From positions 30,132,001 through 30,196,000 of the forward strand of contig CM034546.1 in the NCBI GenBank assembly GCA_020055645.1: 64,000 nt of DNA, in the 5' to 3' direction. How positions within the stretch are numbered: position 1 is the stretch's first letter; each line of letters opens with the position of its first letter. This DNA comes from Tomocerus qinae (lineage: Eukaryota; Arthropoda; Collembola; Entomobryomorpha; Tomoceridae). Both the position numbers and the translations under genes were made by a program. Below, one piece after another: positions 1 through 64,000 of the stretch. The notes under the pieces were generated by a model. That model saw nothing but the letters and a program-made list of their open reading frames with translations, ran no database searches and was not told the DNA's origin.

Positions 1-625
1 ATACCGTTTTTGCCTAATAAAGACACACATGTCATAAACATTCAATTCTGTGTCGGTATATACTGTATTATACGATCTAAAATGTTCACTTTTAGAGTGT
101 TTAATGGACTATTTATTTCCAGGGTTGTCAAATTTGAATCGGTATGTGAAATGTTAAAATTTGTTTCTACCAATCCCAGTTACAAACTTGAAAAATGCTT
201 AATGTTGCTTCACTATGCATTATTTTTGAAAATATATTTGACAGTAAGGTGAAAGTTTTAAAACATATATTCGTAAATATTTGATGGCATTTTTTTATTT
301 AAAATAATGATAAATACCGTTTTTGCCTAATAAAGAAACACATGTCATAAACATTCAATTCTGATTCAGTCTATACTGTATGATACGATCTAAAATGTTC
401 ACTTTTAGAGTGTTTTATGAACTATTAATTTCCAGGGTTCTCATATTTGAATCGGTATGTTAAATGTTAAAATTTGTTTCTACCAATCCCAGTTAAAAAC
501 TTGAAAATTGCTTAGTGTTGCTTCACTATGCATTATTTTTGAAAAATTATTTGGCAGTAAGGTGAAAGTTTTAAAACATATATTTGTAAATATTTGATGG
601 CATTTTATTTATTTAAAATAATTAC
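1..625. repeat. Two-copy tandem repeat, period about 313 bp
   Basis: The block that starts ATACCGTTTTTGCCTAATAA at base 1 restarts at base 314 with only scattered substitutions and runs to about 625. Both copies carry the same internal landmarks (ATGTCATAAACATTCAATTC, CCAATCCCAGTT). No reading frame is conserved between the copies, so I treat the block as non-coding. It may extend beyond the left edge of the window. Confidence 0.85.
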
Positions 626-639
626 AAACTTGAAAAATG

Positions 640-2240
640 CTTAATATTCATAATATCTCAGCCATTGATATCGGAAGATCATTTTGTTTGTTCTGTTTCT
701 GTTTTCATCTTTTGAATTTAGTACGCACATAATTGAATAATATTACCAATGAGTTTTTTAGTGTTTCGTTTTCAAATAAATCGATTACAAAAGTCAATTT
801 CAGTAAACAAATTATCAATCATAACTTTAAAATTTGGACCATACTATGTTTACAATTTGATAATTATAACTAATTAATGAATTACCAAAAGCAGCCCAAA
901 TTGGCTTTCCATGTTGCTAAATTGGGTTTTGTTATACAATTAATTTTTACGATTTAAATCCACTGTCGTGCACTGTCACTTATTTTTGTATAAATGACCT
1001 ATTTTAGGCATAAACGATGTCTTTTATATTTAACTTGGTATATTTGGCCTACATGATTTGATTTGTGGTTGTTGTACGAAACATTTCGAATTAAAACTGG
1101 GATTTATATCAAAATTGAAACAATATCTTTTTTAACATGTTTATGCTTATTAATTTCACTACCAATTTATAAATTGTTATGCACATTGTTATAGTCCCAT
1201 CCATTGATATCGGAACATTCATTTTGTTTGTTCTATTTTCAACGGCAAATTCAGCACCTACATAGTTTATTATTGCGAGCTAGTATTTTTTATTAATTAT
1301 GTCATTTTTAAATAAATCAATTACAAAAGTCAATTTCAGCCAACATATTATCACTCATACACTTAAAACTTGGACCATATTATATTTACATTTTTAAAAT
1401 TACTACTAATTTATGAATTACCAAAGGTTTATAGGTTTTGGTAAACCATTTATTTTTACCATTTAAATCCACTGTCGCGCACTGTCACTTATTTTTGTAT
1501 AAATGACCTATTTTAGGCATAAACGATGTCTTTTATATTTAACTTGGTATTTTTAGCCTACATGATTTGATTTGTGGTTGTTTTACGAAACATTTAGAAT
1601 CAAAACTGGGATTAATATCATAATTGAAACAATATCTTTTTTGCATGTTTATGCTTAATATTATTAATACCAATTTATAAATTGTTATGTAGAATGTTAT
1701 AGTGTCAGCCATTGATATCGGAACATTTATTTTGTTTGTTCTATTTTCATCGGCAGAATAGAGTACGCACATAATTTATTATTGCGAGCTAGTATTTTTT
1801 ATTAAGTAGTTCATTTTCAAATAAATCAATTACAAAAGTCAATTTCAGCCAACAAATTATCAATCATACACTTAAAACTAGGAACATATTATGTTGACAA
1901 TTTGAAAATTATAACAAATTAATGAATTACCAAAAGCAGCCCAAATTGTCTTTCCATGTTGCTAAAATGGATTTGTTTAAACCATTTATTTTTACGATTT
2001 AAATCCACTTCCGCGCACTGTCACTTGTTTTTGTATAAATGACCTATTTTAGGCATAAACGATGTCTTTTATGCTTAACTTGGTATTTTTAGACTACATC
2101 ATTTGATATCTGTTTGTTGTACGAAACATTTGAAAAATGAGATTTATATAACAATTGAAACAATATCTTTTTAAACATGTTTTTGCATATTAGTTTCACT
2201 ACCAATTTATAATTTGTTATGCACAATGTTATGGTTCTGA
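640..2240. repeat. Tandem array, three units of about 510-540 bp
   Basis: Three successive units share the landmark CCATTGATATCGGAA (about 663, 1201 and 1709) and a second one, TAGGCATAAACGATGTCTTT (about 1003, 1515 and 2051). The spacing is about 538 bp, then about 509 bp. The units differ by substitutions and small indels, so the array is old or relaxed. There is no coding potential; short ORFs such as the one on the minus strand near 1539-1772 shift between copies. The array adjoins the 313-bp repeat but differs from it. A satellite or the internal repeats of a larger element are both possible. Confidence 0.85.
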
Positions 2241-2349
2241 CTATGATGGGCCCATCTAATAAAAATTTGAAAGTCGTAGGTTGATGTGAACAGGTATTTT
2301 TGTAGCTATTATTATAATGATAACAAATTAAGATACAAATTAAGATAGA

Positions 2350-3165
2350 TTAAGATCTCATGTTACCAACAAATGTAATGCAATAATATGGTCCTTGTTA
2401 CCTGTGCAATCTCTATTTACTGAAAGAAATAGAAAAATTATAATTAATGCGTACATAATGTCTGTAATAAGATACATGCTAGCAATTTGGGGATGTACTA
2501 ATAAAACTAACAATAAGAGTGTAGAAAATATTATACGTAGAGCAGGAAGATTTGCTCTAGGGCTTCGCAAATATGACAAGGTAGAAGCACTTATATCTAT
2601 ATAAAATGGTTATTTGCTAATTATTTATATAAATACGAACTTCTAAAGATAGTATATAGTATTATGACTGATATTGAATGTCCACCATATTTTAAAAACT
2701 TTATAAAAATCGAGAATGTTAATACTAGAAATACAAGAGCTAAGACTTATACATACTTTGTTAAGAAAAATAGGTGTTCTTCTTCATACAGTAATAGGGA
2801 ATTTTCAAATCAAGCATCAATGGCTGAGATTACCAGACAATATCAAAAGTAGTAAAACAATGAATAATTTTAAGACCGAACTGTTTAAATACTTGCTAAA
2901 TATTCATAATTCAGCTCACTGAAACAGAAGATAATACTTATAACTTGAGTGACTTTTCTAGCTACGACGAAACTATAGAAGAAGTGGTGCAATTCTTTAC
3001 ATTAATATAAATAATTTTATAATAATAATTGGAAATATAGGTAATCATTACGATATAATAGTCTAATATAGATAATAAGCAACAATAATATTGTAAGTAC
3101 AGTAGCAGTACAAATGCCTTCCATGGAAGGAATTTTACTTACTTAAATAAATAAATAAATGACTA
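2350..3165 (+). mobile_element. Degenerate LINE (non-LTR retrotransposon) 3' end
   Basis: Frame 1 from about 2350 to 2604 encodes the region after the reverse transcriptase palm: the pattern R-x4-NAYIMSVIRYMLAIWG followed by an RRAGRFALGL-like helix, typical of the thumb and C-terminus of non-LTR polymerases. After a frame change, 2664-2852 and 2716-2922 continue in overlapping frames with N-x-RNTRAKTYTYFVKK and the usual end MNNFKTELFKYLL. Frameshifts and stops show it is dead and 5'-truncated. The 3' end shows an AATA-type tail (AAATAAATAAATAAAT near 3143-3160), as many insect LINEs do. I cannot assign the clade (CR1, Jockey, RTE or L2-like) from this fragment. Confidence 0.8.
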
Positions 3166-3775
3166 GATATTTTATGTAATTATATGTTTGAGGATAACAC
3201 GCAAATTTACATAAATACCGATATTTTAATTACCTACTCCATATAGGATTCAATAATTACTAACTGCCTAGCACTTAGTATGGTGTTCAATTTCCGTAAT
3301 AAATTATTTAGAATCTGCTTCTGGAAGGAATATTTTGTTAAGTAGTAGCTTTCCAAGGAAGTAAAAATGAATTATTGATTACGGTAAAGGATTCAATAAA
3401 TATTACATATATATACCTATTTTACTAATATTCTACACACGCAAGTACCCGAAACCTACATTTTGGAAATTTTTACTTCCTATAATGACAACTGGTTGTT
3501 TAAAGTCAACCTTGCTGTGTTTTGAAGATTGAGAAAATTTTACTGAAACTTCTACGAGTGAAAATAAAATTGTTTACAAAGTTTATGTATAAAAATTTGA
3601 ACCATTTCTGTAACTACATAGCATCAGGATTACTGCATCATTATAATCAAGAGTAGTTTTCTTGTAATTTTGCCATAAACTGTAGTGAATTTTTTTCTGG
3701 AGAATCTTGAAAATTGAAATCAAAAGCCAAACATTTTCTTGTTGAATATTTTCAGGATTTATATCATTTACAGTA
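3166..3775. other. Intergenic region upstream of the first IR-like gene
   Basis: AT-rich sequence with no ORF or repeat I can support. It presumably holds the promoter and 5' UTR of the gene that starts at 3776. A TTTCAG at about 3752 and a TTTACAG just before the ATG could act as 3' splice sites for a 5' UTR intron; this is unproven. Confidence 0.4.
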
Positions 3776-6190
3776 ATGAGTCAAAGTAATATCAACATAT
3801 ATGCGACATTTATAATTGTTTTTCTTATTGTATTAAGTTTGGTAATTGTAAGATGTACAGAAAAAATAGAGACATTAGTTTCTCATGAGAAAGGTTGCTA
3901 CATAGTAATCATCTTCCACGAAACCGATATCAAAAATGGAGTACCTGAGTTGATTGACCAACTGGCAAGAATTGAAACACCATTTACTTTGACTGGACTT
4001 GATCGATTTAAATATTTTAGGTACTCACGTAAGCGTCAAATTATTTCCACTCCATCGTTTAGTTCGCGATTTCATTGTGTTGCTAACATTTTTGTGGACA
4101 TTAATGTATTTGGTGAAAGTGAATATGTATATTATATCAGTAGATTAGGTTTGCGTAATAGACTTGAGCATTCCAAGAAGCCAATCGGATTAGGTCGGCT
4201 GAAGCACAATGTAAACTATAATTATAAAGAATACGTTTCAAATTACTTCCTAGTTCAGGAGATAAAAATCATAAAAATTAAATACAACCGTCCAGCTGAG
4301 AAATTCATTGGTCACGGATTCTATTATTTCCTATCGATTAAACATGAAGATAACAGGATGTTCTACTTCTGCCCATCTTGTCAACATAAAAAATATTCCT
4401 TAAATGGCGGACTACTTCAGGATAGTTTGGTCCCTATCGAAAAAAGGATGGTATTCAACAAAGAAATGAAAAATATCGTTGCTGAAAGTATTTTGAAAAG
4501 TGAATTCAGTAAAAACGGCCTGACGATACAATTGACCAATGGATTAATTAAGAATCACTATTGTAATGACATCATTGAGAATGAGTATCTCACATCAACC
4601 CTTAAAATTGGTATTAACGACCCTGGTCTTATTACCTCTTCAATTCTACTCCGTAATTATCCCAACGTGTCAATAATTACATCAGAAGTGGGATGCGGAC
4701 GCTCCAGTTTTGAAAATAAAATAGATTTCGATTACGAAGTATCACTGGATTCACTATTCGATAATCATAATTATAAATCAACGAGATTGGACGGAACTGT
4801 AATACCAACAACAGAGATCGAGTATAACTTTATCTCTTGTGTGGTCTTGGAAGATGAAAGTTTATCATTCTATGGCTATCTCCGCCCTTATCAATTGTCA
4901 GCATGGCTGGGCATTATTAGTAGCTTTATGGTCGTTGTCGTGTTTATGCAATTGGTACTGTACTTAAAAACCGGAGAAACCTACCAATTTATTTTCCTTT
5001 GCTATAGCTACTTAATATGTAATAGTTGCTCCCCTCCAGAGAGATTGGTTCATCTCTTATGGATTCAAATTACTTTGGGTCCTTTTTTATTAATGTGCAT
5101 CGTGCTAACAAATGGATATGCGGGAATTGTTGTAACTGACCTAGTTGAACCCAGACCAGTAGAACAAATAGAATCTTTGGAACAATTACTAAATCTGAGT
5201 GATGTAAATATTTTTGGTCCATTTAGAGGCTCATCACCTTTTGACCCATTTCATCCTTCTCCGGAAGAACAGCGGAAACATTTATTTAAATTACAATGTT
5301 GTAGTACCCTGAGAAATGTTACTTTTGCATCCTGCCCACACTTCTACATAAATAACTGCCATAACAAAGTTGTATTCACCGAACATACGACTTTTGCTGA
5401 TATATCTGATGAACAGGTTGATTACATTATGAAATTCATCATCGAGACTGAAAAGACTGACATAACATCATTGGCTAGTCATTTACGGATTTTGTATACG
5501 CGGGACATGGACAACTCTAAAGCAAAACAATATTTAACGGCATTGTCAAAGAAAACTTTATTTCCACCAGGTTTTCCTGCTACTAGTCCACAAAAATGGA
5601 TTTCTCAATGTAATAACTCTGCCTTTGTTGACCAAAAGAATCGTATACACCGCTTTCTTAACCATCATTCTTGGAATCTTGCTCGAGGAATCCATCCCAA
5701 GAGAAAATTATATTTTGGAGATTCTGAAAAACATTTCATTAGCTTTCCTCTTATGATTCGATTTGATGCAAGAGGGTTTAGCCATCTGTCCATGTATATA
5801 AACAAACGAATCCTCTTCCTTTTTCAGTCAGGTTTATATGACAAATGGTTACAGATATTCCACAATTACAACTACACGCAGTGTAGGCATTGTTTAGAAG
5901 AACCAGGTCCTCGTCCTTTGACTTTTACCAATTCCAATATTTTCACTATTTTCATTGTCGCCTTTGTAAGCCTTCTTCTGTTTTTTGGAACTTTTCTGGT
6001 TGAAATAAAAAATACCATTTTACCGTTTCTGCTTTTTCAAATTTCCCAGTGCCAGCTAAGAATTTCAAGATGGAAACAAACATTAAACTGTCCAGTAGGA
6101 TTTTGCTGCAGAATTTTTAGAGTCCCAATTTCGAATTTGGTAAAATCCTTTAAGAAAGTAAATCCTAAAAAGTATGTAATTAGAAAATGA
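3776..6190 (+). CDS. Divergent ionotropic receptor (IR/iGluR-like), intact, single exon
   Basis: An 804-residue protein with iGluR/IR topology. A hydrophobic signal segment (about 9-27) is followed by a Cys-containing ectodomain (about 30-370). M1 (about 373-397) is introduced by the IR-typical YNFISC and RPYQLSAW motifs. Next come a hydrophobic pore/M2-like stretch (about 403-417) and M3 (about 424-452, running into GYAGIVVTDLVEPRP). An S2-like lobe (about 460-720) carries the IR hallmark FQSGLYDKW (about 683-691), and M4 spans about 722-743. The family normally forms ligand-gated cation channels in chemosensory dendrites; a chemoreceptor role here is inference. It shares the overall plan and motifs with the three minus-strand copies further right but is much more divergent and on the other strand. 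The ATG at 3776 precedes the signal segment directly. At 804 aa it is longer than typical antennal IRs (about 600 aa). No lesion is visible. Confidence 0.85.
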   Translation: MSQSNINIYATFIIVFLIVLSLVIVRCTEKIETLVSHEKGCYIVIIFHETDIKNGVPELIDQLARIETPFTLTGLDRFKYFRYSRKRQIISTPSFSSRFHCVANIFVDINVFGESEYVYYISRLGLRNRLEHSKKPIGLGRLKHNVNYNYKEYVSNYFLVQEIKIIKIKYNRPAEKFIGHGFYYFLSIKHEDNRMFYFCPSCQHKKYSLNGGLLQDSLVPIEKRMVFNKEMKNIVAESILKSEFSKNGLTIQLTNGLIKNHYCNDIIENEYLTSTLKIGINDPGLITSSILLRNYPNVSIITSEVGCGRSSFENKIDFDYEVSLDSLFDNHNYKSTRLDGTVIPTTEIEYNFISCVVLEDESLSFYGYLRPYQLSAWLGIISSFMVVVVFMQLVLYLKTGETYQFIFLCYSYLICNSCSPPERLVHLLWIQITLGPFLLMCIVLTNGYAGIVVTDLVEPRPVEQIESLEQLLNLSDVNIFGPFRGSSPFDPFHPSPEEQRKHLFKLQCCSTLRNVTFASCPHFYINNCHNKVVFTEHTTFADISDEQVDYIMKFIIETEKTDITSLASHLRILYTRDMDNSKAKQYLTALSKKTLFPPGFPATSPQKWISQCNNSAFVDQKNRIHRFLNHHSWNLARGIHPKRKLYFGDSEKHFISFPLMIRFDARGFSHLSMYINKRILFLFQSGLYDKWLQIFHNYNYTQCRHCLEEPGPRPLTFTNSNIFTIFIVAFVSLLLFFGTFLVEIKNTILPFLLFQISQCQLRISRWKQTLNCPVGFCCRIFRVPISNLVKSFKKVNPKKYVIRK

Positions 6191-7456
6191 CTTACCTAGC
6201 TCCAGCTTAGCGGCCAAAATATGTTCTTTAAAATGTAATTACTATCAATGACTTTAATCATAAAAAATTAAAATACTGATCAATTGTCTACTATTAAAAT
6301 TATTTTTGATATTTTTTAAGATACCATTCGCAAGAAATTTAAAAAATTTAATGGCCAAAATGACTTCAAGTTTTTGAAGGGGGCGTAAAATAGTTTTCCA
6401 TAGCATAATTTGTACTAGGATAAAATGTGCTGCATACTAACATATTTAAAAAGTTTCATTTTTCATAAGCGAATTTGTGTTAAAGGACGTCTAAATAAGA
6501 TTTTCCACAAGTTTTCGTAATCAAATGTTTTAACTTTGTTGATTATATGACACTCCAGAAAATTATAACATCACGCTCCACTCCAATAATACTCTGATTT
6601 GTTTTCTCTGCTTGTGCAGTTATGAAAATAATTTTGAGTAGTGAATATTTTAGTGCCGATTTAGTTAATGAAAGTATTTAAAAATGTTTTTGTGTTTTAT
6701 CCTAATACTCATTTTCATCAGGACGGTAGAATTTTCATATTATGTCTCAATTTCCTAACCTCGATCGATACCATTTATTATTGAAAATCTCAATCGCTCA
6801 CGCAACGTATGTATATGAACAAAGTACAAAGTATCCTGTCGCACTGTGCCCCAATGAAGGCCCTTGCTTGGAATTAACAACTGGCGCCACCCGAAGCCAA
6901 ATATGAATCATTCGGTGTTTGGCAAAGTTTTCTTACACTTTGGCACATGAGTAAAGTGATCTCTGATAGAATTTATGTAACTTAACCTTCGGTTCGGTTT
7001 CGGTTATTGTGGTGCTTTGAGCCTGAGTAAGATATTATATTTTCTGTTCTAATTATTATCTCATATTAAAATTCGTTTCACAATACAATTGGGAAATGAC
7101 AAAATATATCATCAACAGTTTCACAGGACGGGGCTTTATTTTTTGTATTACTTTATTTTATTTTAGTAATAATTAATTCGTAAAAATTTGGGTTGCAATG
7201 ACGTAACAATACCTATTAACAATTGTGTAACCAACCTTGTTCTATATTTAGACTGTTACATGATACATTGAAGATCGGCTGTCGGCATTCGGCTTCGGAG
7301 AAGATATATTCAATATCCATCCAGCTGAGTTGTGGATCTCTAATCATTATTTAATAATAATGGTTGATGGTGGCCTGACTATTCCTAATTAAAAGTCTGT
7401 AATAAAAAGTGTTACTTATTACATTATATCAGAAACTGTAACTGTCAATTCACAAC
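6191..7456. other. Intergenic region between the IR-like gene and the F-box gene
   Basis: No supported ORF or repeat. A moderately GC-richer patch (about 6830-6930) and the final 200 bp probably include promoter and 5' UTR of the F-box gene, but I recognise no specific element. Confidence 0.35.
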
Positions 7457-10400
7457 ATGGCCTATTCTCTTCCAAAATCTCCTTTGGAAATTCCTCACGT
7501 AAGTTTTTTCAATTTAATTAATGGTTGCAAAAAAATAATAGTATTTTAACATTTATAATATTAAATATTATTCTTTTCATTTATTTAACTTTAAAATAGA
7601 AAAATGTAAATCATTAATTTTACTTCAGTGACCTTAATTCATTAATTAGCTAATTTTCCACAGATTACATTTTATTGTGTTATCATTAATCATTTGAGAG
7701 AGGTAATAAATTCTTAAATTTACCGGTTTTATCTTCAAGTTCTGATAAATCGGTGGAAAAATCGCATACCTTGTGAAAATAATCCAAAAAATATTTTTAT
7801 CACAAAATGGACATATTTAAAATTGGCTCATATTTTTAAATATATATAGTCTTTTTGAGAAAATTTGCTAGGAAACCTAAAATAAAATCCGATGGTTCTA
7901 AATTGATCAAGTGTGGTTTGAAGTTGCAGATTATCTCTGTTTCTGATACCGACGTAAAACAGAGTCCGATAATTAATAGCTAATAAAAATGTTTGAAAAA
8001 TAATTTTGTCAATTTTTACTAAATTAAAAATGATATTTTAGATTTTGGAGCATATAGCATCATTTCTTCCATGTCGGGATATTCGTTCCTGTCGGCTGGT
8101 ATGTAAACTATGGGCGGAAGAAATGGACCGACGTTCGGTGGTGCTAAGAAATGATCTCATAGTGGATGCGTCAGACTTGAAGGAAACAGAAAAAGCCATC
8201 GCTGACAAAAAAGATGGACTGACAGTAGTTTTCTATGCAATTGAGTTCAGAAACAATATTTCTGCAGATAGTCCTTTGTTGCGGAAAGTTCTGAATATGT
8301 TTGGATCGACCATAAGCGTTTTGGTGATTTACAAGAATGCAAATAGTTGGAACTTTGAAACTCTTCATACCATTCTAGCAGATTATGTTCCGAATTTGGA
8401 AAAATTGGAGTTCCTATTAGAAAAAGGTCCTGATGACGAAGCCGTTGGACTTCACGATGGACAATCCTTACTGACGGATTTAAAATTACTAAAAAGATGT
8501 CGTTATGGAAATCTACGTGTTTTGGAATGGGATGAAGGTTGTCCTGTTGATCTGCTTGACATTTATTTCCTGTTTCCGAATTTGACTTCGCTAAAAGTAT
8601 TCAGAGCCTTTCGTTGTCGTACATATCACAACCCAAAAATATTTTCTACCAACCGATGGAAATCTTTAAAAAATTTAGACCTTTACGCCGACCGACTGCA
8701 TTGCTATCAATTCGACGTGCTGACTAGGATGAAGTTACAATTGAAGACTTTTTCAATGCTGTATTCAGATGTCGTTTATCCTATTTCGGAAAGTCGCGTA
8801 TTGAAACAATTTTTATCCTCTGTGGCGTCAACTCTTGAAGATCTTGACATCCGTTTTCTACCAGGATATGAACGGGACTTTCTTTTCGACATCGTCCTGC
8901 CTCCAATGCCAAATCTCATTCGACTTAAGATACTTGTAAATAAAACACTGCCATTTAATGTACATAATCTCAACGGTCTTCCAAAACTTGAAGAATTTGT
9001 CTCCTCGTCTCTCACTTTCTCAGATGGGATTATTAATTTACTCGATCCAATTCCTTACGAACCACTTACAATTCGGGAAAACTTGCAGACAGTCAAGTTT
9101 GTTCTGGTCGATGACAATTTCCTCTCCAAATTCTCCCAACTCTGTCAACTTACTGCAATTACGGCACTTAGCATACATTACAATAATGTCACCGATGAAG
9201 TTTTTCGAACAATCGTCACAGAATTTCCACATCTCTTCAGCTTTCAAATAAGCGTCCAGCCATTTATTCCCAACTTTTACTATGATGTCAATTCTGTTTT
9301 ACTTACCGATGCTGGAATTACTGGTGTTCCAATTGAGGAATTGGACACAATCACTCCAGACGTAGACATTGATAAAATTTCAGTAATGCGCAAATTTCCT
9401 TGGTTGGGAACTTTGAAAAGTAAGCGTTTTTGTAAATAAAATTCAAATATTTGTTCATATTTTTATTAAAATTCTCTTAAATATAATTTAGCAGATTCTC
9501 ATAATTGTTGTAACTAGAGCATTTAGGATTTAGTTATCACTGGTAAAACAAAATAAATAAATAGAAGTTGTTGTTACCAAGATGTTACTTACAATGTGTT
9601 TAAAAGATTATGATTTTTTTCAAGTTTTATTTATTTATTCAATTAATTCTCTTTTTAATTTTCAAAAGTTGCTGTTATAATTCTTTTAAATTATTTCATT
9701 GACAGTAAAAAATAATTGTACTTAAAAAATGAATTATTGCTTAACTTCATTAAATAATTTTTTTTGTGGTTATTTCAGACTTGGAGTACTTTGATATTGG
9801 GAAGTCAAATTTGTTAACTGATAAAACAGTTTTGTATGGAACACGATGCGTAAAAACTCTTAAAAAAGTCTCAATTGCAGCTGATAATGTAAGTTCTGAA
9901 TAAGAAAAATAATTTATTTATAATTGATTTCTGTTTTATTCATTCATATTTTTTTCGTCGTTAAGATTCACATTCAGCAGCCTTTTCATTTTGTTCCTTT
10001 CAACGATGAAATGACCCTCAGTAGCATTCTGTCGGATGAAGAATGTAACTCAAGGTTCGACTCTGAAAGCGACTCCGACGATGATAGTGATGCCGAAAAT
10101 TCTCATTACCATAGTTGTAAGTATTGAAAAAAGTGTGAGCATTTTATAACGTCTTTTATATAACGTAATTTTGAACGTTAGTATTTTTGTATTGACATTT
10201 CCAGATCTCTTTCATATTTTTTAAGACTGATATGTAACATTGATCTACTTCACAACAAATATCTCCAGTTCAACAATATGTTATAAAAATTGGATAAGTC
10301 ATAAAAATAATTTAAGAAAAATCTACGTACCGTGTAAGTTTAAATTGCATTTAGTTATTTATTTTGTTTTAATGAATGTTTTAAATGTCTGCAGAAGCTG

Positions 10401-10521
10401 ATTTTGTTACAGATTAACTGTATTTTTTCTAATTGTTTTGGTTTTTATTACAGATTGCTACTTACTCCTCTCCGCGCAGTATAATCTGCTTGTGATTGAT
10501 TCTGGTCAACAGAAGTATTAA
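7457..10521 (+). CDS. F-box / leucine-rich-repeat-like protein, spliced, 4-5 exons
   Basis: Proposed coding exons are 7457-7498, 8042-9419, 9779-9888 and 9966-10116, then 10454-10521; alternatively exon 4 reads through to a stop at 10127. All junctions are GT-AG and keep frame (phases 0, 1, 0, 1). Exon 1 gives MAYSLPKSPLEIPH and exon 2 continues ILEHIASFLPCRDIRSCRLV-CKLWAE, a good F-box (residues about 8-50) that would bind Skp1 in an SCF ubiquitin ligase. The next 400 residues have irregular leucine-rich stretches (for example LPNLEKLEFL, FPNLTSLKVF, MPNLIRLKIL), as in FBXL-type substrate receptors. The C-terminus is acidic (about SESDSDDDSDAE). Donors at 7499, 9420, 9889 and 10117 are close to GTAAGT. 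The substrate is unknown. A possible AATAAA lies at 10706-10711. A truncated duplicate exists at 23.1-23.6 kb. Confidence 0.8.
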
Positions 10522-12041
10522 ATGATGGTTTATTTAGACAAATGTCCACACATTAATTTTTTTCATTTCCTTCTTAAAATCCTTAAATAGTTTCTTTTCT
10601 TAATTCTTTAAATGATGCCATACTCAAATTATATAACTCAAAATCTCATTCATTTCTAATTCCCTTACAATTTGTTGGTAGCATTTACTAGATACTAATA
10701 TTCATAATAAACATTGTTAAAATTATTCTTTAAAAGATATTTATTTAGAATTTTCTAAATTCGCCCTTAAAATGCTTAAATGTTTGCTTTGTTACTTATA
10801 TACATGTGAATGTGTATTGATATATTCATATTTGTTTGCTTGAACGTGTCGCCGAACAAGGTACACATTCATTAGTAGAAGGAGCACGGCAGACAACGTC
10901 TTCACTAATTACTAAATAACGAATTGTCTGTCTATTTGCATAGTTACAGTGATCACTCTTCTATGGGTTTACTCTGCCATATTTCGAAATTAACGGAAGT
11001 ACTGGGTGCCTAGTATTATAAAACTGTAAATTTGGTAGTCAGTATTTTTAGTATCACATTTTTCTAGTTGTCATATTGCTTATATGTAAAGCACTAATTC
11101 GGGGTTTCAAAATTCAAAGTAGATTGTCGTATACAATATTTAGAATAAAATTTTCTTCAGCCGTCAAGATAAATATTGTAATATGTATTTTAGGAAATAA
11201 TGTTTCCTTCAAATTATTAATTTACCAATACTAATCTCAGTTATATGTCGTATTTTTGTAGTAAAAGATATAAATTAATCTCAACTCGTTATCATTTACA
11301 TTTCCTGTCAATAATTAATATGGAAGTTGCCAATGAATTTTATTCTAAAAGCATAAAAAGTTTTTCGGAGGAGAAAGAAACTATGATTGCTATGTTTGGG
11401 AATTGCCTCATGACGTTTCTCACTATGGAAGTGAGAGACGTCATAACAAAATGATCAGCAACCTCAGTCGTACCCTTTTCGTTATTTACCGTCGTTGTAG
11501 GTAGAGGTTCTCTTCTCACCCGGAGCGAAAATCCTTTTTTCAGTGAGCTTCACAAAGAAGCGGAAACAGCAACGGCTCTCAACGCAACGGGAAGCATTAT
11601 TGTATAAACTGTACTACAAAGATTTCTGCAGTCAGAGATGATACTTAATAAATTGTTTGCCGTGATTACTGGAGTACAGCTACAGGTATACTATACACAA
11701 TATGGCCAAAAAACTACGACAAGGCTAATTTTTTAATGCATTAAATTAATTTATTTAATGACTACTTACGAAAAAGATTTTTCCGTTATTTTATTTCACA
11801 ATTTTTTTAGCTGTACATATAATCATATCATTATCCTTTCATTTCACAACGTCGATGAACCTGAACTATAAACTAGGGACTAGAAATCGCCATAAACACA
11901 AATTTACACCAAAATAGAAGCCACAGTATGTAATACGTAATAAATAATTTACAACCCATAACTCGTGAAACTAGTACAAAAATGTAATTATCAGCAGTAA
12001 ATAATTTATACCAGTTTTAAAAAGCTTTATCGAGACCTTAA
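10522..12041. other. Intergenic region; start of duplicated block at about 11.94 kb
   Basis: I found no gene. The small ORF at 11245-11454 has no family resemblance. From about 11948 onward the sequence matches 23605 onward and marks the left edge of duplication unit 1. The patch at 11460-11620 is GC-richer but unrecognised. Confidence 0.45.
11411..11443. repeat. Inverted repeat, 14-bp stem and 5-nt loop
   Basis: TGACGTTTCTCACT (11411-11424) pairs with AGTGAGAGACGTCA (11430-11443), with one G-T wobble, around the loop ATGGA. It is a near-perfect hairpin on the DNA level. It could be a remnant of a mobile element or chance; there is no gene partner. Confidence 0.5.
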
Positions 12042-12261
12042 TGGCAGTATGCATAATGGCGAGTCAGAGGTTACTCCTAACCCGGAGTCACAAAATAGTC
12101 TAAAACTTGAGCTTAGTACAACCTAGGGTCAACTTTTCTGTATTGAAATAGCACTGTAACTATTGGCAACTTACCATGGTCGTCCACCGGGGTCACATTT
12201 TGGGCTCGGGGTATAGGGTTACGCTAACCTAACCTCTAACCCGTCATTATGCATACTGCCC
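12042..12261. mobile_element. 220-bp MITE with 16-bp TIRs, TAA target duplication (PIF/Harbinger-type)
   Basis: GGCAGTATGCATAATG (12043-12058) is repeated exactly, inverted, at 12245-12260. The element is flanked by TAA at 12039-12041 and 12262-12264. The paralogous copy of this flank at about 23.68 kb lacks the insertion, which confirms the boundaries. A 3-bp TWA-type duplication and GGC termini fit PIF/Harbinger; the class call is inference. It inserted after the duplication of the IR unit. Relatives are at 20.42 kb (interrupted) and about 31.9-32.06 kb. Confidence 0.85.
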
Positions 12262-12312
12262 TAAGTATTCTAATTTATTTTACTGATATAACTGTTGACT
12301 GTGTTATCTACA

Positions 12313-15015
12313 TTACGATTTTGAGTATGTAAGTGACAGTTCACGATTATCTATTTTTCGCATTTTAAAAATGTTCGTTTGACGAATTCTCCTACCTTTG
12401 TTCACTTTATATTGCGTATTTATAAATGGCTGAGGTCTTGTACGTCTGATAAACACTGGGAACCTCAGCTTTAATCTAATCCTTCTGACTTGTAAATTTG
12501 TTTGGATTCGTAAATATGATAAGGCTTTACGGGTTACTTTATATAAATGTTTTGGGTTGAATTTGTTTTTGTTTTCCAATAAAAATTCCAAACAGAAGAC
12601 AACTACACATGCCAGAAAAACATAAAAGACAACAGCTATGTTGGAGTTCGCGAATGTCAAAGGTCGCAAATCATCATTATTAAGACAACGCCGACATTGT
12701 TTAAAGTTCTGTTTCTCAAAATATGATTTCCATTTGGAATATATTCCACTTTGAACGATGTGGATTAACCTATCTTTGAAATATGATTTTCCTAACATGA
12801 AGTTTTGAGAACCTAATCTTATTCCTTTGGTTTTTCTAAGAATGGCATTCTCGGGTTTCCCAAAATAGAGTTGTCTACGTGGATGGGATACTGTTTCAGG
12901 GTTCCAGTTAGAATTGTCAACAAACCAGTGGAGATTGTTCTCTTTGTCAATGTAGATTGAATTGTTGCACTCGGAAATGAATTGTTGCGGAGTGACGGAG
13001 GGAAAGTTGGTGTTTATTATGTGTCTTTGAAAAATGGTGTCGTTTAGTTTTATCAATTTAGACAATTGTTTGGAAGTATTTCTGCGATCTCCAGATAATA
13101 ATTCATTGTATAAGATATACTCCAAATCATCAGCAAACGGCATTATCTCCATACTAAGTAATTTCAATTTGTATTTAAGAGTTCTCCATCTCATTCCAAT
13201 CTTCTGTACAAAATCCTTGTCATTGTTATAACTAACTTGACATTCGTTTGAAGCCTTTTGATCCCAAGTAAAATTGGGATTAACCCACATTTCCATTAAA
13301 CAGTTTAAGCCCATAGCTGACGTTACTGTTTCCATTGCCTTATTTGGTAGCCATCTACCATTCCAAGAATGAAATATTGTAAGTCCGGTAGAAACAATAT
13401 GTTTATGATCAATTAGATCAAATATCGATTCTATTCTTTGTACAGGTGGCTCACTAATTACATCCGTGATAACAATTCCCTTATATCCATTGGTTATGAC
13501 GATGAACATCAACAAAAGTGGGCCAATTACAAGTCTCAGCCAAAGTAACTTTTCGTACTTTGTGTGGAGAGAGTAACTCACTTCTAACAGGTAGGCGTAA
13601 ATAATTAATGGAAATATGAATTACAAATCCCCCTTTAAATAAAGGATAATTAGAGCAAAACAAATTACTGAGAGTGACGTCACAAGTAGAAAAATCCACG
13701 TTAACAAATCAAAAGGACTTGTAAATGCTCTAAAATTTTCTCTGTCTTGGCTTAAAATGCTGCACGTAATAAAGTTATAACCTTCTTCTGATGTTGGAAT
13801 GTATACAAATGGTACATTATAAGCGCCTGGTAAATATTTATCAATATCTATTAATGTTTCCATTATATTTTTTTTAGCTACTCGACCTTTAATGTTGCTT
13901 TCATTTTCTTCGAGGGTTAAAGTTATTGTAAATATTTCCTTTCCTGTTACTATTTCGTAAATTCCGCAAAACGTTTTATGCTTGAAAGTAGCGTTAGGAA
14001 TATTGTCGAACAGCAACGAACCTACAGCTAATTCAATATATTGTTTGGACATCGATTTAGCCATATGTATTGGTAGGTTACACCATTGTACTCCATCCTC
14101 ATATTCTTTAAGAACGGGGAAATCCATTTCTGCTGCAACAGCTATCTCTCTCATGTACATGTTTCTTATATGTAGTTGCCCTTTCAAACTCGGGGCGTTG
14201 AACTGAGTCCTAATAGTACCTCTATTTTTAACACTTTTATTACTAGAATATAATTCTACTCGAAAAAAATTTGTCCTTTTAAACGGTAACCAAATAATTA
14301 AATAACAAAATTCGTCACTTTCTACTGCGTGTAAATAAAATCTTTTCAATTCAATATCATATACACCAATATAAATAAAGCTTGCAGTTAAAAGCGTTTG
14401 CCACAGTCCCTTTTTTGAATAGATATTTTGAATTTTAGATAGGAAATAAGACTTCTGCCGAAAATTATTTTGATTTAATAAAATATGTACCCTAGAATTG
14501 TCCTCCAAGTTATAAACACTTTTCTCTGGATAAAGTACGGAATTATCTCCTGGAATTTTGAAAGGAGTAACTAGATTTCTGGAAACGTACATTGCGAAAT
14601 ATATTTGTACATCATCCGTGACATCCAAATTGACGACAATATGTGACAGACAGTTAAACCGAGAGAAAAAATATGGAGGGGCAAATATTCGCTTTTTCAT
14701 AAAGGCACTTTTAACATTGCAGACTCTGAAAATGCTTTCACATGCAGCGAGTCTCTCTGAAAACTGTTCTTCGAGTACATCAAATCTTGTCACTGCAAAT
14801 GGAACTTTGATCTTTGTCAGTTCATCTAAATATTTTGTAGCCGATGCTTGATTGTAATTCCATTTGTTAAAAACTATATTAATGTAGCAATCGTGATCAA
14901 CATTTACTATTTGTTCTAACGTTGTTGAACTACTTGAAATTACATCAGAAAATGTAATTATCGTTACCATAAAGGAAGTGAGAGTACAAAATAAGACACT
15001 TAATCGACGAAACAT
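12313..15015 (-). pseudogene. IR-like receptor, duplicate copy 1, one in-frame stop codon
   Basis: An open frame of 901 codons, interrupted once by TAA at 13621-13623, where copy 36351-39050 has TAC (Tyr). The first half (from 15015, ATG, MFRRLSVLFC) includes a signal segment, an ectodomain with conserved CYINIVFNKW, the TSEEGYNFITC motif and M1 (about residues 432-455). The stop falls just after M1, before the pore region. The second half continues in the same frame without further damage: pore, M3 with GYKGIVITDV, the S2-like lobe with VQSGIYSKW, M4, and a basic cytoplasmic tail to the stop at 12313. A truncated product would have no channel. Because only this one codon is broken, either very recent pseudogenisation or functional readthrough is possible. 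It is the leftmost member of the duplicated minus-strand series. Confidence 0.85.
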
Positions 15016-15103
15016 TTTCTTGTTTTTAAATTATGAAATTTTTGTATAATATAATGTTTCTTAATTCGCTAAAGAGTTGTTGCCTTCCTCGTCATCAGTA
15101 TTA

Positions 15104-16051
15104 TCTCTATTTATAATCGCAGAGTCGAAAAAATTTACGTGTCTATATTTCTATCTATGTATGTACGGTTGGTAGGGTGTTCCGAAAAGCAAAATGCGCA
15201 TGCTCACTTTCTCTAAACCACCGAACAATGCATAGGGGCATGTAAATTTGAATATTGTATCTATCTAATAAAAACTTAAGGACGAAGTTTGCATTTGGGT
15301 AATGTCCCTAAAATGAGCAATGCTCAAGTCCGTATGCTATGCTTTTCTAACATCAGATATCAAAATGCAACTTCTGTGTTAAGATCTGGTGTATGATTAT
15401 TTCAAAACAAACAACATCTTTGATTTTGATTGTGCTTTGTGTTTGTAGTAGATATGCATGTTTTGTATTGCTTTTCGGGTATTGATTGTTTGTTCATCTG
15501 TAGGTAAGTATCTTTCTTAACTTAAAAATTGTCGACCTGGAATGTTTTGCGAAATTTGTGAAAGTGAAAAATTGCGAAATTGAATTTAAGCAACAGGATT
15601 AATGCTGCGCAAAAGCAGTTTTTCTTGAAAATGTGTACAAAAAAATTGACTTTAATATTAAATATCTCAGAAAGTAATGAGACTTTTTAAATAAAATTTG
15701 GAAAGTATATTTTAGTAAATATGGGAGACCTTTACTTTCAATATGAATCAATTACTATCAGAGGGGGCAGAGATAGCCCCAGACGGGGGTTAAGAGCTCC
15801 CAAAACATTTGACTGACTCAAAATGGTTTGAAATAACATTTTTACATACCCTTCGACAGACTCAATGGATTTCAGCATTTTGAAAATTTGTAGCGCTATT
15901 TTAAAATTCGGGACAGTGTGCTGTGCCATAACCATAGTAGGCAACTAAGGCAAATAGCAATGATTTTTTTGGGATTGTTTTTATTACTGGGATGGGTTGC
16001 CTATTGAATTTCTCTTGAGTGCTAGGTTCGTCCCTTTGCTGGGTTCACTAG
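15104..16051 (+). mobile_element. Non-autonomous Helitron, 948 bp (family A, copy 1)
   Basis: It begins TCTCTATTTATAATCGCAG after A15103 and ends CACTAG before T16052. It has no terminal inverted repeat and no target duplication. The paralogous site at 39138/39139 reads A-T without the insert, so this is a clean insertion between A and T, as Helitrons do. TCTCTA and CTAG match canonical Helitron 5' and 3' ends; the usual 3' hairpin is weak. It encodes no protein; the small minus ORF near 15738-15944 is not conserved. Relative to copy 2 it has about 110 extra bases near 15233-15345. It inserted within the 5' flank of the IR copy after the duplication. Confidence 0.85.
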
Positions 16052-18540
16052 TTTCAAATAAACATCATCTATGAAAATTAACAAATCAATTTTACTCAGT
16101 AGAACATTACGCGTTGATTGGTTTATTTCCACAGACTGAAGTAGTTTTTTAAGCATTAAACTTTGATTGAAGCACAGTTTGGACGTAGATTTATAAATCA
16201 CTGTGGCACATTTTTTACCACGTTTACCAAAAGTACAAAAATTGGTATTTTTGAATATTGTAGCTTTGAAGGACGGTATTAGGATTTAGTTTTATCCTGC
16301 CATCTAAACTTTTAACACAACCGTTATTATTTGTATTATAAATTATAATATGGATGATACACCAATAAATGGGTGTTAGTGAGTAAGTTGCGAAATGTAA
16401 AACCAGTAAAGTAACTTGGAAAGACCGATTTCTTAGCTTTTATAACGCTGTATCTACGCCACAACTGAAATTAAGTTTTATTAATTCTTTATCTGCTACA
16501 CTTTATGTAATGTTCACTTTTCAGTGATTGACCTGAAAATATTTTCGCAGAAGTCAATTTCTGTCGATTTTTTTCCAACTCCTTTGCAAGCTGCAAAAGT
16601 CATCGACAATAGGACGAAAAGCAGTGCCAAGGGGCAAAGCTAATGCATTCGTTGTTTTTACTAATAAAGCTTTAATGTATTTTCACATGCAGAATCAACA
16701 AAAAAATTATTTTCGATTTCGTTAAGTAAGATAGTAATGATAGTGTTATAACCATAAAAGTTTCATGAAGTTACACTCACCCATCGGAACGAATTCACAA
16801 TTATGGTCACACTGAATGTGATTAGGATAGTAAATGCGATTAATTTCAAGTTAGAATTTCCAACCCAACAACGAAAGATGTCCGTTAAAGGGACGGCTCA
16901 GATGAGTCATAGAACTGTGGACTATTGCAAGTTTGTGAAGTCTTTCCAGGAAGTTACCAAAAGTAATCTTTGTAATACATCTGTTGGAAAATTATATAGT
17001 ACCGCCAGAATTGACACGCAAATATTTTATTTCCGTCCGTTCCGTCAGGCCTAATTAAATTTCCCGATACTTATTACGAAACTGTTTTGCAAATGCAGAC
17101 TAAAAAAATTCCCTTTTTAATAGCTAAAATGTTTTCTTTAATGTCACAATAACTTCTTGAAACCAGTATTAGAAACTTGGGATTGTAAGACAGTATAGCA
17201 AGAGGTATACTTAAATCAACCGACATTCAACATTCAGGTTGTTAATGTATACTAACTACCTATATATGTCAACATTCAGGAAAGTATTGTAATTAAATAT
17301 AAATGAAAGATAGCCAAAGCAGCTAACACTCAACAAAAAGAACACTGATATATGGATTATGATATTATTCATCGTTTAGCTGAGCAAGGAGTTGGGAAAA
17401 ACTGGTTCAATGTAAATTTTGTATCCATTCTTTTACATGTTAATGTAGGATGAGAATACAAGTCAAATATCAGTTCATAGCATTTAGTCATTTTTTATAG
17501 GGGCAAAGATTTTGTAGGGTCCTTATAAAAATGTAAGGAAAGGAATGATTTAACCAACTATCTATACTATAGGACATACAACATTTAATAATCTATAAAA
17601 GTATGAACTCCATATAATGTTATTTAATGTCATTGCTAGGTTGGAAATAAAACTTTTGGTGTCAAAATTAAGTACGGTTTATAGAAATGAGAAACTTTAA
17701 ATGGTTTTGGGTGTTTTATACATATTTTACAGCTGTAGATAGTCCATATATATAGGTACAAATTACTACCCAATTTCTGCTTGAGTTCTTTGGCAAGATG
17801 TAGTAATATGCAATCCAATGCAGGCATTACCAGCATCTGGACTTTAATTTTGGTATTACAGCATACACAAATACAAGAGAAAACATTATCAATGTCAATT
17901 ACACTGTATATATTTAAAAGGACTTAGGTACTCTCATATAGAGTCTAGATATAGAATCTCTCATTAATCTATACCTTATATTACATGTACAATATTTCAT
18001 AGCATGTTCCTTGAACAGGTAATGAATAGGTAATTAAAGAAACTACTGACTTGAACAAAACGGTGTCTAAAAGAATAACCTTGCATGGTACAAGTTTTTC
18101 TCACCATTAAGGCAAATAATATAAATTAAAAGATTCAATTTTTATAACCTGGCTTTTGACTTTGCTAAGAAAGCGATTTGTTAACCTTTTACATTGACAA
18201 GGATATTAAAAGTAGTGAACCCATAAAATTAAATTTGTAATAATCCATATTTTGATAAAAAGGACATACCTGCTTAGTCAATAAAGATTTTAGTTATCCA
18301 CATTCGCCAATAACCGGCCGAGGGACGAGTTTTCCATACTTTTACACTTGCCGAAATTAGTGTAAAGGCTTATTAATGTAATACATCGACAAAAACTGAT
18401 ATACAAAAAGAGATAGTAAGCATGAGGATATACTGTGTTATCTTAGGTTCATATATTATTCAGTGTTGTATGCCTGTCTCTAAAACAATATTATTGGCGG
18501 AGTCAAACCATTTTCAGCAGTTGTATAATACCAACATAAA
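16052..18540. repeat. Duplicated non-coding flank C, copy 1
   Basis: This stretch matches 39139-42390 and, more loosely, 28720-30790, in the same orientation. Shared landmarks include AAAATTAACAAATCAATTTT, ATATAAATGAAAGATAGCCA and the block before 18540. The copies differ by many small indels, with no conserved long ORF. It lies upstream (5') of the minus-strand IR copy. The 892-bp element of copy 3 is absent here (empty site about 17619-17625). A possible exon remnant sits at 16780-16830. Confidence 0.8.
16780..16830 (-). pseudogene. Exon remnant, Cys-containing, with splice donor (copy 1)
   Basis: On the minus strand the sequence reads HIQCDHNCEFVPMG followed by a GTGAGT donor. The homologous place at about 28.78-28.83 kb reads HIQCDQNGSFVPIG followed by GTAAGT, and at about 39.81 kb it is further eroded. 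The C-D-x-N-G-x-F-x-P pattern recalls part of thyroglobulin type-1 or other small Cys-rich modules, but it is too short to assign. I see no partner exon nearby. Confidence 0.35.
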
Positions 18541-18605
18541 CCCGGGGGACCCAACGGTAGTAATCTGATCTAACACACCGAGCGCGCTACTAACCATGCA
18601 AATTC
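18541..18605 (-). mobile_element. tRNA-derived SINE fragment
   Basis: This is a partial match to the SINE head at about 52.01-52.08 kb (CCCGGGGGACCC, then CGCGCTACTAACCA). It is followed by the same downstream sequence (TTCTTGTTGGTATCTGCC), so it is the same ancestral insertion carried by block D. Flank E is missing between flank C and this SINE, which points to a deletion in unit 1. Confidence 0.6.
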
Positions 18606-20260
18606 TTGTTGGTATCTGCCTTTGTATGACATGACTCTGTAAATTAGTTTAAACAAATTTTATATTCAAATAGCAAATTGTTAATGGTACCAGCGGATAA
18701 TACTTCTTGCTAGTGTTTTACAGCAGATATATAACTAAAAATAAAGAACAACTACCTATACACAAAATAGCTTCAACTCAAAACATAATTTATTTTCTTG
18801 TCAATTTTCAAATGCAAAACAATCACAAATAAAAACCCAAATTTTATTTAAATTGGAAACGTTGTTGGAGTTAAAACTCTGTTAATAGGGAGAAGCCACC
18901 ATTTACCTGTAACAATTAAATATATTTTAGTAAAATAAATATGTATGGTATTTATTGTTTCTATTTTTACAGTGGAATATTGTTTGAAATTACTACCTGG
19001 GAGAAAAATGCCATTTCAGGAGAACATCATTTTCGTACAAACCATCTGGGAAGCCAACTTTGTAGACGATTTCGGCATTTACCTTCGATATTCATCCCGT
19101 AACGACACACCGGATGAATAAGTCCAGCAGTAGCCGCCTGGGCGATATAACAGTTCCCATTCAAAAGTACACCATTACCTTTCGGACAAACCGGTTTTTG
19201 TATTTCATTTTTATACAGTGATCGCCATAGGCGAAACCCGTTACTTCTACCACGAGTGTCAATTGACGTTTCCAATTGATCCTTTGTCTTGTAGTGAAGG
19301 AATGGTGATTTCACTTGTAAACTTATATAGTATTTGAACAAAGCAATATGCAATAAATGTTATTAGCAAGATTCCATGGGGAATCATTTTGTGACGAAAC
19401 GCGAATTATTTCACCGTTTTTAAATATCAATGCGTTAATTGGAAAATCGAATAGCAGTAGGTTTACAGTTATTTATTAATGTAATTCCATCAAAATATTT
19501 TAAAATATGTTTTTCTTTTTTCGCTTAAATACACACGGGGGCAAACCAGTTAGAGAATGCGTGATAGTGATAAATAGTAAATAGGATTTAATGAATTTAA
19601 CGTGAGTTAAGTAATCATGTTCAATGGTTTATCTAATAATACAGAGAAATGTCATTGACATTAATGAAACAATGTCGTAATTAAACAACCAAAACCAAGT
19701 ACCGGATATTGCGGTAATTCTGAGCCCCGTTGTAAGATATTAATTGAATAAAACTATTCTCTTTTGTAATAAGGAAAATCTAAATTGGTAATAGTGGTAA
19801 ATTAAGGAAAAGTTTTGATAAACCATGAATCGATTGTACTTGAAGTCAGAGGAAAGCCAAACTATAAGACTGTTCATATTAGTATCTAGAATCAGGATAC
19901 AGGTACCAAAAATTGAGCCAGAAATTTTTACAAGAAGTAATTATTGGATTGCATGTATTAAACATTATATTTTCATAAGGAAATACTATATTTTAGAGAT
20001 GCCTTAAATTAATATGCTTACTACAGATCCACAGGACATTCCTCTATGACCATTTATTGGTCCAAGGCTTTATAAATGCTACATCCTAAACTTAGAATTA
20101 TATCCTTATTGATAATTATCAAGTTATTGGATACACAAATACTATATTATTACAGTACCTACCTATATACAAAAAATTTAATTGTAGGAATATAAAACAG
20201 TTTAATAATGATCACTATCAAATAAAATGAATGCATCACTGGGAAATGTATATGTTCAAA
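18606..20260. repeat. Duplicated block D, copy 1
   Basis: It matches 52086-53715 over about 1.6 kb with high similarity, including the small secreted-protein gene and its flanks (for example CATGTTCAATGGTTTATCTA near 19617 and 53097). The only coding content is the frameshifted copy at 19027-19387. Confidence 0.85.
19027..19387 (-). pseudogene. Small secreted 4-Cys protein, copy 1, frameshifted
   Basis: The ATG at 19385-19387 opens a signal-peptide-like sequence (MIPHGILLITFIAYCFVQIL). A 4-bp TATA insertion near 19324-19328, relative to the intact copy 52518-52874, then shifts the frame and leads to an early stop. The rest of the protein, with CPKGNG, NGNCYIAQAA, HPVCRYGMN and GKCRNR and stop TGA at 19027, is preserved in the original frame. 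Conservation after the shift suggests recent loss. A short intron spanning the insertion is unlikely, since the intact copy has no intron there. Confidence 0.75.
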
Positions 20261-20432
20261 TCTTTCGGAACAACAGGCTATCGCCTGCCATCAAATCCGC
20301 GCACAGAATTCCATGCCAATAATTAGATGATCAAAATTATTCAATTTTCTAATTGGCCGTATCACGCTACATTGCTAATGAAGGCTAACTTTGACCTCAA
20401 AATGGTTCATTATTAATTAATGGCAGTATGTA

Positions 20433-20861
20433 CAGGGTGTCAAACTAGGATTCAGGCCCTATGTATCTAAAGAAGCGTTAGTAGCTCGACAAAACCGTTG
20501 ATACCAATCGAAAGCCCGTGCAAAGTTACATTGAAACACCGGTTTTCATTAACTTATTCTTACGCATTAGCTTACACCAGCAGTTCTCCCAAAAAAAGTT
20601 GAAAATATAAATAAATTACTAGCTAATTCGTGACCAAATCTGTCGCGAGGGTTGAATTTTAGTCAGCGGTATTGTGTTGCCACTGTTTCCGCTGTTGCCG
20701 CCGTTGCCGCTGGGAGGTATGGGGGTATGTGAAGGAATAAGTTGATTACAACCGGTGTTTCAATGTAACTTTGCACGGGCTTTTGATTGGTATCAACGGT
20801 TTTGTCGTGCTACTTACGGTTCTTTAGATACATAGGGCCTGAATCCTAGTTTGACACCCTG
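20433..20861. mobile_element. 429-bp MITE with about 112-bp TIRs, TA target duplication (Tc1/mariner-type)
   Basis: The element starts CAGGGTGTCAAACTAGGATT, and the same sequence is inverted at the right end. The arms are about 112 bp and nearly identical (about 3-4 mismatches). TA dinucleotides flank it (20431-20432 and 20862-20863). The flanks join into a Harbinger-type MITE whose uninterrupted relative lies at about 32.06 kb (GGCAGTATG then TATAATGG), so this is a nested insertion. No transposase. The TA duplication fits Tc1/mariner; the class call is inference. Confidence 0.85.
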
Positions 20862-21043
20862 TATAAAGATGGTTCGAATACCGTAAACCACTAATCAAAC
20901 ATGTGATCATGGTAGGTGACCGGAGTAAGTTAGTAAGTAAGTAAGCCAGTAACAACACTTCTATTTCAAAACAAAAGTTGACTCTAGATTGGAAAATCTC
21001 TGCCTACCGTCCCATCGTACAACTTATGCCGCCGGAATAAACA

Positions 21044-21085
21044 CTAGCTTTATTTATAACAGGGCCTGGGCCCTGTGACCAGCTT
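21044..21085 (-). mobile_element. Helitron family B 3' terminus (minus orientation)
   Basis: On the minus strand: hairpin CAGGGCC-CA-GGCCCTG, then TTATAAATAAAG, then CTAG at 21047-21044, followed by T. A hairpin about 12 nt before a terminal CTAG is diagnostic of Helitron 3' ends. The same terminus occurs at 31746-31777 and, with a different spacer, at about 31486-31522. The 5' end was not located. Confidence 0.75.
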
Positions 21086-21099
21086 ACTAAGTACCTATA

Positions 21100-21713
21100 T
21101 ATGGAACTTTCGTGTCGTTATTCTTGCTTTATAAAAGTAAATTAACTCCGGCAGTTTATTGTTTCAAAATTGGAAATTGGTTAAGTTGGAGTTTTACAAG
21201 GCTTAAAGAATTGACTTGGTTGTAGTTGTTGACATTTTAAACAGATTTCATCCATTTGCATAAGCAAGCTTCAAGTAACCTACCTGTTCGATGGACATTT
21301 TATTGGTGAGATTTTAATTTATTAGGCTAAGCTGAGACGTACCATCTTATTACAAATGAGTCATTTATAGGTGAATAGCATTTGTTAACTTAGTATGGAG
21401 CAGTATATGGCACTCCTGAAATTTATCGATTCGCTTAGTGTAATAAACTAGTAAACTAAAACTAAATTAGCATTAACTGTTATAATGAGAAACTGTATGT
21501 AAGCATACGTGGTTAACCTTTTTGGTAACCTTAAACATTCATTTATTATTCAGTTGTTTACTTACTTGATCATGCCCATTATATTCCTCTTAGGTCGCAT
21601 GGCAGCATAAAGTAAGCTTTTATAGTAGCATTATATTTGTAGCTAGTAGTAAGCATAATTTACGTACATTTATCATGAAGGGATAGTCGTATATACAATA
21701 ATCTTCTATAATA
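21100..21713. other. AT-rich intergenic stretch
   Basis: No ORF. Parts from about 21580 (GCAGCATAAAGTAAG, TTATCATGAAG) loosely resemble 55.25-55.36 kb, so it may be another decayed repeat. Confidence 0.3.
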
Positions 21714-22535
21714 CTAGTGAACCCAGCAAAGGGACGAACCTAGCACTCAAGAGAAATTCAATAGGCAACCCATCCCAGTAATAAAAACAATCCCAAAAAA
21801 TCATTGCTATTTACCTTAGTTGCCTACTATGGTTATGACATAGCACACTGTCCTGAATTTTAAACTAGCGCTACAAATTTTCAAAATGCTGAAATCCATT
21901 GAGTCTGTCGAAGGGTATGTAAAAATGTTATTTCAAACCATTTTGAGTCAGTCAAATGTTTTGGGAGCTCGTAACCCCCGTCTGGGGCTATCACTGCCCC
22001 CTCTGATAATTGATTCATATTGAAAGTAAAGGTCCCCCATATTTACTAAAATATACTTGCCAAGTTTTATTTTAAAAGTCCCATTACTTTCTGAGATATT
22101 TAACATTTAAGTCAATTTTTTTGCACACATTTTCAAGAAAAACTGCTTCTGAGCAGCATTAGTCCTGTTGCTTAAATTCAATTTCGCAATTTTTCACTTT
22201 CACAAGTTTCGCAAAACAATCCAGGTCGACAATTTTTAAGTTAAAAAAGATACTTACCTACAGATGAACAAACAATCAATACCCGAAAAGCAATACAAAA
22301 CATGCATATCTACTACAAACACAAAGCACAATCAAAATCAAAGATGTTGTTAGTTTTGAAATAATCATACACCAGATCTTAACACAGAAGTTGTATTTTG
22401 ATATCTGATGTTGTTCGGTGGTTTAGAGAAAGTGAGCATGCGCATTTTGCTTTTTGGAACACCCTACCAACCGTACATACATAGATAGAAATATAGACAC
22501 GTAAATTTTTTCGACTCTGCGATTATAAATAGAGA
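21714..22535 (-). mobile_element. Non-autonomous Helitron, 822 bp (family A, copy 2)
   Basis: An inverted copy of 15104-16051. The minus-strand 5' end TCTCTATTTATAATCGCAG starts at 22535, preceded by A (complement of T22536). The 3' CTAG ends at 21714 and is followed by T. It lacks the extra 110 bp of copy 1. No coding capacity. Together with copy 1 it forms an inverted pair around about 5.7 kb. Confidence 0.85.
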
Positions 22536-22689
22536 TAATCGCACTAATACCTGACTATCTATGTCTTGGTAGGAGAGCCTAGAAAATCTCCATATATTAC
22601 GTAACGTAAAACCCCCTCTCTCAAGTATAGCGCAAGTGCTAGCTGTAACTCTTCTGGACATCGCTTCCTCCCATCAACTATCAACGTAA

Positions 22690-23035
22690 TATATGCATGT
22701 TCCTTGAGAGCACAAAAGTAAAATGCGCATGCCCCTCCCTCTAAACCAACGAATTGAGTTGTTTCATAATTATTATAACATCAGAACAATAATACGAATT
22801 CACACAAGATGATTATTGGTGATTGATTAGAAATAATTAGCTAAAGAAGACAATCCGTTTTCCAAAAACCCGGGATCATATTTTTTTGATTTTAAAGAGG
22901 AACATTCTGGGGTAGTTAATAAAAATAATCTTTTATTATTCCCCATTTGGACCGGAATTGTTTTTATTACTGTGATGGGTGGCCTGCTTAATTTCTCTTG
23001 AGTGCCAGGTTCGCCCCTTAACTGGGTTCAACTAG
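22690..23035 (+). mobile_element. Degraded Helitron family A fragment with 3' end
   Basis: It contains AAAATGCGCATGC and CTCTAAACCA near 22718-22750 (as in family A) and ends GGGTTCAACTAG before T23036, preceded by TTTCTCTTGAGTGCCAGGTTC, as in family A termini. Its orientation is opposite to copy 2, so the two stand head to head. Its 5' end was not resolved. Confidence 0.6.
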
Positions 23036-23099
23036 TAATAAATAATCGCATTCTATTGCGTTATCATTTAAGTGAGACAAATATCAATATTTACAAATA

Positions 23100-23601
23100 T
23101 AATAAATAATAAATTGCATTAGATTTTATTTTTATTTGCCGGTTTTATCTTATAGTTTTTATTTTCTGATATATAAAAATTACAGTTACTAAAAACTTTG
23201 GTGAAAAATTGCAAATTATGTGAAAGCAATCCAAAACACAATTTTGTCACAAAATTTAAAAGGGGGATATTTAAAATGACACATATGATTAAAATCGGTA
23301 AATGATGTAGTTTGAAGTTTCAGATTACCTCTGTTACCCTCGGAAGACAATTTTACGTGGGTATCAGTTCTTGTAAAAACGGCTAATAGAAATACTTTAA
23401 AATTAATTTTGTGGATTTCTCATAGTATGAACACTAATTTGAAAGTGATATTTTAAATTTGGAGCAAATAACATTATTTCTTCCACGTCGGCACATTCGT
23501 TCCAGTCGTCTGGTGTGTAAATTATGGGCAGAAGAAATGGACCGACGTTCGGTGGTGCTAAGGGATGATCTCATAGTGGATGCGTCAGACTTGAAGGAAA
23601 T
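23100..23601 (+). pseudogene. Truncated duplicate of the F-box gene (intron 1 end plus start of exon 2)
   Basis: 23100-23456 is similar to the 3' part of intron 1 of the gene at 7457. 23457-23601 matches exon 2 over the F-box (EQITLFLPRRHIRSSRLV-CKLWAEEMDRRSVVLR-DD). The homology stops abruptly after GACTTGAAGGAA, where the IR-unit sequence (as at 11948) begins. The acceptor of exon 2 has changed from TTTTAG to TTTTAAA, so splicing is lost. Retained intron sequence shows DNA-level duplication, not retroposition. It is not expected to give an F-box protein. Confidence 0.85.
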
Positions 23602-23889
23602 TTACAATGTTGTCGTGAAACTTGTACAAAATTTAATTGTTAGCAGTAAATAAAATTAAACCAGTTTTGAAAAAATTTATCTGGACATTATTTCAATTTA
23701 TTTTACTACTATTACTTTTGACTACATTATGATTATAAGTATGTTAATGACAGGTTACGGTTTCCTATTGACGCAGTTTACGAATGTTCTTTTGACGAAT
23801 TCTCGTACCTTTGTTCACCTTAAATTGGTTGGCTATAAACGGACTGGGTCTTGTACGTCTGATAAAGATGGGATTCCTAAGCATTATTC

Positions 23890-26385
23890 TTACCCTTCTG
23901 ACTTGTTTGAATGTATAAATATGATAAGGCTCCCACGTGTTACCATGTATACATTTTTTGGTTTGAATTTATTTTTGTTTTCGAATAAAAATTCCAAACA
24001 GAAGACAATTACTCCTGCCAGAAAAACATAAAAGACGACAGCTATGTTGGAGTTTGTGAATGTCAAAGGCTGCAAATCATCATTATTAAGACAAAACCGA
24101 CATTTTCTAAACCCCTTCTTCTCAAAATATGATTTCCATTTGGAATATATTCCACTTTGGTCGATGTGAAGTAACCTATCTTTGAAATATGATTTTGCTA
24201 ACTCGAAGCTATTAAAGACCAAGCGTATTCCCTTAGTATTTCTAAGAATAGCATTCTCGGGTTTCCCAAAATACATTTGTCGACGTGGCTGGGGTACTTT
24301 TTCAGGATTCCAATTTGATTCGTCAATAAACCAGTGAAGATTGTTCTCTTTGTCAATATAGATTGAATTGGTGCACTCGGAAATGAACTGCTGCGGAGTG
24401 ACGGAGGGAAAGTTGGTGTTTATTATGTGTCTGTGAAAAATGGTGTCATTTAGTTTTATCAATTTAGACAATTGTTTGGAAGTATTTCTGCGATCTCCAG
24501 ATAATAATTCATGGTATAATATATAATCCAATTCATCAGCAAATGGCATTATCTCTAAAAAAAGAAATTTCACCTTGTATTTAAGAGTTCTACGCATCAT
24601 TACTATCTTTTGTGCAATATTCTTGTCACTGTTATCATCATCTTGCGAATTATTATACTTCGATGCACATTCGTTCATATCGTGTTTAAACGTAGAAAAG
24701 TTTCTGAAAAGGAACATCTCCACATAACATGTCGAAACCATAAGTGCCGAAAGCTCACTCTTGTTTATTAACCATTTTCCATTATGAGAACGAAATATTG
24801 TAAGTCCGGTAGAAACAATATGTTTATGATCAATGAGATCAAATATAGATTCTATTCTTTGTACAGGTGGCTCACTAATTACATCCGTGATAACAATTCC
24901 CTTGTATCCGTTGGTTATCACGATGAACATCAACAAAAGTGGGCCAATTACAAGTTTTAGCCAGAATAACTTTTCGTATTTACTGTGGAGAGAATAACTC
25001 ACTTCTAACAGATAAGCATATATAACTAATGGAAATATTAAATACATATCCCCCTTTAATCGAAGAACAGTTAGAACGAAAAAAATAACTGAGAGTGACG
25101 TCACAAGTAGACAAATCCACGTGAAAAAATCAAAAGGACGGGTAAAAGCTCTGAAGTTTTCATCGGCTTGGCTTAAAATGCTGCATGAAATAAAGTTATA
25201 ACCTTCTTCTGATGTTGGAATATATATATGTAATGATTCAAATAGAACATTTTTATCATAATCAAAACCTAACGTCTCTGAATAAAATTTTTTATCTCTG
25301 TGATCTTTACTGTCGTTTTCATATTCTTCGAGCGATAAATCTATTCGTATTCTAAGAGAGCATGGACCTTTACGCGATAAAGTGGCATTAGGTATATTCT
25401 CAATCAACAACGAACTCAAAGTTAATTCAATTGATCGTTTTGACATTGATTTAGCCTTCTGTATTGATAGGTCACACCATTGTTTTTCATTTTCATAATT
25501 TAAGTGAAAGGGGATATCGATTTGTATTGCAACTATTATTTCTCTCATGTACATATTTCTTATATGCAGTTGCCCTTTCTCGCTTGGTACGATGGATCGA
25601 GAAATACTACCTACACTTTTCACACTTTTATTATTAGAATATAATTCTAATGGAAGTAAATTTGATTTTCCACACAATTTACAAATTAGATAACAAAACT
25701 TGTCACTTTCTTCTGCAAGTAAAAAAAATTTTTTCAATTTTATATCAAATTGGGCATCAATACTTGCAGTAAAAAGAATTTCCCAGTAGGAATTCCATTT
25801 TAAGACATCATTAATTTTAGATAGGAGAAGCAAAAAATTATTTTGGTGTAATAAAATATGTACCATAGAATAGTCCGCTGAGTTATAAACACTATTTTCT
25901 AAGCGAAGTACGGAATTGTCACCGGGGGTAGGAAAAGGAATAACAAGATTTCTGGAAACGTACATTGCGAAATATATTTGTAAATCATCCGTGACATTCA
26001 AATTGACGACAATATGTGACAAACAATTAAACCGAGAGAAGAAATATGGAGGGGCAAATACTTGCTTCTTTATGAATGAACTTTTAACATCACAGACACT
26101 GAAAATGCTTTTACATGCCTTCACTCTTTCTGAAAAGGTTTGCTCCAGTAAATCGAATCTTGTCACTGCAAATGGAACTTTAATATTTGGCAGTTTTTCT
26201 AAATATGTTGTAGTCAATGCATGATTGTAATCCCATTTGTTAAATACTATATTTATATAACAATCGTGATCAACATTTACAATTTGTTCTAGCTTTGTTG
26301 GACTACTTGAAATAACATCCGGAGAGATAATTATTGTTGCAATGAGTGTGATAGTATAAGTTAGCGCAGTTAATCGACGAAAAAT
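23890..26385 (-). pseudogene. IR-like receptor, duplicate copy 2, start codon lost
   Basis: The codon aligned with the ATG of the other copies is ATT (26383-26385), and no in-frame ATG lies between it and the upstream stop. From there the frame stays open for 831 codons: signal segment, CYINIVFNKW, TSEEGYNFISC, M1, pore, M3 with GYKGIVITDV, the S2-like lobe ending in DQSGIYSKW, and M4. The C-terminal tail differs from copy 1 after about VTRGSL, where small indels change the frame and stop it early at 23890. The body resembles copies 1 and 3 but has diverged more from them than they have from each other. Non-AUG initiation or an upstream start exon cannot be excluded; the long open frame suggests recent loss or some remaining function. 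Confidence 0.75.
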
Positions 26386-27100
26386 TTTGTTGCTATTAAA
26401 TTGTAAAATGTTTGCACAATAAAATGTTTTTTTAATTCATAAAAGAATTTTTGACTTCCTTAGTAATTAATAACCATCCATAAAAATTAACAAATGAATT
26501 TTATCCACTAGAAACATCTAACAATGTAAGTCCAGCGTTCACTGGTTTATTTCCACAGACTGAAAGAGTTATTTTAAGTTTTAAACTTTAAGGACAGTTT
26601 GGACTATTTTGGTTTTATTAAGGGAATGGTGCATGCTTCAAAAAATTCAAATTGTGTTTGCCACAAATGGATTGGCTCATTCTTCTTTTCTGAAGGGTAA
26701 GTAAATAAATTACAATTCTCCTATTTTTGGAATTAAATATTTCTTTTAGGTGAAATAATGATGATGTCTTGAGTACGTTTGAAGTATTTAGGGTCTGCTT
26801 AAACACCCAACCACTCAATCCAAATACGCCGTTGGCTGTCACCAAGTGGGATTATTAGTGGGGTAGTGCAATGCTACCGCTGGAAAATGGAAGGTCAGTA
26901 GTGTGGTAAATAGCCAAAGCAATTTTTTCTTTTGCTACTACTGTGTTTGCAAATGGCCGGGTCAAAAATGGGAAACAAGAGTTCCATTTTAGCCGGCGTT
27001 TTCACATTTTACCCACCCACCCGGGCAAAAAGTTTCAGTGACCAATTTTTAGCTCCTGGAAACGATGAAAATCGATATAGATAACCACCAATCAATTGTA
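26386..27100. other. 5' flank of IR copy 2 and unrecognised sequence
   Basis: 26470-26600 matches the flank of the other IR copies (AAAATTAACAAAT, GGTTTATTTCCACAGACTGAA at 16.12 kb). Beyond about 26.65 kb the sequence is unique to this copy. The small ORFs show no family features. Confidence 0.45.
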
Positions 27101-27329
27101 TAGAAGAATACTTAAACTACCAACAATAAACAATGGTCTGTTGAATCCATATAATAATAATAATAACCCGGTTGTGATTCATCTGATTTGAAACAGGGAT
27201 ACCAATTGTTTTTGTACAAAAATATATTAATGTTTAGGAAAACACTATTAAAATGGCCAATTATTGTTCTGTTATAAAAATATGCTTTAAATATACATTT
27301 ATATTTCTGAAAATCACGTGGCGGAATAT

Positions 27330-27545
27330 AAATTAGCTTACGCCGAATAGAAAATGGCACACGCCGAAGTGGAAAATAGCCGAAGCAAAATTTTAGCCCA
27401 CGCCGAATAGCAATCCGCCAACACCGAAGTATCGGTGCTGAAGCCAAAGGAAAACAGCCGAAGTCGAAATCAGCACAGCATAAGTTGGTTGAAATTGGCC
27501 AACGCCGAAGAAAAAGTGAAAATTTGGCAGCCGAAGTAAAAATAC
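27330..27545. repeat. Degenerate interspersed repeat of CGCCGAAGT / AGCCGAAG motif
   Basis: The word (A/C)GCCGAA recurs about ten times with variable spacing (for example ACGCCGAATAG, ACGCCGAAGTGG, AGCCGAAGCA, AACACCGAAGT). No frame runs through it. It looks like a decayed minisatellite or the subterminal motifs of a mobile element. Confidence 0.55.
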
Positions 27546-27699
27546 ACCTGATCAGAGGTAATTTATACATTTTATTGCTACTGAAAGGACTACTCCAGTA
27601 TCAAGAAAATGATCGTATTAATTGCCGTTTGCAATTAATCCAAAACATTATTTGGGGACTGCCATCTAGAGCATACTTTAGCTACTTGCATACAAAATT

Positions 27700-28700
27700 T
27701 AATTGTGGTGGGAAATATGGGAAATAACGTTCAAATATTGGAATTTTGGTGCAATTTTTGCTCTATTTCCCACACTCCATTTTAATCTCCACATTTCTTA
27801 GAGAGACATAGTTTCGGATTTTCCCATTTCCCACCTCATTTTGATAGCCAGTTGGGAAAAGTGGGAAAAGTGGGAAATACGGGAAAAGTGGGAAATTTCT
27901 GGGAAATGAAAAAAAGTCACGTGAAATGATATGATTCGCTGCGGTAACCTACGGCGGCTGTTCTTTTATGCTACAAATTACCAACCAAAAACAAAAGTAA
28001 ATAATTTTGTAATTCCTCAATCCAGATGACAAGGACTGCCAATTCCATACTCTAAATTTTACTTTGGTTTATTTTCTGCTTATTAAGATCACGTAATTTA
28101 TGACCAAGTGAATAATAATTTGGAATACTCGGCAGTTGCATTAGTGTTGACATGTGAAGTGAGTAATACAAGTAATTTGATTTAATAATCACATTTTGTA
28201 ATTTGGGCTATGAATTTATACAGCGGAATAACGTGACTGCATAGGAAGCACAGTGCGCAGTGTTTTTATTTTAATATACATTAATCTGTTGCATTCATTG
28301 CATAAGGCAACACAGGTAACGATATCCCGCTGACTAAAAGCCCTAAATTATTGTAATTATTATTACGTTTACATACGTTAAAGAAAAAAACTTCAATGCA
28401 AAATTTTTACTACGTCTACAAACAACTTTCAGTAACTTACGAAATGTAAACGAGCAAGGATGACTTGAAGAGCACTAAAGAAGTCTCGTCTCATATGAGA
28501 CTGCTAGGGAGCAGTATTTATACCTTCTGTGTACTAATGTTTCATTTCCCAGTCATTTTTTTCATTTCCCATTTTCCCACCCACTAAGCCATTTTGATTC
28601 CCACTTTTCCCACTGGGAAAATGGGAAGATCCCACTTTTTGATTTCCCACCCGAAACCTTGCATGACATGGAAAACTTCCCATTAGTGGTTTTTCCCAAA
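27700..28700. mobile_element. Candidate non-autonomous DNA element with TGGGAAA subterminal motifs
   Basis: Clusters of TGGGAAAAG/TGGGAAAT at 27710-27925 face inverted clusters (ATTTCCCA, TTTTCCCAC) at 28555-28695, around an AT-rich core with no ORF. Inverted arrays of one short motif at both ends are typical of hAT-like transposase-binding subterminal repeats. I could not define exact TIRs or a target duplication, so the boundaries are approximate. Confidence 0.45.
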
Positions 28701-28719
28701 CAATAATTTTTTTGTGTCA

Positions 28720-30980
28720 GTCAAATAGTAATGCTAGTGCTTTAATCATAAACATTGATAAGAAGACATACTTACCTATTGGGACGAAACTACCATTTTG
28801 ATCACACTGAATGTGAATAGTATGTACAATATTAAAGGAGATTACTTCCAACACAATAGCCAACGAAAGATGTTCGTTAAAGCGACAGATCCGCAGAGTC
28901 ATAAAACTGTAGACTAAATGATATGTATGTGTACTTTGATTTACTTAAAAAATCTGGAATATCTCGAGCAGGTGGTAGGTTTTCTTAATTTGGAGTAAAA
29001 GTAGAGGACGTGAAAACTACCTATAAGATAGGTGCCAAAATGCCACAAAATGTACACATATAGAATAAAAATTATAATTTGAAATACAAAGTTCGTTAAT
29101 GTCACAATAACTTCTTGTAACCTTTATTATAAACTAGGGATTGTATAAGACAGTATAGCAAAGGTAGCGTGAATCAAGATGTGTACATTCAGCTTGTTCA
29201 TGTATACTACCTATATAGGTCAACATTCAGGAAGCCATTGTCATTAAATATAAATGAAAGATAGCCAAAGCGATAAAACATTAGCAAGGAGATTCTTTTA
29301 TAGGGGCCTTACAAAACTGTCATCGTTTGGCTTCACCAATTATACTATAGGGCATACAACATTCAATGGTGTATAAAGGTATGAACCCAATAATATAATA
29401 TTTATCAACGACATCCAACTTTGGGTATTAAAATTATAAAACTTGAAACAAATCATTTCCCAATTTCTGCTGTGTTTGATTCCCTTGGCCAGAGATGATA
29501 AAATACACAATCCAATATAGGGTATTTTACCGCACCTTTACTTATTGCTATTATATTATAGCATACACAAGTAGAGAAGAATACATGAAAGCAATGTAAA
29601 TATAATATGAAATAAAAACATGGTTTAAATCGAATATTGTATTTCATTCTTTTGCATGGTATTGTACAACAAGAGCACAAGTCAAATGTAAATTCAGAGC
29701 ATCAAGGGATTTTTTTATAGGGGGAATTTTTTAGAGGGCCAAAGTTTTTATAGGGGCCATAAGAAACTTGGAATAGACTGTCTCCACCAATAATGATATA
29801 GGGCATACAACATTTAAAATGTATGAGAGTGTGAACTCAATATAATGTTTGTTAAAGTCAATGCTCGGTCGGATATCAAACTTTGGGAGTTAAAATTATA
29901 AAACTTGAAACAAATTACAGTTTATAGAAAACTGAAACTTTAGGAATTTTATACATATTTTATAGCTACGTTGATAGTTTATAGGTACAAATTATTTCAC
30001 AATTTTTGCTTGAGTTCTTTGGCCACATGCAATCCAATGCAGCCAACTTTACCAGTAGCACCTTGACCTTAAATTTTGTTGGTGTCATAGCATTGAAAAA
30101 ATAGGGAAAACATAAAATCAATGTCAAATTGAAATCGATGTTAATAATAACAAAACTCATAAACTCACTAGTAGGAATAGTAGGATATCTCATTAGTCAT
30201 TTATTATACAATATTTCATAGTGTGTAATCTGTGAACAAATAATTAATAGGTACCTAAAGAAGCCATTGACTTCAACAAAACGGAGGGTAACGATAAACC
30301 TAACTGGGCACTAGTTTGTCCTGCAATTGAGGCACATAATAGGAATATAAAGATTCATATTATATGGTCTGGATTAGAATTAAATACCACAAGGTAAACC
30401 TAATAGGCATTTTCAGAACGCGTTTTGTTATTCTTTTACATTGACAAAGAAATTTAAGAAGTGAAACCATAAAATTAATTATCATGTACTGCCAAATATG
30501 TAACTACCCATATTTTGATAAAAATGGCACACATAGTCAATAAAAATTTTAATGACCTACTTTTAACAATAACCCGGGATCGAGCTTAGAAAACTTTAAT
30601 AGTTTCCGAAATTTTATCGCTCTACTGTAATATACACAAAATGTGCGAGAGAGACAATAGTAAACATGAGAACATACTGTCTTGTCTTAGGTTTATAGTA
30701 CATTATTCAATGTTGTATGCCTGTATCTAAAGTAATACTAGTGGCGATTTAAACCATTATTAACAGTTGTATAGGACCAACATAAATTTCCCCCTATAAA
30801 TAAAACACATATATCTGACTTCTTTTCACATCGTCCAACAGCATGCAGAAGAATGTGGGTATATAATACTGACTACATTGAACTCGTTTCCCCCAGGTTT
30901 TGCTCAACTAAGTGAAGTCCAATAATACATGTCTCTCTTTTCATTCCTAGAATGCTTTATCTGTCTTATATTTATACATT
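28720..30980. repeat. Duplicated non-coding flank C, copy 2 (divergent)
   Basis: It matches 16770-18540 and 39800-42600 in order and orientation: CACACTGAATGTGA, AACGAAAGATGT, ATATAAATGAAAGATAGCCA, CTGTATCTAAAGTAAT. It is more diverged than copies 1 and 3 are from each other. There is no gene apart from the exon remnant at 28775-28835. Confidence 0.7.
28775..28835 (-). pseudogene. Exon remnant, Cys-containing, with splice donor (copy 2)
   Basis: The minus-strand frame reads HIQCDQNGSFVPIG up to a consensus GTAAGT donor. This is the best-preserved of three copies (others near 16.80 and 39.81 kb). Family uncertain: the pattern resembles the first Cys segment of a thyroglobulin type-1 module, but there is no following CWCV exon in view. 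Confidence 0.4.
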
Positions 30981-31485
30981 ACTAGGCGATCACAGGGCCT
31001 CAGGTCTATAAGGTAGTAGTCTGGAGCTGGGAGAAGCTGTCATTGCCGTATATTCGTTATTAGCATTGATTTGCCTATCTTAGTGACAATATGATTATCT
31101 ATCAATGCCCTGTCTGTAGTGTATGGATTGTTCTGTTGGTCTGTATACGTGCTACGAGTTCTACCTAGCACAAGTCTGGACAATGGGATGCACATGAGGT
31201 GATAAGGTGGATTGAAGTAGACTGCTATAAGTGATTTGTCTGTGGTCACTGGCGGTCGGTTTCATGTTCCGCTCCCTCTCTGACTGCCCACCAGATCGAG
31301 TTGCGGGACAGTGTTGAGTCGTTCCGTCTCATGGTTCAGTACTCTTCACTAAGTCTCTTCGTGTAAGTCTGTACACTTAGTAAAGTTGTTCCGGGAGCCA
31401 CTGCAAGTAAGCCCTCGCGGCTTGAGCGGTAGCATAGCTCTACTAATCAATAGTAGTAGCTGTGCTCTCCCCCTAACACACAGGC

Positions 31486-31522
31486 GATCACAGGACCCAG
31501 GTCCTGTAGTACATGGGGCTAG
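31486..31522 (+). mobile_element. Helitron family B 3' terminus (variant)
   Basis: Hairpin CAGGACC-CA-GGTCCTG, then TAGTACATGGGG, then CTAG (31519-31522) before T. This is a canonical Helitron 3' end. The GC-richer 31240-31480 upstream is probably element body; the 5' end was not found. Confidence 0.7.
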
Positions 31523-31734
31523 TGCATCTACAAACAATTTTGTAAGAAGAACGGATACAAACCAATACACTGGTGTAGTAAGAGTTCAGAAAAGTAGTAA
31601 GGCTAGTAATAAGGAATAGTATTACTACTATTCTGCCATCTTACGTGGCCGCTGTATTGCCTTTAAAGCGTCCGTACACTTATAGTTTCAAGGCCAATTA
31701 CACCGGCATTTATTTGGGTTCATCACTAATATAA

Positions 31735-32165
31735 TGTACCGGTCACAGGACCCAAGTCCTGTTATAAATAAAGCTAGTGTGTATTCCGGGGCAATATTGT
31801 ACAATGGGTAGAATGTATTTCAGATACATAGATTTTCATGTTAATTCCAATTGACCTTTTCATGCATTCTCATTAGGTGGGCCAGGGCCAGAGGTACAGA
31901 TTTTAGGTTACATTGATAGAGTCAAAAAATATTACAAAACTTCGCCTTAGTACGGCCTAGGGTCAACCTTTTGTTTAGAAAGAGAATTTGGCTATTGGCA
32001 AATTACTCCGGTTACCCACCACATTTTTGACTCGGATACATTTTAATCTCCATTATACATACTGCCATCACTGGACAATGAACTATTTTAAGGCCGAGTT
32101 AGCCTTGGCCTTAATTAGCAATGTAGCGTCAAGCGATTTTTAATTAGAAAATTGAGTGTTTTTTA
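31735..32165 (-). repeat. Block shared, inverted, with 20.34-21.09 kb
   Basis: It carries a Helitron family B terminus (CAGGAC-CCAA-GTCCTG, TTATAAATAAAG, CTAG at 31774-31777) and then flanking sequence that also matches the other copy, so the whole block was duplicated after the Helitron inserted. It includes a Harbinger-type MITE remnant whose one TIR (CATACTGCC) lies near 32053-32061. Confidence 0.75.
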
Positions 32166-32793
32166 TTGTAATTTTAGCTCATCACCTGAGGAAGCGAGCT
32201 TATAGAACCGCACAGTCTGTCCGTAAGTCTGTCCTTCTGTCCCCACAATAATTTTCGAATGCAAAGACGGATATTTACGAAACTTTGCAACAATACCTAT
32301 GGATCACTGACGATCCCTATTGATTTTGGGGCAAATCGGTCTAATGGTTGCTGAGATACCGCGCTCTCACTTTGTTTCATTTTAATAATCAAAGTAGTAA
32401 ATGGGTATTTAAAAGTTCAATTGCGTTTCCTAAAAATTGTTTGCGGGATAAATTTCACTCCGCTTCTACCAAATTTAAGATTTATTTTGATAGTCAAATA
32501 TAATTTATTTTACATTTTAAAACTTTTTGATTTTTATAGTTAATAATGATCAATATTGATCTAGATAATTTGAATTACTGTAGATTTTAGTATAGTAATC
32601 ATATTCAAAATAGACATATTTCTAATATCATTCTACCAAAAATGTGCACATGGTCGCCTTTACTCAGCTTCTGTTACGGCTTGCTGTAGGTTTTGTTCTG
32701 TACTCCTGTAGTCGAAAAAGAGTAAAATTTGAACGTGAGCAGCGTCCACTCCTTTTTGGCAACAGTCCATACTCATCCAAATGGGGAAGGGGG

Positions 32794-32929
32794 CAGGGCC
32801 GCAGTCAGAAAAAATTTCAGGAGGGGCACCAAGAGAAAAAAAATTAACGATTGTTTGCGATTTTAGACGAAAATTCTTTATTTTTCTCGATTTCTGGGGA
32901 GGGGACGCCCCCCCCTCGCTGCGGCCTTG
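32794..32929. mobile_element. 136-bp MITE, hAT-like
   Basis: The ends CAGGGCCGCAG (32794) and CTGCGGCCTTG (32929) are inverted and enclose G-rich and C-rich arms (AGGAGGGGCACC; GACGCCCCCCCC). The flanking octamers GAAGGGGG and GGAGAGGG match 6 of 8, a possible decayed 8-bp target duplication. No coding capacity. Confidence 0.65.
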
Positions 32930-33638
32930 GGAGAGGGTGCAGCGCCCCTCTCAAAGTAACGTTACCTTATTCCCCAAGTTATAAATGTGACCGTTACCGT
33001 TCGCCAATATGCTATTTTAATACAAACATATTGACTCAGGCATCGAAAATCTCTTGCAACCTGCATGGTTGCTGTGGAAATCGGCCCTCGCCTCGCCCCC
33101 AAAGTAGGAGGAGCTTACGTGTTCTCAGCCAATAGAATGTCACGATCCATTCGGGGGTGTGGCTAATTGGCGGAGCTAAAGTGTGGAAATTAGCCAGTGG
33201 TCGGGGCCTGTTACACTGGAAATTAAAATTTTTTCGATGCCTATGGACCCTAGGTAGTAGTAAGATGAAATTTTAGAATATTTTTTGACTATTGGAGTAA
33301 CTCATTGAGCATACTATTATACCGTTAATGTACATCGTATATTTTATACATTGTGATGGTCGACATTATATTCAGGATTCCAAAAATGTACCACACAAGA
33401 AAATCGGGTAAGAACTTTAAAATGAATACCAAGAGTTGTAAAGCAATTTTTACATGCATTTTGATGATCATCAGATATTTCCAAATCTGAGGTACCGGGA
33501 GCTTAAAGTCCTGTTGCATACAAACGTAAATGATCTCTTGACTATCATATTCCTCATTAACTTTGTTTGGGAAAGTGCTAAAGGATCCGAGATTACTGAT
33601 AGAACACACATAAAGTAAATTCAATAAAGATTCATCGG

Positions 33639-33810
33639 AACTTATTCTAGAGGTTATATTTTGAAAATTTCACAATTTTGCCTTTGATTGGAAGATACAC
33701 CACAAAATGCAAATACAGGATTATGTATCAATTTTAAGTTTCAAAAGATGATATCTTCAAGCAAGAGACAAAAATGTGAAGTTTTCAAAGTATAACCTCT
33801 AGAATAAGTT
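33639..33810. mobile_element. Palindromic MITE-like element, 35-bp TIRs
   Basis: AACTTATTCTAGAGGTTATA begins the left arm (33639-33673), and the right arm (33776-33810) is its inverse with 2 mismatches in 35 bp. The core is about 100 bp, AT-rich. No clear target duplication, so the superfamily is unknown. Confidence 0.7.
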
Positions 33811-34615
33811 TCGAAGATTCTTTTTTACACTTACAACATGGATGTAGGACCAGTAATCTCAGATTCTTTAGGACTTTCCCAAAAAAAGTACGAATTTTCG
33901 CGATTCCCATTTACCCTCTATAATAATTTTTGCTGGTTACCTAGCAGCATCCTCATTTGTGGCAAAAACAGTCTTTTGAATACTGCACCACTGCCTTAAA
34001 TGGTGCAAAATTTGCTTTACAGAATCGAAAACTGCTAATTTTTTTGGGAATCTAACTTTTATTAAACCAATTCAAAATTCAAACATCAATGTAAATGGCC
34101 AAATTGAATTTTCCCACACATAAAGTAATAGAAACCTAGAGCGCACTGAAAACTGGAAAATTTTTCATACAGAATGCATGCATTGTTCCTGTTATGAAAT
34201 TTTTTTGTGCCTTGTAAGTCGTAGTAGACTATAGACAGCGCAGTGCATAATTGTGTACTGCCACCAATTGTTCTGTTTTGGACGTATTGGAATTTGCCTC
34301 ATTATGTGCGTTATTATGTGCTTAGCTGCCTTTTAGAATTACGGCAAATCAACACACAGAAGTACGAACAAACCAAACCTACGGAATTAGACTTTAGCCG
34401 TTTATTTATAAGGGTTATCTTATGGGTATGATCAATCTCATGGCGACGTGCGAGGCAAACAACTTTTGATCAAACAGCTCAGTGTACATTGAAGGTTTAT
34501 GCATGTTTTGACGCAATTTTCTGCGTCTGCGTATTTCCACGAAGTTCATCTTTTACATTCAAACATTATCACGGGAATTTTTCATTGCGCAGCTCCACTT
34601 TAAGATTGTCTTATG

Positions 34616-36130
34616 GGTATGATAACATTTTCACGTTCCTAAATATTGGCTTGTGTATTTGGACTGCCTCGGCATGTATTAAGTCTAATGTGTGTCGTAT
34701 ATACTTACCTAGTTTATAGTTCCAAGAACTGAACCATAAAATAACTATTAGAATTTGTCATGCACAAATAGAAATAAAGCTTTTGGCCATAAAGCTAGAG
34801 CTATACGTAATAAAAAATAAAAAACAGATATTCTTAAAACTAGTACAAATAACTAAATTATTGATAATTCATTATATTATACTAATAGTCAGAAAATGTT
34901 TAAACCAAACTGTAATTTTAATAAGTTTTCTTACCGTTAATTAACATCTATTTTATTGGTATATTATTACAATATTATGAAATTCATCTAACCAATTAAA
35001 ATAGACGAATAGAATGTAAGGAATTTTTACTGACGGAAATATCAAAAAATGCCAAAGATAAAACATTGTATCAAAACTAGGTAGATAAAATTCTAAAACG
35101 CATTTTACTCATTTACAGTCTTAAATAGCAAAAATCATTATTTAAATTAAACCGAATTTCTGACTTAAATTAGGCGCACACATAAAATTTAACTCTATTG
35201 TTGGTTCAAACTGAAAAAAGTTGAGCCAACTTGATTTTTTTAAATTTTAGTGATAATTTATAACTTTTCCATCAATTCTCATACATATTGATGATAGAAC
35301 TTTTCAATTTATTATACTATTTTTTATTATATTTTGCTATGTATAGAATATGCTTAGAATCTGTATGTTTTTTTATTTTTTTCCATACACAGATGAACCA
35401 GATCCAAATCATTTCAGTGAAAAACATAATAAATTAATAAGGCGAGTTGCACTTCTGGTGTATTTTAACTTATAGACATTCCTTGAGAGGTAAATTTTCA
35501 TTCAAATTATTTATCAATAGGCAATTAATTGAGTTTTCTAATTTATGCGACAATCAAAAAATTAAATTACCAATGTACTTTATAAGTTCTGATTGGACAG
35601 ACTTCAGACTTTCAGACAAATATTCAGAATAGTGTGACAGGATTTTGTACAACGCCCAAAGCTTCTTTTATTTCCACACCGGGTTCTATTTCCAATTCTA
35701 ACTTTGTCTGATATCCGTGTAATATAACATATTATACTGTCAATACAACCATATCCACGCAATCCACACCCAAGCTAAGCTAGCCTACATTCATAAGTAG
35801 CAAAATAAAACGTGGTCTCCTTCTTTTAGTTAATAATTGATTTGACAGTGGTTTTACAATATTTTAATTCTTTAGTCAAGGGAAATGTTTGGAGGAAAAC
35901 GAGAGTTTGCTATATTTTCGTTAATCAACATACCAACATCAATTCCATATCTATAGTAATCTTTTTTCGATTTCAAATTAGGAAAGTACCATAAATATGC
36001 CTATAATTTAATTAATCTTGAAGCAAAAAAGTATACAGCACATCGATGTATATGGCTGCTAATTATTTTTTTAAATTTTAATGTTGATTTTACGAGACAA
36101 ATGTTTTTTTATTTCCCACTTAGGATTTTC
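34616..36130. repeat. Duplicated flank E, copy 1
   Basis: It matches 42620-43320, 44258-44326 and 49792-50240. Landmarks: AGGCGAGTTGC at 35440, TTTTGTACAACGCCCAAAGC at 35646, and the block before 36.0 kb. It has neither the 917-bp hAT-like element nor the 5.5-kb DDE/SWIM element found in copy 2, so it serves as the empty site for both. No gene. Confidence 0.8.
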
Positions 36131-36350
36131 ACATTAAAGTGTTTCGTTTTTTAAATAACTTTATTCAATAGGATGTAACCTTATTTGTAAATAAGAAAAT
36201 GTAGACTGGAACCCATAAATTACTTCACATGAGGTACAAAGTATTTCTTTTGTATGTAACTTTCTTTGGGACTATATCTTTTTAACTTTAGCATTCGACT
36301 ATAACTCCTTCTCCAATCCTATTATTACCAGTGGCTCCCCACCCAACACT

Positions 36351-39050
36351 CTACCTCTGTCGTTTTCCTTGTTTTTCCTTTCTTCCACATATGGTAAAAA
36401 ATGTACAAAATGGCCTGCTCAAAATTATGGCGAAAGAGGTCAAACTGGCCAAAATTCTTTTTTGGGGCAAGCGGAGACTTTTACTTTTACTAAACACTGG
36501 GAACCTCAGCTGTAATCTAATCCTTCTGACTTGTATAATTGTTTGGATTCGTAAATATGATAAGGCTTTACGGGTTACTTTATATAAATGTTTTGGGTTG
36601 AATTTGTTTTTGTTTTCCAATAAAAATTCCAAACAGAAGACAACTACACCTGCCAGAAAAACATAAAACACGACAGCTATGTTGGAGTTCGCGAATGTCA
36701 AAGGCCGGAAATCGTCATTATTAAGACAACTCCGACATTGTCTAAAGTTCTGTTTCTCAAAATATGATTTCCATTTGGAATATATTCCACTTTGAACGAT
36801 GTGGACTAACCTATCTTTGAAATATGATTTTCCTAACATGAAGTTTTGAGAACCTAATCTTATTCCCATGGTTTTTCTAAGAATGGCATTCTCGGGTTCC
36901 CCAAAATAGAGTTGTCTACGTGGATGGGGTACTGTTTCAGAATTCCAGTTATAATCGTCAAGAAACCAGTGGAGATTGTTCTCCTTGTCAATATAGATTG
37001 AATTGTTGCACTCGGAAATGAATTTTTGTGAAGTGACGGAGGGAAAGTTGGTGTTTATTATGTGTCTTTGAAAAATGGTTTCCTTTAGTTTTATCAATTT
37101 AGACAATTGTTTAGAAGTATTTCTGCGATCTCCAGATAATAATTCATTGTCTAAGATATATTTCAAATCATCAGCAAACGGCATTATCTCTAAATTAAGT
37201 AATTTCAATTTGTAGTTAAGAGTTCTCAATCTCATTCCAATATTCTGTACAAAATTCTTGTTACTGTTATAATCAACTTGACCACTACATTCGTCAAAAG
37301 ACTTTTGATCCAAAGTAAAATTGGGATGAACCCACATTTCCATTAAACAGGTTGAGGCCATAGCACCAATTACTGCATCCATTGTCCTATTTGGTAGCCA
37401 TCTACCATTCGAAGAATGAAATATTGTAAGTCCGGTAGAAACAATATGTTTATGATCAATAAGATCAAATATCGATTCTATTCTTTGTACAGGTGGCTCA
37501 CTAATTACATCCGTGATAACAATTCCCTTATATCCATTGGTTATCACGATGAACATCAACAAAAGTGGGCCAATTACAAGTCTCAGCCAAAGTAACTTTT
37601 CGTACTTTCTGTGGAGAGAGTAACTTACTTCTAACAGGTAGGCATAAATAATTAATGGAAATATGAAGTACAAATGCCCCTTTAAATAAAATATAATTAG
37701 AGCAAAACAAATTACTGAGAGTGACGTCACAAGTAGAAAAATCCACGTTAACAAATCAAAAGGACTTGTAAATGCTCTAAAATTTTCTCTGTCTTGGCTT
37801 AAAATGCTGCACGTAATAAAGTTGTAACCTTCTTCTGATGTTGGAATGTATACAAATGGTACATTATAAGCGCTTGATAAATATTTATCAATATCTATTA
37901 ATGTTGCCGTTATTGTTTTTTTAACTTGTCGACCTTTAATGTCGCCTTCATATTCTTCGAGGGTTAAAGTTATTGTAAATATTTCATTTCCTTTTAATAT
38001 ATCGTAAATTACGCAAAAAGTTTTATGCTTGAAAGTAGCGTTAGGTATATTGTGGAACAGCAACGAACCTACAGCTAATTCAATGTATTGTTTGGACATT
38101 GATTTAGCCATATGTATTGGTAGGTCACACCATTGTACTCCATCCTCATCTTCTTTAAGAACTGGGAAATCCATTTCTGCTACAACAGCTATCTCTCTCA
38201 TGTACATGTTTCTTATATGCAGTTGCCCTTCCAAACTCGGGGCGTTGAACTGAGTGTTAATACCTCTATTTTTAACACTTTTATTACTAGAATATAATTC
38301 TGCTCGAAAAAAAATTGCCCATCCAAACGGTAAACAAATAATTAAATAACAAAATTCGTCACTTTCTACTGCGTGTAAATAAAATCTTTTCAATTCAATA
38401 TCATATATATCACTAAGGCTTGCAGTTAAAAGCGTTTGCCACAGTCCCTTCTTTGAATAGATATTTTCAATTTTAGATAGGAAAGAAGACTTCTGCCAAA
38501 AATTATTTTGATTTAATAAAATATGTACCCTAGAATGGTCATCCATGTTGTAAACACTTTTCTCTGGATAAAGTACGGAATTATCTCCAGGAATTGTGAA
38601 AGGAGTAACTAGATTTCTGGAAACGTACATTGCGAAATATATTTGCAAATCATCCGTGACGTTTAAATTAATTACAATATGTGAGAGACAGTTAAACCGA
38701 GAGAAGAAATATGGAGGGGCAAATACTTGCTTTTTCATAAAGGCACTTTTAACATTACAGACTCTGAAAATGCTTTCACATGCAGCGAGTCTCTCTGAAA
38801 ACTGTTTTTCGAGTACTTCAAATCTTGTCACTGCAAATGGAACTTTGATCTTTGTCAGTTCATCTAAATATTTTGTAGCCGATGCTTGATTGTAAATCCA
38901 TTTGTTAAAAACTATATTAATGTAGCAATCGTGATCAACATTTACTATTTGTTCTAACGTTGTTGAACTACTTGAAATTACATCCGAAAATGTAATTATC
39001 GTTACCATAAAGGTGTGCGTACAAAATAAGACACTTAATCGACGAAACAT
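36351..39050 (-). CDS. IR-like receptor, duplicate copy 3, open reading frame with chimeric tail
   Basis: An 899-residue divergent ionotropic receptor. From ATG at 39050: signal segment (MFRRLSVLFC onward), ectodomain to about 400 with CYINIVFNKW and several Cys, TSEEGYNFITC (about 404-414), PFDLLTW before M1 (about 431-455), pore/M2-like stretch (about 459-472), M3 (about 488-512, into GYKGIVITDVISEPP), S2-like lobe with VQSGIYSKW (about 752-760) and M4 (about 790-811). It is predicted to be a membrane ligand-gated channel; the ligand is unknown. Up to about residue 852 it is collinear with copy 1. The last 47 residues come from unrelated DNA (36351-36490), where the duplication breakpoint falls, and differ entirely from the native basic tail. 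It has no stop or frameshift, so it is the best candidate for a working member of the duplicated set. Confidence 0.85.
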   Translation of the reverse strand: MFRRLSVLFCTHTFMVTIITFSDVISSSSTTLEQIVNVDHDCYINIVFNKWIYNQASATKYLDELTKIKVPFAVTRFEVLEKQFSERLAACESIFRVCNVKSAFMKKQVFAPPYFFSRFNCLSHIVINLNVTDDLQIYFAMYVSRNLVTPFTIPGDNSVLYPEKSVYNMDDHSRVHILLNQNNFWQKSSFLSKIENIYSKKGLWQTLLTASLSDIYDIELKRFYLHAVESDEFCYLIICLPFGWAIFFRAELYSSNKSVKNRGINTQFNAPSLEGQLHIRNMYMREIAVVAEMDFPVLKEDEDGVQWCDLPIHMAKSMSKQYIELAVGSLLFHNIPNATFKHKTFCVIYDILKGNEIFTITLTLEEYEGDIKGRQVKKTITATLIDIDKYLSSAYNVPFVYIPTSEEGYNFITCSILSQDRENFRAFTSPFDLLTWIFLLVTSLSVICFALIIFYLKGHLYFIFPLIIYAYLLEVSYSLHRKYEKLLWLRLVIGPLLLMFIVITNGYKGIVITDVISEPPVQRIESIFDLIDHKHIVSTGLTIFHSSNGRWLPNRTMDAVIGAMASTCLMEMWVHPNFTLDQKSFDECSGQVDYNSNKNFVQNIGMRLRTLNYKLKLLNLEIMPFADDLKYILDNELLSGDRRNTSKQLSKLIKLKETIFQRHIINTNFPSVTSQKFISECNNSIYIDKENNLHWFLDDYNWNSETVPHPRRQLYFGEPENAILRKTMGIRLGSQNFMLGKSYFKDRLVHIVQSGIYSKWKSYFEKQNFRQCRSCLNNDDFRPLTFANSNIAVVFYVFLAGVVVFCLEFLLENKNKFNPKHLYKVTRKALSYLRIQTIIQVRRIRLQLRFPVFSKSKSLRLPQKRILASLTSFAIILSRPFCTFFTICGRKEKQGKRQR

Positions 39051-42000
39051 TTTCTTGCTATTAAGTTATGAAATTTTTGTACAATATAATGTTTCTTAAT
39101 TCACTTAATAGTTGTTAACTTCCTCACCATCAGTATTATTTCAAATAAACATCATCCATGAAAATTAACAAATCAATTTTACTCGGTAGAAAATTATGCG
39201 TTCACGGGTCTATTTAAGTAGTTTTTTAAAAAGTTTTTAACCATTAAACTTTGATTGAAACACAGTTTGGACGAGGATTTATTAATCACTGTGGCACATT
39301 TTTTACTACGTTTACCAAAAATGCAAACAATTAGTATTTTTGAACATTGAATAACTGAAATATCGTTTTATTAATTCTTTATCTGCTACACTTTATGTAA
39401 TGTTCAATTTTTAGTGATTGACCTAAAAATATTTTCGCAAAAGTCATTTCTGTTGATTTTTTTAAACTCCTTTCCAAGCTGCAGAAGTCATAGGGCTGAC
39501 AATAGGGCGAAAAATAGTGCCAAGGGACAAAGAGCGCAACCATGTACTAGGCCGTTTGTGGCAGCCCTGTTATAAACGACCGTGTAGTTAAGTAGACTGA
39601 AATCTAAGGCATAATTCTGATGCATACAAAATGTAGATAATTTTTTTTTATAATGTATAAATCAAGACTTCAATATTAGCGGATGCATTAGTAAAGTTGT
39701 TTTTACTAATATTGCTTTACGGTATTTTTACACGCAGAATCAACAAAATTTTGATTTCCTTAAGACAGTTATGCCAGTGTTATAACCATAAAAATTTCAT
39801 GAAGTTAGACTCACCCATCGGAACGAAATTCGGAACGAAGGATATTGAATGCGATTAATTCCAACCCAATAACGAAAGATGTCCGTTAAAGCGAAGGCTC
39901 AGATAAGTTGTAGAACTGGACTATTACAAGTTTGTGACGTGTTTCCAGGAAGTTACCAAAAGTAATCTTTGTAATAGATCTGTTGGAAAATTATTTACTA
40001 CCGCAAGAATTGACTCGCTAATATTTTATTTCCATCCATTCCGTCAGGCCTAATTAAATTTCCCGAAAATGTTTTGCAAATGCAGACAACAAAAAATCCA
40101 TTTTTAATATAGTTAAAATATTTTCTTTTAGGTCACAATAACTTCTTGATACCTATATTAAAAACTAGGGATTGTAAGACAGTATATATAGCTAGAGGTA
40201 TGCTTAAATCAATGGACATTCAACATTCAGCTTGTTAATGTATACTACCTATATATGTCAACATTCAGGAAAGTATTGTCATTAAATATAAATGAAAGAT
40301 TGCCAAAGCAGCTAACACTCAACAAAAAGAACACTGATATATGGGTTATGGTTATGATATTATTCATCGTTTAGCTGAGTAAGGAGTTGGGAAAACCAGG
40401 TTCAATGTGAATTTTGTATCCATTCGTATACATGTTAATGTAGGATGAGAACACAAGTCAAATATCAGTTCATAACATTTAGTCATTTTTTTATAGGGGC
40501 AAAGATTTTATAGGGTCCTTATAAAAATGTAAGGAAAGGAATGATTTAACCAACCATACTATAGGACACACAACATTTAATAATGTATAAAAGTATGAAT
40601 TCCATATAATGTTTTTCGGTGGTAGGTCAATTTGGCAAAAGCCATTTTGGCAAAAAAATATTTTTTTTTCAAATTGACCACTGTGGATAATTTGGCAAAA
40701 CGAGTCGGATAATTTGGCAAAACGAGTCGGATAATTTGGCAAAAGACGGTTTAAGTAATATTTAAGACGCTGCAGGACATGCTGTTTTATGCTGGGTTCA
40801 GTACTTAATGAGATGGTTATGCATGTTAATACGTTCTAGTTTGTACCAATCATTTATCATTATCACTCACCTCTCAGAATCTTATGAGGAATTGCTGAGC
40901 CAAAATTAAAGTACGTTTCCCAAACGCTGACCAAAGTAACGCATAAGTTGGCTCGTATTGGATATTCTTATAGTTTGCGAAACACTTATGGACAGAAGAA
41001 ATATTAGTACAGTACCCCAAGGGAGATTTGTACTGCATCGTTAATTGAAAAAGAAGGAGTGTTTACTTGTGGCCGTAAAGGTTGGAGGGATGGAAATGTC
41101 TTTCCAATACGAAGGTGGTTATTATATACTAAAATAAACAGTCGACTTAATAAAGCCACCAAAAATATGGAAGCAAGAGGTTTCTCCTTTCAAAATTTAT
41201 AAAAATCGTTGCCATGAACTTGAAATAATTTTACCATCATTTTAACAAAGCTTGCTTATCAAATTTACACTTTGTGTATATAATTTATATGACTTATTAT
41301 GGATATTCCAAAGATACTCATTAATTTTGTTTATTTGATTAAGTTATTATAATTGTTTATGACTTGATAATAATAATGTTTGTTTTTATTGACCTGTAAA
41401 GCTATAATAAATGAAACTTGAACAAAAACAGCACATTTTGCCAAATTATCCGCTTTTTTGCCAAATTGACTTTTGCCAAAATGACCAAGAACAAACCCTA
41501 CCCAACCGTTATTTAATGTCAATGCTCGGTCGGAAATAAAACTTTTGGTGTTAAAATTAAGTACGGTTTATAGAAATGAGAAACTTTAAAAGGTTTTGGG
41601 TATTTTATACATATTGTATAACAGTAGACAGTCCATATAGGTATAAATTCCTTTCCAATTTCTGCTTGAGTTCTTTTGCAAGATGTAATAATATGTAATC
41701 CAATGCAGGCTTTACTAGCATCTTGGCTTTAATTTTACATAAATACAGGAGAATACATAAAATCAATGTCAATTGCACTGTATATATTTAAAAGGATGTA
41801 AATAATAGACAATACTTAGGTAGTCTCATATAAAGTCTACAGAATATCATTAATCTGCCTTATATTACATGTACAATATTTCATAGGGTGTTCCTTGAAC
41901 AGGTAATTAATAGGTAGTTAAAGAAAATTACTGACTTAAACAAAGCGGTGTCTATAAAATGATAACCTTAAATGGTACTAGTTTTTCTCGCCATTAAGGC

Positions 42001-42620
42001 ACATGATAGAAATTAAACTTTTATGATCTGGCTTTTGATTTTAAAAGGCTTTTTGACCAATAAAATTAAATGTATCACCAAATATGTAATAATCCATATT
42101 TTGATAAAAAGGACATACCTGCTTCGTCACTAAAGATTTTAATCACCCACTTTCGTCAATAACCGGAGAACGAGTTTCCCAAACTTTTCTACTTGCCGAA
42201 ATTTGTTTAGAGGCTTATTGCTGTCATATATAGACAAAAACTGATGTGCGAGGAGGGATAGTAATAAGCATCAGTACATACTGTCTTGTCTTAGGTTTAT
42301 ATATTATTCAGTGTTGAATGCCCGTCTCTTTAAACAATATTATTGGCGAAGTCAAACCATTTTCGGCAGTTGTATAATACCAACTTAAATTACCCCCTAT
42401 TAGTAAAACACTTAATGTTAAGAACTGGTGTTCGACTTCTGTTCTCATAGTCCACACACAACAGCAACATGCAGAAAAATATTGGTATATAATATTTACA
42501 TTGACCTGGTTTTCCCCAAGGCTTGCTCAACTAAGTGAAGTACAATAATACCTATTTCTCGCTTTTCTCATTCCTAGAATGCTTTGACTGTCTTCAGTTT
42601 ATACATCATAACATTATCAC
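39051..42620. repeat. Duplicated non-coding flank C, copy 3
   Basis: It is collinear with 15020-18540 apart from indels. It lacks Helitron copy 1 (A39138-T39139 is the empty site) but carries the 892-bp element at 40617-41508. It contains an eroded third copy of the exon remnant near 39.81 kb. No ORF of note. Confidence 0.8.
40617..41508. mobile_element. 892-bp element with TTTGGCAAAA subterminal repeats
   Basis: It is absent from the paralogous site at about 17619-17625, which defines its edges. The ends are CGGTGGTAGG and CCTACCCAACCG (imperfect TIR). Just inside lie repeats of the palindromic word TTTGGCAAAA in both arms, including three 22-bp tandem copies containing AATTTGGCAAAACGAGTCGG (about 40687-40745). 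The flanking T-rich words (TTTTT and TTATTT) suggest a 5-6-bp target duplication, not certain. The core has a frame with CGRKGWRDGNVF but no transposase. The superfamily is unknown. Confidence 0.75.
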
Positions 42621-43340
42621 TTTTCTAAATATTTAATTGTATATTTGGACCGGCTCTAGTATGTCCTAAGTCTGAATTATGTTATATGCTTACCTAGAGA
42701 ACTGAACCCTAAATTACCTATTAGAATTTTTCCAAATCAGGATTTGCACAAATTCTAAGATACAAAAATAGAAATCGACGGAAATTTCAAAACATTCCAA
42801 AGATAAAACAATTCGAATAGATGTAATTTTGCATGTCTTAAAAAACAAGTTTTGTCTGCAAAAATTAGCATTCATTTACATTAAGAGTGCCAAAACTAGA
42901 TATGATATGTAAAAGTCTAGTACGTATATTACTCATTTACAGTTTTAAATAGCAAAAATCATTCTTAATCTGAAACCGAATTAAAATAAAGTATACTATA
43001 CCATTATTCTCTTGGATAGCAAAATTTATGTGTTTTTAATGAAAGGAATTCAATGATTAAAAACTTTTACAAGTTAAATCAGTCGCACAAATAAAAGATA
43101 ACTTTACTGTTGGTTCAAACTGCAAAAACTTTACGTCAATAGCAGCCAGTATTTATCTGTTCCAGGAGAGGTATAGAATGCGGACTGTATCCCTCTCTGT
43201 GAACTTAGAAATCGCATAAAAACGATAATTTTAGTGATTATTTATACCTTTCCTATCAATAACATAACATTTCAGTGAAAAAACATAAAATTTCAAAATA
43301 ACATAATATATCTTATTTTTTAGCTAAGTGTGCAGGCGAG
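42621..43340. repeat. Duplicated flank E, copy 2 (left part)
   Basis: It matches 34.6-35.4 kb (ATTTGGAC, TTGGTTCAAACTG, TTTCAGTGAAAAA). The block ends in the target duplication of the hAT-like element at 43341. No gene. Confidence 0.7.
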
Positions 43341-44257
43341 CAGAGGCGGCGTTCCCAATGGGCAGACTGGGCAGTTGCCCAGGGCCTCGCGCTTTTGGGG
43401 CCTCGCGCAGAGCTTTGACAAAGAAAGAATTTCACCTTGTTGGTATTGATTTCACTTCAGAAATACTGCATTTTGGTTTAAGTTATACGTTTTGTTACAG
43501 CTTTATTACAGAACAATTTTTAGAATTCAAGGAAGAAAAGTATACCGAAAGTAGACATCGCGCAATCTAGTAAAAACATTTTGGTGACACGAAATTGCCT
43601 GCATCTCTCAGAATTATTATAGAATTACTATAATTAATTATGCATTTCAATCCACAATTTTGTAGTATTTTGCGATACCAAAACTGCGTAATTGTAGTAG
43701 ATGTAGACAATTATGTTTCCACTAATTGTTTTTTTTGAATTTTAAAAGAAATAAAGAAATTTTAAAAAAATTAATAAAATATCCAAATTCTAAAATGCCG
43801 GGTAGCGCCTACATAGTCTTTAACAGAGTCTTAGGGTCTTATTTTGAATAAAGGACGTATTGAGGTGGAAACCCTTATAGGCTGAAGCCCCACCCCAAAA
43901 TCCAAGAAAAAAATATTTTTTCTCAAAATAGCAAAATAATTGATTATTTGCCAGTTTTAGGCCAGTTTTGACTAGTATTTGTCAAAAATTGACAAAGTTT
44001 TTCGCGCTGAGCGCGAATATATGTAATTGATATATAAGTATCACATAATATAGTCCTTCCCGAAACTCACTTCAGTACACGTACTTGTTTTGTTTTCTAT
44101 ACCATTTAAAAAACCGTAAAAAATTTTCACGTTAATTGTTCATATGCCAAATCGTAGATTTGAATTAATATAATAATTTGCATATTTGTGAATTATTATT
44201 ATGGGGCCTCGCGCGAACATTTTGCCCAGGGCCTCGCAAATCCTAGAGCCGCCACTG
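43341..44257. mobile_element. hAT-like element, 917 bp, 8-bp target duplication
   Basis: The ends are CAGAGGCGGC and GCCGCCACTG. The octamer CAGGCGAG is duplicated at 43333-43340 and 44258-44265. The paralogous locus at 35.44 kb has a single AAGGCGAG without insertion. Both arms carry inverted GGGCCTCGCGC/GCCCAGGGCCTCGC motifs. An 8-bp target duplication and CAG-GGCGG ends are hAT hallmarks. It has only a short ORF (43328-43570) that is not transposase-like, so it is non-autonomous. Confidence 0.88.
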
Positions 44258-44932
44258 CAGGCGAGTTGCTCTTCTGGTGTTTTCAAGATCATATATGTAT
44301 GTACATTAGTTGAGTTGAGAGGCAAAGGATTCCTTTGGATAAGAACTTTGTGAGGCCTGCTTGTTTTGTACAGAGTGCATTGACATAATACATTGAAATT
44401 TGCACTGCACATGCATAAGGATACTAGAAACACCATACCAAAAATTTAGAGATGGTATATTTTAAAGAGATAAAGATTTTTGAATAGAGGGTTCTCTACC
44501 ATTGATTTAAATGGGAAAAGCATTTTACTAATATACCTTAGCGATAAAACCTTAGTGCATAGGATTATCAGCCCAAAATTTTTACCTTGGGTTAATAAAC
44601 CATTTTAAAACATATCCTATTATTTTTGCGTATGGTATATTTTTAGATTTTGAGAAAATCTAAAAAAGTTACAAGAAAGTACTAAAAGTATTCAAAAATT
44701 ACATTTTCAATATATTATATTAATGTTCTGTGTGCTGTATACTATTAAGTGTCATTAATGAGCAGATTAAATGGTTGCCATATACATTAGCACACTGGCT
44801 TTGCTACAGGTAAATAATATAGATTGTCACAACTTACAACAACTCTGTTGCATGAAATAAACATTTTGCAAACGAATAGCGCATATCGAATGCTAGCATG
44901 TCGAATTTAGTGAATGAAGTGACTTTAATTCA

Positions 44933-45178
44933 TTGAGCAAACCAATTAATTCAACAAACCCGTCGGAAGAGCAAAGACTACAGTTGCCAATTCTGTCAGC
45001 GGAGATTCTCAAGTTCTACAACCTCATGATCCACGAAAGATCCCATCTCATCGAACAGAACTTTTTCCGTGACATCTGCGGAAAGACTTTTAAGAAACAA
45101 GAATACCTCAAGCAGCACAGGTTACTACACTCACTTAATCATTATCAATTCATTGATTGTGGGGCAAGGCGAGATTAA
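44933..45178 (+). pseudogene. Degenerate C2H2 zinc-finger fragment
   Basis: The 81-codon frame contains FFRDICGKTFKKQEYLKQHR followed by LLH: the CGKTF-x5-L-x2-H-x3-H half of a C2H2 finger. The first zinc Cys is replaced (R before DIC), and the preceding HERSH and following H-x-C-G stretches look like neighbouring fingers. The start codon at 44933 is TTG, not ATG. It lies inside the 5.5-kb transposon, upstream of the transposase and in another frame. It may be a captured host exon or an eroded DNA-binding part of the element. Confidence 0.5.
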
Positions 45179-45330
45179 TCATCTTTTTGTGTTTAGAATT
45201 CTTGTTCACAATTCTTACTAAAAGGAAAAAGTCGTCGCTGTCTCTAAAAACTATAACCTTCTTCTTGGCCAAAGTGAGACTGACTTTCTCGAACTAACCA
45301 ACTCAGCCCTCAGTCAATTATTACTTCTGG

Positions 45331-47641
45331 ATGAAAATGCCGACCATCTACAAATATTGTGTTGTCTGCTACGGAGAAATTCGTTCTACAAAGCAACTAA
45401 GAAGGGCTAAAACACCAAAATGCTGGGCCAGAATTGAGAAGTATTCTGCATTCCTTGTAGATGTTCACAACGAAAAAAGACTATTTGATCGAAATGGATT
45501 TATATGCACAGATTGTCATTTGTTTCTTGTCTCAAGTGTCTCATCAGGTAGATTTCGTCGAATTCAAACGTTGCGTGAAACGGAAATTGTCAATGTTGGT
45601 ATTGCATCTAGACCAACAGAGATCGTTTTCGAACAATTGCCAATTACCATCTATCCTGATCGAAATGTTGACAGTCAAGCAACGACAGTTTATGAAGACT
45701 CCATTTCTGATGACAGTATAAATAGCTTATCGTTTAGCCAGGACTTGGATAGTTATTCTTCCCTTGAGTCTCAAAACTCAGGAATTACTAATATGAATCA
45801 AGGCTCAATTTCTAGTTCTACTTGCTTTTCTGTACCTAAGAATTTAGTGAAACTAAATATCAATGCTTGCTCTGGTACTCAAAGTAGATATTTCATTTGT
45901 AAAAGGACTGATGGTCGTTTCCACGTTCCTAGGTCGGCTGTCATTGATGTATGGAATAAGAAACAGATAATTGTACCATTTAATAATCGATGTTGTTTGT
46001 CTCACATCAGTGAAAACGGATTATTCACACCTGAAGCTTTAGAAAATATTTTGGCTAGTAAAACTCATATCTATCTTAGCCAAGAGGAAATAAAGCAATA
46101 TTTTATTTCAATGGCGGAAGAATGTAATTCACCGAGTTATGCTAAAGTTGACTTCAATCCTGGCTCATCTTTAACTGATTGTGATTACCACATGCTGACC
46201 GGACTATCAAAGCTGAATTTCAACCATCTGCATGATTTTATCTGCCCCCACCTAAGAAATAGTCATAACCGGAGTACCCGAAATGCTCTTGGGCTTTTCT
46301 TGGCAAAACTGAAGTTAAACCTTTCTCATGACTTTCTGGGTTTCCTATTTGAAATTGATGGACTAGCAAAAGTAAGTGCAACATTTGAATCTGTCCGAAA
46401 AGCTCTTGAGGAGAATTTGGTTCCAAAGTATTTGGGATATAGTCATATAAGTAGACAAGACGCCAGAAAACATCAGTCCAAAATGGCTTCAACTTTATTA
46501 AATACAAATAACGATGCATTAACAGTAGTAATAGATGGAACGTACCTATATGTCCAGAAATCATCAGATCATTTATTGCAAAAGCTAACTTATTCGAGTC
46601 ACAAGCACAGAAACCTATTGAAACCTCTGATGATCACTTTTACTGATGGCTATATATTGGAAGCTGAAGGTTTGTTTTATGGAGATGGCAATAACAACGA
46701 TGCTAAAATAATGAGCTGCATTATGGATAAACCCTATGGATACTTACTTCAAGGAGAATGATCAGTTGGTTCTCGACAGGGGTTTTCGGGATGTCATTTC
46801 AGAATTAGAAGCCATGGAATACCAAGCATTTATGCCACAGTTGCTAGAAAAGGGACAATTACAATTTACGACGCAGCAAGCCAATGAGAGTAGAATAGTC
46901 ACGATGACCCGTTGGGTTGTGGAAGCTGTGAATGGAAGATTGAAAAAGTTTAAATTTTTTGATTCGGTGATTCCAGTTACTTACTTTCCTAAATTAAGTT
47001 CACTACTACGAATAGCTTGCGAACTGATGAATGCATACTCTCCTTCTTTACTTGAAGAAAATGAGACACATCAAAATATTGCGTTATTAGCCCTTCAGAA
47101 GCTTCATCAAATTAATATCATGAAGCAAAAGGTTGAGGAAATGGAGCTTGAAAAGGCAAGATCTGCGTGGATTGAAGATGATGTGAAAGATTTTCCTCTC
47201 CTTACTCAGGATCAACTTAAGTATATTACGCTGGGCGTTTACCAACTCCATTTAGCAATCAGTTATACACGTCGACATCTTGGTGCAGACTCAAAATACA
47301 AAATATTCTGTCATAAGGATCCTCAAATCAGTAATATCATCCGAGCTAAGATCGCAAGTAGATTCGTAAGCAAAAAATTACATCAGGTTTGGGTAGAATA
47401 TGATCCAAATAAAGAAGGAGAAGACGCAATTGTGTCATATTACTGCATGTGCAAGACTGGAAGTCGGGTTGTAGGATGCTGTAGTCATGTTGCTTCTGTA
47501 ATATGGTACTTAAGTTATGGTCGGTATCATACAGAAATCTTGAACAAGAAAAAACGAAATTTATCAAGTAACATTCTGAATGCGTTAGATGCTTTTCAAG
47601 ACGGCTATGAAGATTCTGAGGCCGAATCGGATGAGGATTAA
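45331..47641 (+). pseudogene. DDE transposase with C-terminal SWIM zinc finger, one frameshift
   Basis: Frame 1 (45331-46761) holds an N-terminal Cys pair module (CVVC about 10-13; CTDC about 59-62), a Ser/Asp-rich linker, a helix-turn-helix region (about ALGLFLAKLKL to SATFESVRKAL) and the first catalytic block, IDGTYLYVQKS, then LMITFTDGYI. Frame 2 (46736-47641) holds the second Asp block LVLDRGFRD, the Glu block WVVEAVNGRLKKFKFFD, and a SWIM finger YYCMCKTG-x6-CCSHVASVIWY (C-x-C, then C-x-H), ending in an acidic tail. Together the D-D-E set looks complete. The frames meet at 46729-46740: one extra base, most simply in the AAACCC run, separates them. Native +1 frameshifting is possible but unproven. 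The role is DNA cleavage and integration of the surrounding 5.5-kb element. Confidence 0.8.
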
Positions 47642-48910
47642 GACTGGCTTAGAATTTCAATTCTTTTATATGTATATTGTGTTGTCGATTAAGTTTATTC
47701 TAGTCTTGTTATTTGTTATTATTATTTGTTTATTTGTTTGTTGCATTTGTTAATTTTGTGTATTCAGTAACAATAGTTCATTTTGTGAATTTCACAAATT
47801 CATCAAACTCCTTTTTGATCTAATGTTAATTGACATACTAAAACTGTGAATGCCAACTTTATCAAATGTGATTGACTCAAGGCGGCTATATAGCAATACA
47901 TTACACAGGTGAGGAAAGGACTATATTACCATTGAAATGATACGGAAAAACTCTGGGACGGATGGTCCAAGCTCATGGTACCAATCCAAATTCAGTTAGG
48001 AACTCATTTTCATTCGAATGATCATAGAGATACCCTATCATACAAATTAATAGTCATTTAGTTTCCAAATTAATTTTGAACTACTTAATCAAAGATTTTC
48101 AACCGATATCCATACTCCAGGGTCAGCTCCGGGCAATGGGAAGTTGCATAATGTTCATGATTCATGATCCTCTGTCTCACTCTCAGTTCCTCCAAACTCG
48201 TTGACCCCATACCCCACAGGCGTGAGTTAATAGAAACTCCTTGAAAACGACAAAATTAATCTACTTAAACTACATTTCATTCAGCCGGCCATTTTTGTCA
48301 CTGGTTATCAAAGATTTTCAACCGAAGTCCATACTCCAGCCTCAGCTCCGGGCAATGGGAGGTTGCTTAATTATCATGATCCTGTCTCATTCTCAGTTCC
48401 TTCAAACTCATTGACCTGACCCCATGTGAACCTGAGAGATTACGCGACAACATTAGTAAAACGGAACAATATTAGTAGAAAATATTTCCCATGAAAATCC
48501 TGTTGAAAATAAACAGTATCACTAATATCACCGAGTGATTTTCCTCGAAGAAATAATTTCCAGTCACAACCTTCTCAAATACACTACAATTTGCACCCCA
48601 GAGTAAACCATGCAATATTTACACTAAGAAAATGTAATTTTCTCTTATTATAGACATTCTTATTATAGACATCTCACATTAAAGACACTTATTTAGTTGT
48701 GAAGTTGTAATAAAATTTTAGTATTCCTGATCACTGTCATTTCATAGCTCCCAACCGAAATGTTATTGATGACAAACAATGGCGAATCCCATCGCCCCTA
48801 TGACTGATATTTTAAAACTGATCACATCTTTGATACATCAAGCTAACATTTTATATTTAAAAACCCCATTGACAATTGATTGTACAGCAACCACCTTTTG
48901 TGTTCATATT
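47642..48910. other. Non-coding 3' part of the 5.5-kb element
   Basis: No ORF. It holds a direct repeat pair (about 48087-48210 and 48304-48430) and an AT-rich stretch with TCTTATTATAGACAT twice near 48640-48670. Confidence 0.45.
48087..48430. repeat. Direct repeat pair of about 125 bp, spaced 217 bp
   Basis: The words ATCAAAGATTTTCAACCGA, CCATACTCCAG, TCAGCTCCGGGCAATGGGA and CTCAGTTCCT-CAAACTC occur in the same order in both copies, with small differences. They could be subterminal repeats of the surrounding transposon or a duplicated fragment. Confidence 0.75.
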
Positions 48911-49067
48911 CAAGGGCGTATCCAGAAATCAAATTAAGGGGGTGCTTAAACATACGAGCTGATTTTTCTTATGTATAAAACTACTTTTTACCAATTTTTG
49001 AGAATTATCTAGTGGGTTTTTGGGAAATTTAGGGGGTGCTTAAGCACCCCCCCTAAATACGTCCTTG
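48911..49067. mobile_element. 157-bp MITE, hAT-like
   Basis: The ends CAAGGGCGTATCCAG and AAATACGTCCTTG are inverted. Inner arms AGGGGGTGCTTAA and TTAAGCACCCCCCC are also inverted. The flanking octamers TTCATATT and TGTATACT match only 5 of 8, so any target duplication has decayed. It is nested in the 5.5-kb element. Confidence 0.7.
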
Positions 49068-49771
49068 TGTATACTGTTTAAAGTACAATCAAGATCAGGT
49101 CGTCGACAGTCCGGCGGTAGACACATTTATGGGTGATATGTAATTGTAGCCCACACAATTAATCACCTGAGTCTTGCATGTCACAATAGCTTTTATATTG
49201 AAAGAAAAAAGAAATTCACTTTCCCTTGGTTGAAAAAGAAATATATTGCAATTACACAGACAAATGTACAAATTATAAAGAATTTTCATTTTCATTGTAT
49301 GCATCTAATTGTCAGTGTCCAAAGATTTTTGTTCGTTCTATTAGTACTACTCTACTTGTGCCTATTTACCTCTGGGAGCGTAAAAATGTTATGACATCTT
49401 AGTCATGTTTCAAATTCGGTTTAATTTCTCCCGTAGTTAGGAATCGGTTGATTTTTAGGGGGACTTTTTGCATTTGTAGAATATCCAGCTACAAAAGTTG
49501 GGTTTATGATAAAAACTCGCTTTAAAAAATTGAACATTCCAAAATGAGGGACAATTTTTAACAAAAGTTAATCGTTGCCTGTCGCTACAAACGAGAATAT
49601 TTTATAAAATGTGGTAATACAAAATGTAGTCCATAGTTGTCAATGGTTTGAAATAATATTGGAAAATGTAACTGTGGTAATTGCCAAGCTAGTCTTTCCT
49701 ATACAAAGAGGAAGGCCCAGCACCCACAGTTTTAAAAATGAAAATTTTAATTCACTATAGCCTAATTCAGG
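49068..49771. other. Right non-coding end of the 5.5-kb element
   Basis: AT-rich; the minus ORF at 49095-49304 shows no family features. Nothing else seen. Confidence 0.35.
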
Positions 49772-49791
49772 CTCTAATCCAAAGGGATCCT

Positions 49792-50542
49792 TTTCATTGA
49801 AATTATTTATCAAATGCAATTATTTTCTAATTTATGCTATGCAATGTGACACTCAAAAGAATAAATTATCAATGTCCTTATCAAGTTCCGATTGTGCAGA
49901 CTTGAGACTTTCAGCCGAATGCCCAGTATAGTGTGACAGTATTTTGTACAACGTCCAAAGCTTCTTTTATTTTCACACCGGGTTCTATTTCCAATCCAAA
50001 GCAACTTTGTTTGATATCCGTGTAACAGACTGCGAATACAACCATATCCACTTAATCCAAACCTATACTAAGCTAACCGACATTCAAAAGTAGCAAAATA
50101 AAAACCTGATCTCCTTCCATTAGTTAATAATTGATTCGTCAGTGGTTTTACATATTATTTCAATGCTTTTGTCCAGATTTTTGTTAACTTTCAGTTAATT
50201 AACATACCAACGTCATACCGAGTACATAAAATTGGGAAAAATTTATAGATGTGTGCAGTCGGGAATTTCCAAGTAAACGAAAAAGTAACTAATAAAAATG
50301 ACAAATTTCGTAATGCGTAATTTTTGACCTTCAATTTGTGAAGTCAAACGCTGCCAACCCATGCATAACGCATAATCTATACTAACATGATATTTTTGGT
50401 ATTACTTTGACCATAATAGTTTCAGTCTGTTCAAAATTACCAAGGATTTTGATTCAGTAGAAAATAAATCTCGATCCATTTTATGTAGCCCAAACTCCGG
50501 TCTTGCTTTTAAAGCTTAAATATCCACTTTATGCTTCATTAA
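49792..50542. repeat. Duplicated flank E, copy 2 (right part)
   Basis: 49792-50240 matches 35500-35960: TTGTACAACGTCCAAAGCTTC, TTTCACACCGGGTTCTATTT, AATAATTGATT. The remainder to 50542 is unmatched AT-rich DNA with no gene. Confidence 0.75.
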
Positions 50543-51689
50543 CAGACGTCGGAATTTTATTTATATAAACTTTTTTCAGACTGATCTGAGAGTCGTGAGA
50601 TTTTGTATCTCGACGTTTCATACCCTAAGGATTTCAAAAATGTAAAAGTCTTAGAAAACTTTTTTACATTTTTTGGTTTTAAGAAAAATTAAAGTTTTAG
50701 TAAATATTTTTTCAAATAAAAAAAATTTACTAACATTTTTCGGAATAAAAAAATCTTAAGAAAATTTTTTGAGCATTTTCATGATGTTTTTTACAAATTA
50801 TTGAAGATTTGTAATTTTTTGTATTGTCTACAGCCAAAGGGACCCAAAAATTGATAAAAAAGTCACTTAAAAAATATTACAAAATGGTTTTTATATTAAC
50901 ACGTATGCATGTGACAGATTGGAATTTTGTATGGTGGGACGTTTTAATAAATGTGTAACTTTGTATGGCTGGTTGCGACTGAAAATATGAATTTGTATGG
51001 CAAGGTTGTTGGTGTTAATTTGTTTGAAAATACATGCCAATAGGTCTAAAAATATGTTTTATGTTTCAATACAAAATGTGTGCAATTGTTGGGTATCTTT
51101 TTGACTTGATAGTATTTACGTTGATGAACTCGAAGGGAATCTTGTATGAGAATAATATAACTCATATACCATAAACATAAACCATAAATTAACACTAACT
51201 TCTAACCCTGCCATACAAATTCATAATTTCAGTGGCAAACAGCCATACCAAGTAATACAATTATTAAAAAGTCCCACCATTGAGGGTATACCAAAATATA
51301 TTGTTGCACGAAAATATTTTGGATTTTTAACTATTTTTGACAAAAAAATCGTCTTTTTCTGGAAATTTAGTGGGAAGCTGGGGCTCCTCCAGTCCCCCCT
51401 CTTGATACGTGCTGAACATTGGCCGATTTTTTAAAGCTTTTTGATTCCCTAATCCCCTGCGTACATTTATTATACTATGATATCTCAAGTTTCAGTTTTA
51501 AATACGGATTTAGTTATGTAGGTAGCATTTCAACTCAACATAGAAAAAATTTTTAGTCGATTATTTATAGCTGCTTTTGCGATTTTAAGCTTTTTTTTAA
51601 GAAAATTTTTCCGTAAAATTTTTGCCCTTTTTTAGTAAATTTTCGTGTAAATTTTTTGGGTTTTTAAATAAATAAAATTCCGACGTATG
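50543..51689. mobile_element. 1.15-kb hAT-like element, 8-bp target duplication
   Basis: TTCATTAA occurs immediately before 50543 and immediately after 51689. The ends CAGACGTCGGAATTTTATTT and its inverse (CATACGTCGGAATTTTATTT) agree at 19 of 20 positions. There is no ORF; the interior is A/T homopolymer-rich. It encloses a second inverted-repeat structure (arms about 50935-51045 and 51178-51285). Non-autonomous. Confidence 0.85.
50935..51285. repeat. Internal inverted repeat with about 105-bp arms
   Basis: The left arm includes TATGGTGGGACG, GTATGGCTGGTTGC and ATGAATTTGTATGGCA; the inverse of the right arm has the same words in order (ATGGTGGGACTTTTTAATAA, GGTATGGCTGTTTGC). The arms are roughly 80-85 percent alike. 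This may be an older MITE nested in the hAT-like element, or its own core palindrome. Confidence 0.7.
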
Positions 51690-51879
51690 TTCATTAAACA
51701 GATTAATTTTAAAGTATGCAATATCCCACCATTACTATCTTGTAAAATTATAAATGCTTGTTTATAATTATTCGACACATATATTCATAATGCCTATCAT
51801 TTGCATACAAGTATAGTTAATAGAGTTTTACAAAACTACAGTATCCATATCAAAATTAGATATGTTTAATAAATTAGTA

Positions 51880-52085
51880 ATGCCCACCGATACCGACTGA
51901 CCAGCTCTGGCCGGGTTACCCCAGTTGGCTGTTATTTTGCCAGATTATCACCCTATATATAGTATGTACAAGTAGTCCCATAAAAATTGCCTAGACTTGG
52001 GCAGGGATCAACCCGGGGGACCCGACAGTAGTGGTCTGATCTATCCCACCGAACGCGCTACTAACCAAGCTACTGATGCTTCTTG
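51880..52085 (-). mobile_element. tRNA-derived SINE
   Basis: On the minus strand a box A-like TAGCTTGGTTAG (52072-52061) and a box B-like GGTTGATCCC (52013-52004) lie about 50 nt apart, as in a tRNA. An unrelated body follows to about 51880. The head cannot fold as a full functional tRNA with CCA-ready ends, so I do not call a tRNA gene. A partial copy of the same insertion is at 18541-18605. Confidence 0.65.
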
Positions 52086-53715
52086 TTGGTATCTGCCTTT
52101 GTGTATGACATGACTCTATAAATTAGTTTAAACAAATTTTATATCCATACAGCAAATTGTTAATGGTTCCAGTGAATAATATTTGTTGCTGGTGTTTTAC
52201 CGCAGATATATAACTAAAAATAAACAACAACTACCTAGTGCCTATAGTACAAAATATCTTCACTCAAAACATATTTTATTTTCTTGTCAATTTTCAAATG
52301 CAAAATAATCACAATTAAAAAACCAAATTTATTTAAATTGGAAACGTTGTTGAAGTTAAAACTCTGTTAATAAGGTGGGTGAAGCCACTATTTGCCTGTA
52401 ATAAATAAATATATTATAGTGAAATAACTATGTATGCTATTTATTGTTTCTATTTTTACAGTGGAATATTGTTTGAAATCACTACCTGGGAGAAAAAAAT
52501 GCCATTTCAGGAGAACATCATTTTCGTACAAACCATCTGGGAAGCCAATTTTGTAGACGATTTCGGCATTTACCTTCGATATTCATCCCGTAACGACATA
52601 CCGGATGAATAAGTCCAGAAGTAGCCGCCTGGGCGATATAACAATTCCCATTCAAAATTACCCCATTACCTTTCGGACAAACGGGTTTTTGTATTTCATT
52701 TTTATTTAATGATCGCCACAGGCGAAAACCGTTTTTTCCACCACGAGTGTCAATTGACAATTCCAATTGATTCTTTGTCTTGTAGTGAAGGAATGGTGAT
52801 GTCACTTGTAAACTTAGTATTTGAACAAAGCAATATGCAATGAATGTTATTAGTAAGATTCCGTGGTGATTCATTTTGTGACGACACAAGAATTATTTCA
52901 CCGTTTTTAAATATCTATGCGTAAATTGGACAATAGAATAGCAGTAAGTTTACAGTTATTTATTAGTGTAATTCCATCAAAATATATTAAGATCTGTTTT
53001 TCTTTTTTGGCTTAAATACACACAGGGGCAAACCAGTTAGAGAATGCGTGATAAATAGTAAATAGGATTTAATGAATTGAACGTGAGTTAAGTAATCATG
53101 TTCAATGGTTTATCTAATAATACAGAGAAATGTCATTGACACTAATAAAACAATGTCGTAATAAAACAACCAAAACCAAGTACCGGACATTGCGGTAATT
53201 CTGCATGAACCTCGTTGTAAGATATTTAATTGAGTAAAACTATTCTCTTTTGCATTAAGGGAAATCTAAATAGATAATAGTGATAAATTAAGGAAAAGTT
53301 TTGTTGTAATCGATTATAAAGTCAAAGGAAAATATAATACTGTTCATATTAGTATCCAGAATCAGGATGTATATTATATTATTAAGCATTGAGCCAGAAA
53401 TGTTTACAAGAAGTAACTATTGGACTGGATTGGATATATTAAACATTGTATTTTCATAAGCAAAGACTAAATTTTACAGATGACTTAAATTATGGTTACT
53501 CCTTATCTACAAGACTTTTCTCTATGACCGTTTACTGGCCCTAGGCTTAGGTTCTATATCCTAAACTTACAATTATATCCTTACTTATAATTATCATGTT
53601 ACTGGATACACAAATACTATACTATTACATACAAAAAATAACTTGGTGGAATATGAAACTTTAATAATAATGACTATCAAATAAAATGAATACATAGCTG
53701 CATTGCATAAGATAT
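52086..53715. repeat. Duplicated block D, copy 2
   Basis: Collinear with 18606-20260 (about 1.6 kb). It contains the intact secreted-protein gene at 52518-52874. Small indels separate the copies. Confidence 0.85.
52518..52874 (-). CDS. Small secreted 4-Cys protein, intact copy
   Basis: A 118-residue protein from ATG at 52872-52874. A hydrophobic N-terminus (MNHHGILLITFIAYCFVQIL, about 1-21) looks like a signal peptide. The mature part has four Cys in CPKGNG, NGNCYIAQAA, HPVCRYGMN and GKCRNR, then a basic, aromatic C-terminus (WLPRWFVRK). The C-x-G-N-G-x-C and C-x-YG-x-G-x-C spacing recalls EB-like or other small disulfide modules, but I do not recognise the family. A possible AATAAA (complement of 52440-52445) lies about 75 nt after the stop. 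The paralog at 19027-19387 is frameshifted, yet both keep all four Cys and most residues, which suggests real coding history. It is probably extracellular; function unknown. Confidence 0.65.
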   Translation of the reverse strand: MNHHGILLITFIAYCFVQILSLQVTSPFLHYKTKNQLELSIDTRGGKNGFRLWRSLNKNEIQKPVCPKGNGVILNGNCYIAQAATSGLIHPVCRYGMNIEGKCRNRLQNWLPRWFVRK

Positions 53716-55411
53716 TCGCTCAAATCTTGGAACAACGTGTGCAATTTTGTTGACTTTACCTTTACTTTACTATACATTTACCTGGAAAAAACTTGTAGTG
53801 GACGAAACCATTATTATATATATATCAATCATTTTGAAAGCCAACTCGATAGACTACTTAAAAACTTTTAGGACATCTTGGCTTTGACTTTGGAATTTCT
53901 CCTTTTCTGATCGACCGACATTATCGCATATACCTTGTGTCTGGGGCAAAAGAAGACTGAGCACAACCATAGAGGAACAATCGAACGGGCTCAGGGACGC
54001 CGCAGAGAACACGATGGAACAAGACAGAGAAAAAAGAACAGAGTCGTTGACGGAGAGCCGAACGAGTAACACGCTGCAGAGAGCAGAACCACGAGCTCAG
54101 AAAACTTAATGGAATTTTTAGTTAAAATAATTTCAGTTTGCTATACACATTTTATTGTAATTTTGTTGAATTCAATTTTGTGTTTTAGTAAATTGTGAAA
54201 AATACCCATTTTGTAGTTTAAGTAAAACTGCACCTTTTTGAGCAGGGCATAACGTTAGTGTCAGTGGCTCATCGATCAGTAGATCAACATTTGTGGGTTA
54301 TATTTTGTAAGTCCACTTAGCTACCTAGTTTTAGATATTTTTGGCCTAGAATTAGGATAGAGTCAAGCTGGCTAAAATATACCTTGTTGTCCCCACATTG
54401 TCCATTATTATTTGACAGTTCAAATGGATTTCTAATGGTTTCAATCGGCGTATTCATATGGAAACTTATAGTGTTTGCACAAAGTAATGCGTAATTGTAA
54501 TGAGCAATAAAGCAAACGCCGTCTTCTAAAATATATATTTCAATATTATTATAATTAATTACAGCGTCTATTTTGATATGTCGGAATCAGAGCAATAACT
54601 TTCACCTACCTATATTCACGTTCGTATTTCCCTTACAATATTTTGGTTTTCTGTGCTTTATCAACATTGGTACAAGAATTGTAAAGATTCTGCATTCAGT
54701 GAATTCCGCGAATGCCTAAATGAAAAGGTATAGGAATAGAAACGAGCAAACTTGACGTTTTATACTAATTAAAAAAATAACTATGGCATTAGAAATCGAC
54801 CGACGTCATCAAAAATAAATGCCGGCTATTTCGGTTACTTAATCACTGAAGTGCTCTGTTTTTATCAATTGTTGATAGTGTCTTCATGGATGTACAAGGA
54901 ATGGCCAAGAAGGAATTAGTATCCTAATAATTTAATGATCACGTTGAGCGTGTCCATACTGAAAATACAATTTATTTGGAAATAATACTTTTGACTGTGC
55001 TAGTACCTATTGCTGAAGAAAACCAACATAATGATGGGAAAATCTTACTAACTTTAGTATACTTATAAGTATGTTTATAATCCAAGTAATAAAGGAAAAC
55101 CACTTATAAAAATAACCAATAAAATCCTTCACCACATTAAAAACCAGGATTATTCCCTTATTCAATAGTCGTCCTAATATTAGGCTTGCATTTATGCTAT
55201 GACTGTCTGCCCTGTTGTAGGTATACAGATTACGTACACTATAATTTAAAATTTCACACTTACATTTGCATTCTAATTATATGGAACTTTTATGTTTTCT
55301 ACTTAGCAGCATTATTTACGTAGTATTTATCATAAAGTGACAGCAGTAAATACAATGATAATAAATAAATCATGTAAAAAAAAGAAAGTGCATTTCAAGT
55401 GCATGTAAAAG
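53716..55411. other. Intergenic region between block D and the NB-ARC gene (left)
   Basis: There is no supported gene. A GC-richer patch at 53860-54090 reads on the minus strand into a short frame from an ATG (MSVDQKRRNS) that stops after 17 codons; it might be a decayed first exon and UTR of something, unproven. The rest is AT-rich and unmatched. Confidence 0.35.
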
Positions 55412-55765
55412 AGTAGCGGAGATAACTAGAGAGTTTGCCCCGTCAAAATGACGTTTTTATTGCATTTTTCCAAGGACCTTTTAACCCAGATGACTTGACC
55501 TTGACGTTACCTAACGAAGAACCTTTCGAACGAGCTATCTCATGACTCATGACGTTATACTATGTCGATAACTAAAGTTACACCAATTTTAGATTTTTGG
55601 ACCACTCGAGCACTCCCACAGGTTTCCGATTTCGTCCATTTTCGAACTCAACCTTACTTTTCATCCTTACATCACGTACAGAATATTGAATTTATTATCT
55701 CAAACCCTTTCTGAGTATCGTGCTAACAGACAGATTAGGCATTCCTATAAAGCATCTCCGCTACT
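55412..55765. mobile_element. 354-bp MITE-like element, 12-bp perfect TIRs
   Basis: AGTAGCGGAGAT (55412-55423) and its exact inverse ATCTCCGCTACT (55754-55765). The flanking bases do not give an obvious target duplication. The interior has no ORF. Superfamily unknown. Confidence 0.6.
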
Positions 55766-56059
55766 TAATAAATAAAGCAGATTTTGATTTACCCGCTTTT
55801 GCTATATGGAAGAAAGTTAGACAGTTAATTATGTCGAAACATGTTGGTATTTGAATTCTTATGTATATAAAGAACAGCATAAAAGAAGTAGAAATCAGCA
55901 AACGTGTATGTGATGTCAAAAGTTTACTCCCTGGACGTAAAATGTAAATTAAAAATGTATGGCATATGGCATCCTGGAACTATTAAGAGGTGGGGTAATA
56001 GTAATAGAAAGCTTACTAAGTCCAGTACATATAGTCACCCGAAAAATGTAAGAAAATAC

Positions 56060-56471
56060 CAGTGTTGTGCAGTGGTTAAAACCACTAGTGGTCATAATGG
56101 TCATAATGGTCAAAATGGCCCGGTCAAAAAAAATTAAAAAGTGGTCAAAATGGTCAAAATGGACAAAATGCCTGCTTGGGGTTAATTGAGACCCCAAGGT
56201 AGCTTTTACTGCAACAGTAAACAACAAATACAACTTTCTAAAGATTGCAGTTAAAAATGATTAGAGAGTGTCATTCTGTAGTCTGATGTTAGTAAAATAG
56301 TGTTTCATTGGTTTTAGGCCATATTTCATTCTCTAAATATTTTAAATTTCATTTGCTAGCCTAAGTAACTGTATACTGATATTTTGTCCATTTTAGCCAT
56401 TTTGACCATTTTGACCATTTTGACCAGTGGCCCGGTCAAAATGCAAAAAAGTGGTCAACAGTACAACACTG
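56060..56471. mobile_element. 412-bp hAT-like MITE, perfect 8-bp target duplication
   Basis: GAAAATAC is duplicated exactly at 56052-56059 and 56472-56479. The ends are CAGTGTTGT and ACAACACTG. The arms are packed with TGGTCA(A/T)AATGG-type repeats on the left and the inverse (ATTTTGACC) on the right, typical transposase-binding subterminal repeats. CAGTGTTG plus an 8-bp duplication is classic hAT. The short ORFs inside read through the repeat and are not genes. Confidence 0.9.
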
Positions 56472-56479
56472 GAAAATAC

Positions 56480-57549
56480 TTTAAAAGCAATCAACAAAGT
56501 GATAATTCTGGGCGCAAGTCTTTTTTTATAGACCCGTGGCCAACTTCCTTAAAACTGGCATGTTAATTAATGCCCGAGAGATGTAGATGTAACAATGGTG
56601 TTTTGCAGATATGGCGTTCATTATTTCATGGACGTTTTGTTACTTGTGTCAGAATCTCAATCCATGCATTCCATAAAATTTGTCGTATTAATTTTTGCTA
56701 TTTTAACAGAAAAATATAATAAGATTACCAGTATAAGACATGTTAACCACATGAAGCATAATGTACTAAGTAGTCTCACCGGCATGCAGTAACACAACAC
56801 TTCACTTTTCAATTTATGTACTTCGTTGTGAGTCACGCTTATCTGCTACCGTAGTACAGATACTTAAATAGTTCAGGCAGTACGTAGTACTTATATATAG
56901 GCTTAATATGAATATATTTTTAGGTTTTTGTTTGTTAAACAAAGCTATTTAAGTTGTACAAATCCTACTAAATGTGCATAATGCAGTTGTATGAATTACC
57001 CTGAAAGTAATTGTCATACATTAGAATTGGAAGTAACTTATTTGGGATGAAAAATTCAGGTAGTAGCTGGTGATGGATGATGGTCAATGGTAAACGTTTT
57101 ATAATGCATATCATCAACCCAAGTTATCAGAATATCTGTTTACGATAATGATAAAGTATTGATAAAAAAGGTTACTGGCCATTTCAGTATTCATACGCGT
57201 ACATTGGGAAGAAACGTTGACCGTAAACCTGTTTATTAAATATAAATATAGCAGTGGGTAACAGCCAACAGTTCACAACATTTATTGTATTACTTTTTAC
57301 ATGTGGCAGAAACTTGCTAGCATTTCCTATGAACAGCATCGTTTTGGGTATTTACGTCAACATATTTTAATTAATTTTACTTTAAAAACGTGATTCCAAG
57401 TGATAAGTAAAATACAAGGTATTCAATCATACAAAGTAATTAACATAGCACATTCTAAATAAAAAAGTGCAAAGTATTACAATAACAGTGTTGCGCATCA
57501 CCATATTATTTAGATTTCGTTGTACACAACATAGAAGCTATTTCCCGCC
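56480..57549. other. Upstream region of the NB-ARC gene
   Basis: AT-rich with no supported ORF. A TATAAATATA word at about 57240 could be a core promoter for the gene at 57550; this is speculative. Confidence 0.35.
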
Positions 57550-60426
57550 ATGTCTATTAATATAGAGAATATCAATTCTTCCGGTTCAGGAAGTATCGGT
57601 GTACAGAATATTTACGGAAATATTGGAGATATTTCAACAGGTAAGAATATTATTTTTATTATGTCATTCGACTTGCTTTTTATATCATGCAATTGCAAAA
57701 CAGTATCTTAAACACTTTCAGTTATTTGTAATTCCTCGTTTAGAAAAAAGTTGATATTATTGACAGTTAATTAAACTTCGCAGTTACTTCTGTCCGTTCA
57801 ATGTAATTTGACCCAATTTAAAGACTATTTATGTACGAAAACAGTGTTATGCTTATGCATCTTTATTCCAGTAAATTTTTACAAGTTGACTATGTAAAAT
57901 TTCAAAGTAAAATAAACTATATACAAATATTCAAACTTATTAAATTCCCATGCTTGTTTGATAGAGCGTGTTCTGGAGAAATGGTACCCATATAAGCCGA
58001 AACTGCCATATTCTTTCCAGGAAAGAAAGTACAATGGGGGCCTTTTTATTAAACATATATACTACATACTTCATCTTGTCTCTAAAAATGGAAATTACAT
58101 CATCGACCGTCATATAGCAATTACAGGTTTTGGAGGAATCGGAAAAACTACCGTTGCAAAATGGTTTGCACTTGAATACGAAAACGATTATGAACACATA
58201 TTTTGGATTGACTGCTCAAAAGAAAATATTTTAAACAGTTTTATAGTGATAGCAGATCTTCTCAATATTCAACAAGCACGATGTCATACCACTGTTATCA
58301 CGTTGGCAAATGCTTGCTTAAACGATATTTCAAAAAGAGCCGACAGATTGAAATGTCTTTTTATTTATGACAACGTTGAGAGTTATAAAGGAAAATATGG
58401 TATCGAAAACGTATTACCACCATCAAAAAATCAAAATTTTCACACAATAATAACATCACGGTGGTCACATTGGGGAAATTCCTGCGGGCATGGAATTATA
58501 CAGCAGTTTAAATTAGGCGTTTTTGAATTAGAAGAAGCAATGGATTTTCTTCAAAGAAATTTGCCAAAAATACAAGTTCCATACGAAACAAAACAATTAA
58601 AAGAACTTTCTGAGTTTTTTAGCTGTTACCCATTGGCCTTACAAATCACCGTTTCCACACTTGAAACAACAGGTCAAACAATAACAGAATATATTGACAA
58701 CGTTAAGAAAACGATTCTAATTTCAGATGCCTGTATGGACACGTATGAAAAATCAATCGTGGACTCTATGAAATCCTCACTTGGATCAATTAAAGACAAT
58801 GAAAATCTTGGGGAATTAGCGATAAAAATATTGCAAATATTTTCGTATCTCCACCAGAATATTAAAGGCAAAGATTTTTTCTCAAAGGTTCTTCAAGGCA
58901 AATTCACTGATGGCGAAATTGATCTGGCAGTAGAACTCCTGGTAAGACATTCTGTTATTACTAAAGATTGTTCTAATGAAAATCACGGTTTGATAAGCAT
59001 GCATAGAATGGTACAATTGGCTTTAAGATACATTTATGCAAATGAAGAAATAACAACTTTGAGGGACATATTAGCGTCGGAAATTTTTCCAGAACATAAA
59101 ATACTCCCATGCAAATACGCACAAAAATATTTGCAGTTACAACCTTTTATGAACTTTCACTTTACTGAAGATTCCGCGACGAGAAACTTTCTGGGAAATT
59201 TGATAGACCAAAAGAGAAATGAAGAAGCAGTGGAATTATCCAAAATGAAATTGAACAATATAGACTGTAACAGAAGCATATTCGTTTGTTACATATTTAT
59301 TGCCATTGCCTATGGCCAAATTCTAAGCACTTCTATCAGACAAGTTGACCATGCACTAACTACAACGATTAGTTTCATACTAATTACAATCGGATTGGCG
59401 ATTGTATTTTATGTGCTGGCGCCCCTAATTACAATAAATGGCTTCTACCTTGTCAGCAATTATTCAAAATGGACTAAAATATTGTATTGGTTTCCTCATT
59501 TCAGTTCTTTTAATTCACGCAGCTCTTCTGCTGCAATGCTATTCTACCGCATTATATTGTTAATCAGTTTTGTAGCTCCTTTTCATATAACCCTTCTAGT
59601 TTTTTACAATTCCTATATTAATGCAGGTAATTATACTAATAATACTAATATTTATGCTAATAATACTAATAGTGATACTTTCTGTTTCGTTAAATTTTTG
59701 TGGGAATTTAACTATATATTTACTACATATATAATAGATGAACTTAACGAAAATGGTTATCTGATACTGTTTCAATTTTTAATAGCGATGTTGTTTTATG
59801 AAATCCTTCTTGGGCAATACAAGTATAACTATGCCGTTTGCCTTGCCAAAATTGGAAAATTGGAAACTGCACTGATGTATTTTTCCCAGGTAAAAATAAT
59901 TTGTATGCGCAGCAGTTGTACCGATCATGATAGTTTTATTGATTTAGCTCCTATACCTTTATCAAATGGTTTAGGACCATGTGGTTTAGCTAGAGATCTA
60001 TGGTTAATTAGCTTAAAGTCTCGACTAGGCCAGTGCATAGGAAATGGCAGTTTTAAAGAACTTATGAAGTTGAGCCAAATTAAAATTAAGGGACCCCACT
60101 TGGAACTTGATTTGACCCTTTTCCATAGTTTTCAAGATATAGAACTGGTTGACGTAAAACTGTTTAATAGGCCTATCACAAAGACATCAATTCGAAAGCT
60201 GAAATTAGATCGGGTAACTTTTGTGAATGATCAATTGGAAGATTTGGAGCAAATCAGTTTCCATAACTTCTTCTCACTACCATTAAATGAGATCGTCCCA
60301 CTAGATGAGCTAATTATAATTTCCAATGATTGTTACACCTATATCAAAATTAATGCGGATATTATAAAAGGAACAGCCAAAAAATGTAAATTACTACCCA
60401 ACTATTTGTACTCCGAAATCTGTTAG
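57550..60426 (+). CDS. NB-ARC (NLR/STAND-type) protein with N-terminal amyloid-like motif and C-terminal hydrophobic segments
   Basis: Proposed exons are 57550-57640 and 57965-60426 (GTAAGA donor, TTTGATAG acceptor, phase 1 joined as G+AG), giving 850 residues. Exon 1 encodes about 30 residues, with NSSGSGSIGVQNIYGNIG. NB-ARC follows: P-loop GFGGIGKTT (about 85-93), Walker B LFIYDN (about 162-167), HTIITSR (about 190-196), CYPLAL (about 251-256), and a winged-helix region with MHRMVQ (about 376-381) in place of MHD. Hydrophobic stretches lie at about 468-485, 498-522, 556-578 and 629-646; the loop before the last has N-x-T sequons (NYTNNTNIYANNTN). A TPR-like helix pair (YAVCLAKIGKLETALMYF, about 653-670) comes after, then an unrecognised 170-residue C-terminus. 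The family acts as ATP-driven switches in immune or cell-death signalling; that role here is inference. The ATG lies in GCC-ATG context (CGCCATGT). Confidence 0.8.
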
Positions 60427-62609
60427 CCTTAATATGTAAAATTTATGTTTAGGTAAATATAGATTCCTAAGTTTTGCTCAGGATGATCTTATTTTATGTA
60501 TTCACAGGTTTTATTTGATATAGATAAACTTCCACTTCAACTTCCCGGATGGCTTCCAAAATACTATGCTCTTCTATATTCATGTTTGTGGTAGCAATAG
60601 TAGCAAACAGCTTACAGGGAAAAGAATCATTGTTGACCCTGTCAGTATCAATATTAAAACAACCTCTAAAATTGGAACAAAAATATCTTTTGAATTCCTA
60701 GATTGATTATAACATTTATATGGAGACCAACCACAAGTATGTCTTCATACATGATTTATTGAAAAGGAAATTTTCAACTTTCAAAAACATTTTCAAATTG
60801 AAATTCTCAATTTTTCGATTTCAAAAGACATGGATAAATTTGAAGAATATGGGTTATTTTGGTTTTTACTAAAAAGAAGGTTTTTGAAATTGAGGAGATA
60901 CAATACACAATACACGTCTGAACAGAGGCATATCAATCAAAAGCTAACTAGGACCCCCATGTCGCTAAAGGTATTATTTTGGCTAACAATGTCCTCTATG
61001 GGAGCCCAAAATGCAATAATACTGCAATGTTAACGTTACATGTCGATGGACATCGACAGATAATCCTGAGCAGTAACGCATATTTTCCTACTCTGCTGTT
61101 ACCAATATGGTATAGCATTTTGGGAGCCATCGGAAAGACCATTTTTTACTTATCTCAAATAAATGGTGTCACCATTATAATTATATCTCTTAAGTAGTAA
61201 GCAATGTCGTATGTAAGTCAACTAATATAAAATAAACTCGCCAATATTTTATTGGCCTAAAATCTTCATTTTACCTGTAAATGTACATTCTCGGTAAATC
61301 CATACAGAAAATGCAAAATGTCAATTTTTATGTTCTTGGTATGATATGTAAAAGGGAGTTTAATAAGTGTGTCGATACCTTTGGTTAAAGCGTAATGTAT
61401 ATGTAGTAGACTGGAAGGGAGATAATGTCCCTCTCAGACCAGACTGAGGCGGACAACTTTGGTCATAATTACATCATAATAACCGAACAGTAATAGCTAG
61501 AGAAATGATAATAGCAGTAGCACCATCGATTAAAACTAGTCTAATTATCCTAGACTTGAAATGTTGTTAAGATCGGACGTCCCATTCAAAAGTAATTACA
61601 TAAATTCATTTTTATAAGTTTCGATTTTATTGCAATGTCTTTTGATTGGGATGTCGAAATCTTAATAAGGTGAATGTTTAATTATAATAAAGCCTAAATT
61701 AGGCATTAACATGACAAATCATAAATAATTTAGCAATACCATGTTAATGTTATGTTAGACATGTTACTTTTAGTTTGTGTACAGTAGGGCTTTCCTCATT
61801 TTGAATTAAAATTTTCCTTTAAAACTGTTCATTCATGTTATTCTCACCAAATGTTTGCAATTTTGATGATTGTTAAACAATCTTTTACTCTGGAAATTAG
61901 AAAAGGAAAATTGTCGCATATTCATCACTATCATAATCATAACCCAACACATCCTGATTGCATGTTGCAATAAGTAAATTTTGAGCTTTTTACGAGTGTA
62001 GTATAACAAACTATAAGCTAGTACATTTGACTACAAAACCGTAAATATCTTTGGTGGAAACATACTTTTTATCAGTACGCCGTACATCATTAGTAAATTG
62101 ATTTATTTTTGATGTGGAGTTACATGATTAATTAAGTATCGTCATATTATACTACTATATTGTATTGTAATGTTTCGGTATGCGATAATGGAAGGTGGAA
62201 TTACCAAACATCGCGTTTTTATTTATTATCTTATTGGTATGATAAATCGACAGGCCAGTTGATTTGTTTAATATTGAGTGACTAACAACTAATCTATTTG
62301 TGGAAGGTTGATGTTGATTGATGACATTGTAATTACGATACGAAGGCGGCGTCAGATTTCTGTCTCTGAAATGCTGAGTATAACCTTAAGTACAAAACTC
62401 AATATACCAAATAATCAACTATTGTTCATTTACTGAGGCTTATTTTAAAGGAGCATTTTTGCCAATTTTAACCATTACATAAAATAAATATGTATAAAAC
62501 TTTAATTTGACATTTACAATTCGTTTAGCATTTAAATTTATTCACATTTAGAATCCAAGTTTAATATTTATATCATAAACAACAACAAAAGGATAAATAA
62601 TGTAAATTT
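60427..62609. other. Intergenic region between the NB-ARC and chitin-binding genes
   Basis: No supported gene. Overlapping short ORFs at 60830-61197 have no family resemblance. An AATAAA (complement of 62537-62542) may be the poly(A) signal of the minus-strand gene that ends at 62610. Confidence 0.4.
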
Positions 62610-64000
62610 TCAAATTTGTGGGCAATATTCAGGTTTAAATGTCACACAGGTCTGATCCACATCATAGAAATGCATTCCCTTGGGGCATTTTTCAGGTCTG
62701 GAGATGCGCTTTCCATTTTTACATTCGTACCAACTTTGGCAATCGTTCGCCATTGGCATTTTGGTAAACCCAACATTACTGGGACAGAATAGATGATCAA
62801 TTATAATTTCCACATCCAGCTCAGTTGATCTGTACGTATCCTCACATCTGGCCTCGGAGAGGGGCTTGCATTGAAGAGAATCAAGGTCGAATTTTGTCCC
62901 AGTGGGACATTGGCTCAAAATTGGAACACCATTCAAGCAAAGAGTGTACAAACTACAGTTCCCTGTCACAACAAAATAAAAAGACTTAATATTGTTCTTT
63001 TTGTACACCCAACCCTTTTTTTAAATTCGGTGGCAAAATAATGAAGTTGATTGTCACCTGGAAAAGGAATATTGACAATTCCGGTTGGGGGACAAGAGGG
63101 AGCTGGAGTTGTTGTCCTTGCGGTTGTCGTTGTTGTACGTGTTGTTGTAGGTGGCGCTGTTGTTGTTGTTGTTGGCCTCGTTGTTGTTGTAGTTGGCCTC
63201 GTTGTTGTTGTAGTTGGCCTCGTTGTTGTTGTAGTTGGCCTCGTTGTTGTTGTGGTTGGCCTCGTTGTTGTTGTAGTTGGCCTCGTTGTTGTCGTAGTGC
63301 GCAGAGTAGTTGTTGTAGGTGGCGGTGTTGTAGTTGTAGTAGGATTTGTACAATTCACCAAATGTTGGAAATTGCAATTCTCCGTTACAGGATCAAAATA
63401 CAAACCTTCGGGACATTCTCCAAAACCAATAATATTTCCATCTTGACATGCAAAATAAAATTCGCACCTTGTGGGATGGGGAACTAATTTGAACCCTAAA
63501 CAGTGTTCATAAAAATTGTTTAGTTCATCGGAAAATACTAGAAGGGTGTTATCATTTGCTCTACTAATTACGCAAGTGGTAAAAATAAATTTTGCAACGC
63601 ACAATTTAAAAATCAAAAAAGAAGAAACCTAAAAGTTATATAGCTCAAATTACAAAAACCTGAAAGCGAAAAGCATGTGATTCGTAATACCCATGAAAAT
63701 AAATATGCAAAAAGTAGACCTGCTGATGGGCAACCATTGGGAAGTTCTGTTGTAGTTGTTGTTGCAGATGTAGTTGTCATCCTGGTTGTCGTGGCTTGTG
63801 TAGTAGTAGTTGTAGTTGGTCTAATGGTAGTGGTACCAGATTCTGTTTAATTAAATGTTATTCACCTAAAATTATTTTTTATTGTATAGTATTAATTTTT
63901 TAATCTAAGAAACAATTTAGACCTGGTGGCCTAGTTCCTCCGACACATTCGGGCACATTTTGAGGATAGTCACAGATTCCAACTTCAGGGTTGAAGTACA
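62610..64000 (-). CDS. Peritrophin-like chitin-binding protein (CBM14 domains, Thr-rich linkers), 3' part
   Basis: Minus-strand exons: from beyond 64000 to 63923, then 63842-63720, 63495-63058 and 62962-62610 (stop). Every junction is GT-AG in phase 1. Exon 1 here ends a CBM14 domain (YFNPEVGICDYPQNVPEC). Exon 2 is a Thr-rich linker ending NGCPSA. Exon 3 continues as GFKLVPHPTRCEFYFAC, completing a second domain, then (TTTTTRP)n mucin-like repeats and the start of a third domain, CPPTGIVNIPFP. Exon 4 continues GNCSLYTLCLNG and adds a fourth domain (FCPSNVGFTKMPMANDCQSW onward). CBM14 binds chitin in peritrophic matrix or cuticle; Thr/Pro stretches are usually O-glycosylated. The protein is secreted by family rule, but its signal peptide would lie off the right edge. 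The hydrophobic stretch before HCLG in the unspliced frame is intron. No damage seen. Confidence 0.85.
63174..63299. repeat. In-frame 21-bp minisatellite, six units
   Basis: GGCCTCGTTGTTGTTGTAGTT repeats with GGCCTC at 63174, 63195, 63216, 63237, 63258 and 63279. On the minus strand each unit codes a 7-residue Thr-rich block (TTTTTRP). Because 21 is a multiple of 3, copy-number change keeps the frame. It also keeps other frames open on both strands, which creates spurious long ORFs there. Confidence 0.9.

Follow-up and report, generated by a model that had tools for sequence, protein, structure and literature searches.

A predicted springtail NB-ARC receptor gene with a short motif exon in the place of a CARD, and a second copy of the motif beside CARD exons

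The window analyzed here, a stretch of 64,000 nucleotides (C1:30132001-30196000) of a 334-Mb springtail genome in 115 contigs, contains a predicted NB-ARC receptor gene that opens with a short motif exon where its relatives in the same genome carry a CARD. Elsewhere in the genome, two CARD-encoding exons precede a second copy of the motif by 0.9 kb on the same strand. We hold it to be an even call whether a homotypic, possibly amyloid, tag connects this NLR, which lacks a CARD, with a CARD adaptor, the CARD exons having been replaced by the 91-base motif exon. From the second copy beside a CARD, the functional idea of an earlier sequence-only reading, an arthropod NLR signaling through a prion-forming motif, gains support that is real but not conclusive.

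Gene model and protein

The predicted product of 57550-57640 joined to 57965-60426 is an 850-residue NB-ARC protein with the N-terminus MSINIENINSSGSGSIGVQNIYGNIGDIST. Its features are as follows.

57550..57640, + strand: first coding exon, 30 codons plus 1 base, encoding MSINIENINSSGSGSIGVQNIYGNIGDIST, with start CCCGCCATGT and donor CAG/GTAAGA
57641..57964, + strand: putative phase-1 intron, GT...AG, 324 bases
57965..60426, + strand: second coding exon including the stop codon, residues 31-850
58111..58722, + strand: NB-ARC domain, residues 80-283, P-loop GFGGIGKTT (Pfam PF00931, E 5.3e-9)
59275..59811, + strand: residues 468-646 of the C-terminal part, with three to four segments predicted to span the membrane (Kyte-Doolittle peaks 1.76, 2.70, 2.33, and 2.02)

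The letters make a strong case for the gene model with 57550-57640 as first exon. A GT stands at 57641, right after this exon, and the acceptor AG occupies 57963-57964, so the exon joins 57965 in frame at phase 1; the sequence-only reading had described this join correctly. The ATG lies within CCCGCCATGT, in a Kozak-like context, with an in-frame TAG just upstream (by eye), and among the 3445 GT sites that the window has on its + strand, the donor ranks in the best 2. For the acceptor at 57965, the ∼7 kb upstream offer only two phase-1 exons with an ATG and a donor above 4 bits, and 57550-57640 outscores its sole alternative (7.37 versus 6.22). Since the frame of exon 2 has no Met ahead of the P-loop, an upstream first exon is required. 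About 1 kb upstream of the gene, at 56090-56470, we noticed short tandem GGTCAAAATGG-type units with an inverted recurrence ∼300 bases on, which by eye resemble the ends of a small inverted-repeat element.

At 36 bits, the PF00931 match is above the cut-off, and the domain includes a P-loop, as expected of an NB-ARC NLR. No CARD was found when the full 850-residue protein was scanned against Pfam with E up to 10; the first exon holds the motif. Kyte-Doolittle peaks above 1.8 occur in 1 of the 28 relatives that have more than 330 residues available behind the P-loop. A weak helical-repeat match covers about residues 637-676 of the exon frame. The protein shares an NB-ARC-type NTPase with the bacterial FxSxx-COOH TPR proteins (NCBIfam NF040586, fxsT), which matched residues 60-377 of the exon frame at E 6.3e-30, but at 104 bits it falls under the 300-bit cut-off of that family. 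Nine plasmid records matched the gene at 23-28% identity; the motif was absent from the five N-termini read among these nine, which had other starts, one of them TIR-like by eye. No relatives were found in genome contigs (NB-ARC part) or in viral contigs (exon 2) by single-protein scans, which reach close relatives only. With no relative in these scans and plasmid matches of such low identity, the five N-termini read lacking the motif, we rejected a bacterial origin of the whole gene.

A CARD-NB-ARC family in the same genome

At least 126 NB-ARC places (126 scored of 253 candidates) are above the PF00931 cut-off in this genome, and the window gene, with its 36 bits, is outside these 126 scored matches. 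Such a number is large for an arthropod-like genome. By eye, the places cluster on C1, many of them at 28-38 Mb and 61-72 Mb. When the second exon was used as the query, 54 other places aligned (55 scored of 320 candidates, self included), the best relative among those scored being 40-42% identical. The alignments stop by about residue 470; the C-terminal part is therefore private to the window gene, as far as relatives were scored. In our reading, the window gene belongs to a large CARD-NB-ARC receptor family, of which it is a divergent member that lacks a close paralog. Nothing on NB-ARC proteins in springtails or other Collembola was found in the literature searched, which consisted mostly of papers outside subscription.

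We sampled the family through 50 frames from the PF00931 search and 4 further relatives. The second half of a CARD was recognized by a text pattern in the same exon in 38 of the 50 frames, a count to be read knowing that the pattern misses the CARD of L007, that some frames are near copies of each other (e.g., L012/L015, L026/L069, and L021/L070), that L006 yielded only 71 residues and is probably a wrong frame, and that L035 is short. All four further relatives carry a CARD by eye, and the joined CARDs of two of them matched Pfam at E 1.9e-10 and 8.7e-10. CARD half-domains of five NLRs submitted alone gave one match at E 1.3e-4 (L007), two at 0.011-0.025, and two results without a CARD match. 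The CARD half mostly precedes a KWWP linker, where the window gene has KWYP. Thus, the window gene and the family have a homologous NB-ARC and KW.P linker, at up to 40-42% identity, but differ at the N terminus, which is a CARD in family members and the motif exon in the window gene. As the CARD of the relatives sits at the position of the motif exon, the window gene would be a relative of the CARD-NLRs with a motif exon in the CARD's place. The sequence-only reading had suggested that this NLR may signal through a short motif instead of a CARD, TIR, or death domain. The replacement stands, given the CARD pattern in most relatives and the separate, short Gly/Asn/Ser/Ile exon here, but the words "instead of a CARD" are perhaps half right: the motif may reach CARD signaling through an adaptor. 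Six NB-ARC relatives (L018, L008, L019, L020, L068, and L082) had N-termini other than a CARD in the frame read, that of L018 being HEPN-like by eye.

The motif, its second copy, and a candidate CARD partner

The shared motif and the CARD exons beside its second copy (locus L038) are located as follows.

57553..57621, + strand: 23-residue motif SINIENINSSGSGSIGVQNIYGN, common to the CARD-side exon at G000:C1:71108670-71108738 (12/23 identical, gapless)
57598..57621, + strand: core GVQNIYGN, pattern match at G000:C1:30189598-30189621
L038 6101-6220 and 6367 onward, same strand as the motif exon: CARD exons of the candidate partner (joined Pfam CARD E 3.5e-8, above the cut-off)

The sequence-only reading had related the first exon, of which NSSGSGSIGVQNIYGNIG forms residues 9-26, to the RHIM, PP, and sigma amyloid motifs. 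Pfam contains models for RHIM and for fungal prion motifs. A Pfam scan of the motif with E up to 10 named no RHIM, PP, or prion-motif family, its sole match being KRE1 at 0.14, in a search whose HMMER filters lose short matches; PDB searches with the motif gave no match either. Profile searches thus gave no match that would support membership in RHIM, PP, or sigma. The core of RHIM and PP motifs is G-phi-Q-phi-G (PMC7885112, excerpt), also given as NxGxQxGxN (PMC9815663, excerpt). The window motif reads G-V-Q-N-I-Y-G-N, with N-I-Y between Q and G, and so departs from the RHIM/PP/BASS3 core; the proposed kinship is not supported. The same reading had taken a hydrophobic-Q-x-hydrophobic-x-G core as a mark of such motifs. 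A six-frame translation of the window contains hydrophobic-Q-x-hydrophobic-(x)-G 25 times, the first-exon copy included, and we discarded this core as evidence; by eye, none of the 24 other matches resembles the motif. The exon stands out from chance through its longer match to another copy in the genome, and not through the core itself.

A tblastn search of the 30 residues against the same genome returned only the exon itself and C1:71108670-71108741 (2 candidates, both scored), the latter at E 0.535. A genome search for the same motif beside a signaling domain, which the sequence-only reading had called for, thus gave one match, beside a CARD. SINIENINSSGSGSIGVQNIYGN and TINIPSISVAGNGNIGMQNFFGN align over 23 residues without a gap, with 12 identities plus S/T, V/M, I/F, and Y/F changes. 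Shuffling the partner 23-mer 50,000 times never reached their BLOSUM62 score of 70 (maximum, 54), and the next-best score in 683,300 six-frame windows of sampled DNA was 33, loci picked by pattern being set aside. The reversed query and 400 shuffled queries, run against 541,400 windows each, scored at most 58 in 217,101,400 comparisons; these amount to about a third of a genome search, in a biased sample composed mostly of the window and NB-ARC loci. Extrapolation from this control would put the chance expectation for a score of 70 at an order of magnitude of 0.01 per genome. In 5.46 Gb of order-3 simulated DNA, read on both strands, the maximum was 54. The composition-adjusted tblastn E of 0.535 is a conservative bound on the second copy. 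When the partner exon served as the query, an unrelated low-complexity protein matched at E 0.526, and the motif of the window gene was not among the 2 scored candidates; tblastn E values of ∼0.5 can therefore be spurious.

The DNA pattern G[hydrophobic]QNxxGN had 21 matches in the genome versus 10 for a backward control, an excess smaller than it appears, since near copies of one repeat (L042, L052, and L056) and of another (L060 and L061) are among the 21. As candidates for other motif exons, 19 of the 21 were rejected because they do not fit over 23 residues, the best being L062 (GIQNIYGN), with a score of 46 compared to 70; the flanks of L053 and L062 are themselves G- or N-rich. No copy of G[x][QN]N(1-3)GN was found in the 10 kb past the window or in window positions 44000-53999. 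The copy found is 40.9 Mb from the window gene, and the candidate partner is not adjacent as partners of NLR amyloid motifs are.

The gene at G000:C1:71.107-71.109 Mb, with a CARD in two exons followed by the motif exon, is the best partner candidate. The second CARD exon alone matched Pfam at E 0.012, below the cut-off, and a phase-0 break falls inside the CARD, as by eye in the CARD-NLR at L086. The best acceptor of the motif exon is at L038 7608, and the frame ends ∼0.25 kb later, so the motif, if spliced to the CARD, would lie near the C terminus of a predicted ∼210-residue protein. The predicted splice between CARD and motif exon is insecure. There is no strong donor from CARD exon 2; the best two, at 1.18 and 1.05 bits and in phase 1, could be used only with an acceptor located 10 bases after the obvious one. 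The donor of CARD exon 1 is weak too (1.54 bits), and the motif exon, which has its own ATG, may form a small gene by itself. A further pair of CARD half-exons, at L038 3570-4369, lies ∼1.7 kb upstream of the motif-linked CARD, with a stop directly after its second half; it looks like a CARD-only or decaying gene.

Proposed signaling route and its alternatives

In the scheme that we put forward, one 91-base exon with a short homotypic motif would have replaced the CARD-coding exons. The NB-ARC would oligomerize upon sensing something, as NB-ARC biology suggests, and the clustered N-termini would template the same motif in the partner, for which stacking into a small amyloid is the likeliest way. 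The templated partner would then cluster its CARD and join CARD-NLR or CARD-caspase signaling. The receptor gene without the CARD of its relatives, the two motif copies, and the CARD next to the second copy are seen in the sequence itself. The splicing of the CARD to the motif exon, the physical interaction, the amyloid form, and the signaling outcome are points that we infer; the templating of a CARD partner by a receptor motif is drawn by analogy with fungal PNT1/HELLP and with the RHIMs of the Imd pathway. The fuller claim, that an animal NLR swapped its CARD for a new amyloid-type motif and reaches CARD signaling through a dedicated adaptor with CARD and motif, an NLR amyloid relay of a kind described to date in fungi and prokaryotes, here assembled anew from local components around a core that differs from RHIM, we put forward tentatively and with some doubt.

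Imd contains a death domain, whereas the candidate partner here has a CARD. In the Imd pathway of Drosophila and Aedes, cryptic RHIMs are found on PGRP-LC, PGRP-LE, and Imd, such that an insect amyloid motif connects a receptor with an adaptor, much as proposed here (PMC9531809, excerpt). In the core of Aedes PGRP-LC, the third position is an N, a likeness to the window motif (PMC9531809, excerpt), but the cores differ and the receptors are PGRPs rather than an NLR. In fungi and bacteria, NLR amyloid motifs are recognized by the recurrence of a short motif on both the receptor and its partner. In Podospora anserina, PNT1 (PP motif, NB-ARC, and TPR) is the partner of HELLP, a HELL effector that bears the same motif and becomes active through amyloid templating (PMC7885112, excerpt). 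As in that pair, a motif of ∼30 residues stands N-terminally, directly before the NB-ARC, and a second copy occurs on a separate protein, where in HELLP it is C-terminal to the functional domain (PMC7885112, excerpt); here the joining of CARD and motif is only predicted. The systems differ in that the window gene lacks the G-phi-Q-phi-G core, the partner domain is a CARD instead of HELL, and helical repeats are weakly suggested where PNT1 has TPR. In addition, fungal and bacterial pairs are clustered (PMC9815663, excerpt), whereas our two genes are not neighbors. The bacterial amyloid signaling sequences BASS1-10 also come as Gly/Gln-rich receptor-side and partner-side copies (PMC8086366, excerpt), but they are bacterial. 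A strict DNA pattern of the motif had 2 matches in a collection of genome contigs, neither in an NLR-like frame by eye, a result that says little, as the pattern demands a Gly absent from the window motif.

A reading by chance, in which loss of the CARD left a neutral, flexible N-terminus as the first exon and an AT-rich background produced the second copy by coincidence, seems unlikely to us. The composition-adjusted E of 0.535, the 25 occurrences of the hydrophobic-Q core in the window, and the spurious match at E 0.526 with the partner-exon query all speak for coincidence. The score of 70 speaks against it, compared with at most 58 among the 217,101,400 shuffled-query comparisons and at most 54 in the 5.46 Gb of simulated DNA, as would a low prior for a position behind a CARD, if CARD exons number in the hundreds across the 334 Mb. 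It is also improbable, in our estimate, that the motif, although truly shared and used for homotypic contact or docking, is of a non-amyloid kind and would bind a common third partner or pair as a soluble beta-hairpin. Its low charge, its Gly/Asn/Gln/Ser/Ile make-up, and its extreme N-terminal place before the NB-ARC suggest a resemblance to known NLR amyloid motifs (PMC7885112 and PMC9815663, excerpts), although a docking motif would agree with the way in which the 23 shared residues stand out against shuffles, with the absence of the RHIM/PP core, and with an aggregation that is so far conjectural. Finally, the intact 850-codon frame and P-loop and the near-consensus splice sites leave a very slight chance that the window gene is a decaying CARD-NLR or a chimera without a signaling role, as might be thought from the 40-42% identity of its best relative (55 scored of 320 candidates), the end of the alignments by about residue 470, and the C-terminal membrane segments.

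If the tag-to-adaptor route is real, an animal NLR and a CARD partner with a common tag would join two designs, NLR-linked amyloid signaling and the amyloid motifs of animal immune pathways, and would show how signaling domains can be exchanged within one receptor family. NLR-linked amyloid signaling has been described as apparently confined to fungi and bacteria, although amyloid motifs do occur in animal immune pathways (PMC9815663, excerpt). No description of an amyloid-motif NLR in an animal was found in the titles and abstract openings searched, mostly of papers outside subscription.

The window holds other features. Related long frames that match nothing in Pfam, and that by eye look like receptors with membrane segments, lie at 3746-6187, 12316-15030, 23893-26436, and 36354-39065, the copy at 12316-15030 being interrupted by a stop at 13621-13623. 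Transposase sequence is present at 45298-47638, with DDE_Tnp_4 in two overlapping frames, and the - strand at 62613-63846 contains CBM_14 chitin-binding sequence with Thr-rich repeats.
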